From contig CALJAM010000036.1 of assembly GCA_938027685.1 (NCBI GenBank), positions 1 to 64,000 of the forward strand: a DNA stretch of 64,000 nucleotides. The letters run 5' to 3'. The DNA is from an uncultured Bryobacteraceae bacterium. GTDB lineage: Bacteria > Acidobacteriota > Terriglobia > Bryobacterales > Bryobacteraceae. Position numbers and translations under genes: made by a program. The notes beneath the pieces are model-generated. The model saw only the letters and a list, made by a program, of their open reading frames with translations, searched no databases and was not told where the DNA came from. This document shows positions 1-64,000 of this stretch, piece by piece; within the stretch, counting starts at the first letter, position 1, and each line of letters begins with the position of its first letter.

Positions 1-2904
1 CGTCAGGTACGGACCGGTTTGCAGCAGCAGGATCGAGCTGACGCGCCAGCCGCCGGCCAGGCCTTGCAGCAGGGGATGCGCCTGGCTCATGTAGCGCCGG
101 CCCTTGCCGACGGGCAGTTCGTAGATGGCGTGGGTGATCCAGCGGTGCCGGCGGGTGGGCGCCACGTTGCCGCGGTTCGAGCGCCGGTTCAGCGAATCGG
201 TGACGCGACCGTTGCCCGTTTCTCCGCCGAAGCCGGTGGGAGCGGGACCGGCGTCGCTCAAGTGTTTGGCCCAGGTCCAGGCGGAGTTGAAGGTCAAACC
301 GCTGCGGAAGCGATGGATAACCTCCGTCTGCCCGGCGTTGTAGACGCTGTTGGCGCCGGTGTCGTAGCTATAAACGCGGCCCCAATAAGGGAACGGCCGG
401 TCGGTGAGCGGGCGCTGCGTGTAGGGAACGGTTGAAGGCAAGGGCTGATTGAGGTCTGGCGCCCAGGGCTGTTGGATGAAGCGCTGGCCGATGTAGGAGA
501 GGCGGACGCCGGTATCCCACCCTAAGTCGCGCTCCACGGTCAGGTGCCACTGGATGGCGTAGGGGTCCCGATAGTAAGGATCTTCCGAAGTTCCGAAGTA
601 GGCATTGCCGTAGGAGACGGCGCGTACGCCGCTGCCGCCGGGCGAGATCTGGGGCAGGCGGAAGGCGGGCGTTCCGGCCGTAATGCTGTTGCTGAATTCG
701 CGTACGTCGGAGGCGTGGATGCCGGTCAGCCCGTAGTACACGGATCCGAGCGGGATCATGAAGTAGCGGCCGACGCCGCCGCGGACGACGGTCTTGGCCG
801 CGTCCGAGAGCCGGTAGGCGAAGCCGAAGCGCGGGGCGAAGTCGGTCTTCTGGGCGAAGCGCAGACCGTCAGGCCAACCGACCTGATCGGCTTGCAGGAA
901 GGGTGTGCAGGGTATGCCGTTCCAGTCGGGCGCCGGACAGGCATTGATGGAGAGTAGGAAGCCGGGCGCGGTGATCTCGAGTGCGCGCCTGCCCGATGGG
1001 ATGATGACGCGGCCGGTGCGCGGGACGCTGCGGTCGAAGTTGGTGATGTCGCCGTTGGCGTCGATGTATGGCGGGTGGTATTCCCAACGCAGGCCGTACT
1101 CCAGCGTCAGACGCGAGGTCGCTTTGAAGCTATCCTGCGCGAAGACGGCGTAATGCCATGTGCCGCCGTCGTTGTCCATGTTAGTGGAAGCAAAGGCGGA
1201 ATAATAAGGCAGTCCGTAGAGAAAGTCGGCTACGTCCCGTCCGCTGAAGCGACCGTCGAAATTGAACTGCCCGTAATTGTCGGTGCTGATGAAGCTGAGA
1301 GCGGACCGAGCGCGGATCTTACGCAGGTCGCCGCCGAACTTAAGGGTATGGCGGTTCCGAATCCAGGTGAGGTTATTGTTCCATTGGTACAGGTGGGACT
1401 GATTGAAGCCGGGCTTTCCCTTCCCGAAACTGCTGGTGCCCTGAGTGAAGTTGAAGGCAGGAAGACCGTTATAAGTTAGCGGGGGCAGATTCTGCAGGCC
1501 CATTTCGCCCACGATCTTTCTGCCGTCGAAATGATACTTCGTGGCGCTGTTATTGATGGTGAACCCGAAGCGGAATTCGTTGAGCAGGCGCGGACTGATG
1601 GTGTAATTGTGCGAGAAGACGAAGTTGCGCGCCTCGGTACGGGCGGTGTCGGCAGGCAGCTTGAGCCACGTGGGCGATGTAGAGGAGATGTTCTTCCAGC
1701 TCAGGCGGCTGAAGAAGGACTGCTTGCCCGTCAGGACCTGGTCGATGCGGATGTCGAACTGAGGCGAGGTGATGGGCGCAGCTTCGTTCTTGCGGAAATT
1801 GGCTGAGCGCTGCACGTCGGTAGGGCCGAAATTGGGCTCGGGATAGAACTCAAAGGTCTTGCGCGCGACGTTGCCGATCTGGGAGGCGGGGATGCGGTTG
1901 CCAGGTTGCGGCTGGCCGCTGAAGGGGTCGCGGACGGTGTAGGATTCGCGGCTGAAGTCTCCGGCGCGCATGGCGCTGGTGGGTACGGTAGCCTGGAGCA
2001 CGGCGGAGCGTCGATATTGCATCTCCTCGAAGGTGGCAAAGAAGAAAGTGCGGTTGCGGACGATGCGACCGCCCAGGCTGCCGCCGAAGGTATTGGCCAC
2101 CTTGGGAGGCTTCGAGGTGGCGCCGAAGGGAGTGGCGTCCAGAGCGCGGTTTTGCAGATACTCGAAGAGGCTGCCGTGGAACTCGTTGCTGCCGCCCCGT
2201 GAAGTGGTGGTGACGTCACCGATCTGGCCGAACTCGGCATTGCCACCCACGCCTTGGACTCTCATCTCGGCGATGCCTTCCGCGGAAGGATAGACTTCGG
2301 GCAAAGGAGCGTGGCCGGTGACATTCACCGTCGAGATGCCGTCGAGCGTGAACTCGCTCTGCGCAGGGATGGCTCCCTGGACCGAGAGATTGAAGCTGTC
2401 GTCGCTCTGGACTCCGGGCAGGAACGCCAGCACGCGGTAAGGGCTGGTGCTGCCTGCGCCGCGAAAGTTCAATGGGAGCTCCAGGACCTTCCGCGTATCG
2501 AGGCTGGCGGTGATGGTCTGCGTGTCGGTGGTAATCACGGGCGCGATGGCGTGCACCATGATGCTTTCGGTCACCGCGCCAACCTCGAGGGTGGCGTTGA
2601 CGCGCACGACCTGGCGGGCCGCCAGCGCGACCTGAGCGGCCTGGAAGGTCTTGAACCCGGCGGCCTCAACGACCACCTGGTAGGTTCCGGCCTTCAGGTT
2701 CGGAGCCTCATAGTTGCCCTGGGCGTCGGTTTGCAAAGTGACCGAAGTGTTCTCGCCGAGGTTGGTGATCGTGATTTTCGCGCCGGGCACGACGGCGCCG
2801 CTGGAGTCGGTGACCGTGCCCAGGATCGAACCGAAGGTGGATTGGGCAACCAGCAGCGCGGGAGCTGCCAGCAGGTAAAGCAGGGACTGCAGTCGCCTCG
2901 TCAT
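1..2904 (-). CDS. TonB-dependent receptor with carboxypeptidase-regulatory-like domain (3' end outside window)
   Basis: The 968 codons inside the window stay open from ATG at 2904 to the left edge, so the C-terminal strands are missing. The start is supported by an AAAGGAGGAG ribosome site at 2911-2920. Residues 1-21 are a signal peptide. Residues about 23-110 form a carboxypeptidase-regulatory-like beta-sandwich (GTVTDSSGAVVPGA, then GNYEAPNLKAGTY). A plug domain follows, then beta-barrel repeats with aromatic-rich strands such as FGFAYRLSD and WHLTVERDLG. This is the Oar-like family typical of Acidobacteriota, where it replaces SusC/SusD pairs for import of large ligands across the outer membrane. 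No SusD homologue is nearby. The ligand cannot be told from sequence. Confidence 0.93.
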   Translation of the reverse strand, partial: MTRRLQSLLYLLAAPALLVAQSTFGSILGTVTDSSGAVVPGAKITITNLGENTSVTLQTDAQGNYEAPNLKAGTYQVVVEAAGFKTFQAAQVALAARQVVRVNATLEVGAVTESIMVHAIAPVITTDTQTITASLDTRKVLELPLNFRGAGSTSPYRVLAFLPGVQSDDSFNLSVQGAIPAQSEFTLDGISTVNVTGHAPLPEVYPSAEGIAEMRVQGVGGNAEFGQIGDVTTTSRGGSNEFHGSLFEYLQNRALDATPFGATSKPPKVANTFGGSLGGRIVRNRTFFFATFEEMQYRRSAVLQATVPTSAMRAGDFSRESYTVRDPFSGQPQPGNRIPASQIGNVARKTFEFYPEPNFGPTDVQRSANFRKNEAAPITSPQFDIRIDQVLTGKQSFFSRLSWKNISSTSPTWLKLPADTARTEARNFVFSHNYTISPRLLNEFRFGFTINNSATKYHFDGRKIVGEMGLQNLPPLTYNGLPAFNFTQGTSSFGKGKPGFNQSHLYQWNNNLTWIRNRHTLKFGGDLRKIRARSALSFISTDNYGQFNFDGRFSGRDVADFLYGLPYYSAFASTNMDNDGGTWHYAVFAQDSFKATSRLTLEYGLRWEYHPPYIDANGDITNFDRSVPRTGRVIIPSGRRALEITAPGFLLSINACPAPDWNGIPCTPFLQADQVGWPDGLRFAQKTDFAPRFGFAYRLSDAAKTVVRGGVGRYFMIPLGSVYYGLTGIHASDVREFSNSITAGTPAFRLPQISPGGSGVRAVSYGNAYFGTSEDPYYRDPYAIQWHLTVERDLGWDTGVRLSYIGQRFIQQPWAPDLNQPLPSTVPYTQRPLTDRPFPYWGRVYSYDTGANSVYNAGQTEVIHRFRSGLTFNSAWTWAKHLSDAGPAPTGFGGETGNGRVTDSLNRRSNRGNVAPTRRHRWITHAIYELPVGKGRRYMSQAHPLLQGLAGGWRVSSILLLQTGPYLT

Positions 2905-2984
2905 ACGGCTCTCCTCCTTTGACGCCCCTTATTGCTGCTTCCCTTTGCCAGGCAGGCAGGACAAGGGACGGGTATGTGGGCAAT

Positions 2985-3014
2985 AGTATACATGCGTACT
3001 GCGGACCCCGTCAA
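2985..3014 (-). promoter_or_regulatory. Sigma70-type promoter of the TonB receptor, with overlapping inverted repeat
   Basis: On the minus strand, TTGACG (3009-3014) is followed after 18 bases by TATACT (2985-2990), about 80 bases before the ATG at 2904. An imperfect palindrome of the form GTAyrCATGyrTAC (2986-2999) overlaps the -10 element, where a repressor could bind. The promoter is a direct match. Its use is inferred. Confidence 0.6.
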
Positions 3015-3157
3015 CCCCTGGGCGCAAAGGGAACCAGCGGAGCCTGGCGGGACACGTCATCCGGAATGGGATTGTGGCCGACCGCAGAGATACTCGGGCA
3101 GGGCTCCGTCTACGATTTGGTATGCTTTCTGTTACCGAAAAAGTAGGAGAGGGTCTC

Positions 3158-4426
3158 ATGAATCGCCGCATTTTCCTCATGGCCCCGGCCGCGGCGGCGG
3201 TCCGCCGGCTGCCGGCCTCGGCCTCCCCCAACGACACGATTCGCGTCGCCGTGCTCGGGGTGAACGGGCGCGGGCGCGATCACATCGCAGGCTTCCAGAA
3301 GTTACCGAACGTCGAGGTGGCAGTCTTGTGCGATCCCGACCGGCAGGTCGCGGCCGCCCGCGCGGCTGAGTTCGAAAAGAGGTATGGCCGCCGCGTGCGC
3401 ACCGAAACCGACCTACGTCGCGTCTTCGAGGATCGCACCATCGATGCGGTTTCGATCGCCACCCCCAACCACTGGCACGCGCTGGCGACGATCTGGGCTT
3501 GCCAAGCGGGAAAAGACGTTTACGTCGAGAAGCCCGGCTCGCACAACGTGTTCGAAGGGCGCAAGATGGTTGAGGCGGCGCACAAGTACAAGCGCATCGT
3601 GCAACACGGTGTGCAGTTGCGCAGCTCGCCTGCCATCCGGGAGGCGGTGGCGAAACTACGGCAGGGCGTCATCGGCAGAGTCTACATGGCCCGCGCCATC
3701 ATTTACCGGTGGCGTCCCTCGATCGGGCGCCGCGGCTTCGAGCCTGTTCCGGAGCATCTCGATTACAACCTCTGGCTCGGGCCTGCCTCTGAGCGTCCCT
3801 TCTCGCGCCGCTGGGTGCATTACAACTGGCACTGGCACTGGGACTTCGGCAACGGCGAGATCGGCAACCAGGGCGTGCATGAAACCGATATGTGCCTGTG
3901 GGGGCTGGACGTAGGTCTTCCGCGCTACGTCACGGCTGCGGGAGGCAAGTTCACATTCGATGACGACAAGGAGACGCCCGAAATCCTGACGGCCTCCTTC
4001 CTCTACCCGCAGGAGAACAAGTACATCGAGGTCGCAGTGCGGCACTGGTGCACCAACGACGAAGCGGGTGTCATGGTGGGCAACATCTTCTACGGCACCG
4101 AGGGCATTCTCGTCGTCAAGGGCTACAGTCGTTACGAGATCTACTTCGGACAGAAGCGGGAACCCGGTCCCAGCCGCTCCGAAGACGGCGACCACTACGC
4201 CAACTTTATCGAAGCGGTGCGCAGCCGCGACGCGAGCAAGCTCAACGGTCCGGTCGAGACAGCGCACCTGAGCTCCGCGCTGGCGCACCTCGGCAACATC
4301 GCGTACCGACTGGGTCGGCGACTGGAGTTCGACCCGGCGAGCGAGAAGTTCGTGGGCGACGAGGAAGCCAACCGCCTGCTGACGCGCGAGTACCGAAAGC
4401 CGTTCGTGGTCCCCGAAAAGGTCTGA
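3158..4426 (+). CDS. Gfo/Idh/MocA family oxidoreductase, export-signal type
   Basis: 422 aa. ATG at 3158 is chosen over an upstream in-frame ATG because it is preceded by AGGAGAGGG and begins MNRRIFLM, a twin-arginine-like start. The Rossmann NAD(P) site is VAVLGVNGRGRDH (about residues 27-39). The family EKP motif follows (VEKPGSHN, about residue 126), and the C-terminal domain has GNQGVHETDMCLWG with its catalytic-type His. Members of this subgroup are often exported and oxidise sugar or glycoside hydroxyls. The next gene, convergent at 4683, encodes a DUF1080 protein, the hydrolase usually partnered with 3-keto-glycoside chemistry. The hydrophobic stretch after the twin arginines is weak, so export is uncertain. 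Confidence 0.88.
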   Translation: MNRRIFLMAPAAAAVRRLPASASPNDTIRVAVLGVNGRGRDHIAGFQKLPNVEVAVLCDPDRQVAAARAAEFEKRYGRRVRTETDLRRVFEDRTIDAVSIATPNHWHALATIWACQAGKDVYVEKPGSHNVFEGRKMVEAAHKYKRIVQHGVQLRSSPAIREAVAKLRQGVIGRVYMARAIIYRWRPSIGRRGFEPVPEHLDYNLWLGPASERPFSRRWVHYNWHWHWDFGNGEIGNQGVHETDMCLWGLDVGLPRYVTAAGGKFTFDDDKETPEILTASFLYPQENKYIEVAVRHWCTNDEAGVMVGNIFYGTEGILVVKGYSRYEIYFGQKREPGPSRSEDGDHYANFIEAVRSRDASKLNGPVETAHLSSALAHLGNIAYRLGRRLEFDPASEKFVGDEEANRLLTREYRKPFVVPEKV

Positions 4427-4563
4427 CGATCGCCGTTGCGACTCCCTCGACGGCCATGGCCTGACCGCTGGCTGTCCTCTGCGAAAGGGTCCGAGGCAGC
4501 TCAAAGACGACGCGATCACCTTCGCCGCCAGGGCGACTCTCAGCAGTGTGCGAGAGAGCCCGC

Positions 4564-4615
4564 GACCGCGCGGGCGGTCTCGCTACCCAACCCGTTGAGC
4601 TCCGGCACAACGGGT
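4564..4615. terminator. Two hairpins between convergent genes, possible terminator
   Basis: The gap between the convergent stops at 4426 and 4683 holds two perfect inverted repeats: GACCGC/GCGGTC with a 4-base loop (4564-4579) and ACCCGTTG/CAACGGGT with a 10-base loop (4590-4615). Neither is followed by a T run, so they are not classical intrinsic terminators. The location suggests transcript-end hairpins. Confidence 0.3.
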
Positions 4616-4682
4616 GACGCTTCGAAAGTGTGGTTACTGCCCCCCTGATGGTCGGGATCCAAATGCGGCGGGGCGCCGGGAT

Positions 4683-5534
4683 TCAACGTTCGTCGTAGCC
4701 CTTGAGCCGGCGAACCCAAATGTTGCGGTAGCGGACGGCGGTATCGTGGTCCTGCAGCGCAAGCGGCGCCTCAGGTTCGTGCGGCGCGTAAGTGCCCACG
4801 CGGCGGTGGGCCATGCGCCCGATGATGGCCTGCCGGTGATGCAACAGCACGCCGTTGAGGAAGACAGTGACGTAGGCCGGTTTGACGAGACGCTCGCCTT
4901 CGAAGCGGGGCGCTTCGAACACGATGTCGAAGACCTGCCACTCGCCGGGGCGGCGCGCGGGGTTGACCAGAGGCGGAAACTGGCCGTAGATCGCGCCGGC
5001 CATGCCGTCGGCGTAGGTCGGGTTTTCCCAGTTGTCAAGCACCTGGATCTCGTAGCGTTCCATCAGCAGCACGCCGCTGTTGCCGCGCCACTGGCCAGAG
5101 CCTTCGATGACGGGTGGCGCAGCCCATTCGATATGAAATTGCGCGTCGCCGAACTTCTCGTTGCTGACCAGGTCACCGGCGCCACCGACGACCTCCATGT
5201 AGCCGTCCTGCACTTTCCAGCGCGGCGGTAGGATCTTGCCGCGCTCGGGCCCGCGTCCGCGGTGGTGCCAGTGCGAGAGATCCTTACCGTCGAAGAGCAC
5301 GATGGCGTCGGAAGGGGGATCGCCTAGGCGCTCGCCCGGCCGAACCAGCGGCGGCTGCGGGCGCTTGATGTCATGCACGCGCCAGGGCTGACCGGGCAAC
5401 ATTGGCGTGTCATCGTAACCCGGCGGCGAGGTGCGTTCCCTCTTGCGCTCGGGTTGCTGTGCGCCTAAGACGGCTAGTGCGACGAGGGCCGCAAACGCGC
5501 CGGCGGACCATCGCTTTGACCATCGAGCATGCAT
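4683..5534 (-). CDS. DUF1080 family protein (3-keto-disaccharide hydrolase-like)
   Basis: 283 aa with a signal peptide (residues 1-25, hydrophobic AFAALVALAVLGA). The ATG at 5534 has AAAGGAGG just upstream. From about residue 75 the concanavalin-like DUF1080 fold is recognisable: AIVLFDGKDLSHW near its start, FHIEWAAP, GNSGVLLMERYEIQVLDN in the centre, and VTVFLNGVLLHHR towards the end. DUF1080 proteins include hydrolases of 3-keto-glycosides, acting in the periplasm or outside the cell. The convergent Gfo/Idh protein at 3158 could supply the 3-keto substrate. Family assignment is strong; the substrate is unknown. Confidence 0.88.
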   Translation of the reverse strand: MHARWSKRWSAGAFAALVALAVLGAQQPERKRERTSPPGYDDTPMLPGQPWRVHDIKRPQPPLVRPGERLGDPPSDAIVLFDGKDLSHWHHRGRGPERGKILPPRWKVQDGYMEVVGGAGDLVSNEKFGDAQFHIEWAAPPVIEGSGQWRGNSGVLLMERYEIQVLDNWENPTYADGMAGAIYGQFPPLVNPARRPGEWQVFDIVFEAPRFEGERLVKPAYVTVFLNGVLLHHRQAIIGRMAHRRVGTYAPHEPEAPLALQDHDTAVRYRNIWVRRLKGYDER

Positions 5535-5613
5535 GCGCGCCTCCTTTGCCAGAGAGGCCAGAGTAGCAGAATGGTGCGGCGGCCGTGAAGCGGCGACGGA
5601 ATGCTGTGCGAGA

Positions 5614-6936
5614 ATGCATGCGATGGCCGCGGAAACTCGGACGGGCCGCGAGCGAGAAACCGCGAACGCCCACCAGGAAGTTGCAGCGCACTCATGGCGG
5701 CCGTGGCAGGTGCGGATCTTCGCGGCGACGTGGCTGGCCTACGCCGGCTATTACTTTTGCCGCAAGCCGTTCTACGTGGCGAAGGCCGACATGGCGGCGG
5801 AGCTGGGTCTTTCGCCGGTGGATCTGGCTCATCTAGGGACGGCGTATCTTGCGGCGTATGCGGCGGGACAATTTTCCAGTGCCTACTTCGGGCGCATGCT
5901 CGGTCCCCGAATGCTGCTGGTGGCGGGCATCGCCGTGTCGATCGGGTGCAACTTTGTTTTCGGCACCGCCGGCGCTTTCTGGACCCTGTTCGTTTTCCTG
6001 GCGCTGAACGGCGTGGCTCAGGGTACAGGGTGGCCGGGCTGCATCGGGAGTCTTGCGTTCTGGTTCCGCAGGCAGCATCGCGGGAGCGTCTTGGGCATCT
6101 GGTCTACCTGCTATCAGTTGGGGTCGCTGGCCGCTACGGCGCTCGCAGCCTGGTTGCTGGGACGGGCGGGTTGGCGCTGGTCTTATCACGGAGGAGCGCT
6201 GGCGCTGCTCGCCGTGTGGCTGGCCGTAATTGTGCTGCACCCCAATCGACCCGAGAGCGTGGGTCTGCCGCCCATCGAAGAAGAGGAGCCGGGCCGCAAA
6301 CCGACCGCGGAGGGGCGCGAGCCGCTGGGTTGGACCAAAGATGTTCTCTTCAGCGTGTTGTTGATGGGCCTGATCTATTTCACGATCAAGTTCCTGCGCT
6401 ACGTGCTGTGGAGTTGGGCGCCATTTTTTCTGAGGCGGAATTTCGGGCTGGCGGGGGATGCGGCCGGTTATCTCTCGACGGTATTCGAAGTGTGCGGCTT
6501 TGCAGGCGTCATTGCTGCCGGCGTGGCTTCGGACCGCATCTTCAAGGGACGGCGCGCGTTTCCGGCGTTCGCCATGCTGGCGATGATGACCCTCTCGTTC
6601 CTGTTGATGGCCACGCTGGGCGCTCGCAGCGTGTTTTTCTTCACCCTGGGGATGGGCTTGGCCGGCTTCATGCTCTTCGGTCCGGACTCGCTGCTTTCCG
6701 GCGTAGGTGCGATCGACGTGGGCAGCCGTCGCGGCGCGCTGGTGGCAGCGGGAATTATCAACGGAATGGGTTCGATCGGCCCGATTGTCCAGGAAGAGAT
6801 CGTGGGCCGGCTTTACAAGGGCTCGGGCGGGCGCCTCGAGCCGATACTCGCCATGCTCGTGGCGGTCGCAGCGGCGGGCGCCTTGTTGACCTTCCTGTTG
6901 TGGCGGCGCGCCCGCGCGGGCAAAGCCAATCTTTAA
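5614..6936 (+). CDS. MFS transporter, organophosphate:phosphate antiporter-like (OPA/GlpT type)
   Basis: About 440 aa, 12 predicted membrane helices. The reading frame is open far upstream into the divergent DUF1080 gene, but conserved sequence starts near the ATGs at 5614 and 5623. The early motif WLAYAGYYFCRKPFYVAK is the hallmark N-terminal helix of the OPA family (GlpT, UhpT, UhpC). These exchange phosphorylated organic compounds for phosphate across the inner membrane. A long loop near the middle (GLPPIEEEEPGRKP) separates the two six-helix halves. The gene is followed by a HAD phosphatase at 6977, so a phosphorylated or phosphonate-like import substrate is plausible but not proven. Confidence 0.85.
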   Translation: MHAMAAETRTGRERETANAHQEVAAHSWRPWQVRIFAATWLAYAGYYFCRKPFYVAKADMAAELGLSPVDLAHLGTAYLAAYAAGQFSSAYFGRMLGPRMLLVAGIAVSIGCNFVFGTAGAFWTLFVFLALNGVAQGTGWPGCIGSLAFWFRRQHRGSVLGIWSTCYQLGSLAATALAAWLLGRAGWRWSYHGGALALLAVWLAVIVLHPNRPESVGLPPIEEEEPGRKPTAEGREPLGWTKDVLFSVLLMGLIYFTIKFLRYVLWSWAPFFLRRNFGLAGDAAGYLSTVFEVCGFAGVIAAGVASDRIFKGRRAFPAFAMLAMMTLSFLLMATLGARSVFFFTLGMGLAGFMLFGPDSLLSGVGAIDVGSRRGALVAAGIINGMGSIGPIVQEEIVGRLYKGSGGRLEPILAMLVAVAAAGALLTFLLWRRARAGKANL

Positions 6937-6961
6937 CAACCCGGGGCTTTCAGGCTATACT
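6933..6961 (+). promoter_or_regulatory. Internal sigma70-type promoter for the HAD-to-ALDH genes
   Basis: TTAACA (6933-6938) and TATACT (6956-6961) are separated by exactly 17 bases and straddle the stop codon of the transporter gene (6934-6936). The HAD start codon is only 16 bases downstream, at 6977. This suggests the four downstream enzymes can be transcribed apart from the transporter. Confidence 0.5.
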
Positions 6962-6976
6962 GGCCCTTTTGCCGAG

Positions 6977-7735
6977 ATGCCGCGCGTACGGGTGGTCTGC
7001 TTCGATCTGTGGGACACGGTTCTCGTGGACGACTCGGATGAGCCCAAGCGCCGGGCGCAGGGGCTCCCGCCTAAACGCGTCGAGCGGAGGGAGCTCGTGC
7101 ACCGGTTCCTCTGCCGACACGCACCGGTAGAGCGCCCGCTGGTGGAATGCGCTTATGATACGGCCGATGCGGCCTTCTGGCACGCCTGGCGCAACCAGCA
7201 CGTGACCTGGACCGTGCGCCAGCGGCTGGGGATCGTGCTGGCGGGATTGCATCGCGAACTGCCCCCTGCGGATTTCGACGAGCTGGTGCGTCTTCACGAG
7301 GAAATGGAACTGCGCGTGCGCCCCGATCTGGCGCCGGGGATCGCTGAGGCTCTGGAGAAGCTGGCGCAACGATACAAGCTGGCCGTAGTCTCGGACGCCA
7401 TCTTCACACCGGGATGGGCGCTCCGCGAGCTGCTGGCCGGCTACGGTCTGAAGGATCTGTTTGCGGCCTTTGCCTTCTCCGATGAGGTCGGGCGCTCCAA
7501 GCCCGCGCGCGAGATGTTCGCGAGGGCCGCGGAGGGCGCAGGTTGCCGCCTCGAAGAAATGGTGCACGTGGGGGACCGGGAACATCAGGACGTGCTGGGC
7601 GCGCGGGCCGCGGGCTGCCGGGCAGTTCTTACCACCGTAGTCAGGGATCGCGGCAGCGAACACACGCAGGCCGATGCGGTCTGCCGCGATTACGCCCAAC
7701 TGCCTGCGATCATCGCGGCCCTGGACGCCGAGTGA
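6977..7735 (+). CDS. HAD-superfamily hydrolase (phosphatase)
   Basis: 252 aa. Motif I is FDLWDT, with nucleophile Asp10 and acid/base Asp13. An alpha-helical cap spans about residues 20-105. Motif II Ser lies in VVSDAIFTPG (about residue 138). Motif III Lys lies in GRSKPAREMF, and motif IV is VHVGDREHQDVLGA. The full catalytic set of a cytoplasmic small-molecule phosphatase is present. It sits 40 bases after an OPA-type transporter and upstream of a glutamine amidotransferase and two alcohol/aldehyde oxidoreductases. Dephosphorylation of an imported phospho-compound is a reasonable inference. Confidence 0.88.
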   Translation: MPRVRVVCFDLWDTVLVDDSDEPKRRAQGLPPKRVERRELVHRFLCRHAPVERPLVECAYDTADAAFWHAWRNQHVTWTVRQRLGIVLAGLHRELPPADFDELVRLHEEMELRVRPDLAPGIAEALEKLAQRYKLAVVSDAIFTPGWALRELLAGYGLKDLFAAFAFSDEVGRSKPAREMFARAAEGAGCRLEEMVHVGDREHQDVLGARAAGCRAVLTTVVRDRGSEHTQADAVCRDYAQLPAIIAALDAE

Positions 7736-7755
7736 GCACGAACAGGAACGTCGAC

Positions 7756-8598
7756 ATGCGTTTCCTCATCATTGACGGCTACCCCAAGGCGAGCCGCGAG
7801 GAGTTCGACGCGGTGGGCATGAAACACGCGTGGCGGCTGTACGCAGAGATGCTCACCGCTCATCTGCCCGGCGCGACTTACGATGTCTGGTTTCCCAGCG
7901 ACGAGACCGAGCCTCCGGGCCAACCGGGGCGGTACGCCGGCGTGCTCTGGACGGGCTGCAATCTGACCATCTACCACACCCGCGACGAGCGGGTGACGCG
8001 TCAGATCGACTACGCGCGGCGCTGCTACGACGCGGGCACGCCCGCATTCGGGACGTGCTGGGGCATCCAGATGGGCGCGGTCGCCGCGGGCGGTCGCGTG
8101 GAGGCCAACCCGCGCGGCCGCGAAATGGGCCTGGCGCGCAAGATCCGGCTCACCGAAGCGGGCCTACGCCACCCCATGTTCGAGGGCAAACCGCCCGTCT
8201 ACAACGCTTTCATCAGTCACCTCGACGAAATCACCGAATTGCCGCCGGGCGGGGTTCTGCTCGCCACCAACGATTTCACGCGCGTGCAAGCCATCGAGGT
8301 GCGGCACGGCAAAGGCATTTTCTGGGGTCTGCAGTATCATCCGGAATACGACCTGCATGAAATGGCCCGATTGATTGTAGCGCGCGCCGGTAAGTTGATT
8401 AAAGAGGGATTTTTCCGCGATCACGAGGACATGCAAGCTTATGTCGACCGCTTGGAGGCTTTGCACCGCGACCCGGCCCGCAAGGACTTACGCTGGCAAC
8501 TCGATATTGACGACGACGTACTCGATCCGGCCGTCCGGCAGATCGAATTTCGTAATTGGATCCGCAGGGTAATCCTCGTGCAACCGGAAGAAAGGTGA
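7756..8598 (+). CDS. Class I glutamine amidotransferase-like protein
   Basis: 280 aa from ATG 7756. The catalytic triad is visible: nucleophile Cys101 in FGTCWGIQMG, and His195 and Glu197 in QYHPEYD. The fold is that of free-standing GATase1 domains (GMP-synthase-like or gamma-glutamyl-hydrolase-like). The C-terminal extension of about 80 residues (FFRDHEDMQAYVDR to RRVILVQPEER) is beyond the usual domain. No synthetase partner is adjacent. It lies between a HAD phosphatase and an iron alcohol dehydrogenase, so it may hydrolyse a gamma-glutamylated intermediate or transfer amide nitrogen. That role is speculation. Confidence 0.82.
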   Translation: MRFLIIDGYPKASREEFDAVGMKHAWRLYAEMLTAHLPGATYDVWFPSDETEPPGQPGRYAGVLWTGCNLTIYHTRDERVTRQIDYARRCYDAGTPAFGTCWGIQMGAVAAGGRVEANPRGREMGLARKIRLTEAGLRHPMFEGKPPVYNAFISHLDEITELPPGGVLLATNDFTRVQAIEVRHGKGIFWGLQYHPEYDLHEMARLIVARAGKLIKEGFFRDHEDMQAYVDRLEALHRDPARKDLRWQLDIDDDVLDPAVRQIEFRNWIRRVILVQPEER

Positions 8599-8605
8599 AC
8601 TTACT

Positions 8606-9772
8606 ATGTTCGAGCAACTGAGCATTTTCTCGTTTCCCACCCGTATCCTGTTCGGTTGCGGTGCGGTCCGTCGCCTCTCGGACTGTCTGAGGGAAACCGG
8701 CGCTGCCAGGCCGCTCATCGTGACGGACCCCGGCGTCCGCCAGGCGGCGCCTTTCGCCTCAGTGGCCGGCGCGCTCGAGGCCGCGGGCATCCGATACGAG
8801 GTTTTTGCCGACGTGCACGGCAACCCGACCGAGGAGGACGTGCTGGCTGGGGTCGAACGCTACCGCGCGGCATCGTGCGATGGGGTCGTAGGGCTGGGCG
8901 GCGGAAGTGCGTTGGACGTGGCCAAGGCGGTGGTGGTCAAAGCGCGTCACGCCGAGCCGCTGGAGGAGCTGGAGGCACAGGCGGGCGGCTGGGAGCGCTT
9001 GACGGGGCCGTACGACCCGGTGATCGCGATCCCAACCACGGCGGGCACGGGCAGCGAGGTGGGGCGCTCGGCGGTGATCACGTCGCGGCGGCTGGGACGG
9101 AAGCTGATCATCTTCAGCCCGGAGCTTATGCCGAAGCGTGCGATTCTGGATCCGGAGCTGACCGTGAGCCTTCCGCCCGCGCTGACGGCGGCCACGGGCA
9201 TGGACGCCTTCACGCACTGCTTGGAGTCGTGGACGTGTCCGTTCTTCCACCCGCTTTGCGACGCCATCGCGATTCACGGGCTGGAACTGGTGGTGCGCTA
9301 CCTGGAGCGGGCGGTGCGGAACGGGTCCGATATCGAGGCGCGCGGCTACATGCAGATTGCAGCTACAATGGGGGCGATCGCGTTCCAGAAGGATCTGGGC
9401 GCGGCGCATTCGCTCTCCCACGCGCTGTCGACCGAGTTCGGACTCAACCATGGGCTGGCCAACGCCCTGTGCCTGCCCGCGGTGATGCGCTTCAACCTGC
9501 CCGAGGCAGCGCCGCAGTACGCGCGCGTGGCGGCGATGTTCGGCGTCCCCGTACACCAGATGGGCGAGCGGGAGGGGGCGAGGCACGCGGCGGTTGAAGT
9601 GGAACGTTTTTTGGATCGGCTGGGCATCGTGCGGGGCTTGCGGCACCACGGCGTGCCGCGCGAGAGTCTGCCCGCGCTGGCGCACAAGGCGTTCGAGGAT
9701 CCCTGTCATCGAACGAATATCAAGGCCTGCACCGAATCAGATCTGCTGAGACTATACGAGGAGAGCTGGTAA
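8606..9772 (+). CDS. Iron-containing alcohol dehydrogenase
   Basis: 388 aa. The ATG at 8606 follows GAAAGGTGA. Fe-ADH features in order: dinucleotide-binding GLGGGSALDVAKA (about residue 97), PTTAGTGSEVG (about 143), metal ligands Asp and His in GMDAFTHCLE (about 197-201), and His ligands in AAHSLSHALS and LNHGLANAL (about 265-285). It reduces or oxidises a small alcohol/aldehyde with NAD(P) in the cytoplasm. An aldehyde dehydrogenase follows 9 bases later, so the pair probably takes an alcohol to an acid in two steps. The substrate is unknown. Confidence 0.92.
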   Translation: MFEQLSIFSFPTRILFGCGAVRRLSDCLRETGAARPLIVTDPGVRQAAPFASVAGALEAAGIRYEVFADVHGNPTEEDVLAGVERYRAASCDGVVGLGGGSALDVAKAVVVKARHAEPLEELEAQAGGWERLTGPYDPVIAIPTTAGTGSEVGRSAVITSRRLGRKLIIFSPELMPKRAILDPELTVSLPPALTAATGMDAFTHCLESWTCPFFHPLCDAIAIHGLELVVRYLERAVRNGSDIEARGYMQIAATMGAIAFQKDLGAAHSLSHALSTEFGLNHGLANALCLPAVMRFNLPEAAPQYARVAAMFGVPVHQMGEREGARHAAVEVERFLDRLGIVRGLRHHGVPRESLPALAHKAFEDPCHRTNIKACTESDLLRLYEESW

Positions 9773-9781
9773 GGAGGCTGC

Positions 9782-11161
9782 ATGAGCTGGACGCTGATCA
9801 ACCCCGCGAACGAAACGGTCTACCGGACGATCGAAGCGACGCCGGAGGCAGAGCTGGAATCCATTCTGGAGCACATGCGGCGCGCGCAGCGGACGTGGCG
9901 CGAAGTGCCCGTCGAACGGCGCGTGGAGATCCTCCGGCCGTTTGTGGACGCTTTCCGTTCGATCAAGGAGCGGGTGGCGCTGGAGATCACTCGCCAGATG
10001 GGCAAGCCCATTCGCCAGTCGCTGCGCGAGGTGGACACGATGTTGGATCGAGCCGAGACGATGCTCAGGCTGGCGCCGGCCGCGCTGGCGGACGACGTGC
10101 TGGGCCCGAAACCCGGCTTCCGCCGTTTCATTCGCCACGAGCCGCTGGGGATCGTCCTCGACATTCCGGCGTGGAACTATCCGCTGCTGATCGCGGTCAA
10201 CGTGGTGATCCCGGCGCTGGCGGCGGGCAACGCGGTGCTCATCAAGCACGCACGGCTGACGCCGTTGTGCGGGGACGCGTTCGTCGAGGCGTTCGGTAAG
10301 ACGGACCTGCCGCGCGATCTCGTTGCCTCCATCCACGTGACGCACGAAACGGTGCGCAGGCTGATCCAGGCGCGGGCGGTGGATTTCATCTCGTTCACCG
10401 GATCGGTGGAGGGCGGCCGTCAGGTCTACCAGGAGGCCTCCCGCCAGTTGCTCGACATGGGACTGGAACTGGGCGGCAAGGATCCGGCCTTCGTCTGCGA
10501 GGATTGCGACTTCGATTTCACGGTCGAAAATCTGGTGGACGGCGCGTTTTACAACGCGGGGCAAAGCTGCTGCGCCGTGGAGCGCATATACGTCATGCGT
10601 CCGTTGTTCCGGCGCTTCGTCGACGCCTACGTGGCCGAGGTCGAAAAGTACGTCATCGGCGATCCCGAAGACGAGCGCACGACGCTGGGACCGCTGGCGC
10701 AGCGCAAAGCGGTGGAGTTCATGGAATTCCAGGTGCAGGACGCGGTGGCCAAGGGCGCGCGCGTACTGACCGGTGGCAGGAGACTGCCCGGACCAGGTTA
10801 CTACTTTCAGCCCACCGTGCTCGTCGATGTCGATCATTCCATGAGCGTCATGATGGAGGAAAGCTTCGGCCCCGTCATCGGCATCATGCCGGTGGACAGC
10901 GAGGAAGAAGCGATCCGCCTGATGAACGACAGCCCCTACGGGCTGACGGCTTCGATCTGGACGCGAGATGTCGAGCACGCCGAACGGCTGGGTGATCGGG
11001 TGGCGACGGGCACGCTCTACGTGAACCGCTGCGACTATCTGGATCCCGAGCTGGCCTGGGTGGGCATCAAGGACAGCGGGCACGGCTGTACGCTCTCGCA
11101 CCTTGGGTACCTTTACCTGACGCGGCCGAAGAGCTTCCACATCCGGATGCCGATTGCGTGA
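9782..11161 (+). CDS. Aldehyde dehydrogenase family protein
   Basis: 459 aa. A strong TAAGGAGG site precedes the ATG at 9782. The canonical pieces are visible: the active-site Asn region PAWNYPLL, SFTGSVEGGR in the Rossmann domain, general-base Glu in LELGGKDPAF (about residue 229), and catalytic Cys in NAGQSCCAVERIYV (about 263). A late EESFGPVIGIMP segment is also present. The length fits NAD(P)-dependent succinate-semialdehyde-like dehydrogenases. Nine bases from the iron alcohol dehydrogenase, it likely oxidises that enzyme's aldehyde product to a carboxylate. It is the last gene of the 5.6-11.2 kb cluster. Confidence 0.93.
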   Translation: MSWTLINPANETVYRTIEATPEAELESILEHMRRAQRTWREVPVERRVEILRPFVDAFRSIKERVALEITRQMGKPIRQSLREVDTMLDRAETMLRLAPAALADDVLGPKPGFRRFIRHEPLGIVLDIPAWNYPLLIAVNVVIPALAAGNAVLIKHARLTPLCGDAFVEAFGKTDLPRDLVASIHVTHETVRRLIQARAVDFISFTGSVEGGRQVYQEASRQLLDMGLELGGKDPAFVCEDCDFDFTVENLVDGAFYNAGQSCCAVERIYVMRPLFRRFVDAYVAEVEKYVIGDPEDERTTLGPLAQRKAVEFMEFQVQDAVAKGARVLTGGRRLPGPGYYFQPTVLVDVDHSMSVMMEESFGPVIGIMPVDSEEEAIRLMNDSPYGLTASIWTRDVEHAERLGDRVATGTLYVNRCDYLDPELAWVGIKDSGHGCTLSHLGYLYLTRPKSFHIRMPIA

Positions 11162-11434
11162 AGCGGTTCCGCGCAGGCTAGGAGCCGCTGGTCGGATGCG
11201 TGCAGCGCGGGTCGGCGGCGAATCGCGGTGGGCCTCTCGGTCGTCTAAGCGTGACCCGTGGCGGGTTGAACCGGGCAAACCGCGAGCGGCCGCTCCGGTG
11301 ACAGCCGCGGGAGTCGTGGCACGGCAAAGCCTGTGTCCTTGGACCAACGGCACTAACGGCTGGGGCTCCACAGGCTGGCCCCAACCTCGTATGGGCACAT
11401 TCAAGGCCTTCCAGGGCTCGTTCGGGGGATCACC

Positions 11435-12014
11435 ATGAAGACTGTGCGCTCACCACTTCTGGTCGCCCTCGTCCTGCTGCCCACGTTACTGCCGGGGGAG
11501 TGATTTCATTCAGCGACCAATTCGACCCCTCTCCTACGACATTCACGACCGTCGGCAACGGCTGGTTCGATCCCTCGGGAGCGCCCGTTTCGGTCATGTT
11601 CTGGGCAGCGATTTGGGGCAATACAGCGGCGTCTTGACGACCGCGGTGTGGACGGTCCTTACGGCCGATCCCGACCCGCGTTTCTACTGGTCGTATGGGA
11701 CGTGGGATGTAGACGGTCCTCTCCGGGGCCCAGCCGGCTACATCCTCAACGGCGTGCAATTCCAGCTCTCGGTCGACGCTGGTCCCGACGTACAGAGCGG
11801 CTTCGTCTCGGGCATCTCGATCGATCCAAGCGGCCAGTTTGGCTTCTAAGTGTGCAGCTTCGACGACATAGCGGGTCGAACCGCCGTTACCGTCACCGGC
11901 GTCCCGGAGCCGGCGAGCCTGGTGCTGTGCGGGTTATGGCTGACTACGATGGGATGGCTGCGCAGCTTACGGCACCGCAGGTCATGCTTACCGATGCCCC
12001 CGATGCGACAGTGA
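11435..12014 (+). pseudogene. Decayed PEP-CTERM surface protein gene
   Basis: The ATG at 11435 starts a clear signal peptide (MKTVRSPLLVALVLLPTLLP) that meets TGA at 11501. The coding sense continues in the +2 frame (GVISFSDQFDPSPTTFTTVG) to a stop at 11635. It then moves to the +1 frame (GQYSGVLTTAVWTVL to SGISIDPSGQFGF), hits TAA at 11847-11849, and continues in that frame to a classic exosortase sorting tail: VPEPASLVLCGLWL, a hydrophobic helix, then LRSLRHRR, ending at 12014. PEP-CTERM proteins are secreted and processed by an exosortase. Two frameshifts and one stop make this a pseudogene, unless the assembly has several errors here. Confidence 0.75.
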
Positions 12015-12761
12015 AGCCGCAGATTTGTCTGACGCACCGGCCGCATCGGTTTCGGCAACTGGTTGCGGCTGAGCAGCTCGATGGGGACGCGCCGGATGCG
12101 TATCGAGGATCAGGGGAAATAAGCTTCGCCTTGCGTAGCCGGTGCCTGTCGCGCGTCGTTGTGGGCCGGCTTTCCGGTCGCTTACAGCAGCCCTTACGTC
12201 GGGCAGTGTGTGCCGGAAGGTTCGGTCTTTATCGTCTCTGCAACCCGGAACTTACCCGCTGCTAGGAAGCTGGCAGGAGAGGAGCAGGGCCTTTTGACCG
12301 CGAGTCCGCCAAGACGACTCGCTCAGGCTGGTCAAACAGCTCCCCTGCTGTGTGTTGAGAGATAGTGGCTACGAGCCCCGTCAAGGTCGACGAGGAATTC
12401 CGCGATCCGGCGTCGTCACGCTGTTTCGCATAAGTTCATGGTAGGTTTCCGGGTCGCCGGAGTTTCGACCGGCGGTCGGTCGGGTGTCCGCTGAGCGGAA
12501 CAGACGAACGGCCGGTTTCGGCATCGAGCGCCGCATAGTCGTGGACCGTCGTCTTGCCGCCGGTCGGTTTGCTGCGGTGGCGGGTGAGGCAGACCTCGGC
12601 GGAGCATGCCTGTTTGGGCAAGCGCGAATCGCGTGGTCGCGCAGTAGCAAAACCGACATAGGCGAGCCCGGCAGTCTCCCCGCACGTCAGGCTCGGAACA
12701 GCGAAGAGATTGTCACTGCATGGAAGTTGCATACGGATCACACACCTGAGCCGCCCGCGAC
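12015..12761. other. Gene-poor stretch
   Basis: About 750 bases with only short overlapping open frames on both strands, none with a recognisable domain, ribosome site or conserved motif. Next to a decayed PEP-CTERM gene, it may be further eroded coding DNA, but I see no readable homologue. Confidence 0.5.
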
Positions 12762-12791
12762 TTGCCGACTTCAGGGAAAGCAACATATAAT
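12762..12791 (+). promoter_or_regulatory. Sigma70-type promoter of the HpcH/HpaI aldolase gene
   Basis: TTGCCG (12762-12767) and a perfect TATAAT (12786-12791) are 18 bases apart, about 40 bases before the ATG at 12833. A GAGGAG ribosome site lies between. The -10 is exact and the -35 is a 4/6 match. Confidence 0.5.
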
Positions 12792-12832
12792 GGCGCATCG
12801 CGTCGCGCTCAAGTCCGCGAGGAGATGAGCCC

Positions 12833-13618
12833 ATGCGCACCAACCGACTGCTCGAGGCGCTCCGCGCCGGCCGCGTCCCTCTGGGCCACATGATCATGGA
12901 GTTCGGTACGCGGGGCATGGCGCGATTGCTGGCGGCGGCGGGAGCGGAGTTCGTCGTGGTGGATATGGAGCACAGCGGCTTCGACATCGAGCGCATCTCG
13001 AACCTCATGGGCTGGTTGAGAGCTACGGAAGTCACGCCCATCGTGCGCGTGCCGCAGGATCACTACCACTTCATCGCGCGCGTTCTGGACGCAGGCGCTC
13101 TGGGCGTCATGGTGGGTAACGTGCGAAGCGCCGAGCAGGCCCGTGGGATCGTCCGTTCGGCCAAGTACGCGCCTGTGGGAGAGCGCGGCGTAGGCTTGGG
13201 GACCGCCCACACCGACTACACCGTGCCCGACGTCCCGACCTACTTTTCGTGGGCGAACAGCAACACGACGGTAGTGTGCCAGATCGAATCGCCGGAAGGC
13301 GTGGAAAGCGCCGAGGCCATCGCGGCCACCGAAGGAGTGGACGTGTTGTGGGTGGGGCACTGGGATCTGTCGCAAGCCTTGGGGATTCCGGGTCAGTTCC
13401 GGCACCCGCGCTTCTTGGCTGCCCTCGAGACCGTGGTCGCTGCCGCGCGTAAGCACGGAAAGGGGGCCGGCGCACAACCCGGCTCTCTGACCCAGGCCGA
13501 GGAATGGCTGAAGCTCGGCTTCAACGTGCTGTCGTGGAAAAGCGATATCGCGCTCTATCGCGACGCACTCCGACAGGAGTTGGCAGCGCTGCGCGAGCGG
13601 GTGGGAGGCCACGCATGA
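12833..13618 (+). CDS. HpcH/HpaI aldolase family protein
   Basis: 261 aa, a complete class II (divalent-metal) pyruvate aldolase TIM barrel. Visible motifs are VVVDMEHSGFD (about residue 41), the metal-binding Glu in CQIESPEGVE (about 147), and VGHWDLSQALGIPG (about 172), where the family more often has GPxDLS. Such enzymes cleave 2-keto-3-deoxy sugar acids or 4-hydroxy-2-oxo acids to pyruvate or glyoxylate plus an aldehyde in the cytoplasm. The next gene, a glycosidase, overlaps by ATGA (13615-13618), so the two are translationally coupled. A second, divergent paralogue lies at 59972-60760. Confidence 0.88.
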   Translation: MRTNRLLEALRAGRVPLGHMIMEFGTRGMARLLAAAGAEFVVVDMEHSGFDIERISNLMGWLRATEVTPIVRVPQDHYHFIARVLDAGALGVMVGNVRSAEQARGIVRSAKYAPVGERGVGLGTAHTDYTVPDVPTYFSWANSNTTVVCQIESPEGVESAEAIAATEGVDVLWVGHWDLSQALGIPGQFRHPRFLAALETVVAAARKHGKGAGAQPGSLTQAEEWLKLGFNVLSWKSDIALYRDALRQELAALRERVGGHA

Positions 13619-15273
13619 AACGGCTTGGTGGGTTGATGGGTCTCGTGGCTGCGACGTGGCTGTCCGGCGCGGAAGTCGGCAGGGTCGAAGTGTTCGCGGT
13701 CCTGGAGCTGAGCTTCCGCGGCCCTGTGCAGAGAGCCACGGACGCCCCCGCGCGGGACGTACAATTTTGGGTGCGATTCCGGCATGAAAGCGGGGCTCCG
13801 GAATACACCGTCCACGGCTTCTGGGACGGGGACGGACAAGGCGGCATCGAAGGCAACGTTTTCAAGGTGCGCTTCACGCCCACGAAGCCTGGATGCTGGC
13901 GTCTGATCCAGGTGCACTCCAACCGGACGGAGCTCAAAGGCCGGCACGAAGGCGATTGCCTCGTCGCGGTCGCCTCCCAGCGACGCGGCTTCTGGCTCGT
14001 GGACGAGGAAAGCGCCGGGCGGCGCTGGTACCGGCGTTCGGACGGATCCCATCAGTACATCATCGGCAACACGCACTACAGCTTCCTTTCCGGCCGGCGC
14101 GATGGCGGCAAACCGACAGGTGTGGCCGTCGCCGAGGACGTAGCGCGAAACGCAGAGTATTTCAAGAAGCTGCGTTTCAGCCTACACGGCGATCTTTATC
14201 CCGATCCGGTCGAGAAACCCTTCCTCGATGACGAGGGCCGTCCGACCGACCATGGCGATTACTCCCACCGCCCCAATCCACGTTGGTTCCATCAAAGGGC
14301 GGACGTAGCCGTGCAAACGGCCTTCAAGCTTGACCTCATCGCGGATCTGATCCTGGCGGGTCCAGATTCCGAAGCCGCGCGCTCGACTTTACGTGCCGCG
14401 GCCAATGGCGGCGATCCCGAGCCGTGGCTGCGATACGTGGCGGCGCGTTACGGCAGTTACCCCAACGTCTGGTTTTGCCTGGCCAACGAGTACGATTTGA
14501 GGACTCCGCGTTTCAGCGAGGAGCAGATCGCGCGCTGCGGCCGGCTGTTGCGTCGGCACCTGCCGTACAGGGAGACGCCCGTCAGCGTTCATCCCAACTC
14601 CCCTACCTTGTGGTCCGCGGTCTTCGATCGCACTGGCGATTGGTACGATCACCACATTATCCAGCGCAAGATCCGTACCTTGCCCGTGGCGGCCGATGTC
14701 ATGGCATCGATTTGGCGTAACCCCGAGGATGGCCGGCCCCGGTATCGACCGACGGTGAACGACGAACTCAGCTACCAGGGCGAGGGTGATCGTCATACCG
14801 AACAAGACACCATCGAGGCCCACCTGGGTGCTTTCCTCGGCGGCGGCTACGGCACGACGGGGTGGAAGTACGGTAACAAGCTCGGCCACTACTTCTGGGG
14901 TGCATTCCGCCCGGAGGAACACACGGCGGCGGACAACCTCAAATGGCTGCGCGAACAGATCGACCGTCACGTCCGCTTCTGGAGACTGGAGCCCGCCGCG
15001 GGGCCTTTCGGCAATCTCGATCCGGAGTTCCGCGCCATGGCATGGCCCGGCGAGGAGTACGTGCTGGGAACCAACAAGGCGCGCGCGGATCTGGTGGCCG
15101 AGCTACCGCCCGGACGCTGGCTCGTCCGCCGTTTTGACGCCATTGCCATGGAGGCGGTCGTTCTGGCCGAGGCGGCTGAGGGCCGCTTCCGGTTCGATGC
15201 TCCCGCCAGTCGCGCGGTGCTGTTTCACTTCCGCCGCCTGAGCGAGACTGCCGGTGGGCGGCCGGAGAACTAA
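13615..15273 (+). CDS. Secreted glycoside hydrolase, DUF5060 plus TIM barrel
   Basis: 552 aa from ATG 13615, which overlaps the preceding stop. Residues 1-19 are a signal peptide. Residues about 20-115 match the DUF5060 beta-domain (VFAVLELSFRGP, TVHGFWDGDG, VRFTPTKPGCW). A clan-A TIM barrel follows, beginning HQYIIGNTHYSFLSG. The probable acid/base Glu is in FCLANEYDL (about residue 292) and the nucleophile Glu in VNDELSYQGEG (about 383). Barrels of this type act on plant cell-wall oligosaccharides outside the cytoplasm. It is coupled to an HpcH/HpaI aldolase gene and faces the GntR regulator, whose stop codon overlaps its own (15270-15273). Confidence 0.82.
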   Translation: MKRLGGLMGLVAATWLSGAEVGRVEVFAVLELSFRGPVQRATDAPARDVQFWVRFRHESGAPEYTVHGFWDGDGQGGIEGNVFKVRFTPTKPGCWRLIQVHSNRTELKGRHEGDCLVAVASQRRGFWLVDEESAGRRWYRRSDGSHQYIIGNTHYSFLSGRRDGGKPTGVAVAEDVARNAEYFKKLRFSLHGDLYPDPVEKPFLDDEGRPTDHGDYSHRPNPRWFHQRADVAVQTAFKLDLIADLILAGPDSEAARSTLRAAANGGDPEPWLRYVAARYGSYPNVWFCLANEYDLRTPRFSEEQIARCGRLLRRHLPYRETPVSVHPNSPTLWSAVFDRTGDWYDHHIIQRKIRTLPVAADVMASIWRNPEDGRPRYRPTVNDELSYQGEGDRHTEQDTIEAHLGAFLGGGYGTTGWKYGNKLGHYFWGAFRPEEHTAADNLKWLREQIDRHVRFWRLEPAAGPFGNLDPEFRAMAWPGEEYVLGTNKARADLVAELPPGRWLVRRFDAIAMEAVVLAEAAEGRFRFDAPASRAVLFHFRRLSETAGGRPEN

Positions 15274-16004
15274 GGTCGCGCCGGGCCCGGCAACGTCACG
15301 GCGAGCGAGGCCATAGGGGAGGGAGAGTCGAGCAGGCTCTGAATCAGGTAGCGACCTGCCTGCTCCAGGTGTTCACGCATCAGGCGTTCGGCCCGATCGC
15401 CGTCGCGGGCCTCCAGCGCGGCCAGGATTTCCAGGTGCTGGCGGTGCGAAGCCAGCACCTTCTCGGGGATCTGCAGAGAGAGATTGCGAAACCGCCGGAA
15501 ATGATCCTGGAGCTGGCGGATCATGCCCGCCAAGGTTTGATTCCCGCACTCCTCGGAAATAAACAGGTGGAGCCGGTGGCCGCTCTCCGACATGGCCCTG
15601 AGGTCGCCGGGAGCCTCCAACGGATGGCGGCGCAGCTCGCCGCCGATCGCCGCCAGGTGCGCCGGGTCGGCCAGCGCAGCGGCCATGCGGGCGGCGGCGC
15701 CCTCCAGGGCTCCGCGCACGTAGTACATCTCCCGGATCTTCCGTAGGTCCAGCGGGGCCACAAAGGTGCCGAGGCGTGGCCGAATCTCGACGAAGCCTTC
15801 GCGCTCCAGCCGCTGTATGGCTTCCCGCACCGGGGTGCGGCTGAGTTTCATCTCGCGGAGGAACCGTTCGATGGGTACGGGTGCGTTCGGAGGGAGCCGG
15901 GCGGAGAGGATTTCCTCTTTGATGGCGCGGTAGGCCCGCTCGGTCAGCGAGAGGTCCTCGGAGCGGACGCGCTTGCCTTGCTTTTCACGCATGTGCGATT
16001 GCAT
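15270..16004 (-). CDS. GntR family regulator, FCD (FadR) subfamily
   Basis: About 244 aa. The frame is open further upstream, but conserved sequence begins around ATGs at 16004 or 15992; 16031 is also possible. The winged helix-turn-helix spans roughly residues 18-85 (LTERAYRAIKEEIL, then RTPVREAIQRLEREGFVEIRP). The FCD ligand domain has the metal-binding His pattern (SGHRLHLFISEECGN and SHRQHLEIL). Regulators of this class sense organic or sugar acids and repress nearby genes. It is divergent from the 16.1-24.3 kb cluster, and a 15-base inverted repeat lies inside that cluster's promoter, a likely operator. Confidence 0.85.
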   Translation of the reverse strand: MQSHMREKQGKRVRSEDLSLTERAYRAIKEEILSARLPPNAPVPIERFLREMKLSRTPVREAIQRLEREGFVEIRPRLGTFVAPLDLRKIREMYYVRGALEGAAARMAAALADPAHLAAIGGELRRHPLEAPGDLRAMSESGHRLHLFISEECGNQTLAGMIRQLQDHFRRFRNLSLQIPEKVLASHRQHLEILAALEARDGDRAERLMREHLEQAGRYLIQSLLDSPSPMASLAVTLPGPARP

Positions 16005-16043
16005 AATAGCACAGCCCGTCGGAGAACTCATCAGAACACCCCA

Positions 16044-16072
16044 TTGACATCCTGATAATGCATCAGTAAAAT
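16044..16072 (+). promoter_or_regulatory. Promoter with palindrome in its spacer, probable GntR operator
   Basis: TTGACA (16044-16049) and TAAAAT (16067-16072) are exactly 17 bases apart. The spacer contains the inverted repeat CTGAT-aatgc-ATCAG (16052-16066). A GGAGG ribosome site (16091-16095) and the TonB receptor ATG (16101) follow. The divergent FCD-type GntR gene begins about 40 bases upstream. A repressor bound in the spacer would block RNA polymerase. Promoter and palindrome are seen directly; the regulator pairing is inferred. Confidence 0.65.
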
Positions 16073-16100
16073 ACCAGAGACAAGACTCGAGGAGGACACC

Positions 16101-19100
16101 ATGGCCCGTAGCTTGCTGCCCCTGAGCTGGGCATCGACAGCGCTTCTGTTGGCCGCCACCCCTCTCCGCACGCAAACCGTCACCGCCACGCTGGTGGGCA
16201 CCGTTATCGACCCGACGGGCGCCGCCGTGGCGGGGGCCTCGGTTCAGACCGAGAACAAGCAGACCGGCTGGACCCGCCGCGTGCTGACAAACGAAAGCGG
16301 CGACTATCGTATTCCCTCATTGCCGCCCGGACGCTACCGCCTGATAGTCGAAAGTCCCGGCTTCAAGCGCGCCGTACTGGACGACATCGAGTTGCGTGTG
16401 GAAGACACCCTCCGCGCCGACGTGGTGTTGCAGGTCGGTGAGTTGGTGGAAAGCGTAGAGGTTAGGGCCCCGGCGCCTCTGGTGGCTTCGGAAACCAGCA
16501 GCGTGGGTCAGGTGGTGGAGAATCGACAGATCGTCGAGTTGCCGCTGAAAGGTCGAAGCTTCTTTGAGTTGGCGCTGCTGGCGCCCGGCGTCACGCCCAC
16601 GCAACCGGCATCCTTCGTGGCCTGGCGCCGGCCGATGCCAGGCGGCCTGAATGCGCCGGCCTTCCAGGTGGGCGGGGCGCGCGAGAAGTCCAACGGATAC
16701 CTGGTGGACGGTGTCGACGCCCAGGACCCGCATTACCTGACGCCCTCGTTCTTCCCGTCGGTGGACGCCATTCAAGAGTTCAAGCTTCTCAGCAATGCCT
16801 ACAGCGCCGAGTACGGGCGCTTTTCGGCTCAAGTAAGCGCGGTGACTCGCTCCGGCTCGAACCAGTTCCGCGGCGGCGTCTATGAGTTCGTCCGCAACGA
16901 CAAACTCGACGCGCCGAATTTCTTCGACAACTTCACGGGCAGGCGCAAGTCGCCGCTCCGCTACAACTTGTTCGGCGCCAATGCGGGCGGACCAATCCGG
17001 CTGCCCCGCCTCTAGGACGGCCGCAACCGCAGTTTCTTCTTCGCAAGCTACGAAGGCACTCGGGTCCGGCGTGGGAGGACCGCACAACTGAACGTGCCCA
17101 CGGCGGAGCAGCGGAGCGGCGATTTCTCCCGCTTGGGCTACCGGGGGAACCGTCCGATCTTCGACCCCGCCACGACACAACGAACCTCCACGGACGCCGT
17201 AGTGCGCGCTCCCTTTCCGGGTAACCGTGTGCCACAGACGCGCCTGAAGCCCTTCGGCGTCGAGGTGTTGCGCCTTTACCCGCAGCCCACCGTGGACGTG
17301 GCCTCGGGGAACAATTTCTTTGCCGGCCTGGCAGAGACCAGCGACAACAACGGCGGCCTCTTCCGCCTGGATCACCGCTTGTCCGACCGACAGAGCCTTT
17401 TCTTCCGGTACTCGATCTTCGACGGGATCGACACCAACCCGAGCCCGATCGATCATGGAGGCTCGTACACCGATGTCCGCACGCAGAATATGGCTTTCAA
17501 CTACACGGCCCTGCTCACCTCCACTCTGCTTTACGAGCTGCGGGCCGGGTACAATCGCCCCATCTACCTGATCCTTCAGGACGGCGCTTACAAGGTGGAT
17601 TACGCTTCCCGGCTCGGTTTGCGCAACCTGCTGCGCGATCCCATCTGCTGGGGAGTACCGAACGTCAGCCTCACCGGCTTCAGCGGAATCGGCAGCGATA
17701 CCAACCCCACGACGCAGGTATCCAATGTCTACCATTTGGTCAACCACCTGACGCTTACCCGCGGAACGCACAACCTCAAGCTCGGCGCCGATCAGCGCAA
17801 GACCAATTACAACGATCGGAGCGAACGCTTCGTGCGCGGGTCTTTCTCCTTCACCGGCGGCATGACGGCGGATCCCGCGCGCCTGGGCGCCACCGGCGTT
17901 TCGGTGGCCGACCTGTTGCTGGGCCTGCCCTTGGTGGCCGGAGCATCGTCCACCTCCCTGGCCGGCAACTTCAACGGCTTTACACATGCCTTCTTCGTGC
18001 AGGATGATTGGAAGCTTTCCCGATACCTGACGCTCAATCTCGGCTTGCGCTACGAGCTGAACACGCGCTACACCGATGTGCAGAACCGGCTGACGCTGTT
18101 CGATCCCGATTTCCCGGGAGGCCGGCTGCTGATCTCGGGAACGACTCAGGCTTACGTGCCGGGCAAAGGCCTCGTGGATGCGGGCGTTCGCACACCGCGC
18201 GGCCTGGTGCCCACTGATACGAACAATTGGGGTCCGCGCGTCGGGCTCGCTTTCCGCCCCTTGGGGTCGGGGCGCATGGTGGTCCGCGCCGGCTACGGCA
18301 TTTTCTACGAGATCATCGAGCTGCAGGATCTGCGCACCTTCGTGCGCAACCCGCCGTTCGGGGAGGTCGTGCAGTTGACCTCGGACCAGCTGGGCGCTGC
18401 CGACAGCCCCAACGTGCTCCGCGTGGAGGAACTGTTCCCGGCTCGCGGGACCCCCGCGGCGCGACCGAACGTTTTCACGCCGAGCCGCAAGTACAACGAT
18501 CCGTATTATCAACAGTGGAATTTCGGCGTGCAGTATGAATTCACTCCGGGGTGGATGGCGGAACTTAGCTATATGGGTTCCAAGGGGACCTTCCTCGCCC
18601 AGCGGCTCAATCTCAATCAGGCCTGGCTGGATCCGGACCCGTCGCGGCCTACCAGCCGTCTTTCGCGCACGCCGTACCCGCTGTTCGCCAACACGATTCG
18701 CGCGACTTATCCGGAGGCCAACTCGACCTTCCATGCCGGCTTCCTGCGCATCGAGCGGCGTCTTTCCGGCGGCTTGAATCTGACGGCTTCTCACACCTGG
18801 TCGAAGACTTTGGATGCCGGCTCGCTGATCGACGACAACCCGCGCGACATCTACGACAAGCGGCTTAACAAGGGGCGGGCCGGCTTCGACCTGCGCCACC
18901 GAACGGTAGCCGGCGCCATCTGGGAGCTGCCCTTCGGGCGCAACAAACGCTGGCTTGCCGAAGGAATTGGCGCCCGGCTCCTCGGAGGTTGGCAGCTCGG
19001 CGCGATTTTCAACTACCACACCGGGTTCCCCTTCACTGTCCTGGCGCAGGGCGACGTGGCCAACACCGGGGCAGCTATGCAAACCGCACAGCAGACGGGT

Positions 19101-19421
19101 GACCCCTGGGAGGGAGACGTCAGGAGGCGTGAGCGCTGGTTCAATACGGCCGCTTTCGTCCAGCCGCCCCAAGGTCGTTACGGCAGCGCAGGCCGGAATA
19201 TTCTCGACGGCCCCTCGCGTATCTGGATGGATCTCTCCCTACGACGCTCGATCCAGGCCAGCGAACGCGTCCAGCTTCAGTTGCGCGCTGAGGCTTTCAA
19301 CCTGACGAACACGACTCGTTTTGGACAGCCCTCGGCGACCGTGGGCACAGCTACTTACGGCGTGATCACGAGCGCGCTGGATGCGCGAATTCTGCAAATC
19401 TGTCTGAAAATGAACTTTTAG
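16101..19421 (+). pseudogene. TonB-dependent receptor interrupted by an in-frame TAG
   Basis: One frame runs from ATG 16101 to the stop at 19421 (1,107 codons including both stops), broken only by TAG at 17013-17015 (codon 305). The amber falls in IRLPRL(*)DGRNRSFFF, where receptors of this family normally have Tyr, so a single TAC/TAT-to-TAG change explains it. Upstream are the signal peptide, the carboxypeptidase-regulatory-like domain (GTVIDPTGAAVAGA, about residue 35) and the plug (FQVGGAREKSNGYLVDGVD). Downstream is the full barrel, ending in a C-terminal Phe (CLKMNF). It is first in a cluster with a glycosidase, a transporter and a kinase. Either a recent nonsense mutation or a sequencing error. 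Confidence 0.85.
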
Positions 19422-19437
19422 ACATCCGAGGATCTCC

Positions 19438-20610
19438 ATGAACTTTAAGCTTGGCTTTGTGGCGAGCGTTCTTTTCGTGCTCCCGGTGTCAGGCATCGAG
19501 ATTGCCGCCGGACAGATGCTGGGCGAGGGTTATCAGCGCCGCGCCTTCTACGTTAGAAGCGATCCCCGCGAGCCATGGCGGCTCACCTATACCGGGGATG
19601 CCTTCCGCCCCGAGGCCGCCGGGCGCCTGATGAATTTGCGCATCGCGCAGGGACTGTTCGATGACGAATGGCTGACCGAGTTTCCCTTCGACCCGGAGAA
19701 GAACACCGACCGGCTGATCGCTGCGCTGGATACGTATAAGGCCCACGGCATCCTGGCTATCAACGTGAGTTTGCAGGGCGGCAATCCCGGCTACGGCAAG
19801 GAAGTGCCTGAAATCCTGCGGCGCATCGCCTACAAATTCGGGCCCGGCAAGGGTGCCCACATCAGCGCCTTTCGGCCCGACGGCTCGATCAAACCGGCCT
19901 GGCTGGACCGGCTGAAACGCCTGCAGAGAGCGCTCGATGAACGCGGCATGATCCTGAACCTGATGTACTTTTACCAGGGGCAGGATGAGCTTTTCGCCGA
20001 TACCGAGGCGATCCGTCGCGCGGTCATCCATGCCACCGACTGGTTGATCGAGAACAACTGTCGGAACGTGATCATCGAGATCGCCAACGAGCACGACATC
20101 GAGGGATGGGACCACGATCGCTGGATTCACCACCACATGCATGAGCTGATCGAGTTGGCCCGCTCCCGCTTCCGCGCGCGTGGTGTCGACTGGCGGCTGC
20201 CCATCTCGGCTTCCACCGGTGGATCGATGCGAGTTTACGATCACGTGCGCGACGTCGCCGACCTCACAATGATCCACGGCAACAGCCGGACCCCCGAGGA
20301 GAAGCGCCGCCGAGTCGAAGAACTGTACCGCGATCCTCGCATGCCGGGTCCCATTTACATGAACGAGGACGACTCCGGACGCGAGACGACGCCGGAGGTG
20401 CTGGCCAAGGAGCTCGCCAGTTGCGACGCCGTCTTCTCGTCCGGCGGGAGCTGGGGGTACATGCCATGGCGGCAGGTACAAATGTTTCCTTTCCGGCATT
20501 ACCAACCCGCGGAAAGTTCGCTCCTGCGGCCCGGCATGCCGCTGAGCGAGAGCGACCCGGTCTACTTCAAGGCCGTGCTGGAGCACGTACGCAAGCTCAT
20601 TTTCCGCTGA
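19438..20610 (+). CDS. Secreted glycoside hydrolase-like TIM barrel protein
   Basis: 390 aa with a signal peptide (about residues 1-20), starting 17 bases after the TonB receptor stop. The barrel has the clan-A layout: a likely acid/base Glu218 in IIEIANEHDIEG after a beta-strand, and a likely nucleophile Glu310 in IYMNEDDSGRE. Substrate-facing aromatics are common at the end (WGYMPWRQVQMFPF). I cannot assign a GH family number with confidence. Position between a TonB receptor and an MFS transporter implies it trims the imported glycan in the periplasm before inner-membrane uptake. Confidence 0.72.
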   Translation: MNFKLGFVASVLFVLPVSGIEIAAGQMLGEGYQRRAFYVRSDPREPWRLTYTGDAFRPEAAGRLMNLRIAQGLFDDEWLTEFPFDPEKNTDRLIAALDTYKAHGILAINVSLQGGNPGYGKEVPEILRRIAYKFGPGKGAHISAFRPDGSIKPAWLDRLKRLQRALDERGMILNLMYFYQGQDELFADTEAIRRAVIHATDWLIENNCRNVIIEIANEHDIEGWDHDRWIHHHMHELIELARSRFRARGVDWRLPISASTGGSMRVYDHVRDVADLTMIHGNSRTPEEKRRRVEELYRDPRMPGPIYMNEDDSGRETTPEVLAKELASCDAVFSSGGSWGYMPWRQVQMFPFRHYQPAESSLLRPGMPLSESDPVYFKAVLEHVRKLIFR

Positions 20611-20628
20611 TCGAGGGAAGACAGGCCG

Positions 20629-21970
20629 GTGCGCGACAATCCTGAGCAAGCGAGAATCTCTCCTGCCGCAGCGGCCCCGAAGACCGCCGTGCCGGCGCGG
20701 CCCCCCTCCCGCTACTGGCCCTGGAAGGTAGTCGCCTTCCTGTTCGCGGCCACTCTGCTCAGCTACCTCGACCGGCAGGCTCTTAGTGTGGTCGCCTCCC
20801 GCGTAGCCGGTGAGCTGGGCCTCGACAACGCGGGCCTGGGCCTGCTTCTGAGCGCATTCTTCTGGAGCTACGCCCTGATGCACCTGCTGATCGGCTGGCC
20901 GCTGGATCGTTTCAATCTGCGTCTGGTCTATCCGCTGTTCGTGGCCCTGTGGTCCCTGGCGCAGATCCGGTGCGGTACTGGCCTGGTCCGGCGCAGCGGC
21001 GCTCACAGGCCTTGCACGAAGCTTCGCCCATCTGCTGATCTTCCGCATCCTGTTGGGCCTGACGGAGGCGGCTAACTGGCCCGCGGCTATGCGGATTGTG
21101 GCGCGGGCTCTACCGCCGCAGGACCGCGCCCTCGGCAACGGAATCTTCACCAGCGGCACCTCGCTGGGTGCACTGATTGCCCCTGCGCTTGCTCTGGGTG
21201 CTGCGACATGGATAAACTGGCGGGCTGCCTTCCCTGTCCTGGCCTCGCTGGGCTTGGTGTGGTTCCTGATTCGGAAATTGTTCACCGCACACCCTGGTTT
21301 TGCTTCCGTGTGGCGCGCGCCCGCGGGGTCCGCCGCACCCGAGGCCTCGTACGCTGCCATCCTGCGCACGCGCCAGTTCTGGCGCGTCTTTGTTATCACG
21401 ATTTTGGTGAATCCTTGCTTGTACTTCAACGTAAACTGGCTTCCCAGTTACTTCGTTCAGGAGCGGCGAGTGGCGCCAGGGAGGCTCCTCGGCATAATTC
21501 TTACTCTCATTTACGTAGGGCTCGACGCAGGATATTTGATTTGTGGTTTCGTTGTGCGCCAGTTGAGCAAACGGCACGGTCCGCGTCGGGCGCGGCGAAC
21601 CGTCTTTCTTGCAGCGACGGCGCTGCTGGTCATGGCGGCGGGGATTCCCTTGATGCCCTCCGCCGAATGGGCCGCCGGGGTCTTGATCTTGGTCAACATG
21701 GGCGCTGGGATGTGGATCGCCATGTACCTGACTCTGGCGCAAGAGGTTTCCCCGCGGCATGTCGCGACGGCGGCCGGCCTGCTGGGCGGGTCCGGATCGC
21801 TGGCGGGCGCAGTGGCCATGTGGGCCGTAGGACGTGTCACACGTCTGACGCACAGTTTTGCGCTGCCGTTTGTCGGCGTAACGGTGGCGGCGCTGCTGGC
21901 GGCACTGGCGGGCTTGGCGGCCACCCGTGCCGCTTCCGAGCCGACCGGTCCCGAAAAGGAGGGAGGGTGA
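20629..21970 (+). pseudogene. MFS transporter (anion:cation symporter type) broken by a frameshift
   Basis: The N-terminal half runs from GTG 20629 (FLFAATLLSYLDRQALSV is the typical first helix with the LDRQ motif) through ALWSLAQ near 20960. It then goes out of frame and stops at 21075. The same protein resumes one frame over (AVLAWSGAAALTGLARSF, then ILLGLTEAANWPA) and is open to TGA at 21968-21970. A one-base insertion, or two-base deletion, near 20955-20975 accounts for it. The intact protein would be about 446 aa with 12 helices, of the ExuT/hexuronate-like family. The stop overlaps the next gene's GTG (21967), so the operon layout is preserved. Confidence 0.8.
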
Positions 21971-22971
21971 GACTCCGCGGAGTGCTTTACGGTTGCGGAA
22001 TGATTTCGGAATATCATCTGCGTGGTTGGTTGCGCATTCCTGAGGTGGAGATCGTGGCCTTGGGTAACCGCACCATTGCCAGGGCTGAACAGCGACGACA
22101 GCAGTTCGTTCCCACGGCGCGGGTCTACGCTGATCTGGTTGCCATGCTCGAGGCGGAGCGGCCCGATTTCGTGGACATACTGACCGCGCCTGCGGTGCAC
22201 CGGGAGCACTGTCGTGTCGCCCGCGAATTCAAAACGCACATCATCTGCCAGAAACCGTTGGCGGAGGATCTCGAGGCGGCCGTCGGCCTGGCTGCCGACA
22301 TGCAGGGTTATCCCAGGCTCTTCGCGGTTCACGAGAATCACCGTTATCGCCCTTGGTTTCAGCTCATCCGCACGCGCCTGGAAGAAGGTTATTTCGGCAG
22401 GTTGCACTACGTTAAACTGGAGCATCTTAATGCGACCGAACCCGGCGAGGCTTATAAGAACGAAGTCGAGTTGGGCGTGCTGTGGGAATACGGCACTCAC
22501 TTAGTGGACATGATGCGGTCCCTACTCGGCGAGCCGATCCGCGTGCTGGCGCGCATGCATCGTCTCAACCCTCGCGTTCGTGGCGAAAGCCTGGTGCACG
22601 CCGTTTACCAATACCCGGACGTGACGGCCGTCATCGAGGTGGGCTGGAAGCATGCGGCCCTGACTCAGGCCAGCCTCTTGGTGGCCGGCGAGGAGGGCGA
22701 AGCCTATTGGGAAGGAACCATGACGCGGGGTGAGCAGGGCCGGCTGCGGCTCTCGCGCGGCCGCGAACTTACCCACGACGAGCCGCGCTCGCCGATGGCG
22801 GAATACGTGGAAAGCTTTTATCTTTTCGAACGCGAATGCACGGACTATATGTTGGGCCGGCGGTCGTCGGTGGTACAGACGGCTGAAGAGCATCTCCGGA
22901 CCCTGCGGTGCGCGTGGGCGGCTTACGAGTCTGCCCGGCGCGGAGATTGGGTGGATATAATCGAAGTCTGA
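21967..22971 (+). CDS. Gfo/Idh/MocA family dehydrogenase
   Basis: 334 aa from GTG 21967, overlapping the transporter stop as GTGA. No signal peptide, so cytoplasmic. Rossmann motif VLYGCGMISEYHLRGW (about residues 6-21), LGNRTIARAEQR for cofactor specificity, Lys96 in ICQKPLAED (the EKP position reads QKP), and His in WEYGTHLVDMMRSLLGE. It resembles the D-apiose dehydrogenase candidate at 32660 in the HLRGW and NRT segments and in the QKP motif, so the two may be paralogues acting on related sugars. It lies 10 bases before a four-carbon acid sugar kinase gene, consistent with sugar oxidation followed by phosphorylation. Confidence 0.85.
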   Translation: MRLRGVLYGCGMISEYHLRGWLRIPEVEIVALGNRTIARAEQRRQQFVPTARVYADLVAMLEAERPDFVDILTAPAVHREHCRVAREFKTHIICQKPLAEDLEAAVGLAADMQGYPRLFAVHENHRYRPWFQLIRTRLEEGYFGRLHYVKLEHLNATEPGEAYKNEVELGVLWEYGTHLVDMMRSLLGEPIRVLARMHRLNPRVRGESLVHAVYQYPDVTAVIEVGWKHAALTQASLLVAGEEGEAYWEGTMTRGEQGRLRLSRGRELTHDEPRSPMAEYVESFYLFERECTDYMLGRRSSVVQTAEEHLRTLRCAWAAYESARRGDWVDIIEV

Positions 22972-22981
22972 GCAAGTTGTT

Positions 22982-24265
22982 ATGCGCCCTGTTTTTGCTG
23001 CTGTCGCTGACGACGACACCGGCGCCACGGACCTGGCCGGCATGCTGGCCGATCAGGGGGTGCGTACGGTCCTGGTGATCGACGTGCCCACCCTTGCGGA
23101 TCTGGAGGTCTGGAGCGAGGACGCCGACGCCGTGATCATCGGCGTGGCGACGCGGTCCGTAGAACCCCGGCTGGCCTACGAGCACAACCGCGCTGCGGTG
23201 AGTTTGCTTGCGCGTTTGAATCCGCTCGTCTACCAGATCAAGTACTGCAGCACTTTCGATTCTACCCCGGAAGGTAACATCGGGCAGGCGATCGATGCAG
23301 CCATGGACGAGCTGGGAGAGTCGTTCACCGTCGCATTGCCCGCCCTCCCAGTCAATGGGCGAACGACATACATGGGCTATCACTTCGTATATCGGCAGCT
23401 ACTTTCGGATTCGCCCATGCGCGACCATCCGCTAACGCCGATGCGTAATCCTAACCTAGTAAGTCACTTGTCCGGCCAGACTCGCAGGCGAGTGGGCCTG
23501 GCGCACTACCCCGTGACACGCGACCGCATCGAGCAGGTCCGCGCCGAGGGAGTCGAGATTGCGATCCTGGACTGCATCAGCGATGAGGACCTGGAACGCA
23601 TCTGCAGGGCAATCGCGGATCTGCGATTGATCACGGGCAGCTCAGCGCCCGCCATGAAGTTGCCGGCAATCTGGCGGGAGCGGGGATGGTGGATGCCACG
23701 TGAGCTCCCCTGGCGAGCGCCAGCAGGCGGGGGACTTGGGTTTTTGGTCGTGGCGGGAAGCTGCTCGGTGGCCACTCGCCGACAGAATCGCTGGCTGGAG
23801 GAGCAAGGCGCCGTCACCGTCGTGCTCGACCCCATCGCCGTCGCCGAAGGCGCCGCCGATCCTGCCCAACGTGTTGTTTGGGAGCTACGGAACGGACGCA
23901 CTTGCCTGCTGCGCACCGCCTCCCAGCCCGAAGATGTTGAGCGTGTCGCCACTTGGGCGCAGGAGCGCGGCATCACGAATCTGGAGGCCGGCGCGCGTAT
24001 TGCGCAGGAGTTGGCCCGTCTGGTGCGGCGCATCTTCGACGAGCATCGGCCACAGGGTCTGGTCGTGGCCGGAGGCGAGACTTCCGGGGCCATCTGCCGC
24101 GCTCTGGAGTTGGCGGCTCTCGAGGTGCGGCCAAACATCGAACCCGGCGTTCCGCTCTGCGTCTCGCTCGGCCGCTTCCGACTGCCGGTGGTCCTCAAGT
24201 CGGGGAACTTCGGCACTCCCGACTTCTACGGCCGCGCCATCGAAGCCTGCCGCAAGGCGGCTTAG
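22982..24265 (+). CDS. Four-carbon acid sugar kinase family protein (DUF1537)
   Basis: 427 aa. N-terminal sugar-acid domain with VADDDTGATDLAG (about residues 8-20) and KYCSTFDSTPEGNIG (about 90-104). C-terminal nucleotide-binding domain with VVAGSCSVATRRQ (about 256), VVAGGETSGAICRAL (about 362) and the family signature LKSGNFGTPDFYG near the end. The family phosphorylates threonate, erythronate, 3-oxo-tetronates and, in the apiose pathway, 3-oxo-isoapionate (OiaK). Which substrate applies here is unknown. The oxidoreductase just upstream could provide it. An apiose role is possible because a D-apionate oxidoisomerase candidate is 13 kb away, but no RuBisCO-like decarboxylase partner is in the window. 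Confidence 0.87.
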   Translation: MRPVFAAVADDDTGATDLAGMLADQGVRTVLVIDVPTLADLEVWSEDADAVIIGVATRSVEPRLAYEHNRAAVSLLARLNPLVYQIKYCSTFDSTPEGNIGQAIDAAMDELGESFTVALPALPVNGRTTYMGYHFVYRQLLSDSPMRDHPLTPMRNPNLVSHLSGQTRRRVGLAHYPVTRDRIEQVRAEGVEIAILDCISDEDLERICRAIADLRLITGSSAPAMKLPAIWRERGWWMPRELPWRAPAGGGLGFLVVAGSCSVATRRQNRWLEEQGAVTVVLDPIAVAEGAADPAQRVVWELRNGRTCLLRTASQPEDVERVATWAQERGITNLEAGARIAQELARLVRRIFDEHRPQGLVVAGGETSGAICRALELAALEVRPNIEPGVPLCVSLGRFRLPVVLKSGNFGTPDFYGRAIEACRKAA

Positions 24266-24392
24266 GCGTCTGCCAGTCAGTGGCCAGGCTAACTTGCGCG
24301 CCTCGTCCGGGCGGCGTTTCCCCGACCGTAGCCTTCGGCGTTGACGGGCAAGAACCTTTCGGGCGCAGGGTGAGGTATTCGCGAAGCCTTGG

Positions 24393-26351
24393 TTAGCGGC
24401 CTGAAGCCTTCAGCCAGACCGCCATTTCCGTGGGACCCCGATTCGCCCATGCATAGTAGGGGATAGCGACCATTTTCAGCGCCTCGCCGCCAGACCGCTG
24501 TGCGCGGCCTGTGAGAACCGTCACGCCCCCAAGCAAATCTGGTCGACGAACGGCTTCAAGCGAGCTTCGCAGCGGGATGAGGATGTCCAATACCTTGCCC
24601 GCATGGTCCCAACCCTCCAGGCAGTAAACGATCGGACCGCGCTCCAGCGCCACGCGCCCAGCATTTTCCCTCACCCGCTCGTGTGCTACCACCTTTCGCG
24701 GCGCCAACGGCAGATTGAACGTGACCGAGTCGCCTACCTCCCACTGCTTCCTGATCACCGCATATCCCTTCTCAATCCAGTACCGCTGCGTCTTTCCATT
24801 GACCGTTATGGGGATCCTCGGTTTAGCCGCGCCGGCCGCGTAGCGGTACAAGTCCGAGGGAACTGGGTTGCCTAAGGCCCAACCCGGAAGCCGGATGCGT
24901 AGCGGGAAAGCAAACGGGATGTCAGGCCGTACACGGATCAGCACCTTGCCCTCCCAGGGATAGCGAGTTTTGAGCTCGACCTCCACGGATCGATCGGCCA
25001 GCGCAAACCGAGCTCTCGAGCTTATGAAAAGATTGACGTAAATGCCATTTTCTCCCAAAGCATACACGTAACGCCCCAGGGACGCGGCCCATCGCGACCA
25101 GTTAGGCGGGCAACACGGGCAGAAGAACCAGGGTTTACGTCCCGGAGCACCCTCCACGTGAGGTCCGGTTGCTTCGCGCGGGGTCCAGCCCCTGTTGAAC
25201 TTTCGCACTCCGTCGGAGGCTAACGGGTTGACGTAAAAGAAAGCGTCTCCCCTGAGCGAGACGGCCGCGAGGAAGTTGTTATAAAGCGTGCGCTCGAACA
25301 CATCGAAGTACTTGGCTTCGCCCTCCAAAAGGAACATACGATAATTCCACATCATGAAAGCAATTGCCGCGCACGTTTCGGCGTAGGCTTCCGCATTGGG
25401 CAATTCGTAGGCTGCCCCGAATGCTTCGCCCTGAGCGCGGGCCCCGACGCCTCCTGTCAGATACAACTTCCGGCCTACCACGTCGGCCCAGAGTCTTTTC
25501 AGAGCCGCAATATAGGCAGAATGGCGCGTGTGCCGGGCAACATCAGCCATTGCAGAGTAAAGGTAGCAGGCCCGAGGAACCTGGCCGACCGCCTCTGCCT
25601 GCTCGGTCACGGGACGGTGGTCCTGCGCAAAAGCGCCCCAGAGCTGATGGCCGTCCGCTCGCCCTCGCTCATCCACAAAAAATTTCGCCTGTTCAAGGTA
25701 GCGTCGTTCGCCGGTCACTTCATAGAGGGTGATGAGAGCTTGCTCAATGTTGGGGTGGTTAGGTACGTCACGGCTGCGGCCCGGGCCGAACCGTGTACAC
25801 ACCAGGTCCGCGTTCTTCAGGGCCGCTTCAAGAAGCCGTCGACTTCCGGTCGCGCGGAAGTGGGCTACGGCCGCCTCATATAGGTGGCCGAAAAGATACA
25901 GCTCATGAACCAGCGGGCGATCGGGCGGGAAACGCGGATGGAGGCGACCCATTCGGCGAAAGATGCTCGCCGGCGTGCAGAGGTAACCATCCGGCTCTTG
26001 GGCCGCGATGACCTCTGCCGCGAGCGCTTCGACGAGTTTCCGCCACTGAGGATCCGGGCGGCGCAGGAGTTCGTAGGCGGCCGCCTCCAGCGTCTTGTAC
26101 ATGACCTCGTCGCTGTTGTGGAAGCCAACGAAGACAGGTTCGCCCTTGCCCGCTGCTTTCGCGAACGCTGCCCTGACGCCGGTCTCGTCCATCAGGCGGA
26201 GGATATGAGGCAGGGTCACTTCGCGGTTTCTTTCCAGCCAGGGACTCCAGAAGGCATCGTTGATCTGGACGCGGTCCAAGGGGACCGGTTGCCGTCCCGC
26301 AAAGGTTGCCGGCAAGAGCAGGGAAGCGATCAACGCAATCGTTAGCCGCAC
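24393..26351 (-). CDS. GH127 family beta-L-arabinofuranosidase-like protein (DUF1680)
   Basis: 652 aa. Start set at GTG 26351 because GGAGAG lies 9 bases upstream and the first residues make a signal peptide (LTIALIASLLLPATFAG). The open frame extends further upstream without homologous sequence. An alpha/alpha-six-barrel occupies the first two thirds (NDAFWSPWLERNREVT, ELYLFGHLYEAAVAH, GGVGARAQGEAFG, NYRMFLLEG). The Zn-thiolate catalytic site of GH127 is seen as FCPCCPPNWSR (about residues 408-419), including the nucleophile-type Cys. Beta-sandwich domains follow. It removes L-arabinofuranose or related sugars from plant glycans. It is the last gene of the leftward operon with a GH140-like protein and a TonB receptor. 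Confidence 0.9.
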   Translation of the reverse strand: MRLTIALIASLLLPATFAGRQPVPLDRVQINDAFWSPWLERNREVTLPHILRLMDETGVRAAFAKAAGKGEPVFVGFHNSDEVMYKTLEAAAYELLRRPDPQWRKLVEALAAEVIAAQEPDGYLCTPASIFRRMGRLHPRFPPDRPLVHELYLFGHLYEAAVAHFRATGSRRLLEAALKNADLVCTRFGPGRSRDVPNHPNIEQALITLYEVTGERRYLEQAKFFVDERGRADGHQLWGAFAQDHRPVTEQAEAVGQVPRACYLYSAMADVARHTRHSAYIAALKRLWADVVGRKLYLTGGVGARAQGEAFGAAYELPNAEAYAETCAAIAFMMWNYRMFLLEGEAKYFDVFERTLYNNFLAAVSLRGDAFFYVNPLASDGVRKFNRGWTPREATGPHVEGAPGRKPWFFCPCCPPNWSRWAASLGRYVYALGENGIYVNLFISSRARFALADRSVEVELKTRYPWEGKVLIRVRPDIPFAFPLRIRLPGWALGNPVPSDLYRYAAGAAKPRIPITVNGKTQRYWIEKGYAVIRKQWEVGDSVTFNLPLAPRKVVAHERVRENAGRVALERGPIVYCLEGWDHAGKVLDILIPLRSSLEAVRRPDLLGGVTVLTGRAQRSGGEALKMVAIPYYAWANRGPTEMAVWLKASGR

Positions 26352-26723
26352 GCTATTCAACTCTCCTTCCTGCACGCCTACGCCGTCGGAAGGCTCCGCG
26401 GCGGGTGGCTGAGACGACCAATGCCGTCGAGTCGCGATAGTCTCGGCCGTCACGGCGCCGGGCAATTCGCTTAACTCCTGTACCCTCAGGCGCGCCGACG
26501 ACCCGTCTGCGCAGCGCAGATGGCGAACGGGGGTTGGCATTTACGGTAATCGCGAGCCGGTGCAACGACACCATCGAGCAAGGGCTCGGTTCGGGCCCGC
26601 TGGCCCTGAGGTTCTTTCGCCCCCGGAAAGGTGGTGTATCTGGCCCGCGGCGCCGGCACAAGAGCATCTCGCATGCCTCTCGTCACTTGATCTCCGGATC
26701 GCCATCCACCTGAAGGCCGGTCG
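26352..26723. other. Intergenic spacer inside the leftward glycan operon
   Basis: About 370 bases between the GH140-like stop (26724) and the GH127 start (26351). The GH127 reading frame stays open up to 26540 without recognisable homology. No clear promoter, hairpin or small gene stands out. Confidence 0.4.
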
Positions 26724-28169
26724 TCAACGGCTCGGCGCCGGGCGGCCCGGGGGCGGGAAGGCGCGCGATTCGTCGTCGAGCACTAACACCAGGTCGGCGC
26801 CCAAGCCCCCCAGCAAGGGAGGGGCGAATTCACGTCTGCCCCGGTTGTCGAAGGTGCCAATGAGTTCCGCCTCGCCCGTGCGCGGGTTGTACCACCAGGC
26901 CCTGAGCCGCTCTCCGGAAATTTTGCCGAGGTTGGCTACGATGGGCCGTCCTTGCGGGCTGTAATAAAAAGCGTAACCCTCGCCTCTTGTGGCTACAACG
27001 TACTCGGCGCCCTCCCAATTTTCTGCGATCAGCGTTTGATCCGGCACCCGCGATAGAAAGGGGCGCGATTCCATCAAATTGCGAAGGTACTGCATCTGCG
27101 CGGCTCCCGGCCGGTGTAACGCCTGATGCCAGTGGAAAAGCGGTCCGTTAATCGGGCGCTTCCCGGGCATGGCCATTTGCCACACTGAGTGGTTGCCGTA
27201 GGTGTGGCCGAATCCTCCCGAGAAAACGGCCCAGTACGCTCGTTGGCGAACGTGCGCGTCGAAAGAATAACCATACTCGCGAGCGAGACGGAACCCGATC
27301 GGATGATCTTCGTACAGCGGTTCTCCGTCCATTACTGGTTTTACGGGAACGCGGTCGTAATCCGCCTTGATCCGAACCCAGCTTTGCACGCGCTCCGCCG
27401 GGCCGTGACCGGTCTGCTGCATGTTGAAATCCAGCCACGGTTCGTTGTGGAAATGCTCGGCCGAGCTGTGTCCGCCGTGAGGATGGAAAGTCATCAGCGC
27501 AGCCGAGTAGTCTTCCTTCCCGGCAATTCCCAGTACGATGCCGCGCGCCAACTCCCGCCAGATTTCCTCGACGCCCTCGGGAGACCGGTCTCCGCCCAAG
27601 ATCCAGATCACTGACTTGCCGGAGAAGCGGCGACCAAGAAACTGTCCGTATGCCAACGCGTTTTGAGGAGTGAAGATCTGGTCCGTGGGGTTACGCTCGT
27701 TGCGCACCCAACGACCCCAGGTAGGTAGCAGACCGATGTAAATGCCCCGCCGATTGGCTTCGTCAATGATGAATTCGACATGGTCCCAATAGTCGTACGC
27801 TGCTGGATCGTTAGGATCGTTCCCCGGGGTGACCGCGGGCCGCGCAGGATCCTTATCCTGGAGAGGGAGGTCGCCGTAAGGATTGGGGTCGCTAATGCCA
27901 TCCAGTTCGGCCAGCGCTACGGCCTGAATGACGTTGTAACCCTGGCGAGCACGCAACTCGAGATATTCAACGGCCTGGCTCCGATCCAGACGGTGGAAGA
28001 GCTCCCAGGCGGTATCGCCCAGGTAGAAGAAAGGCTTGCCGTTATCCTGAACCAGGAAACGGCCGTTCTCGCTGACCTTCAGCTTGGGCAGCGGCGGCGT
28101 CGCGGCTAACCCCGCCGATGGGATCAGCAGCAGGCCCACTAAGCTCAACTCGATCCGTCTCCTCATCAT
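26724..28169 (-). CDS. Apiosidase-like glycoside hydrolase (DUF4038, GH140-like)
   Basis: 481 aa, starting at one of two adjacent ATGs (28169/28166) behind GAGG. Signal peptide 1-22. The TIM barrel opens with FFYLGDTAWELFHRL, the DUF4038 hallmark. Asp194 (WILGGDRSPEG) and Glu283 (VMDGEPLYED) occupy the positions of the catalytic pair known in GH140 apiosidases. A C-terminal beta-domain (YAFYYSPQGRPI, WWYNPRTGEAELIG) matches the collagen-binding-like domain that follows these barrels. GH140 releases apiose from rhamnogalacturonan II side chains outside the cytoplasm. The divergent operon at 32660 encodes apiose-type oxidation, which strongly supports an apiosidase role. Confidence 0.85.
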   Translation of the reverse strand: MMRRRIELSLVGLLLIPSAGLAATPPLPKLKVSENGRFLVQDNGKPFFYLGDTAWELFHRLDRSQAVEYLELRARQGYNVIQAVALAELDGISDPNPYGDLPLQDKDPARPAVTPGNDPNDPAAYDYWDHVEFIIDEANRRGIYIGLLPTWGRWVRNERNPTDQIFTPQNALAYGQFLGRRFSGKSVIWILGGDRSPEGVEEIWRELARGIVLGIAGKEDYSAALMTFHPHGGHSSAEHFHNEPWLDFNMQQTGHGPAERVQSWVRIKADYDRVPVKPVMDGEPLYEDHPIGFRLAREYGYSFDAHVRQRAYWAVFSGGFGHTYGNHSVWQMAMPGKRPINGPLFHWHQALHRPGAAQMQYLRNLMESRPFLSRVPDQTLIAENWEGAEYVVATRGEGYAFYYSPQGRPIVANLGKISGERLRAWWYNPRTGEAELIGTFDNRGRREFAPPLLGGLGADLVLVLDDESRAFPPPGRPAPSR

Positions 28170-28315
28170 TCAACCTCAAATTCAATTTTCGCGACGAAGT
28201 TCTACTGGCTCCGTCCCATCGGCCCCTCGGAGATTGCCGACCTTTTCTTCGGCAGCAAAGCCCCGCCACTTGCAGTCGCAACCGATGTCACCGGGCCTGA
28301 AGTCTAACCGCCTCG

Positions 28316-31300
28316 TCAGAAGTAAAAACCTAAGGACAGCTGCACCACCCTGGGTGACCGTGTCGCCGTGACCTGTCCGAATCGGGCATTCACCTGATTT
28401 CCGGCGGGGTCGAACCGGGCAGTATTGTCCACGGAAGCGTACTGCGTGTGGTTGAACGCGTTGTACATCTCGCAGCGTAACCGTAGGAAGCGTGACTCCC
28501 CGCGCACCGGTATGTTCTTCATCACGGTCAGATCCCAGTTGTTGATCCCAGGTCCCCGGAAGACGCTCGACGCTGCGTTACCGAACGTCCCCTTGGCCGG
28601 CCGTGCGAAGGCACGCGTGTTGAACCAGCGGTGGAAGCTGCGCTCGCCGCGTCGCAGTTGGGGCTTCTCCACGACCACTACCCGGGTGCCATCCCCGCCT
28701 CCGCTGATGTCGGCGCCGTCGGTGGTCGTCAGACCAATGCCGGCCGGTGTACCACTGGCGAAAGTAACGATTCCGGAAATTTGCCAATTATCGGCAATCT
28801 GGCGAAGAATACCTTTGGGCAACAGCCTGCCATAATTGGGCAGTTCCCAAAGATAGTTCACAACTAACATGTGGGTTTGGTCGAAACTCAGCGGTCCATA
28901 GTTCCACACGCGCCGGGAGATATAACGTGAAACACTCCCCGGTTCGCCGGCGGAGAGCCCCATCGCCTTCGACCAGGTGTAGGCCACTCCGAACTGGAAG
29001 CCCTCGACGAAACGGCGGTTCGCTGACACCTGCAAGGCGTTATAGTTGGATGTCCCGGAGGTTTCGTAGTACGTTATGCTGCCGTAGCCCGGGAAAGGTC
29101 GGAAGAAATCGTCTGGCAGGGGACGAGTGGGGTTCGTGGGATCGGCATTCTCAGGCTGGAACCGCGCACCGTAGGGTAGCGTGTTGAGGTTGACGGTCTG
29201 CAAGAGGTGGCGCCCCACGTTGGCGACGTACGCTGCTTCGAGGATGGTGCCCCAACCTAGGTGTTGTTGTAGGCCGAAACTCCAGTTATAGACGCTGGGG
29301 ACCACGTCGTCCCGCTGCCATGCGTTGACGGCAGACGGGAAGAGCACACCGGAGGCCTGGAGAAACGTGTCCAAGCTGCCATAGAAAATCCGGGGCTGGA
29401 ACAAAACCGGGGGATTGTTCGCTGCCGGATTGATAAAGTTTCCACTTCTTTCCAAAACCCTTTTGTTCACGCCGAACCCGCCTCGGATCGCGGTGCGGCC
29501 ATTGCCGACCAGATCGTAGGCGAAGCCCACGCGAGGCGCCACTTGCACAGGCTGCTGTCGGCGGAACCCTTCCGGGTAGCTACGGTCGGTGCCTAAGACC
29601 GTGCCATTCGCCGGATCGCCGGTGTCGGGCACAAACGCCCCAATGAATGCTGCCGGTCGGAATAGATTGGTCACGGGGTCCCAGGCGACCCTTCGGCCGG
29701 AAGGATCGAAGGCGGGTCGGTAGAAGCGCGGGACCCTGGACAAGTCATACCGATCCAACGCGAGGGCGGCTCCTACGCCCCGGCGGAGGCGGTACGGGGT
29801 GAACCAACTGAATCGGGCCCCGTAGGTAAGCGTGAACTTCCGGTTGACTTTCCAAACGTCCTGGGCGAACCATTCCACGAGGAGGGTCTTCCCTTCCGCG
29901 ATCACGCGATTGGTCGCCTCAGTGTAGGAGGCGAAATTTCCGAGCAGGGCATTTGCGAATGCCCAGTTCGCATCGAAGGGATTATTGAGGTCCCGGCCGA
30001 AATCGAAGCGCCCATTGAAACTCGGGGCGCGCCAGTCCTCGCTGGTCCAGTTGCGCTGGAGATAAAAACCGAACTTCGCGGTGTGGGGACCACGGATGAG
30101 GCTTAGATTGTTGGCCAACGTCAACACCTCGTCTCCGCAGTCGATCGGGGTTCGTGCGTCGATGGTGAAGCTCGGCGCGGACGGGACGCCGCCGAAGGTC
30201 ATCTCGGGAATGAAGCCATAGGGGTTAATGCGCGGAGTAAACTGGCCGAAGGTGATCCCATGGCGGGTTCTCGTCAAGTGATCGAACTCGCCTGCCCAGC
30301 CGCCCCGGTCCGGCGCACCTAACTCCTTCGCGCCCCAGAAGCCCGCGGTGAACTCGTTCACCAACGTAGGGGACAGAATCTTTGTCCACGTCGCGTTCGC
30401 CGCGTCATGGGTGTAGAGATAGTGATGGTAGACGAGAGGCACGCCGTAAAATCCGGCTAATGCCGTGTAGGCGCGCGTGTTCGCCCACCAGCGCTTTGGC
30501 CGCAAAGTGAGGGTGTCCTTATCGGTGGGTCGGTAGTCCAGTCTTAAGAGCTGGCCGCGCTTGGGCACGTCCTGAAAGTCCTGAAACTCGTAGTTGTAGG
30601 CGCCCAACGTTTGCGACCGATCCAACCGGTTGGGCATGGGGAAAATTCCCAGGAGCTTATGGCCTTCGGGGTGAAGACGGGGAGCGGGTATGACATTCCC
30701 TGGGAAAGGCGCGCCTGCCAGAGGATCCCGAATGACCACCAACCGATTATTTTGATCCAGGGTCTGAGAGAAGTCACCTCGGCGTTCCGCTTCCGTCGGG
30801 AGCGTGAAACGGAGCAAGCTTTGCGGCACCCTGGTCCGCCAGTCTTCGTGAGAAAAGAAGAAGAAAAGCTTGTCTCGGGATGTATTGAAGCGGCCTGGCA
30901 CGTAGACAGGACCGCCCAGGGTGAAACCGAAATTGGTTAAACGATAAAGCGGCCTCGGCTGGCCGGTGCGGTTGAGGAAGAAGTCATTGGCGTTAAGACT
31001 TTCGTGGCGCTTATACCAGTACGCGCTCCCATGAAACTCGCGGGTACCGGACTTGGTCACCACACTGATGGTGCCCCCAGGGTTGGGACCGTATTCCGGC
31101 AGATAGGCGTTAAGGACCACCTTGACCTCCGCCATCGCGTCCACGCTCGTAGCCGCAGAAAAGGCCCGGAGAATGTCCACGTCGTTCGCGGCCTGCCCGT
31201 CCAGCCGGATGTTGTTCCACTGGTCCCGCGTGCCGGAAATGTTAGGCACAAAGCTCCCATAGCGGCCGCCCAGAGAATCCGCACCACCCGTGACCTGCGA

Positions 31301-31795
31301 GACGCCGGGCAGGATGCGCAGCAGGTTTACGATGTCGCGTCCGCGGATCATGAGGTCGCGCAGCTGAGATTGTGAAAGCAAGGCGGTGTTATCCGCTGAT
31401 TCTGTTGCAAGACTCGGCCCCTGGGCTTCCACGGTAACGGTTTCGGTGATTTGCCCGACGGTCAATTCAATGGTTCCCAGGGCTAGGCGCTCATTGGCCG
31501 TCAGGATAAGCCCCCGACGCTCGTACGGCCGGAACCCGGGCGCCTCGATTCGTACGGTGTAACCGCCTGGGGGAAGAGCGACGAGAACGAAGCCGCCCGT
31601 GTTGCCGGTGATCGTGGATCGCGTCGCGCCGGTTTTTTCATCGGACACCACAACCTTGGCTCCCACAATCACCGCCCCCGTGTGGTCGACGACAACCCCG
31701 GTGAGCGACCCGGTCACGGTCTGAGCGGGCGCTCCTGCAACGAATGCGAGCCAAGCGAAAATGGCAAGCCGGACTGATCGGCAGGTTGTCGACAT
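28316..31795 (-). CDS. TonB-dependent receptor with carboxypeptidase-regulatory-like domain
   Basis: 1,159 aa from ATG 31795, with AGGAGG upstream; the longer open frame overlapping the GntR gene is not used. Signal peptide 1-25 (LAIFAWLAFVAGAPA). Regulatory-like sandwich about 26-110 (LTGVVVDHTGAVIVGA), then plug (SQLRDLMIRGRDIVNLLRIL, GGRYGSFVPNISGTRDQ), then a long barrel ending in aromatic LSLGFYF. Oar-like outer-membrane importer. A consensus promoter lies just upstream, and the genes for a GH140-like apiosidase and a GH127 enzyme follow on the same strand. It is therefore a good candidate for uptake of apiose- or arabinose-bearing oligosaccharides. Confidence 0.93.
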   Translation of the reverse strand: MSTTCRSVRLAIFAWLAFVAGAPAQTVTGSLTGVVVDHTGAVIVGAKVVVSDEKTGATRSTITGNTGGFVLVALPPGGYTVRIEAPGFRPYERRGLILTANERLALGTIELTVGQITETVTVEAQGPSLATESADNTALLSQSQLRDLMIRGRDIVNLLRILPGVSQVTGGADSLGGRYGSFVPNISGTRDQWNNIRLDGQAANDVDILRAFSAATSVDAMAEVKVVLNAYLPEYGPNPGGTISVVTKSGTREFHGSAYWYKRHESLNANDFFLNRTGQPRPLYRLTNFGFTLGGPVYVPGRFNTSRDKLFFFFSHEDWRTRVPQSLLRFTLPTEAERRGDFSQTLDQNNRLVVIRDPLAGAPFPGNVIPAPRLHPEGHKLLGIFPMPNRLDRSQTLGAYNYEFQDFQDVPKRGQLLRLDYRPTDKDTLTLRPKRWWANTRAYTALAGFYGVPLVYHHYLYTHDAANATWTKILSPTLVNEFTAGFWGAKELGAPDRGGWAGEFDHLTRTRHGITFGQFTPRINPYGFIPEMTFGGVPSAPSFTIDARTPIDCGDEVLTLANNLSLIRGPHTAKFGFYLQRNWTSEDWRAPSFNGRFDFGRDLNNPFDANWAFANALLGNFASYTEATNRVIAEGKTLLVEWFAQDVWKVNRKFTLTYGARFSWFTPYRLRRGVGAALALDRYDLSRVPRFYRPAFDPSGRRVAWDPVTNLFRPAAFIGAFVPDTGDPANGTVLGTDRSYPEGFRRQQPVQVAPRVGFAYDLVGNGRTAIRGGFGVNKRVLERSGNFINPAANNPPVLFQPRIFYGSLDTFLQASGVLFPSAVNAWQRDDVVPSVYNWSFGLQQHLGWGTILEAAYVANVGRHLLQTVNLNTLPYGARFQPENADPTNPTRPLPDDFFRPFPGYGSITYYETSGTSNYNALQVSANRRFVEGFQFGVAYTWSKAMGLSAGEPGSVSRYISRRVWNYGPLSFDQTHMLVVNYLWELPNYGRLLPKGILRQIADNWQISGIVTFASGTPAGIGLTTTDGADISGGGDGTRVVVVEKPQLRRGERSFHRWFNTRAFARPAKGTFGNAASSVFRGPGINNWDLTVMKNIPVRGESRFLRLRCEMYNAFNHTQYASVDNTARFDPAGNQVNARFGQVTATRSPRVVQLSLGFYF

Positions 31796-31819
31796 GTCAT
31801 ACCTCCTGATCTCGGGGCG

Positions 31820-31848
31820 ATTATAGCCGCTTTCGGAGGGGCTGTCAA
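31820..31848 (-). promoter_or_regulatory. Consensus sigma70 promoter of the leftward glycan operon
   Basis: On the minus strand TTGACA (31843-31848) and TATAAT (31820-31825), both perfect hexamers, are separated by 17 bases. The ribosome site AGGAGG and ATG 31795 follow. The -35 sits a few bases past the GntR stop codon (31852-31854), so the receptor operon can be transcribed apart from its regulator. No clear operator palindrome overlaps it. Confidence 0.75.
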
Positions 31849-31851
31849 GAT

Positions 31852-32613
31852 CTATTCGGCAGGGGCCCGCCGCGCCGTTTCGGCCAGCGCGAGACGATAG
31901 CGTGGATGAGCCCGCGTCAGGTGCCGTTTCATGGCTCGTTCCGCCGCGTCGGGGTCCTTCTTCTCGATGGCCCTCAAGATGGCTGCGTGCTCTCTCAGGG
32001 TCAGATCCTCGACGTTGGGCGCCCGCAGCAGACGAGGGAAAAAGCCGAAGATCCAACTAAGCATGGCCTGGCTCAGGGCGGGGTAAATGGGGTTGCCCGA
32101 GAGGCCGGCCAGAGTGACGTGGAAGCCCATGTCGGCGCGCACGAAGCGCGCCGGATCGCCCCGGGCTGCCTCTTGAGCGGCAAGGGCGTCGCGCAGTTTT
32201 TCGATATCGTCTCGATGGGCGCGCTTGGCCGCCTCGCGCGCCAAAAACTGCTCGAAGGCCAGGCGGGCCTGGGCGAGGCTCTCCCGCATTTCGGGCGAAG
32301 AGGTCAGCAATTGCCTCGCAGCCGCATCCATTCGACGGAGAACGTGATTTGGATCCAAGCGTACGACCTGGGCCCGCTCCCCGTGCCGAATCTCAATAAG
32401 GCCCATTTTCTCCAGAGATTGGAGGGCCTCACGCACTGCCGGACGACCGACCCCGAAACGGGCCATCAGTGCCCGTTCGCCCGGCAAGCGGCTGCCGGGA
32501 GGCGCCTGCCCACTCTCGATCATGGCCAGCAGGCGGTCGAGCACCTGGTCGGCCAGCTTTCGGCGCACAACCTTTTCGCCGTTCTCCGCAGTCCATTCCA
32601 TCTCTCCGATCAT
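31852..32613 (-). CDS. GntR family regulator, FadR/NanR-like
   Basis: 253 aa. Winged helix-turn-helix at about residues 17-85 (LADQVLDRLLAMIESGQ, GSRLPGERALMARFGVGRPAVREAL). The FCD ligand domain has FHVTLAGLSGNPIYPAL and EHAAILRAIEKKDPDAAERAM, resembling the sialate regulator NanR more than lactate or fatty-acid regulators. An ATG four codons in (32601) is an alternative start. It is divergent from the apiose-type operon at 32660, and a FadR-like site (32637-32647) lies between them. It probably represses that operon and may release it on binding a sugar acid such as apionate, which is inference. Confidence 0.87.
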   Translation of the reverse strand: MIGEMEWTAENGEKVVRRKLADQVLDRLLAMIESGQAPPGSRLPGERALMARFGVGRPAVREALQSLEKMGLIEIRHGERAQVVRLDPNHVLRRMDAAARQLLTSSPEMRESLAQARLAFEQFLAREAAKRAHRDDIEKLRDALAAQEAARGDPARFVRADMGFHVTLAGLSGNPIYPALSQAMLSWIFGFFPRLLRAPNVEDLTLREHAAILRAIEKKDPDAAERAMKRHLTRAHPRYRLALAETARRAPAE

Positions 32614-32621
32614 AAAACAGC

Positions 32622-32654
32622 TTGACAGGGAGCGTCTGGTCTGATCATTATAAC
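32622..32654 (+). promoter_or_regulatory. Promoter and FadR-like operator of the apiose-type operon
   Basis: TTGACA (32622-32627) is followed by an AT-rich -10 region, CATTAT (32646-32651) at 18 bases spacing or TATAAC (32649-32654). Between them is TGGTCTGATCA (32637-32647), an inverted repeat differing by one base from the FadR half-site form TGGTCnGACCA. The start codon at 32660 is so close that transcription would begin at or next to the ATG, giving a nearly leaderless mRNA. No ribosome site is seen. Confidence 0.55.
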
Positions 32655-32659
32655 ATCGT

Positions 32660-33688
32660 ATGCGAGAGCTGACCTTCGCCCTTTTCGGCGCCGGGTTCTG
32701 GGCGCAGTATCAGCTGGCCGGCTGGCGGGAACTTCCCGGGGTCCGTTGCGTGGCCATCTACAACCGGACCCGCTCCAAGGCTGAGGATCTCGCCCGCCGC
32801 TTTGGCATCCCAGCCGTCTACGACGATGCCGAGAAGCTCCTTGATGAGCAGGCCCTAGATTTCATCGACATCTGCACGGCCGTGGAGACACACGCGGATT
32901 TTGTGCTCCTGGCCGCTCGCCGGCGGCTGCCGGTCATTTGCCAGAAGCCCATGGCGCGTTCCTACCAGGAGGCTCAGCAGATGGTAGAGGCCTGCCGGCA
33001 AGCGGGCGTTCCCTTTCTGATCAACGAGAACTGGCGATGGCAGGCGCCGATTCGCGCGCTCGGACAAGTCGTGCAAGCCGGCACCATCGGCAAGGTCTTT
33101 CGGGCGCGCATCACCATGGTGTCCGGCTTTCCCGTTTTCCGCAATCAGCCTTTTCTGCGCGATCTGGAGCAGTTTGTGCTGACCGATATCGGCTCGCACT
33201 TGCTCGATACGGCGCGCTTTCTCTTTGGCGAAGCGGAAATCCTCTATTGCCAAACCCACCGGGTGCATGACGACATCCGCGGTGAGGACGTGGCTACCGT
33301 AATGCTGAAGACCGTGGATGACGCCACCGTGACGGTGGAGATGGGCTACGCCGAAAATTTCCTGGAGCGGGATCGGTTTCCCGAAACCTTCATCTTCGTC
33401 GAGGGGCGGCAAGGATCGGCGGAATTAGCACCGGACTACTGGATTCGGGTGACCACGGCGAGCGGCACGCACGCCTATCGCGTGGTCCCGCCGCGCTACA
33501 GTTGGGCGGATCCGGCTTACGAAGTGGTTCACTCCTCGATCGTGCCTTGTCAGGCCAACCTGCTGGCGGCGTTGCGCGGCGAGGCGGTCGCGGAAACGAC
33601 CGGCGAAGATAACCTGCGCACGATGCACCTGGTTTTTGCCGCCTACGAATCAGCCGCGCGCGGCCAGGCCGTCCGCTGTTCGGAATAA
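32660..33688 (+). CDS. apsD: Gfo/Idh/MocA dehydrogenase, probable D-apiose dehydrogenase
   Basis: 342 aa, cytoplasmic. Rossmann motif ALFGAGFWAQYQLAGW (residues 7-22), cofactor segment IYNRTRSKAEDLARRFGIP, Lys96 in VICQKPMARS, NENWRWQAP, then Asp176 and His180 in TDIGSHLLDTARFLFGE. The GFW..YQLAGW start and QKPMA motif are as I recall for ApsD, the Gfo/Idh enzyme that oxidises D-apiose to apionolactone. The downstream gene, 2 bases on, looks like D-apionate lactonase, the next step. No ribosome site precedes the ATG, which may be leaderless. Without the neighbours only a generic oxidoreductase call would be safe. Confidence 0.78.
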   Translation: MRELTFALFGAGFWAQYQLAGWRELPGVRCVAIYNRTRSKAEDLARRFGIPAVYDDAEKLLDEQALDFIDICTAVETHADFVLLAARRRLPVICQKPMARSYQEAQQMVEACRQAGVPFLINENWRWQAPIRALGQVVQAGTIGKVFRARITMVSGFPVFRNQPFLRDLEQFVLTDIGSHLLDTARFLFGEAEILYCQTHRVHDDIRGEDVATVMLKTVDDATVTVEMGYAENFLERDRFPETFIFVEGRQGSAELAPDYWIRVTTASGTHAYRVVPPRYSWADPAYEVVHSSIVPCQANLLAALRGEAVAETTGEDNLRTMHLVFAAYESAARGQAVRCSE

Positions 33689-33690
33689 GC

Positions 33691-35343
33691 ATGACACCGC
33701 TGCGTGCAGGACCGTTGACGCTCCTTTTCGATCAGGGCGATCTGCGAAGGGTGTGCCTCGGGGGGCTCGAAGTAGCTCGCCGCATCTACTTCGCCTTGCG
33801 CGATCACAATTGGGTGACAATACCCGGAAAACTCGAGAACCTGAGGTTGCGCCGGGACGAGAAATCATTTGATATCCGATACCTCTGCGTTCACTCGTCC
33901 GGCGATATCGAGTTCCGCTGGGAAGCACGCATCCGCGGCGATCGCCGCGGCACGGTCCGCTTCGAAGCGGCCGGGCGGGCCTATTCGGATTTTTTGCGGA
34001 ACCGAATCGGGTTGTGCGTCCATCATCCGTTGCGCGAGTGCGCGGGCCTCACGGTGCGCATCAACGGGCGACACGGCGAGTTCCCGCGGCTCGTTTCGCC
34101 TCATCAGCCCCTTGCCGGCTTTCAGCGTCTGTCGTACAACTTACTCCCCGGATTGGAGGTCGAGTTCCTCTTCGAGGGCGAGATCTTCGAAACCGAGGAC
34201 CAACGTAACTGGGGCGATGCGAGTTACAAGACGTATGGCACGCCGCTTCACCTCCCGTTCCCTGTCCGTGTGCGGGCCGGCACAGAAGTCCGCCAGGCGG
34301 TGACCCTGACGCTGAAGGGACGTGTGCCCGATGCCCTACCGCAGCCCTCCGAATCGCGCCTCACCGCGCCCCAGCTTTGGCGCCCGTTGCCCCCGATCGG
34401 TTTCGGCTATTCGGGCGGGCGGCTGCCGGTGGATCTGAGGCCTGATCACGTACGCGTCGACCTGAGCTTCGGGGAAGAGCCGCCCCGCCTGGAGACGCCC
34501 TTGGAGTTGGCTTTGCACCTCGAGCCCGGCCGGGAAATCGAGCAGCTGCGTTCCCTGATGACGCGGAGCTGTCCCCTGGCTCGTCTGCTTGTCTTCCACC
34601 GCAACGAAAAGGTTACCGCGATGCGGTGGATCGAGGAGGCGCGCAAGCTTTTTCCGCAAGTGCCTGTCGTCGGCGGCACCAACATGTGGTTCGCAGAGTT
34701 GAACCGGGAGCGCCCGCCTTTGCCCGCGCCGCCGGTCGCTTTTGCGCTGTCACCTCAGGTACACGCCAGCGATGAGTTCTCGATGGTCGAAAATCTGGAA
34801 GCCTTTCCGCAGATGTTGGAGACCGCTCGGTTCTTCCTGCACGGCGCGCCGGTGCATGTAACTCCTATTACTTTGAAACCGCGCTTCAATCCGGTCGCGA
34901 CGGATCCTAATGCGGCTTTCGATAACATCGATCCCCGGCAGTCGACGCCGTTCGCTGCCGCCTGGACTCTGGGCGCCCTCGCCGCGCTGTTGGAAGGCAG
35001 TCCGGCCTCGCTCACCTTCTACGAATGCTACGGGCCGAGAGGGTTGGAGGATGCGACCGGGCCTTATCCGGTTTATCGGCTCTTTGAGGCCTTGAGTGGC
35101 TACAAGCAGGGTGAGTTCGCTCGCGCCGGCGTGCAAGGCGCTTTGTGGTTACGTCGAGACCGCCGGCAAGCGTTATTTCTCGCCAACCTGAGTCCCGAAG
35201 CAGCGGAGCTCGAGGTTCCGACTTGGCTGGGCGAACGGGGTCAGGTGCGCCTCTTGGGCCAGGCGGCACCACGCCTGGGCGCCTCGACGCGTTACAAGGT
35301 GCCGGGATGGGCTGTTCTGGTTTGCGAGTGGGAGCTGAGATGA
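33691..35343 (+). CDS. apnL: Probable D-apionate lactonase
   Basis: 550 aa, no signal peptide, starting 2 bases after the dehydrogenase stop. The N-terminal beta-sandwich contains RRIYFALRDHNWVTIPG (about residues 30-46) and a motif I associate with ApnL: ETEDQRNWGDASYKTYGTPL (167-186). A middle barrel-like domain follows (VVGGTNMWFAELNRERP, VHVTPITLKPRFNP), then a small beta-rich C-terminal domain (ALFLANLSPEAAELEVP). ApnL hydrolyses D-apionolactone to D-apionate in the apiose pathway. Placement between an ApsD-like dehydrogenase and, further on, an ApnO-like oxidoisomerase agrees. The stop overlaps the transporter start (ATGATG at 35340). Confidence 0.8.
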   Translation: MTPLRAGPLTLLFDQGDLRRVCLGGLEVARRIYFALRDHNWVTIPGKLENLRLRRDEKSFDIRYLCVHSSGDIEFRWEARIRGDRRGTVRFEAAGRAYSDFLRNRIGLCVHHPLRECAGLTVRINGRHGEFPRLVSPHQPLAGFQRLSYNLLPGLEVEFLFEGEIFETEDQRNWGDASYKTYGTPLHLPFPVRVRAGTEVRQAVTLTLKGRVPDALPQPSESRLTAPQLWRPLPPIGFGYSGGRLPVDLRPDHVRVDLSFGEEPPRLETPLELALHLEPGREIEQLRSLMTRSCPLARLLVFHRNEKVTAMRWIEEARKLFPQVPVVGGTNMWFAELNRERPPLPAPPVAFALSPQVHASDEFSMVENLEAFPQMLETARFFLHGAPVHVTPITLKPRFNPVATDPNAAFDNIDPRQSTPFAAAWTLGALAALLEGSPASLTFYECYGPRGLEDATGPYPVYRLFEALSGYKQGEFARAGVQGALWLRRDRRQALFLANLSPEAAELEVPTWLGERGQVRLLGQAAPRLGASTRYKVPGWAVLVCEWELR

Positions 35344-36368
35344 TGGAAGGGGCGGTTGCGGGTGTTGCGGCTGTTTTGCTTGGAGGCGCGCTGAACGGTA
35401 GTTTCGTGGCGCCTTTAAAGAAAATCCGGGAATGGCGGTGGGAGCACGCCTGGTTCGTCTACTCCGTTTCCGGTCTGATTTTGGTTCCCTGGTTATGGGC
35501 CCTCCTGACTTTGCCCTCGGTAGCGGAGGCCATCGCGGCGAGTCCACCGGCAGCCGCGATACAGGTCCTGCTCTTCGGCTTTGGGTGGGGCATCGGGAGC
35601 GTGTTGTTCGGGTTGGGAGTCGACCGGATGGGCTTGGCCCTGGGTTACGGCCTCATTCTGGGCTTGATCGCCCCCATCGGTACTCTTCTACCCTTGTTGG
35701 TGCTCTACCCCGAAAAGTTGTTCACTCGCCAGGGAGTCCATTTACTCGCGGGAACCGCGATCGTGCTGGGCGGTATCGGTGCTCTGACTGCCGCCGGGCG
35801 ATTGCGCGAACGCATGCGGCCGGAATGGGCGACACGCGCGGCGTTACCTGCCAAATCCTTCCTCGCGGGCGTGCTGATCTGTGTGCTTTCCGGGATCTTT
35901 TCGCCCATGCTGAACTTTGCTTTCGTTTTCGGCGAACCTTTGCGGGAAGCTGCGCTTGCGAAGGGGGCGTCCGCGAGGAGCGCGGCGAACGCGCTATGGG
36001 CTCTCACGCTTACCGCAGGCTTCGTGCCGAACGCGGGTTACGCCGGATACCTCATGCTGAGGAATCGCTCGCTAGGGTTGTGGCGGCGGGAGCCGGGGAT
36101 CAACCTATTGTGGGCTTCGCTGATGGGTGTGCTCTGTTACGGAAGCTTCATGGTATACGGATTTGGCGCGAGCGGACTCGGTCGACTGGGCGGCATCGTG
36201 GGCTGGCCGCTCTTCATGTCCATGAGCCTGATTACCTCGAACACACTCGGCTGGATCACGGGAGAATGGAAGGAAGCGCCGACAAGGGCGGCGCGACTCT
36301 CTTTGCTGGGCGTGGGAGCCTTGATCGCGGCCATCGTCATCATTGCCTTGGGACGGGAGGCAGGGTGA
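35340..36368 (+). CDS. RhaT-like sugar:proton symporter (DMT superfamily)
   Basis: 342 aa, close to the 344 aa of L-rhamnose transporter RhaT, with about ten hydrophobic helices. The start ATG overlaps the lactonase stop. Family features: N-terminal GGALNGSFVAPLKKIREWRWEHAWF, GFGWGIGSVLFGLGVDRMGLALGYGLILGL, and a late LGWITGEWKEAP. RhaT-family carriers bring deoxy- or neutral sugars across the inner membrane with a proton. In this operon the expected cargo is apiose, whereas described apiose systems were found with ABC transporters. If correct, this is a different import route. Rhamnose, another rhamnogalacturonan sugar, is the alternative. Confidence 0.83.
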   Translation: MMEGAVAGVAAVLLGGALNGSFVAPLKKIREWRWEHAWFVYSVSGLILVPWLWALLTLPSVAEAIAASPPAAAIQVLLFGFGWGIGSVLFGLGVDRMGLALGYGLILGLIAPIGTLLPLLVLYPEKLFTRQGVHLLAGTAIVLGGIGALTAAGRLRERMRPEWATRAALPAKSFLAGVLICVLSGIFSPMLNFAFVFGEPLREAALAKGASARSAANALWALTLTAGFVPNAGYAGYLMLRNRSLGLWRREPGINLLWASLMGVLCYGSFMVYGFGASGLGRLGGIVGWPLFMSMSLITSNTLGWITGEWKEAPTRAARLSLLGVGALIAAIVIIALGREAG

Positions 36369-37147
36369 AGCTCGGCATCGGGTCGTACACCTTCACTTGG
36401 GCCATTGGCATTCCAGGCGCAGAGCCAGAACGCCCTATGACGGCCCGCGACCTCATTGCCAGAGCCGCGGAGCTGAACGTTCGATTGGTTCAATTCGGCC
36501 CTAACCTGAAATTCGATCTCGAGGATTGTCGGGCAGCCCGCGGGGCCGGTTTGGAAGTCGAGATTGGAGCAACCTCGCTGGATTTGGCTGAATGGGTCCC
36601 GTTCGCGCGGGCAGCCGGGGCGAAGCTGCTCCGCACAGTCCTACAAGAAGAACCCGTGGACGTGCCTCCGCCCGGCTGGATCGAACGTCGCTTACGTGCG
36701 TTGATCCCCCTGCTCGAGGAGCACGGAATCCGCTTGGCCCTGGAGAACTCTATCGTGCCTGCCGCCCAATTGCGCGCCGTCTTGGAGAGCATCGCTCACC
36801 CTGCCCTCGGGATCACACTGGACACCGCCAACTCGCTGGTCATTGGTGAAGACTGGCGGCACGTCCTGCGCGAGCTGGCGGCTTTCACTTATTGCTTGCA
36901 CCTCAAGGACTACCGCATCCGCCGTGAGTGGCACCGACTGGGATTCCGGGTCGAAGGCGCTCCTGCCGGTCAGGGGCAGCTCGACATTCCTCAAATACTT
37001 GGCGCGTTGAAGCAGGCCGGTGCGCGGTGCAACGCCATCCTCGAACTCTGGCCGCCCCAGCAGGCCACGCTGGACGAAACCATTGCACTCGAAGACCAGT
37101 GGGCCCGGGAAAGCATCCGTTATCTCCGAAGACTGATAGAGGAGTAA
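36365..37147 (+). CDS. Xylose-isomerase-like TIM barrel protein, candidate 3-oxo-isoapionate decarboxylase
   Basis: 260 aa from GTG 36365, overlapping the transporter stop as GTGA. AP-endonuclease-2/xylose-isomerase-like barrel: IGSYTFTWAIG at the start, RLVQFGPNLKFD, metal-type Glu in RLALENSI (about residue 126), Asp and His in GITLDTANSL and YCLHLKDYRI, and Glu in AILELWPPQ. The family includes sugar isomerases, epimerases and, as I recall, OiaC, which decarboxylates 3-oxo-isoapionate to L-erythrulose. It lies five bases before an ApnO-like gene whose product would be that substrate. Fold is confident; the OiaC role rests on context and is moderate. Confidence 0.75.
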   Translation: MKLGIGSYTFTWAIGIPGAEPERPMTARDLIARAAELNVRLVQFGPNLKFDLEDCRAARGAGLEVEIGATSLDLAEWVPFARAAGAKLLRTVLQEEPVDVPPPGWIERRLRALIPLLEEHGIRLALENSIVPAAQLRAVLESIAHPALGITLDTANSLVIGEDWRHVLRELAAFTYCLHLKDYRIRREWHRLGFRVEGAPAGQGQLDIPQILGALKQAGARCNAILELWPPQQATLDETIALEDQWARESIRYLRRLIEE

Positions 37148-37152
37148 CACCG

Positions 37153-38037
37153 ATGTCCGAATCCGTTGCCATTCTAGGCGCAGGCGGTAAGATGGGCCTT
37201 CGCGCAGTGGAGAAACTCGCGAAAGGCCCTTGGCGGCTACTCTTGTGCGAAAGCGACGAGCAGAAGGCCGCCACGCTGCGCGCGCAGGGTCATGAAATAA
37301 GGTCGCTCCAGGAGGCCGCCCGCGAGGCCGATTACCTGTTCATGGCTGTTCCCGACGCCGTGATCGGCAAAGTCGCCGGCGAGGTGCTTCCCGTCATGAA
37401 ACCAGATTCCTGCCTCATCATGCTCGATGCTGCGGCGGCCTACCTGGGCGCCGTGCCCGAGCGCCCGGAGGTCACTCGCATGATCGTGCATCCGTGCCAT
37501 CCGCCGTTCTTCACTGAGCAGGCCACGCCGGAAGCGCGCCGCGACTATTTCGGCGGCGTAGCTTGGCAGGATCTGGTCACCGCTTTGATCGGGGGAGAGC
37601 CCTCCCGCTTCGAGGACGGCATCGCCCTCTGTCAGCAGGTCTTCGCGCCGGTCCGGGAGGTTCACCGGGTGACGCCGGAGCAGTTTGCGTTCCTCGAGCC
37701 GGCTATGGCCGAAATCATCGTCGCCGCGGCGGCCAGCTGGATGAAGGAGTCTCTGGAAGAAGCCGTGCGGCGCGGGGTTCCGCGTGCCGCGGCCGAAGCC
37801 TTCATGGCCGGGCACGCTCAAATCGCCCTGGCTATCGTTTTTGGGGCGGAGAAGTCGCCCTTTTCCGATGCCGCTCAGCGGGCCATCGCCTGGGGCACCC
37901 GACATTACATCAACCCTGAATGGCGGCAGATCTTTTCGCCTGCCGTGCTGCGAAGGGCGATCGCGGAGATTCTCGAGGTCGAAGGGACCGCCACTTTATC
38001 GGAAGGCGGCGCGTTATCCGCGGTCGCCGAAAGTTAG
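37153..38037 (+). CDS. apnO: Probable D-apionate oxidoisomerase
   Basis: 294 aa from ATG 37153, preceded by GAGGAG. Rossmann domain with AILGAGGKMGLRAVEKL (residues 6-22), VPDAVIGKVAGEVLP, then HPCHPPFF (about residue 115) and EARRDYFGGVAWQD. A helical phosphogluconate-dehydrogenase-like C-terminal domain follows (TPEQFAFLEPAMAEIIVAAA, FMAGHAQIALAIVFG, SPFSDAAQ). This combination matches ApnO, which converts D-apionate to 3-oxo-isoapionate with hydroxymethyl migration. Together with the ApsD- and ApnL-like genes it gives the ordered steps apiose, apionolactone, apionate, 3-oxo-isoapionate. It is the last gene of the operon. Confidence 0.82.
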   Translation: MSESVAILGAGGKMGLRAVEKLAKGPWRLLLCESDEQKAATLRAQGHEIRSLQEAAREADYLFMAVPDAVIGKVAGEVLPVMKPDSCLIMLDAAAAYLGAVPERPEVTRMIVHPCHPPFFTEQATPEARRDYFGGVAWQDLVTALIGGEPSRFEDGIALCQQVFAPVREVHRVTPEQFAFLEPAMAEIIVAAAASWMKESLEEAVRRGVPRAAAEAFMAGHAQIALAIVFGAEKSPFSDAAQRAIAWGTRHYINPEWRQIFSPAVLRRAIAEILEVEGTATLSEGGALSAVAES

Positions 38038-38685
38038 CAAGCCCTCCTGCCATGGCAGTTCGGCGACTAAGTCTGAGATCGCGCTGGTAAGCGCGGGAGG
38101 ATAGACGGCCGTGGGGTCTTCTCCGCTCCGCCCGCAGGAAGCGTGCCGCGGTGGCACCGCGCATGAGCCCGCCGCACAACTCTGTGCGACGGCCTTGAAC
38201 TCTCGTTGACGGAGCGCGACAGAAAATGGCGGTCCGATTGAGCGCGTCAGACTGAATCGAGTCGACATAGTTCAAAGCTCTACGACTTTAGATGACTGAG
38301 GTCGGTAGAGCCGGCCCTACGCTGTTGACCGGCCGGGACAAATTTCGGGCCGGCTGAGGCGACAGGGGTACACTCATCGCCGGCGTCGGGCCTGTTTCAG
38401 GGGACCGCAGTTCACGGACGGCAGAAAAGCCGATAACATGCTGGTCCATTCCTTCGCGGGGCTCATGTGCCGGGCTTGTCTTACGAATTTTCGTGCCGGC
38501 GGACGACATGGGGCGTCAGCGAGGATAAATCTAGTTTTCTCCGCCCTTTTCGCACCTTCACTTCGCATGCGCCTGATTGCCTGCCGCCGAGTGAGGCGCA
38601 GGCAATAAAAAGAGAACACGGCCTGTGCGAAAGTCAGCGCGCTTTTAACGGTTTGCTGCGGCGCCGAGGGCGTTCTCAAAAGGCA
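38038..38685. other. Intergenic region after the apiose-type operon
   Basis: About 650 bases between the convergent apnO-like stop and the hairpin behind the next TonB receptor gene. Only short unsupported open frames occur. I see no RNA gene, repeat family or domain remnant. Confidence 0.5.
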
Positions 38686-38717
38686 CAAGCCCGCCCGGCG
38701 GCCGCCGGGCGGGCTTG
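38686..38717 (-). terminator. Perfect 32-bp palindrome, probable terminator of the TonB receptor gene
   Basis: The sequence from CAAGCCCGCC to GGCGGGCTTG is a perfect inverted repeat with no unpaired loop bases by sequence. It lies 20 bases beyond the TonB receptor stop (38738, minus strand). In minus-strand sense it is followed by TGCCTTTTG, a short T tract, so the minus strand is the likelier direction. A transcript from the left would meet it too. Confidence 0.65.
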
Positions 38718-38737
38718 CGATGCCAAGCACAAACGCG

Positions 38738-41700
38738 TCAGAAGCTGTAGCGAAGGGCGAGCTGGATGTGGCGCTCGCTGCTCTTGCTGGTAACCTTGCC
38801 GAAGGTAGCGCTGCGCGGGTTAGCATCCGCGCCGCCCCAGTTGGGGTGATTGGGGAAGTTGAAGAACTCGGCACGGAACTGCAGCCGGTGCGTCTCCTTC
38901 AGGGCAAAGTCCTTGAAGACGGCGAGGTTCCAGTTCTGGAACCCAGGATGATTGAGCAGGTTACGCGTCTGGGTCTTGGAGAAAGTGCCCTGGGCGGGCG
39001 GCACGAACAAGGGCGAGCCGTCGGGCAGTTTCGTGCGGAACCAGAAGTTCTGATCCGCTGCGCCCAAGGAGAACTTGCGCTGGCTGCGCGGCAGCTTCCA
39101 ATCACCCAGCATGTCCCAGGCCTGACCTTCACCCACGGCGCCGATGCCGGCGAAGTCATCGGAGGTGGCCACGGTGAAGGGGGCTCCGGTTTGGAACTGG
39201 GCCACGCCCGTAATCTGCCATCCGCCTAAGGTTTTCTCCAGGATGTCGTTGCGCCCGCGAAGCAGGGGCAACTGATAGATGAAGTTCACGACCGCGATGT
39301 GGCGCGTGTCGAAGCTCGAGGGTCCCCAGAAGTTGCGATCGTCCCACGGGTTGTTGATCCGGTCGCGCCGGCCGGAAGCGTTGTCCATGCTCTTAGAGTA
39401 GGTGTAGGACAACCCGTAGCTGAGACCGCGCGTGAACCGCCGGTTGACCTCGAGCTGCAGCCCATTGTACTCGCTCCGGGCAGCGTTCTCGCCCAGTGCG
39501 ATGATCGCGAAGCCCTTGTAAGGCCGCAGCACATTGGTGTTGACGCCGCGGTTTTCAGGTTTGAACAACGTGCCGAGCGGGAGGGCATTGAGGTTACGCT
39601 CGCGTTCCATGTGCAGGCCCACGCGTCCCACATAGGCCACCGACACCAGCGTGTCGAAACCGACCTCGCGTTCGTAGGTGACGTTCCAGGTGTACGAGCC
39701 CGGGATCTTGAAAACGGGGTCGGTGGTCATGAAGAACAGCGGGAAGTACGAGGGTCTGCCGCCCGCCGGGTTGTCAGCCTGCCCGTTGGCGATAGAGACC
39801 ATGGGCTGCAAGGGCGGGTTGCCGCCGAGGAAGATGTTGTCGCTGACTCCGGGCCTTGCGAGGAAGCGACCGAAGCCGGCCCGCAAGGCGTCACGGTTGG
39901 TGATGGAGTAAGCGATGCCGATGCGTGGCTGGAAATTCAGCCACTGCCGCTTGCCCCAGTAATTGGGACCGCCGGAGAAGAGGCGGTCAAAGCTTCGATC
40001 ATCAGCCAGAGCCACGCGCCCCTGAGCGGCCTTGGGCCAGCCCTTGCCCGGGATCACGATCCCGTTATAGCGATCGCCGCTGAGGATGTAACCGGTAGCC
40101 CGATCCTGCACCACGGCCTTGGCCGGATCGTAGCGGTTGGGATCGAAGACGGCGATGTTACCCCAAAGGCTGAAATAATAAGGCGTCATGTAAGTGTGGC
40201 GGACGCCCAGCTCCAGACGGAACTTGGGGGTAACCTTCCAGGAATCCTGGGCGAACCACTCGAACATGTTGGCCCGATACGGCGTAAAGGCGCGCTGTCC
40301 GATTTCAGCGTAGGTATCGAACAGGCCCATGGCGGCGTTGGCGATGGCCAACCGCGTGGTGGGCGCCCCGGCGCGGCTGTCGGTGAAAACGAAACGTCCG
40401 TTCTGATTGTTGGTGCCGCCGGGCACACCCGTAACATTGATCTGGTCGAAGTCGTTCTGGCCGCTGCGCTCGTAAGAAACGCCCCACTTGAAGGTATGGT
40501 TGCCGTAAATCTTGGTCATGTTGTTGGAGAAGACGTAAATGGGGCCGGAGGAGAAGGCGGGGTAAGGACCGCCGTCCACGGTGGCGAAATTCGCGATGTC
40601 AATGGTCGGGATCTTGTCGTAGATTTCCTTGCGTTCAGGGAAGATGTACGGATAGTCGATGCCGTACTTCGACCGCGCGTAGCGCTCACCCGGCCGATAA
40701 ACGCCGATGTAGACTCGGTCCACGCTCGCGGTGACGAGCAGCTCGTTCACCATAGTCGGCGAAATCGTCCAGATGTAGTTGAGCGACGCAGTCTTGTTGG
40801 GCCGGTTCCAGTCGGTGATGGCGCGATCGGTGCCGCCGCGAAAAGCGTCGATGGCAGTGTAGCTGTAGTTCTGGTGCCGCAGCCGGAACGTGTGGCTGGG
40901 GCTGGGAATGAAGTCAACCGAAAGGGTGTCTTTGCGCTGATTCTGGGGATTGGGACGGGTCTGGATGAAGTTGTTACGGCCCTGCAAGAAGCCCGGCGTT
41001 GGCTCCGGGTAGGCGCGGAGGAAGCCCAGACCGTTTCGGCTCAGGCGGCTAGCCGGGATGATGTTGTTGGGAAACGGGACGTTGGTATCGGGGTCATAGA
41101 CGATACGGGCCGTGCCGAAGAAGGAGTTGGGGCCGAGCAGCTCCGAGAAGTCGCCGCGACGCATGGCGAGCGAGGGCACGGTGATGATCGAGGTGGATTC
41201 CTGCCGGAACCTTACCCACTCCTGGCTCCAGAGAAAGAACAGCTTGTTGCGGTCGGTATTCCAAGTGTTGGGAATGAACACGGGACCGCTGAAGATGTAA
41301 CCGAACTGGTTGAACTTATGGGCGGGTCGGGGCGAGCCGGCGCGATTGAGCGCCCAGGTGTTGGCGTTCAGTTCGCGGTTGCGGAAGTACTCGTAGAGGC
41401 TGCCGTGGAAATCGCGCGTGCCGCTCTTGGTGACCAGCCGGATCTGACCCGCGGCGGAGCGGCCGTACTCGGCGTTGTAGTTGGCGGTGAGGATCTGCAT
41501 CTCCTGAACGGTGTCTACGTCAGCCACGCCGATCGAGGTCCCGTTGGCCCGGGTGCGCACGGCGACCGCGCCGTCGAAGTTCATGACGAAGTCCTGCGTA
41601 CGGCCGCCGTTAATGCTCAGGCCCGCAGTGGTGAGGCCGAAGCTGAAGCTGGCCAGAGAGGAGCCGCTGCGTACGCCGGCCTTGAGCAGGGCCAGCCAGA

Positions 41701-42169
41701 TGGGGTTGCGCCCGTTCAGCATCATGTTCTGAATCTGGGTGCTCTCGACGAGCCGCCCCACGGTCGCCGTGTCGGACTGTACGGCCACGACGGACGCCGT
41801 GACCTCGACAGTCTCCGTGACGGCGCCGACTTCGAGCGTGACGTCCACAGTTCGGGGCAGGTTAGGCTCCAGCCGGTTCTGGGTGCGAATGAACTTCTTG
41901 AAGCCAGTGGCTTCCACGGTCACCGTGTAAGACCCCGGTGGGAGGTTGGAGACGACGTAGTAGCCGGTTTCGTTGGTCTGCGTCTTGCGCTCCAGCCCGG
42001 TTGCTTCGTTGGTGACGGTGACGCTGGCGTTTGGTACGACCGAGCCCGTCGGGTCCTTGACGAAGCCGGAGATCTGAGCGGTGTCGGACTGGGCGAGCAG
42101 CAGGCCGCAAAATAGAACGGAGAGGGCCATGCACACGCTTGCAAACCCTCGTTTACGCTCGTTTCGCAT
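38738..42169 (-). CDS. TonB-dependent receptor with carboxypeptidase-regulatory-like domain
   Basis: 1,143 aa from ATG 42169, with AGGAGG about 11 bases upstream. Signal peptide 1-27 (VCMALSVLFCGLLLAQ). Sandwich domain with ISGFVKDPTGSVVPNASV (about 33-50) and GYYVVSNLPPGSYTV. Plug with MLNGRNPIWLALLKAGV and LSINGGRTQDFVMNFDG. Barrel strands run to a terminal Phe (LALRYSF). Intact Oar-like outer-membrane receptor standing alone: no glycosidase or transporter follows on its strand, and a terminator-like palindrome closes it. It is the fourth such receptor in 64 kb. The ligand is unknown. Confidence 0.93.
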   Translation of the reverse strand: MRNERKRGFASVCMALSVLFCGLLLAQSDTAQISGFVKDPTGSVVPNASVTVTNEATGLERKTQTNETGYYVVSNLPPGSYTVTVEATGFKKFIRTQNRLEPNLPRTVDVTLEVGAVTETVEVTASVVAVQSDTATVGRLVESTQIQNMMLNGRNPIWLALLKAGVRSGSSLASFSFGLTTAGLSINGGRTQDFVMNFDGAVAVRTRANGTSIGVADVDTVQEMQILTANYNAEYGRSAAGQIRLVTKSGTRDFHGSLYEYFRNRELNANTWALNRAGSPRPAHKFNQFGYIFSGPVFIPNTWNTDRNKLFFLWSQEWVRFRQESTSIITVPSLAMRRGDFSELLGPNSFFGTARIVYDPDTNVPFPNNIIPASRLSRNGLGFLRAYPEPTPGFLQGRNNFIQTRPNPQNQRKDTLSVDFIPSPSHTFRLRHQNYSYTAIDAFRGGTDRAITDWNRPNKTASLNYIWTISPTMVNELLVTASVDRVYIGVYRPGERYARSKYGIDYPYIFPERKEIYDKIPTIDIANFATVDGGPYPAFSSGPIYVFSNNMTKIYGNHTFKWGVSYERSGQNDFDQINVTGVPGGTNNQNGRFVFTDSRAGAPTTRLAIANAAMGLFDTYAEIGQRAFTPYRANMFEWFAQDSWKVTPKFRLELGVRHTYMTPYYFSLWGNIAVFDPNRYDPAKAVVQDRATGYILSGDRYNGIVIPGKGWPKAAQGRVALADDRSFDRLFSGGPNYWGKRQWLNFQPRIGIAYSITNRDALRAGFGRFLARPGVSDNIFLGGNPPLQPMVSIANGQADNPAGGRPSYFPLFFMTTDPVFKIPGSYTWNVTYEREVGFDTLVSVAYVGRVGLHMERERNLNALPLGTLFKPENRGVNTNVLRPYKGFAIIALGENAARSEYNGLQLEVNRRFTRGLSYGLSYTYSKSMDNASGRRDRINNPWDDRNFWGPSSFDTRHIAVVNFIYQLPLLRGRNDILEKTLGGWQITGVAQFQTGAPFTVATSDDFAGIGAVGEGQAWDMLGDWKLPRSQRKFSLGAADQNFWFRTKLPDGSPLFVPPAQGTFSKTQTRNLLNHPGFQNWNLAVFKDFALKETHRLQFRAEFFNFPNHPNWGGADANPRSATFGKVTSKSSERHIQLALRYSF

Positions 42170-42285
42170 CCTGACGCTTTCCTCCTGAAGCTGAATCCGC
42201 ATGATCCGGCCCACCAACCCGGGAGCCGGAGGGCGCCCCAGCCAATTCTTACCGAGGCCGACCCTGCCTTCAGGATGGCCCATTC

Positions 42286-42321
42286 CGGGTGCGGCCGTCA
42301 AGTCAGGCGCGGGCGTCAAGT
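42286..42321 (-). repeat. Tandem 18-bp direct repeat upstream of the TonB receptor gene
   Basis: In minus-strand sense two copies of ACTTGACGsCCGCrCCyG lie head to tail (15 of 18 positions identical), about 115-150 bases before the receptor start. Each copy contains a TTGACG -35-like hexamer. They could be paired activator sites or alternative -35 elements. No good -10 hexamer is seen at the proper distance. Confidence 0.45.
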
Positions 42322-42415
42322 TCGGTTGCACCCGCACCCTGGTAAAATTGCGGGGAGGTCGCCGCGGCTTGGCAAGCGGCGCACCATGAGTGGCTGAAGC
42401 AAGGGGGAACCAGGA

Positions 42416-42862
42416 ATGTTCAAGAGAGTGACGCAAACGTCCGTGGTGACGTTGTTGCTCAGCTTGTCGCTGGCGTGGGCGGGCGAAAAGAAGCTCATGC
42501 ATTGCTTCGTCTTCACTCCCGTCGAGTCCGCCACGCAAGCGGAGTGGCAGGCGTTCTTCAAAGCGACCGATGAGCTGCCCAAGCAGATTCCCGGCCTGCA
42601 TCGAGTCTGGTACGGAAAGCTGCTCAAGCCGCTGGCCATTTTCACGACCGATGCCGAGACCCGTAAGAAACTGGCCGCCGGCGAAAAGCAAGCGACAGGG
42701 CCGGTCCAGCGCCTAATGCGGGAGTGGGGCGTGTGCATGGAGTTCGAAGACGAGGCGGCCCTGAAGGTTTACGCCGATCACCCGGCGCATCGGGAGTGGG
42801 AGAAGGTCTACTTCAAGGTGCGGCAGCCCGGCACAACGACCTTCGACATCGTCGGGCAGTAA
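42416..42862 (+). CDS. Secreted Dabb (stress-responsive A/B barrel) domain protein
   Basis: 148 aa. Signal peptide 1-23 (TSVVTLLLSLSLAWAG). The mature part is a single ferredoxin-like Dabb domain: LMHCFVFTPVESATQAEWQAFFK (start), LPKQIPGLHRVWYGK, CMEFEDEAALKVYADHPAHREWEKVYFK (the conserved YxxHPxH region), then a short tail. Dabb proteins form small dimeric alpha/beta barrels of varied or unknown function. An exported form is common in Acidobacteriota and Planctomycetota. A ribosome site (GGGGGAACCAGG) precedes the start. It is convergent with the ApbC gene, and no functional link to its neighbours is evident. Confidence 0.82.
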   Translation: MFKRVTQTSVVTLLLSLSLAWAGEKKLMHCFVFTPVESATQAEWQAFFKATDELPKQIPGLHRVWYGKLLKPLAIFTTDAETRKKLAAGEKQATGPVQRLMREWGVCMEFEDEAALKVYADHPAHREWEKVYFKVRQPGTTTFDIVGQ

Positions 42863-42884
42863 CTGCAGCCATCAGGCCCACGGC

Positions 42885-43727
42885 TCACTCCGTGATCTCG
42901 ATCTGCGGCCCTTCCGGCGCGCCCGCCTCGGCCACGCGGTCCATAACGCGGCGAGCCAGTTCGAGGTAAGCGGCGGCCTGCGGGTGCCGACCATCCTGCA
43001 GCACGACCGGATGCCCGCTGTCGCCGCCCACTCGTACCGCGGGGTCGAGTGCCAGCTCACCGAGAAAAGGCACGCCCATCTCTTCGGCCGTGCGGCGCCC
43101 ACCGCCGGTGCTGAACACGTCCACGCGCCCTCCGCAATGCGGACAAATCAGGTAGCTCATGTTCTCGACGATTCCCAGGACCTCGACCCGGACCTGCCGA
43201 AACATGTGCACGGCCTTGCGCGCATCCTCGAGCGAGACGTCCGACGGCGTCGTCACGACCACGGCGCCCGTTAGGGGAGCCGTCTGAATGAGACTCAGTT
43301 GCACGTCGCCTGTGCCGGGCGGCAGGTCCACCACCAGGTACTCGAGCTCGCCCCAGTCCACATTGCGCAGAAACTGCTGGACCACGCTATGAAGCATGGG
43401 GCCGCGCCAGATCAGCGGTCGGTCCGTTGGGTTCAAAAACCCCATGGACATCACGCGCACGCCATGCTTTTCCAGGGGCTGGATTCGTTCGCCGACTACG
43501 TCCGGAACATCCTGAATGCCCAGCATCCGCGGCACGTTGGGGCCGTAGACGTCGGCGTCCATCAGACCCGTGCGTCGGCCGAGCATCGCCATGGCCACGG
43601 CAAGGTTCACGGCCACAGTTGTCTTGCCTACGCCTCCTTTACCCGAGCCGACCGCAATCAGATGCCGAACTCCCGGAATGGGAAGCTTGGAAAATTCCCC
43701 GCCTGGTCTGGATCCCATTAACTTCAT
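42885..43727 (-). CDS. apbC: Mrp/ApbC family iron-sulfur cluster carrier ATPase
   Basis: 280 aa. Deviant Walker A GSGKGGVGKTT (residues 27-37), switch I DADVYGPNVPRMLG, Walker B-like LVVDLPPGTGDVQL, and the cluster-binding CPHC pair (LICPHCGGRVDVF, about residues 197-209). MRP/NBP35-type proteins dimerise and carry Fe-S clusters to apoproteins in the cytoplasm. The N-terminal DUF59/MIP18 domain found in many bacterial Mrp proteins is absent, which gives the short length. It lies 28 bases downstream of the alpha/beta hydrolase gene on the same strand, possibly cotranscribed. Confidence 0.93.
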   Translation of the reverse strand: MKLMGSRPGGEFSKLPIPGVRHLIAVGSGKGGVGKTTVAVNLAVAMAMLGRRTGLMDADVYGPNVPRMLGIQDVPDVVGERIQPLEKHGVRVMSMGFLNPTDRPLIWRGPMLHSVVQQFLRNVDWGELEYLVVDLPPGTGDVQLSLIQTAPLTGAVVVTTPSDVSLEDARKAVHMFRQVRVEVLGIVENMSYLICPHCGGRVDVFSTGGGRRTAEEMGVPFLGELALDPAVRVGGDSGHPVVLQDGRHPQAAAYLELARRVMDRVAEAGAPEGPQIEITE

Positions 43728-43755
43728 CGTACCATCGCGGCTACGACGGCCTGTT

Positions 43756-45771
43756 TCATCGCATCAGGTAATCCCATCGCCGGGCCGCTGCGTCGACGAT
43801 GGCGGCGACGTCACGCTGGAGCAGGAAACCTTCTTCGGCCAAGGCTAGAGCCGCCTGTCGAACGCGTCCCAGATAAGCTTCGCGGCTCGGATAACGCTCC
43901 TCCACCGAGGCCCTGGGATCGCCGAGCCGGGCGCGCTCTGCGCGGGTCGGAGCAAAAGGGAGGAACGAGCCCGCCATGCTGAAGAGTTCCTCCGGCGCGC
44001 CGATCTCAGGCGCGCGCAGGTTCCAGCCCGTGTAGGTGGCAAGCGGGACGGCCACTTCGGGAAGCCGGATGCCGGCTATCTCGTTTCCGTCGGCATCCAC
44101 TTGCGGCACCAACACTGGGAACTCTGCTCCCAAGCGCGGCGGCTCGAAGGCGATGACGCCGGCCGTGCGGAACGCGGGTCCGTAATCCGTGCGCCACGCC
44201 TTGCGGATGCGAGCCGGCAGGCGAACGCCCGGAATGCGCGGGAAACGGAGGGAGGTCAAGGGCACCAGTTCGCCTCGGTCCAGGCGTGGGTAGCGCGAGG
44301 GCGGCGGTTCTACGCCCTCGGCCAGCCAGCGATGCATGGCCGCCAGCAGGGCCCGCATCGGCCAGCGGTAGTCGTTCGGGTTGACCGGATTCTGCGTGTT
44401 TGCACGCCCGGGCGGAAATGCGGCGGGCGAGTGCTGCGTGCCTGCGAAGAGGTACATGCGGGTGGTTTCGGGCAGCGTGAAGTCGCGCGTTCCGTCCAGC
44501 GTGGTGTGAGTGAGCGACGCCGCGCGGCCAAAGTATTCGTACGATGAGTTGGTGTAGAAAATCTTCGGCACCACGCCGGCCCGCTGCGCGCGCGTAAGTA
44601 ATCCCTCCGAGAGTCCCGTCTCCGGATCCTCCTGTTCGAGGTCGCTGAACGGATAGATGTCGGTCGGGTAGAACTGGTTCATGAAGGGGTGGCCGTCGCG
44701 CGAAGGCTGCGCGAAGCGATGATTGAAACTGCCGCGGCCGCCGCCCGCCACGTGCACGATGACGCCGTCGAAAACCTGGCGCCCGCGTTCGTCCTGATTG
44801 AAGCCGTAATAGAGGAAAGTCCGCAGGAAGCGTCCGCTCTGAGAAGTGCCAATCCCGATGGCGCGCTTGAGAAAGCGGGCCTGATCCGACAGCATGGCAT
44901 GCTCGGGCCCGCCGTACTTGAGGTAGGAGACCAGATCGCGAACGGCGGCCGGCCCCAGCCCCGCCACGACGGGATCCCGGGCGCGGTACACGACCTCGTA
45001 GATTTTGCCGGGTTCAAAGCCTGCCTCCATCCACACGCGCGTGCGGTCGGGAACAAGACGTCCGAATTCTTCGCGCGCAAACCGCCAGCGATCGCGCGGA
45101 ATTGGGCGACGCGGTGCCTCGACCAGTTCACGCACGGTCAGTGTGGCCTCGGGGTCTTCGGCATCGGCCGCCGGGTATGCGATCATATTGCGGTCGCCGA
45201 GCGAAAACTCTTGCACGCGTCGCTCAGGTACGAATTCCGCGCGCACCCAGCCAATGATCGGTCCGGCCTTGTCGCGCGCCGCTGGGGCGAACAGCCGAAG
45301 CAGGTCCGGTTGATCCGGCACATCGAACTGCCAGCCCACCCAAACCAGGGTGTAGCCCTCTTCCAGAAGGTAGCCGTCACCGAAGTGCTCCGGTCGGCGT
45401 GGGTCGTTCGAGGCCGCGCCGAAGTTGAATTGGCGAAGCAGGTACTTGTTACCGCGGTTGGGAATCTCGACCAGCAGCGAACCGTTGCCGAGGCGCGGTT
45501 CACGGGGTTTGAGCATGAAGAAATCGGCGCTGAACTCGACGCGTCCACGCCCGTTGCGCGGCGCCAAGGCGATGTCGGCGATGATCCGATTGGTCGGCAG
45601 CTCAGGGTCTACTTCGAAGAACACTCGTCCGGCCAGACGCTCGTAGGCGCCCGCTTTTCCCCAGGCGCGTCCCTCGAGCACGTCGCTGCGTTCGCGGACC
45701 TCGATGCGAACCGCCTCGGCGTGCGTCATCGCAATCACCAGCGGTAGAGCCGCCACCATCCTCGCAATCAT
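43756..45771 (-). CDS. Large alpha/beta hydrolase-domain protein (Abhydrolase_10-like), secreted
   Basis: About 671 aa from ATG 45771; an upstream TTG at 45807 adds 12 residues. Signal peptide about 1-18 (MVAALPLVIAMTHAEA). The N-terminal half is beta-rich (AYERLAGRVFFEVDPELP, VEIPNRGNKYLLRQFN). The hydrolase core has the nucleophile elbow GIGTSQSGRFLRTFLYYGF, then VFDGVIVHVAGGGRG and late FAGTQHSPAAFPPGR, which may carry the catalytic His. This matches proteins annotated as alpha/beta hydrolase domain-containing, about 650 aa, common in Acidobacteriota and of unknown substrate. The upstream glycosyltransferase-like gene ends 50 bases before it on the same strand. Confidence 0.78.
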   Translation of the reverse strand: MIARMVAALPLVIAMTHAEAVRIEVRERSDVLEGRAWGKAGAYERLAGRVFFEVDPELPTNRIIADIALAPRNGRGRVEFSADFFMLKPREPRLGNGSLLVEIPNRGNKYLLRQFNFGAASNDPRRPEHFGDGYLLEEGYTLVWVGWQFDVPDQPDLLRLFAPAARDKAGPIIGWVRAEFVPERRVQEFSLGDRNMIAYPAADAEDPEATLTVRELVEAPRRPIPRDRWRFAREEFGRLVPDRTRVWMEAGFEPGKIYEVVYRARDPVVAGLGPAAVRDLVSYLKYGGPEHAMLSDQARFLKRAIGIGTSQSGRFLRTFLYYGFNQDERGRQVFDGVIVHVAGGGRGSFNHRFAQPSRDGHPFMNQFYPTDIYPFSDLEQEDPETGLSEGLLTRAQRAGVVPKIFYTNSSYEYFGRAASLTHTTLDGTRDFTLPETTRMYLFAGTQHSPAAFPPGRANTQNPVNPNDYRWPMRALLAAMHRWLAEGVEPPPSRYPRLDRGELVPLTSLRFPRIPGVRLPARIRKAWRTDYGPAFRTAGVIAFEPPRLGAEFPVLVPQVDADGNEIAGIRLPEVAVPLATYTGWNLRAPEIGAPEELFSMAGSFLPFAPTRAERARLGDPRASVEERYPSREAYLGRVRQAALALAEEGFLLQRDVAAIVDAAARRWDYLMR

Positions 45772-45820
45772 GTTGCTATTAGAAACTGCGAGAGCACGCT
45801 GCGTCAAAGCCCTCGCCGAA

Positions 45821-47584
45821 TCACCAAACGAACAGGAAATCCCCCACCTGGAGCGAACCCTCGGTCTCCGGCAGGTCGCAGAAATAGACGGTTTCGAACG
45901 GATGCAACCGGAACTGTTCCCGTAACCGCGCCGTGAAGTCCGCGCGCGGGTGCAGCAACCAGATCAAACGCCCGCCGCGCGGCAGCGTGATTCGCAGTGG
46001 GGGCGGGCCTTCGATGCGTCGCTCGAGCACCGCGCCGCGCCAGATGGTGACTACCGGCGGTGCCGGGCCGGCCAAGGTTTTCCGATCGAGCACGACGATC
46101 GGCCAATAGTGGTAGTAATAGGCGGCCTTTCGCCACGAGGTGAGTCCGCGTTCCCAAAGGATCACTGCCAGGCGGGGATGCCCGCGCGTCAGGCGGTCGA
46201 TCGATTGGAGCGTGCGGTGGTCCACGGCGGTCGTCGAGCGCACCTGCTCGAACGAGGTGAAGGCCAACCCGCTGTTTAGATCCCTTAGGCATCGGTGTAG
46301 GAACTGAAGGACGGTCCGCGAAGATGTACCTGCATGGTACCAGGTGCGGTGAAAGAAGACCAGGCAATTAACGAATAGGACGGGGGCCATCAGGAAGGCC
46401 AGGGCGTGACCGCGGGGCGGCGGCGTACCCGCGGGTCCCCGCCGCATCAGGCTGCCGGCGGCGAGCGCGATCATCGGGATCAGCAACAACGCCCAGCCGG
46501 CGCTCACCCAACGAAGGGCCAAGACCGGCGCCGCAGCCGTCAGCATCCAGATCAAACCATGCCATCGCGTCGAGTAGGCTTCGATTTCGTCCAGGGCGCC
46601 GCTCATCAGCCTTCCGCCCACCAAACAGACGACGGGCGTGATGGCCAGCGTCTGGCCCGCATCGGCCACGTGGACTAGCAGAGCGAACGCGAACGCCGGT
46701 GCAGACCACAGCGCCAGGAAAGCCCATTGTTCGCGGCTGATCGCGAATCCTGACTTGCTCCGCCGGAGCAAAACGAGCGACAGGGGCCAGGCGAGCACCC
46801 CCACGAAAGTCCACACCAAGAGTCGGCAGACCGTGGTTTGCCACAGGGGTTGCGGGGCGCCCAACAGCGGCGATGTCAGCGCGGCCTGGTCGCGCAGATA
46901 CTTCCAGCAAAGCTCGAAGTAAGTCTTTGGGCCGCCCGAAGAAATCATGGTGGGAATCAGCCAAACCAGCACGGTCACTGTCAGCATGCCCAGCGCTTGC
47001 CCCCATTGGCGCGCATCGGCGCGCGCCCGAATGGCGCTCGCCGCCCAAAGCGGCAAAAGCAGCGGGCCTAGCTCCGGACGAACGCCCGCGCCCAATCCCA
47101 GAGCTGCCGCGCTCCACAGCACCCATCGTCTCTCCCCTCGCCACGCGCGCAAGCAGGCAGCGGCCACCGCCAACGAGACCACTGCAAGTTGGATGCGCAG
47201 GGCGGAGGTCAAACCGGCATACCAGAACGATGGGTAAAGCAGGAGTAGCAGCGCGGCGCACAGTCCCGCGTCACGGCCCCAGAACCGATTCCCGAAGGCC
47301 ATGATCAGCAGCAACGCCGCCAGGCTCCCTGCGAGCGATAGCGCCTTGAGATTGCTCTGCGCGTTCTTGAAGCGCAGTGCATCCAGGAGCCGCATCTGGA
47401 GCACGAACAAGGGATAGCCGGGCGGGTGAGGACGACTCTCCCGGATGTCGAAGCGGCCGATCGACCAGGCCAGGTTCACATCGTCGAAGGAGAACAACTG
47501 ACGAGGCGCGAGGGGCAGGCGCGTAGCGATAACGGCGGCAGCAAAGAGAATGACGGCCAACCAGGACACCTTCGGTCGGCTCAC
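45821..47584 (-). CDS. Polytopic membrane glycosyltransferase-like protein (GT-C type)
   Basis: 587 aa from GTG 47584, which overlaps the upstream stop (GTGA); the longer open frame reaching 47875 lies inside that gene. About 11 hydrophobic helices. The first external loop carries the acidic LFSFDDVNLAWSIGRFD and then RPHPPGYPLFVLQMRLLD, the pattern of GT39/DUF2723-like lipid-linked-sugar transferases. A C-terminal soluble region of about 120 residues ends VGDFLFVW. It probably transfers sugar from a polyprenyl phosphate on the outer face of the inner membrane. The donor and acceptor are unknown. Coupled to the other polytopic protein at 47581. Confidence 0.75.
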   Translation of the reverse strand: MSRPKVSWLAVILFAAAVIATRLPLAPRQLFSFDDVNLAWSIGRFDIRESRPHPPGYPLFVLQMRLLDALRFKNAQSNLKALSLAGSLAALLLIMAFGNRFWGRDAGLCAALLLLLYPSFWYAGLTSALRIQLAVVSLAVAAACLRAWRGERRWVLWSAAALGLGAGVRPELGPLLLPLWAASAIRARADARQWGQALGMLTVTVLVWLIPTMISSGGPKTYFELCWKYLRDQAALTSPLLGAPQPLWQTTVCRLLVWTFVGVLAWPLSLVLLRRSKSGFAISREQWAFLALWSAPAFAFALLVHVADAGQTLAITPVVCLVGGRLMSGALDEIEAYSTRWHGLIWMLTAAAPVLALRWVSAGWALLLIPMIALAAGSLMRRGPAGTPPPRGHALAFLMAPVLFVNCLVFFHRTWYHAGTSSRTVLQFLHRCLRDLNSGLAFTSFEQVRSTTAVDHRTLQSIDRLTRGHPRLAVILWERGLTSWRKAAYYYHYWPIVVLDRKTLAGPAPPVVTIWRGAVLERRIEGPPPLRITLPRGGRLIWLLHPRADFTARLREQFRLHPFETVYFCDLPETEGSLQVGDFLFVW

Positions 47585-49569
47585 GTTCTCGGCCTCCTGC
47601 GACTCACCAGGGCCCAGATCAGCCCGCCGCCTAGAGCTGCCCAGCTTGCCAACCGCGCCAGCAGCAACTCCGGCGCGCCTGTGTAGGTAAGGACGATTCG
47701 GCAGGATCCCTCGCATCCCGGTTCGAGCGCCATCAGGCCCAGTCCGTCGGGGTAAATCGTGCACGGCGCGCCGTTCACTTGCGCTTTCCAGCCCGGGTGG
47801 AAGCTTATGGCGATGGAAAGCGCGTGCTCGCGACGCAGCTCTGCGGTAATTTCGGCTTCGCGTCGGCTCTTCCAACGCCAGCGTGCCTCGGGCAGCTCGG
47901 GGTTCTCCAAGGCCGAGACGAAAGGTCGCAAGGAATCCACATCTACGGCAGTGGGCGGCGGCTCTCGCACCAGGTCTCGGAGTCGCACCACACGCACCAG
48001 CGAAACACTGCGCTGCGGCACGGCGTAGATGACGTCATCCCCTTCGCGCCACAGTTCGGGCAACAGACCGGCGAACTTCTGCGGATTGCGGAAAGGCTTG
48101 TAATACTCCCGGCTGCGCGGACCGCCCACGGCTACCGCGTGCACGCCGAACGCCTTGAGCCACAGCACCGCGATCTCGCCTTCATGCGGCCCTGCGTTCA
48201 TCCCCGAGTAGAGCTGGAAAATTACCGCCGGTATCAGGGGATTCGTGATGCCCTGGTCGAATCCCCCGCCCAATTGCGGCGTGTCGGCAAAGGCGTTGAG
48301 CCAGAACGAAACCGTTCCGGGGGCCATGACCCGTCGGTCGCGCACGTTTTCCTGGAACCATCGCGCCATGCGGTACTCCACCGTCGTGCCTATATTGACG
48401 GGCTTTATGAGATCCTTTGCGAAGTTCCGGTAAGTGCCCAACTGGGCGCCGCTCAGCAGCAACAGTGCGACGGCCGCCGCGACAGCCGGCGCGCGCCGCG
48501 GGATGCGCCAAAGTTTCCCCACGCCCGCTGCAGCGAGCAGCGCGATCCCTAGCTCCATCTCCAGATGGTAGCGGTGCGGTTGGGGCAACAGGACCAGACC
48601 GAACCAGTAAGCAGCCAAAGTAACTCCGCCGGTGACGAGCGTAAATAGTGCGGCGAAACGCACCAGCCGCGACGCGCGAGCCCTTGCCAATACGTGGTTC
48701 ACGGCCAGCAGGACCGCCAGCGCGGCCAGCCAGTACAGCAGCTGCCTGGCCCCCATACGGTAGTCCCCGCCCACGCGCTGCGCATTCATTTTTACGGCCG
48801 CCAGTGTGGTGGGCGGAATCCATCGCGAGGCTAACAGGTAGGCGTAGAGGCCCAGGCCGGCCGCGCGGAGCCAAGTGCGACGATCCGCATCGGCCGCCAG
48901 CAGCCAGGCCAGAGCCGCCGCCGCCAACGCCGCCGCGCCCAGCCAGTTCGTCAGGACGACTGCGGCCAGCCCCAATCCGGCGGCCAGATACCAACCCGCG
49001 CTTCGCTTGTCTAACGCGCAGATCATCAGGAGCACCGCCGCCGGCAGCAGCGTCAACGAGGCCACGTGCGGGCCCTCGCCGTAGTAAACCAGCGCGTGAA
49101 GGCGCCGTGCGTTCCAGGCGCCGCCCATGTCCGCAGCTATCTCAGGCGCCAGCCAGGCCGAGGGTGAAAACAGGGAGTAAAGCACGCCGGCGGTCAGCGC
49201 CGTGCGACGATCGTCGCACAATTTCAACGCCAACCCGAAGACGGTCACGCTGCCCAGGCAATAGAGCGACGCCGTCACGGCGTGATGCGCCAGGGCCGGA
49301 GAGATGCCTGCTGCCCCCGCTGCGAGCGCCACGAGCCAATGCAACAGCGGCGGGTAAGTGTTCTGGAAAGGGATGCCCGCATACCAAAGCGGAAACCAGC
49401 TCAGATCCCGCCAGTTTTCGAGGACGTAGCGGCTGATGGCGATGTAAGCCGCCTCGATGGAATGCAAGTGAGACGTATATTCGGTCCAAAAAAGCTCGCG
49501 GCACACAAAGGCGTTAAGAGCCGCCAGCAGGAGGACGCAACCGCCGGTGCGCAACGCGCTCGCGCGCAT
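47581..49569 (-). CDS. Polytopic membrane protein, glycosyltransferase-like (PTPS-related membrane family)
   Basis: 662 aa with about 12 helices in the first 430 residues and a periplasmic C-terminal region, ending in a last helix and RRRPRT. The first loop has FWTEYTSHLHSIEAAYIA and then WFPLWYAGIPFQNTYPPLLHW, a layout shared with GT-C glycosyltransferases and the 6-pyruvoyl-tetrahydropterin-synthase-related membrane family. The later soluble part is beta-rich (ISFHPGWKAQVNG, PDGLGLMALEPG), resembling the YfhO-type C-terminal domain. It overlaps the next gene by four bases, so the two are likely made together for envelope glycan or glycoprotein assembly. Confidence 0.7.
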   Translation of the reverse strand: MRASALRTGGCVLLLAALNAFVCRELFWTEYTSHLHSIEAAYIAISRYVLENWRDLSWFPLWYAGIPFQNTYPPLLHWLVALAAGAAGISPALAHHAVTASLYCLGSVTVFGLALKLCDDRRTALTAGVLYSLFSPSAWLAPEIAADMGGAWNARRLHALVYYGEGPHVASLTLLPAAVLLMICALDKRSAGWYLAAGLGLAAVVLTNWLGAAALAAAALAWLLAADADRRTWLRAAGLGLYAYLLASRWIPPTTLAAVKMNAQRVGGDYRMGARQLLYWLAALAVLLAVNHVLARARASRLVRFAALFTLVTGGVTLAAYWFGLVLLPQPHRYHLEMELGIALLAAAGVGKLWRIPRRAPAVAAAVALLLLSGAQLGTYRNFAKDLIKPVNIGTTVEYRMARWFQENVRDRRVMAPGTVSFWLNAFADTPQLGGGFDQGITNPLIPAVIFQLYSGMNAGPHEGEIAVLWLKAFGVHAVAVGGPRSREYYKPFRNPQKFAGLLPELWREGDDVIYAVPQRSVSLVRVVRLRDLVREPPPTAVDVDSLRPFVSALENPELPEARWRWKSRREAEITAELRREHALSIAISFHPGWKAQVNGAPCTIYPDGLGLMALEPGCEGSCRIVLTYTGAPELLLARLASWAALGGGLIWALVSRRRPRT

Positions 49570-49627
49570 GAGGAGCCCGTCATTATCGCAAAGCGGGCGG
49601 CCGGACGGCGGTCCCGGGTCGGCTCCG

Positions 49628-50233
49628 CTAGGGATCGGATTGGGACACTACCTGGAACAGCCGCTCCACTTCGCGGCAAGATTTCTCGAAAGAAGGGGAT
49701 CGTCGCCGCGCAAGCTCCATGTCGAACTTCTCGGAGAGCGCCGGCTGGCCAACCGTAGGGGCGTAGCCGTGGGGCGTCCGCCATCAAGCCGGCCGCTCCT
49801 GGGCGCCCCGGATGTTCTCCTGGTCTGGTGACGCGCTCAACTCCGCCGCGATGCCGCGGATGCCCCGGAGGCACTCTACAGCCGCAACGAACCACGCCTC
49901 GAATTCCCTCTTCGCCAACACCACCGCCGAGGGAACGTGGGCTACGGCGGACGCGACCCTCGCCGGGAGCTGAGGGGCAGGGACAGCGGGGCAGTCCTGC
50001 TCGGCGTCCAGCAGCACCGGGAGCGCGCAGTTCGGCCCTGCCTTTCTGGAAATCAAATCCACTGCGCGTTCCACTTCCTGCGGCCTCAGCAGCCTTTGCT
50101 TCAGAATCCTCACCGGGCGCGGAATTTCAACCCTCAGCCCGGGACGGAGCTTATTAACAAGCCGCCTGACCAAGACGGGCACGGATTCTACCTCTCCATG
50201 GCCTTCAACCTCACACCCGATGCGGACAGGCAT
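49628..50233 (-). pseudogene. DUF4276 family gene interrupted by an in-frame TGA
   Basis: ATG 50233 opens MPVRIGCEVEGHGEVESVPVL, the DUF4276 N-terminus with the acidic VEGHGE motif. AEFEAWF-type residues (LAKREFEAWFVAAVE) lie near residue 112. TGA at 49784-49786 interrupts the frame at codon 150, yet the same frame carries on with conserved DUF4276 C-terminal sequence (PHGYAPTVGQPALSEKFD, then ARRRSPSFEKSCREVERLF) to TAG at 49628. The family is usually encoded just after an ATPase of the AAA_21/OLD type, as here, and may be TOPRIM-related. Loss of the C-terminal third probably kills function, in line with the decayed partner. Confidence 0.72.
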
Positions 50234-50244
50234 CCGATCTCAAC

Positions 50245-51409
50245 CTATTCGAACAACCCTAGTTCCTGAGCTTCACGCGGAGGTGCGTTCGGGTCCGGCT
50301 GCAACGGGTTCAGCCGCAGCAGCTCCCCAGGTGTGTAACGGCGGTCTTGCAAGGCGGAACGCCCCGCTTCGTCCAACGGTGCGATCCTGTTGACACCCTC
50401 CTCGAACTCAACGGCCAATATCGATTCCGCGGGCAGGTCCGGATTGTCCAGTAAGTCCGGGCTACGGCTCGAAACCACAACCTGGGTAAATTAACTTGCC
50501 TCGCGCAAAGCATCTAAGAGGACACCAGCGCTTCCGGGATGAAGAGCAACCTCCGGTTCTTCGATCCCGACCGGGGAAAGGCCCTTGAACTTGGAATTAC
50601 CGGGCTGGAACAGACAAACCAATATTCCCAAGGCGCGTTGGGTACCGCCGACATGTTAGCCGCAAGGAACCGCCACGGGTGCCTAACGACCCGTACCGCC
50701 TGTCGTAATTCCAAACTCTCCCCCGGCTCGACGACGTCTACACCCTCGAAGCCCGGTACTCGGCGGGCCAGATATTGCGCGATACGTTTTTGCTCTCGGG
50801 CTCATGCGACTCGAGCGGTGCTAACACACTTGTCAGATTGCTCCCATCTCGTTCGAACAAGTCCCCGACATGGGAGGCTTGCAGGTCACGAATGGGGTCC
50901 GGGTTGAGATTGTAGAAACCCATGCGGGACAAAGCGTCGTAAGCGGCACGTAACTCCGACAACCCCGAAACGCTTACCAGATAGAGTCGGTCCTTGGGTG
51001 CCGCCGGCCCGCGCGGCCGGGCCTCCACCAGCCGGCCTTTGTGCATTCGGAACCCGGCAGGCTGAAGCCCGTTGATCGAGCATTCCTCCCGGCGCAGCTC
51101 CTATTGGCCGTTCGCCAGCGCCGCAATCTCGAACGCGTAGCGGCCGTCGTGCCCGTCAAGCGGGCGGAAATCGAGGCCGGTGCCAAAGTGGGTCGGGTGG
51201 CCGCTGCTTCGGCGCCGTACTTCGTTGATGCCGCCCCGATCCCGCAGTGCGCGGTCCAACGAGGTGCGCAGCGCATCGCGGAGGAAACGGAGGGGGGCCG
51301 GAAAATTACTCTTACCGGAGCCGTTCGGGCCGACGAGGAACGTCGGCGACCGCAGCTCCACGTCGCAGGCCCTAATGCTTTCGTAGTACTTCAGCCTGAC
51401 GCGCTTAAC
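50245..51409 (-). pseudogene. Decayed AAA_21/OLD-like ATPase gene
   Basis: Readable fragments in order on the minus strand: VKRVRLKYYESIRACDVELR with Walker A LVGPNGSGKSNF (51308-51331), and ALRDRGGINEVRRRSSGHP, up to TAG at 51101. The same frame continues MHKGRLVEARPR to LAPLESHEPE. Frameshifts follow, then ELRQAVRVVRHPWRFLAANMS, another shift, TQRALGILVCLFQPGNS, Walker B-like VGIEEPEVALHPGS, a TAA, and VVVSSRSPDLLDNPDLP to the stop at 50245. At least two stops and two frameshifts. The intact protein would be an SMC-like ABC ATPase of about 380 aa, encoded 11 bases before DUF4276. The original start codon is unclear. Confidence 0.75.
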
Positions 51410-51554
51410 AAATTGCGTCGCCCCACTACCGCCCCCGGGAGTTCTACCACCAACCCGGACGCCCGACCAACAGATCCCCCAAGGGCTTGCTTTTCCGAAT
51501 GTCACGGTTGGCACGCGGCTGCCGCGCAGCAGGCCCCTCCGGCGTACTCCTTTC

Positions 51555-52769
51555 TCATCCCACGATCCCGCTTATGTCGACCAGATACATCTGACGGCCG
51601 TTGCCGCCGTGCGGGGAATCGAACACTACCAGCCTGCCGTCCCGGCTGGATCTGGGGTGAAGATCGCACCGAACGGGACCGGTGTACTTCGGCGGCGTGT
51701 AATACCGGCCCAGACTGTGCGCCCGCCCGCTCTGGACATCGTAGAGATACAGATGTTGATAGCGCTCTCTGTCGGGATAAGTGTCGCTCAGGATCCACCG
51801 GTTCTCTTTGAGGTATGTTATATGGCCGTTCCTACTCATCACGTCCGGCGCAAATACGCTGATACGGTCCGTTTTGTCTTCCCAAAGATAGAATTTTTCC
51901 CCGTGGGCCGGATTCCAACTCCAGACCAGCAGAGTGCGCGAATCCCGCCATGCATAGTGGGAGGCGCTCAGGATCTGTTGGGACAGAAACAGATCGCTGC
52001 CGTCCGGATTCGCGCTGAAGAAACGGGTGCAAAGTATCTGCCGGTCGTCTCGATCCCGCCAGCGGTGCACGAAGACGAAGCGAGAGCCGTCGGGAGCGAT
52101 CTGCATGTGACTCATCCAATGCAGCAGGTGCTTGCCCCAACGGCAGTAGTGAGACGGGATCCTCAGCACGTCTTCGAAGGAGACGATCAGCTTGCGTGCG
52201 CCCGTCTTCATGTCGACGCGCCAGATGCCGGAGTCCGGCGGCGCCGTCCCCAGATCGAGTTCGCGCGGAGCGGCGTAGCGCGTCTCCGGACGTAGCCTGC
52301 GGAAGTCGGTGGTCAGAGCCCAGGCGCCGTCGTCGCTGATCGTGTAAATGGGCCAGGGAAGGGTTCGTCGCCTTCCCGTCTTTACATCCAAGATCCGCGC
52401 CACGAACTGATCGCCCTCGCGATCGTTGTAGAGGATCTCGCCGGCCGAACCGGGCAACCATTGCAGCATGCATCCCTGCTGCCAGCTCCAGGCGCGCGAT
52501 TCGCCCAACTCGATCCAGCGGTCCCCGTCCTTGAGATCCACCATGCCGACCTTCACGACGTCGTCGGGGCCCGGCAGGCGATCCTCGAAATCCACTTCGA
52601 GGCCCAGCACGTAGCGGTTCTCGGGGTCGAATTCCAGCTTGTCGTAGTAGCCGTACCAATGGAACTTCGGCCCCCGGGTTATCGGTCGTGCGGCAACCTG
52701 AGCGTCTTCGGCGACGTTTCTCGCGACCAGCGCAGCCAGACTCTGCTTTAACAACGTACGACGTTGCAT
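51555..52769 (-). CDS. Beta-propeller protein, oligogalacturonate-lyase/TolB-like, exported
   Basis: 404 aa, AAGGAGG before ATG 52769. The N-terminus MQRRTLLKQSLAALVA has a twin-arginine-like pair and short hydrophobic stretch. The body is repeated beta-blades: KFHWYGYYDKLEFDPENRYVLG, GCMLQWLPGSAGEILYNDR, HWMSHMQIAPDGSRFVFVHRW, HYAWRDSRTLLVWSWN, RCDLHPRSSRDGRLVVFDSPHGG. Such WD40-like propellers include PL22 oligogalacturonate lyases, but I cannot identify their metal ligands here, so catalysis is not claimed. Pectin-related glycosidases elsewhere in the window make that comparison worth noting. It has its own promoter candidate upstream. Confidence 0.7.
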   Translation of the reverse strand: MQRRTLLKQSLAALVARNVAEDAQVAARPITRGPKFHWYGYYDKLEFDPENRYVLGLEVDFEDRLPGPDDVVKVGMVDLKDGDRWIELGESRAWSWQQGCMLQWLPGSAGEILYNDREGDQFVARILDVKTGRRRTLPWPIYTISDDGAWALTTDFRRLRPETRYAAPRELDLGTAPPDSGIWRVDMKTGARKLIVSFEDVLRIPSHYCRWGKHLLHWMSHMQIAPDGSRFVFVHRWRDRDDRQILCTRFFSANPDGSDLFLSQQILSASHYAWRDSRTLLVWSWNPAHGEKFYLWEDKTDRISVFAPDVMSRNGHITYLKENRWILSDTYPDRERYQHLYLYDVQSGRAHSLGRYYTPPKYTGPVRCDLHPRSSRDGRLVVFDSPHGGNGRQMYLVDISGIVG

Positions 52770-52789
52770 CTATTATCCTCCTTCCGCGG

Positions 52790-52834
52790 CAGATTCGTAT
52801 CTGTCGACTAAAAAGCTTACTGAAAAGCTATCAA
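52790..52834 (-). promoter_or_regulatory. Promoter candidate and inverted repeat before the beta-propeller gene
   Basis: On the minus strand TTGATA (52829-52834) and TTTAGT (52807-52812) are 16 bases apart. Just downstream is the inverted repeat CAGATacgaATCTG (52790-52803), suitably placed for an operator or a leader hairpin before the AAGGAGG site. Hexamers match 5/6 and 4/6. Confidence 0.4.
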
Positions 52835-52960
52835 CGCGTTCTTATCGTGACTTGCTGAGTTGCACGCCGCGTTGCTTGCGCGCCGCCGAGGAAAACGCTC
52901 CGTTGCCGGCTCGGAGCGCTCCTGGGCATTTATCGACCGAGTCGTAGTGCAAGGCTCTCG

Positions 52961-54625
52961 TCAACGCGCAGTCAACAGCAGCAGCCAGTCCCCTTCACCC
53001 GGCGTTTTCAGCGTGAACCCGGGCGAGGGCTTGAATCGCCCGGCCGGGCTGCGCCGACCCGTGCGCGGATCGATCCACACCGCCTGCACGGTGCGGCGGA
53101 AGCCGCTGAGGTCGAGCTTGATTTCGGGGTTCTCCGGCAGGTAAAGCAGGGCGTACTCGCCGGTTTCCGCACGCGCGGGCATGATGTAGCGGGTGAATTC
53201 GGGATCGCGCGGATCTTCGGCCAGCAAGCTACGGTCCGGCCTAAGCTTCCACCACTCCAGCGAATCGAAGATCCGGCGCAACACCTGCATCTGGCGGGCG
53301 CCGGGATAGTTCAGGCAGACGTGCCAGGGCTCGGCCACACCGCTGCGCGGGTGGTCGAGCGGAACTTCCGGCTTGCGAATCCATGGCCAGATCCCGTGCG
53401 CGCCGTACGTCACGCCAGCCGGCGGCGCTGCGAGCAGGCTGTAGTACGCCGCGCGTCGGACCTGAGCGTCGCTGATGCGCTGTTGAGTGTGGTAGTCGAG
53501 ATGACCTTCGTAGTTGATCTCCCCGTCGATGACGGGCCGCGGCGGGTCCAGTTTCCATCCTGCGGCGCATCCCTGCGTGGCGTTCCACTCCCATTTCTTG
53601 GGGTTGTTGCCGTGACCGCTCTGGTACATGAGGAAGTCCAGCCACGGCTCGTTCTTTAGATCGGGCCAGGGATCCTGCATGCCGCGGGGATGAAGCGTGA
53701 CGGGACGCCGCGCTCGTCCCTCGGGGAAGACCGCGCGTCCGATGACGCGCCAGCGCTCGGCCTTCTCGCCGCGATAGTCACCGTCACCGCCGAGCAGCCA
53801 CATCACGGCATAAGCGCCGTAGCGCGCCACCATGTAACGCGCCAGGACAATGGCCTGATGCTCGGGCAGAACTTCACCGGGGCTTTCGCGATCCTTGGAG
53901 GTCAGCGCCCAAAGCAGCACGCAGCCGGCCACCAGACCGTGGTCGTTCACGGCGCGGATCTTGCGATCCATGCGCTGGAAGAAAGCGGGGTGGATCTGGA
54001 TGCGGTCGGCGCCGGTGAAGGCTACCTGTCCGAGCTCGTCGGCGCGTCCCGCGCGCCATTGCGTCATCACCAACTGGATCAGGCTGAAGCCTTTCGCGGC
54101 GCGGTCCTTCAGGTACTGCGCCCACTCCTCGTCGGTCGAAAGCAGGGCTCCGTTCCAGGCGGTATCGCCCAGCCAGAACCATGGCTTGCCGTCGGCATAA
54201 ACGAAGTAACGCCGGTTGGGGGAAAGCCGCGGGGCCCCGCGGCGCGCCAGCTCGGTCGGCCCCCCGGCCGCCGTCACGCGGAACGTGCCAGTCTGATTGT
54301 GCAGACCCGGATCGGCCGTGTCGGGAGCGCGTGTGCGGTACCTCCACAGCCCGGTGCGCTCCGGCGAGAATCGAACCCGCCAGGTGCGGCCGCCGTCCCA
54401 GAAGCCCGCCACAGTCTCGCGCGCCCCGCCCGGCCCGCTGAATTCGACCAGCAGCTCGATTTCCAGAGGATCGGTGTAATCCCTGCTCGCCGTGAAAGCG
54501 GCTTCGAAGACGCCGTACCGGCGGATCTCCGCCGCGATGCCTGCGATCGCCAGCGCGAGGACGAGGATCAATGCGCGGGCCGCGGACGCGGCGTCGCGTC
54601 GCCGGGGATCATGCCCATCAGCCAT
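52961..54625 (-). CDS. DUF5060/DUF4038 glycoside hydrolase (apiosidase-like barrel), secreted
   Basis: 554 aa from ATG 54625, which has GGTGGAG upstream but overlaps the thuA-like gene by 58 bases. A TTG at 54571 overlapping that gene's stop is the alternative (536 aa). Signal helix ALILVLALAIAGIAA. DUF5060 domain about 40-130 (YGVFEAAFTASRDYTDP, VAGFWDGGRTWRVRFSP). Barrel opening PWFWLGDTAWNGALL is the DUF4038 hallmark. Catalytic-pair candidates are Asp in MWLLGGDGDYRG and Glu in VIDGEINYEGH. The C-terminal beta-domain has AVWIDPRTGRRSPAG. Related to, but distinct from, the GH140-like protein at 26724, and probably acting on plant oligosaccharides outside the cytoplasm. Confidence 0.82.
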   Translation of the reverse strand: MADGHDPRRRDAASAARALILVLALAIAGIAAEIRRYGVFEAAFTASRDYTDPLEIELLVEFSGPGGARETVAGFWDGGRTWRVRFSPERTGLWRYRTRAPDTADPGLHNQTGTFRVTAAGGPTELARRGAPRLSPNRRYFVYADGKPWFWLGDTAWNGALLSTDEEWAQYLKDRAAKGFSLIQLVMTQWRAGRADELGQVAFTGADRIQIHPAFFQRMDRKIRAVNDHGLVAGCVLLWALTSKDRESPGEVLPEHQAIVLARYMVARYGAYAVMWLLGGDGDYRGEKAERWRVIGRAVFPEGRARRPVTLHPRGMQDPWPDLKNEPWLDFLMYQSGHGNNPKKWEWNATQGCAAGWKLDPPRPVIDGEINYEGHLDYHTQQRISDAQVRRAAYYSLLAAPPAGVTYGAHGIWPWIRKPEVPLDHPRSGVAEPWHVCLNYPGARQMQVLRRIFDSLEWWKLRPDRSLLAEDPRDPEFTRYIMPARAETGEYALLYLPENPEIKLDLSGFRRTVQAVWIDPRTGRRSPAGRFKPSPGFTLKTPGEGDWLLLLTAR

Positions 54626-55380
54626 TTCATGTGCTCCACCAGCATTTTCTGGATGTCCGGGTGATCCCAAACAATCTCGGTATGACCCAGCCCGTTGTAA
54701 ATGACTCGGCCTTTTCCGTAGTTCCGTGCCCAGATGACGGCGAAGTCCTTGTCCGCGCGCTTGATGTTGGGCCGGCTGTAGTCGAGTTTGGTCTCATCCA
54801 GGCGCACCAGCACGCGCACCCGCTCCCGCGAAAAATCGCGAACCTGGTAGATCTCGTCCCTCAGGGTGAAAGCCCGGGGCAGGTGCTTCATGCCGGGAAA
54901 GTCGGGGTCTTCGACGATGAGCGGCGCATCGAAAACGTTCCACGGGTGGCGATCGAAATAGCCGCCGATCATCTCACCATACTCAGGCCACTTATAGAAG
55001 GTATCGGTGGCGGAGTGGATGCCCAGAAAGCCCTTCCCGTCATCGCGAATGAAGGAAAGCAGGTCAGCCTTCTGCTGCTCGTCCATGTCGAGTTCGCCCG
55101 TGGTGTAGAAGATCACCACGTCGAAGAAGTTCAGGTTTTTCGCGTTACCCGTCAGTTTCTGCTTGGTGATGAGCTGGCAGTCGGTGCGGATATAAGTGTC
55201 CCAGAGCCCGGTCTCCCTGCCCAGTTTCCAGATCGTGCCGGCGGCGTAGGACACCGTGTCATGCTGGAATCCCTTGGTTTGACCGACGTACAGGACCTTC
55301 TTGCGCGCTTGCTGTGCCCAAAGACCGCTCGCCAGCCAGCCGGAAAGCATCACGACCAGGCCGCATCGCAACATCCTCAT
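54568..55380 (-). CDS. ThuA-like domain protein, secreted
   Basis: 270 aa. ATG 55380 is chosen because GGAGG sits 6 bases upstream and a signal peptide follows (LRCGLVVMLSGWLASGLWAQ); the frame is open further upstream without homology. The ThuA glutamine-amidotransferase-like fold has VLYVGQTKGFQHDTVSYAA at its start, VVIFYTTGELDMDEQQKADLL, GFLGIHSATDTFYKWPEYGEMIGGYFDRHPW (the family signature) and VIWARNYGKGRVIYNGLGH. The classical catalytic Cys is not visible, as usual for ThuA. Family members are tied to trehalose/3-keto-glycoside use. It overlaps the next glycosidase gene and so is probably cotranscribed with it. Confidence 0.87.
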   Translation of the reverse strand: MRMLRCGLVVMLSGWLASGLWAQQARKKVLYVGQTKGFQHDTVSYAAGTIWKLGRETGLWDTYIRTDCQLITKQKLTGNAKNLNFFDVVIFYTTGELDMDEQQKADLLSFIRDDGKGFLGIHSATDTFYKWPEYGEMIGGYFDRHPWNVFDAPLIVEDPDFPGMKHLPRAFTLRDEIYQVRDFSRERVRVLVRLDETKLDYSRPNIKRADKDFAVIWARNYGKGRVIYNGLGHTEIVWDHPDIQKMLVEHMKWLMGMIPGDATPRPRPAH

Positions 55381-55475
55381 GAGGAACCTCCGAACAGGAA
55401 TATTCTCACCGCCCGCGTCGGCTCCGCAACGGCGGTCGCGAGCGCGGGCGCTGCTTGGCGGCTCATGAGCGCAGT

Positions 55476-55485
55476 ATAGTACTAT
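55476..55485. promoter_or_regulatory. Perfect 10-bp palindrome between divergent genes
   Basis: ATAGTACTAT lies midway between the thuA-like start (55380) and the response-regulator start (55539). It overlaps -10-like hexamers on both strands (TATAGT forward, TATACT reverse). It could be an operator for a divergent promoter pair, but no convincing -35 is seen on either side. Confidence 0.3.
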
Positions 55486-55538
55486 TCGGGTTCTGAGATC
55501 CGATAGTCGTGTTTGCCGCGCGCGGAAGGGAGGCGGAC

Positions 55539-55967
55539 TTGGCCGGTGCAACCAAGGTGCTGATCATTGACGATGACGACGATTTCCGGGCCTCGGTCCG
55601 GGCACTGCTCGAAAGCCGCGGCTTCGAGGTTTTCGAGGCCGCCTCCGGCACGGAGGGGCTCCAGCGTCTGCCCGAATGCCGGCCTGACGTCGTTCTGCTC
55701 GACATCATGATGGAGTCTTCCAGCGAGGGGTACGGCATCAACCAGGCCATCAAGTGGCGGGAGGAATACCGCGAGTTCCGGCACATCCCCGTCGTCATGG
55801 TCTCTTCCATCCAGGAATCGCCCGATCTCTTGTTTTCCATGGCAGGAGAGGTGGAGATGATCCGCCCCGACTTTTACCTCACCAAGCCGCTGGACGTTCC
55901 CCACTTTCTGGCGACGCTCGAGAGCGCCGCTCGGCGCAGCCGGGAGTCCGGCACGCAACCGGGATGA
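55539..55967 (+). CDS. Single-domain response regulator (REC)
   Basis: 142 aa if the TTG at 55539, behind AAGGGAGG, is the start; a GTG at 55509 would give 152 aa. Receiver domain only: acidic cluster VLIIDDDDDFRA, phospho-acceptor Asp in DVVLLDIMMES (about residue 55), Ser in VVMVSSIQES and Lys in YLTKPLDVPHF. Two insertions (SSEGYGINQAIKWREEY and MAGEVEMIRPD) make it slightly longer than a bare CheY. No output domain. It overlaps the REC-kinase gene by ATGA, so it is the first member of a three-gene phosphorelay cassette. Confidence 0.88.
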   Translation: MAGATKVLIIDDDDDFRASVRALLESRGFEVFEAASGTEGLQRLPECRPDVVLLDIMMESSSEGYGINQAIKWREEYREFRHIPVVMVSSIQESPDLLFSMAGEVEMIRPDFYLTKPLDVPHFLATLESAARRSRESGTQPG

Positions 55968-57121
55968 ACTCCGCCACCCAGGACGCGGCGCCGTGCATCG
56001 TCGTCATCGATGACGACCCGGCCATGCGTCTTTCCTGCCGCAAGATCCTGGACAAGAGGGGCTACCGCACTCAAACCTTCGAGGACGGCCTCCAGGGCTT
56101 GGAGGGCGTCGAGCGCCTGAAGCCCGATCTGGTGATCGTAGACCTGAAGATGCCCGGCATCAGCGGCTTCGAGGTGATCAGCCGCGTCCTGGAAACCGAT
56201 CCCGCCGCCGTCATCGTGGTCATCACCGGCTACGCCACGATCGACACCGCCGTGGAGGCGATGAAGGCGGGTGCGTACGATTTTCTGCCCAAGCCGTTTT
56301 CGCCCGACGAATTGCGCATCATCGTCGAGCGCGGGCTCGAGCGGCGCCGCCTCATGTTGGAGGCTCGCCGGCAGGAGCTGGAGCGCGAGCTGCTCCGCCG
56401 CCGCTTCGTTACCTTCGTCTCGCACCAGCTTCAGACTCCGCTGGCTGCGGTGCACCAGTACCTGAATGTGCTCCGCCGACTCGAAGACGATCCGCACGGC
56501 GCCGCGCGCCGCCGCGAATGGTACGAACGCTGCCTGAACCGGGTCGAGGAGATGCTGGCGCTGATCCGTAACTGGCTGACGCTTTCGGCTATCGAGGGCC
56601 AGTGCCTGGCGCAGCAGCGCGTGCCGGTGGATCCGGCGCCGATCGTCGCCTCGGTTCTCGAAGAATGCCGCGTGCTGGCCGAGCCGGAGGGGATAGCCCT
56701 GAAGTCGGAGCCCGTCCCGGAAGGCTGCTTGTGCCTGGCCGACCCGGTCTGCCTGCGCGTGCTGCTGGAAAATCTGGTCAGCAACGCCGTCAAGTACAAC
56801 CGGCCCGGCGGGCGCGTGCAGGTCTTCGTGCGGCGCGTGAAGGGCGAGGTGGAACTGACGGTGAGCGACACCGGCATCGGTATATCGAAACAATACCTGC
56901 CGTTTTTGTTCGATGAATTCTTCCGGGTGCGTCCGCCCGGCGGGCCTGGCAAGCCCGGCGCCGGCCTGGGACTGGCCATCGTCAAGCGCATCGTGACCGA
57001 GCTGGGCGGGCGCGTCGAAGTCGCCAGCGAACCGGGGCAGGGAAGCACTTTCCGCGTCCTGCTGCCGGCGGCGGGCGCGGCGTCGGCCGAGCCGTCGCTC
57101 GAGACCCACCATGCAGCTTAG
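55964..57121 (+). CDS. Hybrid REC-histidine kinase, soluble
   Basis: 385 aa from ATG 55964 (overlaps the previous stop). The domain order is reversed relative to usual hybrids. An N-terminal receiver comes first (IVVIDDDPAMR, phospho-Asp60 in LVIVDLKMPG, Thr in VVITGYA, Lys110 in FLPKPFSPDE), then HisKA with His154 in FVSHQLQTPLAAV, then HATPase_c (NLVSNAVKYN, SDTGIGIS, LFDEFFRV, GAGLGLAIVKRIV). No membrane segment. The REC resembles NtrC-type receivers (ATIDTAVEAMKAGAYDF). It probably relays phosphate between the membrane kinase at 57111 and the REC at 55539. Direction of flow is inferred. Confidence 0.9.
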   Translation: MNSATQDAAPCIVVIDDDPAMRLSCRKILDKRGYRTQTFEDGLQGLEGVERLKPDLVIVDLKMPGISGFEVISRVLETDPAAVIVVITGYATIDTAVEAMKAGAYDFLPKPFSPDELRIIVERGLERRRLMLEARRQELERELLRRRFVTFVSHQLQTPLAAVHQYLNVLRRLEDDPHGAARRREWYERCLNRVEEMLALIRNWLTLSAIEGQCLAQQRVPVDPAPIVASVLEECRVLAEPEGIALKSEPVPEGCLCLADPVCLRVLLENLVSNAVKYNRPGGRVQVFVRRVKGEVELTVSDTGIGISKQYLPFLFDEFFRVRPPGGPGKPGAGLGLAIVKRIVTELGGRVEVASEPGQGSTFRVLLPAAGAASAEPSLETHHAA

Positions 57122-59138
57122 GCTCCGCTCCCGGGCTCCCAGCATCAAGGCCCGGCTGATTTCCAGTTACCTCGTGATCCTTTTCTTCGGCGGGTTGACC
57201 ACCTCCATCGTGGGCTCCTGGATCGTTTCGACAACGATCATGGCCCAAGCACGCCGCATGGTGGATCACAGCATGGCCATGGCACGCACGATCTACCGGC
57301 ACCAGGAGGACGACGTCCGGCGCACTGTGACGCTGGCCGCCTCGGGCGCCACGATCGCGCGTTACCTCGCGGCTGACAATTTCGAAGGCCTACGCAGCTT
57401 TCTTGAAGGCGTACGCCGCCAGGGGCAGTTCGACTTTCTCGGACTTGTCGACGCCTCCGGGCGTGTGATCGTGCGCACGACGCGGGCCGCCGCGCAGGGT
57501 GACGACCTCTCCGGGTGGGAGCCGGTGCGGGCCGCGCTGGGGGGACGCGCGGTCGGCGGCGCTCTCGTGGCCCCACGCGCCTTCCTGGCGGCGGAAGACC
57601 CCGCTTTGGCGGAGCGGGCGCGCATTCGCCTTGTGCCTACTCCGAGAGCCCGCCCCGCGCCCGAAGGCGAACTGGAATCCGGCCTCGTGCTGATGAGCGC
57701 CGCCCCGGTGCACGATCTCCGGAACCGACCCGTCGCGGCTCTGTACGGTGGCATCCTGCTCAACCGCGACTACAGCATGGTGGATCGCGTCTGGGAGCTC
57801 GTATTCAAGGGCGAGCGCTACGAAGGCAAGGATGTCGGCGCGGTAACCCTGTTTCAGGGGGACGTTCGCATCGCCACCACGGTCAAAACATCCGTCGGTC
57901 AGCGCGCCGTCGGCACCCGCGTCTCCGAGGAGGTCTACCAGGCGGTGCTGGCAGGCGGCGGCGTCTGGCGCGGACGGGCCTTCGTGATCAACGACTGGTA
58001 CATCAGCGCCTACGAGCCGTTGCGCGATCCCGCGGGTCGCGTGGTCGGCATGCTCTACGTGGGCCTGCTCGAGAAGGCCTACACCTCGATCCGCGACCGC
58101 CTCATTCTTTCCTTCTTCGGGATCGCCAGCGTCGGCTTCCTGCTCATCGCCGGCATCACGTATTACATGGTCGGCAGCATCACGCGGCCTATCGGCGAGT
58201 TGGTCCGCGCCACGCGCAAAGTGGCCGCCGGGCAATTCGATCAGGAAGTCAGCGTGCGCGCCACCGGCGAGCTGGCGCTCTTGTCCGAATCGTTCAACGC
58301 CATGGTGGCGAGCCTGCGCAAGATGCGCAGCGATCTGGAGGAATGGGGGCGCACGCTGGAGGACAAGGTGCGTCGGCGCACCGAGGAACTCGTCGCCATG
58401 CACGATCGCATCGCTCAAGCCGAGCGTCTCGCTTCCTTGGGCAAGCTCTCCGCGGGCGTGGCCCACGAGATCAACAACCCGCTCGGCGCCGTGCTGGCCC
58501 TCACTGCGCTGACCCTGGAAGACCTCGAACCCGACGATCCGGCGCGAGAGAACCTTCAGGAAGTCGTGCGCCAGGCTGAGCGCTGCCGCAACATCGTGCG
58601 AGGCCTGCTTGAGTTCGCCCGCCAGAGCGAGCCGCACGTGGAGCCGCTCGATCTAAATCACGTGCTCGAGGACACGCTGGCCCTGGTGGCTCGTCAGTCC
58701 ATGTTCTTCAACATCGCCGTGGTCAGGGCCCTCGACCCCGCTCTGCCCCGTGTGATGGGCGACCGCAGCCAGCTTCAGCAGGTTTTCATGAACCTGCTGC
58801 TCAACGCAGTCCAGGCGATGGAGGAAAAAGGCACGATCACGCTGGCCTCCCGCCAAGTCGATGGTTTTGTCGAGATCAGCGTCAGCGACACCGGCTGCGG
58901 CATTCCACCCGACAAACTGGGGCGCATCTTCGACCCGTTCTTTACCACCAAGCCGAGCGGCAAGGGCGTCGGCTTGGGGCTTTCCATCGCGTACGGCATC
59001 GTCACCAAGCACGGCGGCGATATCCGCGTCGAAAGCGAGGTGGGCAAGGGCAGTACCTTCACCGTGCGCCTGCCGGCGATTCAGGGACCCGCCGCCGACC
59101 CCGTCGGGCATGAACAAGCTTCGGCCGGCGAGCCATGA
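57111..59138 (+). CDS. Membrane sensor histidine kinase, Cache-HAMP-HisKA-HATPase
   Basis: 675 aa, overlapping the preceding gene by 11 bases. TM1 about residues 17-42 (LISSYLVILFFGGLTTSIV). A periplasmic Cache-type sensor spans about 43-322, with TVTLAASGATIARYL early and GVWRGRAFVINDWYISAYEPLRDPAG late. TM2 is about 328-352, then HAMP with GSITRPIGELVRATRKVAAG. HisKA His about 451 lies in GVAHEINNPLGAV, and HATPase_c has NLLLNAVQAM, SDTGCGIP and GVGLGLSIAYGIV. The Cache domain probably senses a small metabolite outside the membrane. No DNA-binding regulator is encoded alongside, so the final output is elsewhere. Confidence 0.92.
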   Translation: MQLRLRSRAPSIKARLISSYLVILFFGGLTTSIVGSWIVSTTIMAQARRMVDHSMAMARTIYRHQEDDVRRTVTLAASGATIARYLAADNFEGLRSFLEGVRRQGQFDFLGLVDASGRVIVRTTRAAAQGDDLSGWEPVRAALGGRAVGGALVAPRAFLAAEDPALAERARIRLVPTPRARPAPEGELESGLVLMSAAPVHDLRNRPVAALYGGILLNRDYSMVDRVWELVFKGERYEGKDVGAVTLFQGDVRIATTVKTSVGQRAVGTRVSEEVYQAVLAGGGVWRGRAFVINDWYISAYEPLRDPAGRVVGMLYVGLLEKAYTSIRDRLILSFFGIASVGFLLIAGITYYMVGSITRPIGELVRATRKVAAGQFDQEVSVRATGELALLSESFNAMVASLRKMRSDLEEWGRTLEDKVRRRTEELVAMHDRIAQAERLASLGKLSAGVAHEINNPLGAVLALTALTLEDLEPDDPARENLQEVVRQAERCRNIVRGLLEFARQSEPHVEPLDLNHVLEDTLALVARQSMFFNIAVVRALDPALPRVMGDRSQLQQVFMNLLLNAVQAMEEKGTITLASRQVDGFVEISVSDTGCGIPPDKLGRIFDPFFTTKPSGKGVGLGLSIAYGIVTKHGGDIRVESEVGKGSTFTVRLPAIQGPAADPVGHEQASAGEP

Positions 59139-59430
59139 GCGTCAGGGAGTACTCCTCCCCCCGAGCTCGATCCCGAACAGGAGCGGCGTGCTCCCGGCGC
59201 CCCGCGCGCGTCCCGGTCTCGTCCTCCGCGCGCCCTGCGGGCTCAATTCCGCACTCCAGCGCCCGTGGGGTTGCTTGCCTCCTGCGACCGCTCCGTGCGG
59301 CCCCCGGTCTGCGCTGCGGTGACGGGCTCGCCGCGAAGGCTCGGATGGGCACGGGCGTCTGCCCAAGGTGCGAAAGCGCCTGTTCCGACCTTGGCGAGCC
59401 ACGCTCCCGTATGATGATTCTTTCTGTTCC

Positions 59431-59958
59431 ATGCACGAACGTGGCGTTACTGTTTGGTTCACCGGCCTGAGCGGCGCCGGCAAGACCACGCTCAGCCGTT
59501 GGGTCGCTGAGCAACTTCGCACGAACGGCCGCAGGGTCGAGATCCTCGACGGCGACGAGGTGCGTCGCACGCTGACCCGAGGGCTCGGCTTCAGCAAGCA
59601 AGACCGCGACGAGAACATTCGCCGCATCGGCTACGTCGCGCACCTGCTGGCCCGCAACGGCGTCATCGTCCTGGTCGCTGTCATTTCACCCTATCGGGAA
59701 GTCCGCGAGGAGGTGCGCCGCCTGATCGGGGATTTCGTCGAGGTCTACGTCAATGCGCCCCTGGAGGTCTGCGAGCAGCGCGACCTGAAGGGACTGTACC
59801 GCAAGGCGCGGGCGGGCGAGATCCGCGGCTTCACGGGCATCGACGACCCCTACGAGCCTCCGCTGGCTCCCGAAGTCGAGTGCCGCACCGATCTGGAGAC
59901 GGTCGAACAGAGCGGCGCGAAGGTGCTGGCCGCCCTGCGCGAACGCGGATATATCTGA
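59431..59958 (+). CDS. cysC: Adenylylsulfate (APS) kinase
   Basis: 175 aa. ATG 59431 is preferred; the upstream open frame adds unrelated residues. P-loop FTGLSGAGKTT (about 10-20), LDGDEVRRTL, GFSKQDRDENIRRIGYVA, VISPYREVREEVR, and LKGLYRKARAGEIRGFTGIDDPYE are all diagnostic of CysC. It phosphorylates adenylyl sulfate to PAPS using ATP in the cytoplasm. No ATP sulfurylase or PAPS reductase is in the window, so it may serve sulfation rather than assimilation. That is inference only. The roughly 290 bases before it hold no recognisable gene. Confidence 0.94.
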   Translation: MHERGVTVWFTGLSGAGKTTLSRWVAEQLRTNGRRVEILDGDEVRRTLTRGLGFSKQDRDENIRRIGYVAHLLARNGVIVLVAVISPYREVREEVRRLIGDFVEVYVNAPLEVCEQRDLKGLYRKARAGEIRGFTGIDDPYEPPLAPEVECRTDLETVEQSGAKVLAALRERGYI

Positions 59959-59971
59959 GGACTGCGCGGAC

Positions 59972-60760
59972 TTAGCCGCGCAGACGTTGCGCCAGCGCTT
60001 TTAGCTCGGCTGCCGTCTCGCGTGCCTTTTCCCACAGCAATCCGTGCTCGCTGCCGCAGCCCACGAAGCGCATGCCGCGTTCGGCCCATTTCTTGGCCAG
60101 CGCGGGCGAGCGCACCTGAATGCCGGGGGCCACGCCGTGCCGCTTCGCACTCTCCATCAGGGCCAGCGCGGCCTCGACCAACCGCGGATGCTCGAACTCG
60201 CCGGGCACGCCGAGCGAGATCGAAAGATCCGCGGGCCCGATCAGCGCCACGTCGATGCCCGGCGTGGCCAGCAGCTCTTCGCGGCGCTCGATGGCCGCAC
60301 GCGTTTCAAACTGCACGACTACCAGGGTGTTCGCGTTGACGTGCTCGATGATTTCGGCGAAGCTGCGCGATTCGTATTCGATCTGCGGCGGGGTCAGCCC
60401 GTAGCCTCGCACGCCGAGCGGCGGGAACCGCGTCCAGCGGATGGCTTCCGCGAGCAGCGCTTGCGACTCGACGCGCGGGAAGATAATGCCTTGCGCCCCC
60501 GCATCCAGCGCCCGCGCCACCAGCGTGTACTGCAAATCACCCACGCGCACGATGGGCGTGACGTCGCGCTCCAGACAGGCGCGAATCAGCATGTGCAGCG
60601 TTTCCAGATCGAACGGACTGTGCTCGCCGTCGAGAAAAACGAAGTCGAAGCCGGCCGCGCCCAGCAGTCGGGCTACTTCCGGAGAGCCGAACTGCTGGAT
60701 GCTGCACCCGATGACGATCTCTCCCTGCTGAAGGCGTTTCTTGGTGTGATTGACTCGCAT
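59972..60760 (-). CDS. HpcH/HpaI aldolase family protein
   Basis: 262 aa TIM-barrel pyruvate aldolase. FDFVFLDGEHSPFD (about residue 38), ARALDAGAQGIIFPRVES (about 81), metal Glu in VVQFETRAAIERRE (about 148) and VALIGPADLSISLGVPGEF (about 171) are all standard. It condenses or cleaves a 2-oxo acid (pyruvate or glyoxylate) with an aldehyde. It is divergent from a fumarylacetoacetate-hydrolase-family gene (60817), a frequent pairing in sugar-acid and aromatic degradation. Unlike the paralogue at 12833 it keeps the usual GPADLS motif, so the two probably have different substrates. Confidence 0.9.
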   Translation of the reverse strand: MRVNHTKKRLQQGEIVIGCSIQQFGSPEVARLLGAAGFDFVFLDGEHSPFDLETLHMLIRACLERDVTPIVRVGDLQYTLVARALDAGAQGIIFPRVESQALLAEAIRWTRFPPLGVRGYGLTPPQIEYESRSFAEIIEHVNANTLVVVQFETRAAIERREELLATPGIDVALIGPADLSISLGVPGEFEHPRLVEAALALMESAKRHGVAPGIQVRSPALAKKWAERGMRFVGCGSEHGLLWEKARETAAELKALAQRLRG

Positions 60761-60797
60761 GAAGGAATCCCGGTTCGTAAAGGAAAAGCAGAGCCAT

Positions 60798-60803
60798 TAT
60801 AAT
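60798..60803 (+). promoter_or_regulatory. -10 element of the FAH-family gene
   Basis: A perfect TATAAT at 60798-60803 sits 13 bases before the ATG at 60817, with only a weak TTCGTA -35 (60774-60779, 18-base spacing). Transcription would start near 60810. That makes the GTG at 60805 an unlikely start codon and the mRNA leader very short. Confidence 0.4.
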
Positions 60804-60816
60804 CGTGACGATCGCC

Positions 60817-61641
60817 ATGGGGATGACACGACGCGCCTTTGCCTGCATGCCCGCCGCAGCCGCGCTGACGCACGGCCTTGTCGGCGTGACCCGCTACGTC
60901 CGATTCCGGCGGGGGAACTTGACTGCATACGGCATTCTCGACGGGGAAACGGTGCGCGAGCTGCGCGGCGCTCCCTTCCAGGCCGCTGAGCCCACCGGGG
61001 TCAGCTTCAGGCTGGGCGAAGTGAAGCTGCTCTGCCCCTGCGAGCCGCGCAAGATCCTGGCTGTGGCCCTGAATTACAAAAGCCACCTGGGCGATCGCAA
61101 ACCGCCCGCGCAACCGGAGCTCTTCTGGAAGCCGGTGAGCGCTCTGCAAAATCCCGAGGACCCGATCCTAATTCCAACGGACGCCCACAACGTCCATTAC
61201 GAAGGCGAGCTGGTCCTCGTCATCGGCCGCCGGGTGCGCAACGCCACGGCCGAGCAGGCGCGCGAGGCCGTCTTCGGCGTGACCTGCGGCAACGACGTCA
61301 GCGAGCGCGACTGGCAGAAGAACGACATTCAGTGGTGGCGCGCAAAGGGCGCCGACACCTTTGCACCGATGGGGCCGGTGATCGCATCCGGCCTCGACTA
61401 CGGACGGCTGCGGCTGCGCACGCGCCTGAACGGCAAGGTGGTGCAGGAGCAATCCACGGCGGATCTGCTCTTCGACGGCCCCGCGATTGTCCGCTTCGCC
61501 AGCCGTTACGTGACGCTCGAACCGGGCGACGTGATTTTCACGGGCACTCCGGGCACCACACAGGCCGTGAAGCCGGGCGACGTGGTGGAAGTCGAGATCG
61601 AGGGAATCGGCGTCCTGCGCAACCCGGTGAAGGCGGGTTGA
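60817..61641 (+). CDS. Fumarylacetoacetate hydrolase family protein with twin-arginine-like leader
   Basis: 274 aa from ATG 60817 (alternatives GTG 60805, ATG 60823). The leader TRRAFACMPAAAALTHGL resembles a Tat signal. A small N-terminal domain precedes the FAH core: KILAVALNYKSHLGD (about 83), metal Glu in VHYEGELVLVIGRRV (about 128), Asp in CGNDVSERDWQ (about 156), KGADTFAPMGPV and FTGTPGTTQAV. FAH-fold enzymes hydrate, decarboxylate or hydrolyse 2-oxo acids and are normally cytoplasmic, so a Tat-like leader is odd. It is divergent from an HpcH/HpaI aldolase and may be in the same pathway. Confidence 0.87.
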   Translation: MGMTRRAFACMPAAAALTHGLVGVTRYVRFRRGNLTAYGILDGETVRELRGAPFQAAEPTGVSFRLGEVKLLCPCEPRKILAVALNYKSHLGDRKPPAQPELFWKPVSALQNPEDPILIPTDAHNVHYEGELVLVIGRRVRNATAEQAREAVFGVTCGNDVSERDWQKNDIQWWRAKGADTFAPMGPVIASGLDYGRLRLRTRLNGKVVQEQSTADLLFDGPAIVRFASRYVTLEPGDVIFTGTPGTTQAVKPGDVVEVEIEGIGVLRNPVKAG

Positions 61642-61648
61642 GTACTCC

Positions 61649-62023
61649 TTACGGCAACGGCTGGGCGCGCTGGAGCAGGTGCAGCAGGTTCCCTTCAGGG
61701 TCCTTGAAGAAGACCACGCGGTTGCCCTTGCTTTCGGTGGGTTCGCCGACGAACTCGACCTGCGCCGCCTGCAACCGGCGGTAGACCGCGTCGAAATCGT
61801 CCACGGCCAGCGCGATGTGGCGCAGTCCGGGACTGGCCTGCGTGGCCGGTGCGCGCTCGCCTTCGGCCGGGATGATCTCGATCATCATGCCGTTGGCCGC
61901 CTTCACGAAAAACGCGCGGCCCGAGCTGTAGTTGATCACGAAGCCGAGCGTGTCCGCGTACCACCGGGCCAGGCGTTCCGGGTTTACCGAAGCGATCGCC
62001 ACGTGCTCGATGCCTTTGATCAT
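61649..62023 (-). CDS. VOC/glyoxalase-fold protein
   Basis: 124 aa from ATG 62023; the longer frame adds unrelated sequence. Two beta-alpha-beta3 modules: IKGIEHVAIASVNPERLARWYADTL with ANGMMIEIIPAE, then GLRHIALAVDDFDAVYRRL with GNRVVFFKDPEGNLLHLLQ. Likely metal ligands are His7, Glu near residue 49, His near 69 and another late polar residue, the 2-His/Glu VOC pattern. The family includes glyoxalases, epimerases and dioxygenases. The reaction here cannot be told. It is convergent with the FAH-family gene, only 7 bases between stops. Confidence 0.82.
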   Translation of the reverse strand: MIKGIEHVAIASVNPERLARWYADTLGFVINYSSGRAFFVKAANGMMIEIIPAEGERAPATQASPGLRHIALAVDDFDAVYRRLQAAQVEFVGEPTESKGNRVVFFKDPEGNLLHLLQRAQPLP

Positions 62024-62057
62024 ACCCAGCGATTCTAGCAAGGCTAGACTCGTTGCT

Positions 62058-64000
62058 ATGCGCCTTGCACTGGCGGCACTGGTCCTGCTGTGCACGGGGG
62101 CGGGACGCACTCAGCCGTTGCCCGGCACAGATCCCTGGCGGCTGGCGGGCGATCCTGCGGCCGCAATGGTCGAAGGCATCCATCGCTATCTGGATCGTGC
62201 GACGGCGGCGGCACCCCTCCGCCGTGCCGCGCCCGATCGCGCCCGCCTGCGCAAGATCCTGGGCGTAGTGGATGAGCGTGTGGCCGAACCGGTCCCGCGG
62301 TTCGAGGCCACGCTCGAGCGGTCCGCCGTCATCGGGCGTGCTCGCGGCTATCGCGTCATCGCCGTGCGCTGGCCCGTGATGGGCACGATGGAAGCCGAGG
62401 GCTTGCTGCTCGAACCGGCAGGGCCGCCGGTCGCCCGCGTCGTCGCCCTGCCCGATGCGGACTGGACGCCGGAAACGATCGCAGGGCTCGCTCCCGGCCT
62501 GCCTGCTGCGCACCAATACGCGCGCCGCCTGGCCGAGAACCGCTGCCTTGTGCTCGTGCCCGTTCTGATCGACCGGCGCGACGAGTTCTCAGCCAATCCC
62601 GCGATCGACCGCTTCACCAACCAGCCGCACCGCGAGTTCGTTTACCGCATGGCGTACGAGACCGGCCGCCACATCATCGGCTACGAGGTTCAGAAAGTGC
62701 TGGCTGCGGTGGACTGGTTCCAACGGTCGAAGCCTGCGGCGCCGATGGGCGTGGTTGGTTACGGCGAAGGCGGTCTGATCGCGCTGATGGCCGCCGCGCT
62801 GGACGAACGCATACAGGCCGCTCTCGTCAGCGGGTATTTCGGTCCGCGCGACGAATTGTGGCGAGAACCGATCTATCGCAACGTCTGGCGCTACCTGAGC
62901 GACTTCGGCGACGCCGGGGCAGCGGCGCTCGTCGCGCCTCGCGCGCTGATCATCGAGACGGCGCGCGCGCCCCAAGTGGCGGGACCGCCCCCTGAAACCA
63001 AGCAAAGGCGTGGGGCAGCGCCGGGGCGTATTGTCACGGCGCGGGTCGAAGCGGTCGAAGCGGAGCTCGAGCGCGCCCGCCCCTACTTCGCACGGCGCGG
63101 CGCGGCCGATCGCCTGCGGTTAGTGCAGGGCGGGGAGCATCCAGGCACGGATTCGGCCCTGGGCGCCTTTCTGGAGGAACTCGGCCTCCGCCGGGCGCTT
63201 CGCGGCGCCGGGCCCGAGCCCTCACCCACCCAGCCCGCGCCGGATCCGCGCTTGCGGCAGCAGCGCCAGTTCCGGCAGATGATCGAGTTCACGCAGGCTC
63301 TGGTTCGGCGCGCCGAAGCCCAGCGGCGACAGTTCTGGCGACGCGCCGACGCTTCCTCGCTCGAAGCGTGGCGCGCGAGCACGGATGGGTACCGCCGCTA
63401 CTTCTGGGAGGAGGTCATCGGAAGGCTGCCCGATCCCAGCGAGCCGCTTCGCGCCGAGACCCGCCGCATCTACGACGAACCTCGATGGCGCGGCTACGAG
63501 GTTCTGTTGCCCGTGTGGCCGGACGTTTTTGCCTATGGCATCCTGTTGGCCCCGAAGGATCTCAGACCCGGCGAGCGCCGCGCCGCAGTCGTTTGCCAGC
63601 ACGGCCTCGAAGGGCGACCGCAGGACACGATCGAGGAACGGCGAGCCGCGACCTACGGCCGCTTCGCCGCCCGCCTCGCCGATGAAGGGTTTGTGGTTTA
63701 CGCACCGCAGAACCCTTACGTCGGCGGCGACCGTTTCCGGCAGATCCAGCGCAAGGCGAATCCGCTCGGTTTGAGTCTTTTCTCTTTCATCGTCGGGCAG
63801 CATCAGCGCACGCTGGAGTGGCTGGCAACGCTCGATTTCGTGGATCCGAACCGCATCGGCTTCTACGGGCTCTCCTACGGCGGCAAGACGGCCATGCGCG
63901 TGCCCGCGATCCTGCCGGGCTACGCGCTTTCGATCTGTTCGGCGGATTTCAACGAGTGGATCTGGAAGAACACCAGCGTCGACGAACCCTTCAGCTACAT
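62058..64000 (+). CDS. Tandem alpha/beta-hydrolase-domain esterase, secreted (3' end outside window)
   Basis: The first 647 codons are present from ATG 62058. Signal peptide 1-18 (LALAALVLLCTGAG). A first alpha/beta-hydrolase domain (about 90-330) has its nucleophile elbow as VVGYGEGGLIALM, with Glu where Ser is expected, so it is probably inactive. A linker with QQRQFRQMIEFTQALVRR leads to a second domain: VVCQHGLEGRPQDT, VVYAPQNPYVGGD, and a normal elbow IGFYGLSYGGKTAMR. This resembles dienelactone-hydrolase or acetyl-xylan-esterase-like proteins of Acidobacteriota and Planctomycetota. The substrate is unknown. The divergent VOC gene starts 34 bases away. Confidence 0.8.
   Translation, partial: MRLALAALVLLCTGAGRTQPLPGTDPWRLAGDPAAAMVEGIHRYLDRATAAAPLRRAAPDRARLRKILGVVDERVAEPVPRFEATLERSAVIGRARGYRVIAVRWPVMGTMEAEGLLLEPAGPPVARVVALPDADWTPETIAGLAPGLPAAHQYARRLAENRCLVLVPVLIDRRDEFSANPAIDRFTNQPHREFVYRMAYETGRHIIGYEVQKVLAAVDWFQRSKPAAPMGVVGYGEGGLIALMAAALDERIQAALVSGYFGPRDELWREPIYRNVWRYLSDFGDAGAAALVAPRALIIETARAPQVAGPPPETKQRRGAAPGRIVTARVEAVEAELERARPYFARRGAADRLRLVQGGEHPGTDSALGAFLEELGLRRALRGAGPEPSPTQPAPDPRLRQQRQFRQMIEFTQALVRRAEAQRRQFWRRADASSLEAWRASTDGYRRYFWEEVIGRLPDPSEPLRAETRRIYDEPRWRGYEVLLPVWPDVFAYGILLAPKDLRPGERRAAVVCQHGLEGRPQDTIEERRAATYGRFAARLADEGFVVYAPQNPYVGGDRFRQIQRKANPLGLSLFSFIVGQHQRTLEWLATLDFVDPNRIGFYGLSYGGKTAMRVPAILPGYALSICSADFNEWIWKNTSVDEPFSY

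Follow-up and report, generated by a model that had tools for sequence, protein, structure and literature searches.

The window, a stretch of 64,000 nucleotides from an uncultured Bryobacteraceae bacterium (contig CALJAM010000036.1), contains a five-gene operon on the forward strand. In operon order, the genes encode an ApsD-like Gfo/Idh/MocA dehydrogenase, an ApnL-like lactonase, a carrier of the RhaT family, an OiaC-like TIM barrel, and an ApnO-like dehydrogenase. These abbreviations are those of the apiose pathway, in which OiaC is a direct decarboxylase. The carrier gene (35340–36368, + strand) is confirmed as a genuine gene. Its frame is uninterrupted over 342 codons, and the product matches PF06379 over residues 5–338 with 110 bits against a Pfam gathering cut-off of 27. 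Its ATG overlaps the stop codon of the lactonase gene by four bases, and an overlap of the same length joins its TGA to the GTG of the barrel gene; the remaining spacers within the operon measure 2 and 5 bases. The preliminary description of this DNA, which had placed a 342-residue RhaT-family carrier between a lactonase-like and a barrel gene, is thus confirmed. From the Pfam match, these overlaps, and a 12-member clade described below, the protein is predicted to be an inner-membrane importer of apiose.

The NCBIfam models nearest to the carrier all bear the name L-rhamnose symporter. The best of these equivalogs, NF010022, is matched with 273 against a cut-off of 369 and hence below it, whereas RhaT of Escherichia coli clears NF010021 with 763. 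This test is weak on its own, since the RhaT of locus L211, which is linked to RhaA, also stays under the cut-off (353 versus 468). A sequence search of the PDB with the carrier returned no relative, and a structure model, built from an alignment with one other sequence, reached a pLDDT of 45 and was discarded.

The dehydrogenase at the head of the operon (32660–33688, +) carries the domains PF01408 and PF22725 and shares 37 to 66% identity with its homologues at other ApnL loci across phyla. Its predicted structure has a pLDDT of 94.5. The nearest solved structure is the Agrobacterium radiobacter oxidoreductase 5uhw (Z 48.8, 39% identity; runner-up Z 38.4), which we take to be ApsD itself, an entry from the apiose project. 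The protein is therefore likely a D-apiose dehydrogenase. The lactonase (33691–35343, +; 550 residues) matches NF049900, the model of D-apionate lactonase ApnL, in two stretches with 246 bits (cut-off 750). Compared with the ApnL homologues of other Acidobacteria (32–43% identity), it is homologous over most of its length but shortened in the middle region. Because of the low score and the shortened middle, it is regarded as a divergent homologue; in the ApnL search, no acidobacterial match lay above the model cut-off. The xylose-isomerase–like barrel (36365–37147, +; GTG start; PF01261) is 39 to 45% identical to the barrels of other ApnL/ApnO loci and matches no specific curated model in NCBIfam. 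Its position in the operon makes it a candidate 3-oxo-isoapionate decarboxylase; this assignment and that of the likely ApsD draw on position, fold, and background literature. The last gene (37153–38037, +) encodes a dehydrogenase of the PGDH_C family (PF16896, 157 bits), for which a solved relative exists (5t57, 216.9 bits) and no specific NCBIfam model was matched. Taken together, the gene set fits the oxidative D-apiose route, which leads from apiose dehydrogenase via apionolactonase and apionate oxidoisomerase to decarboxylation. The names and EC numbers of the first three steps are given for Rhodobacteraceae strain LCG007, which grows on D-apiose (PMC11747546). Its cluster encodes these three enzymes, for which the window has candidate genes, but continues with a kinase and a phosphate decarboxylase, and the available part of that source mentions no RhaT (PMC11747546).

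Four annotated genes diverge from the operon on the reverse strand. The first (31852–32613) encodes a NanR-like GntR/FCD regulator, which scores 286.5 bits with NF003011, above the cut-off of 260; related regulators adjoin five other operons of the RhaT clade. It is followed by an outer-membrane protein of the TonB-dependent receptor type (28316–31795; PF25183, 596 bits; PF13620), whose probable start, the ATG at 31795, is preceded by TTGACA-17-TATAAT as read directly from the sequence. Farther on lie an apiosidase-like glycosidase with a signal-like N-terminal sequence (26724–28169; PF13204, 375 bits) and a GH127-family glycosidase (24393–26540; PF07944, 311 bits). The latter stays below the cut-off of the aceric acid hydrolase model NF049879 (386 versus 950 bits). 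A homologue of the apiosidase-like protein, 64% identical, closes the operon in genome G421. The 46-base divergent promoter harbors an operator-like inverted repeat, TGGTCTGATCATTATAACA (32637–32655, +). It imperfectly matches the TGGTAT-N7-ATAYCA repeats that precede the operons of G423, G421, and G364, each of which also has a related GntR gene in divergent orientation. With at most one mismatch, the site at 32637–32655 is the sole match of this type of pattern in the genome, the pattern itself being partly derived from this site. On the other side, directly past the operon, the reverse strand holds a long TonB-receptor–like ORF (38738–42691). Neither the five operon genes nor the four annotated divergent genes include an ABC binding protein, ATPase, or permease, and the two BPD_transp_2 genes of the genome lie on other contigs.

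To what extent this arrangement recurs was surveyed in 257 genomes of the order, with the RhaT of the window as query. Eleven relatives are 56 to 71% identical to it, and all others at most 50%. An ApsD-like gene is part of the RhaT operon in 11 members of the resulting 12-member clade, being either directly adjacent or separated only by ApnL. For the 12th member (G407), the contig starts just before RhaT, and an OiaC-like barrel is adjacent; such a barrel is also present in 10 of the 11 operons containing ApsD. ApnL lies inside the cluster in eight cases (the window, G414, G364, G441, G435, G440, G398, and G462), and the cluster of G435 combines ApnL, ApsD, and RhaT with a convergent ApnO. 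As operons of this kind contain the RhaT gene in 11 further genomes of the order, chance is excluded as the source of this association. In G423, G421, and G408 (loci L169, L171, and L177), no ApnL is found between ApsD and RhaT; it is located on another contig. All 12 clade genomes contain ApnL homologues, as compared with 57 of the 257 overall (hypergeometric P 5e-9), and all 12 contain ApnO homologues, as compared with 49 of 257 (P 7e-10), both values being naive in that they ignore kinship. Since many ApnO homologues of up to 42% identity are solitary, they were counted as apiose loci only together with neighbors. The genus g214 illustrates the co-occurrence: G440 and G441 carry the apiose-type RhaT along with ApnL and ApnO homologues, and for G437, G438, and G439 none of the three is among the matches listed, only a RhaT of 48 to 50% identity.

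In many genomes of the order (L220–L228), ApnL homologues also occur at sites where neither ApsD, ApnO, OiaC, nor RhaT could be detected in the vicinity. On this ground, an ApnL homologue taken by itself was rejected as a sign that apiose is used. Since so many homologues have no pathway gene detected around them, the ApnL family probably extends beyond apionate lactonase, and the name alone is no proof of apiose.

At comparable loci elsewhere, the position of the carrier is held by other transporters. Among Acidobacteria, a ribose-type ABC system lies beside ApnL in L015 and L018, and a maltose-type ABC system at the ApnL locus L014. L015 and L016 both contain ApsD, ApnL, the barrel, and ApnO; L018 contains ApnL, ApnO, and an apiosidase. 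Gene order and gene sizes matching those of L015 suggest that L016 has ribose-type ABC genes as well. On a plasmid of Paraburkholderia sprentiae, genes for a RuBisCO-like protein, a D-ribose–type ABC transporter, a Gfo/Idh/MocA protein, and an ApnL homologue stand in a row. These loci thus share with the window ApnL-like and ApsD-like and/or ApnO-like genes together with a sugar transporter, but their transporter is a multisubunit ABC system with a binding protein. In a cross-phylum set of 22 loci, each combining ApnL with two or more of ApsD, ApnO, and OiaC, ABC sugar-transport genes occur in 11, a RhaT in one (L046, which judging by the scores is the same locus as that of G435), and a ureide-permease/GRP-like carrier in one (L048); the remaining loci show no nameable carrier within the stretch covered. 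Since homologous loci hold an ABC transporter at this position, RhaT can be said to replace it here, which bears out the earlier suggestion of a carrier in place of an ABC system. Ureide-permease/GRP-like carriers, which belong to another branch of the drug/metabolite superfamily, have ApsD- and ApnL-like genes in their vicinity in one metagenome-assembled genome (MAG) of the Bacteroidetes (L048, 2820–3833) and in an acidobacterial one (L082, 5640–6632). Whether carriers of this superfamily have replaced the ABC importer of apiose operons more than once, namely in the RhaT clade of the window's acidobacterial family and again in L048 and L082, appears to us evenly poised. In this family of soil Acidobacteria, the carrier occupies the place within an apiose operon that an ABC importer has in other bacteria, and it therefore most likely imports apiose.

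The strongest alternative follows from the family name. RhaT of E. coli (b3907) is an L-rhamnose/proton symporter, and like the carrier it is a single-subunit membrane protein of PF06379 with nearly the same length (344 versus 342 residues). The protein of the window might hence be a rhamnose or broad-range importer that stands in the operon by chance, for example, because rhamnose, too, is released from pectin bearing apiose (RG-II) and the two sugars come in at the same time; the PF13204 and GH127 glycosidase homologues nearby could act on RG-II. The phylogeny argues otherwise. In a tree of 58 rows, the 12 apiose-operon RhaTs form one clade with a support of 100/100; a branch of equal support separates it from E. 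coli RhaT, three acidobacterial proteins closely related to the latter, and the RhaA-linked RhaTs. Five RhaTs that are about 30% identical to that of the window adjoin RhaA; the tree covers two of these, the remaining three lying outside its rows, and some long branches outside the apiose-operon clade are uncertain. With the rhamnose-linked carriers, E. coli RhaT among them, on the far side of that 100/100 branch, the placement argument holds, and the phylogenetic check proposed at the outset puts the carrier outside the rhamnose-transporting clade. E. coli RhaT also differs by adjoining rhamnose genes and consistently at positions 19, 23, 112, 266, and 269. One E. coli-like relative (L212) is flanked by a rhamnose mutarotase gene and a gene for a bifunctional aldolase/dehydrogenase. 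Around the 12 operons, no RhaA was found, and searches with E. coli RhaA, RhaB, RhaD, and RhaM revealed no rhamnose gene except a RhaM-like match in G414, near its second RhaT. Moreover, G423 possesses the apiose-operon RhaT and, separately, a RhaA-linked one.

The second RhaT of G414 (L170, G414:C57, 5023–6042) is about 40% identical to that of the window, lies beside the apiose operon on the opposite strand, and adjoins an ORF that weakly matches L-rhamnose mutarotase. The window's own genome likewise encodes another RhaT (L023, 7992–9002; G000:C1:186991–188001), which is 43% identical and adjoins a GH2 glycosidase. With clades whose neighbors are GH2 (L195 in G378; L023), DUF4838/GH67N-like (L199), or gluconolactonase and SDR genes (L206), the RhaT family is diverse in the acidobacterial lineage. 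RhaA was not found in the window's own genome. The view, derived from this absence, that the organism makes no use of rhamnose was overturned by an L-rhamnose isomerase of the RhaI type on contig C3 (L274, 10161–11288; G000:C3:11160–12287; approximately 511 bits, cut-off 531). No carrier was found near this isomerase, which lies on another contig than the window. This lends the rhamnose importer some support, and because of it, dual use with additional import of rhamnose may apply. Overall, we consider a rhamnose or broad-range importer present by chance unlikely.

Import of apiose by the RhaT-type carrier is, by our assessment, the probable role at this apiose-using locus, even though the ApnL score far under the curated cut-off and the three sister operons without ApnL between ApsD and RhaT count against an apiose reading. 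The TonB-type outer-membrane receptor and the apiosidase-family enzyme would provide free D-apiose in the periplasm. The carrier would then move it into the cytoplasm, presumably with the proton gradient as its driving force, like E. coli RhaT; substrate, transport direction, and coupling ion are herein what we infer from the genes. Once inside, apiose could be oxidized and decarboxylated by the ApsD-like enzyme, the ApnL-like lactonase, the ApnO-like oxidoisomerase, and the OiaC-like barrel. A compound related to apiose, that is, apionate, apionolactone, or a small apioside, might be moved instead, as the lactonase and ApnO genes would also serve an imported lactone or acid, and ApnL is coupled directly to RhaT in the window. 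Against this speaks that the most constant partner is the ApsD-like dehydrogenase, which would use free apiose (11 of 11 operons with a long enough contig), that ApnL is missing from three sister operons, and that, to our knowledge, the known substrates of the RhaT family are neutral sugars; we hold a related compound to be quite improbable. That the operon serves a different branched or rare sugar, its labels being borrowed from distant homologues, as the 246 bits of ApnL and the barrel lacking a curated model might suggest, is equally improbable given the apiosidase-family genes in the window and adjoining the sister operons of G421 and G462, the ApsD-, ApnO-, and OiaC-like genes accompanying ApnL across phyla, and the joint occurrence of Gfo/Idh/MocA, ApnL, ABC, and RuBisCO-like genes on the Paraburkholderia plasmid.

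For the RhaT family, we know only of rhamnose transport having been worked out, to which annotation adds lyxose, E. coli RhaT being annotated as a rhamnose/lyxose symporter. RhaT has been described as belonging to the drug/metabolite transporter superfamily (PMC3870299). At the agarose locus of Bacteroides uniformis (NP1_25), a RhaT homologue has been put forward, without proof, as an importer of 3,6-anhydro-L-galactose (PMC5849685). As in the window, a nonrhamnose sugar was proposed there from the locus, but the substrate is a different one; the comparison made here is one of family, locus, and substrate. Varied RhaT substrates are hence not a new idea, and the preliminary claim of a new substrate for the family stands in part: nonrhamnose substrates had already been proposed (PMC5849685) or, with lyxose, annotated, and for the apiose clade no earlier report was found, none of the papers searched containing both apiose and RhaT. 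The agarose-locus proposal makes the general idea less novel, but not this clade.

The conserved apiose context of the clade points to a testable new specificity for the RhaT family. The residues at which the clade consistently differs from the rhamnose carriers offer a starting point for finding the determinants of specificity. If the proposed role is true, it would fill the import step for the use of apiose in those Acidobacteria that have no ABC system at the locus.
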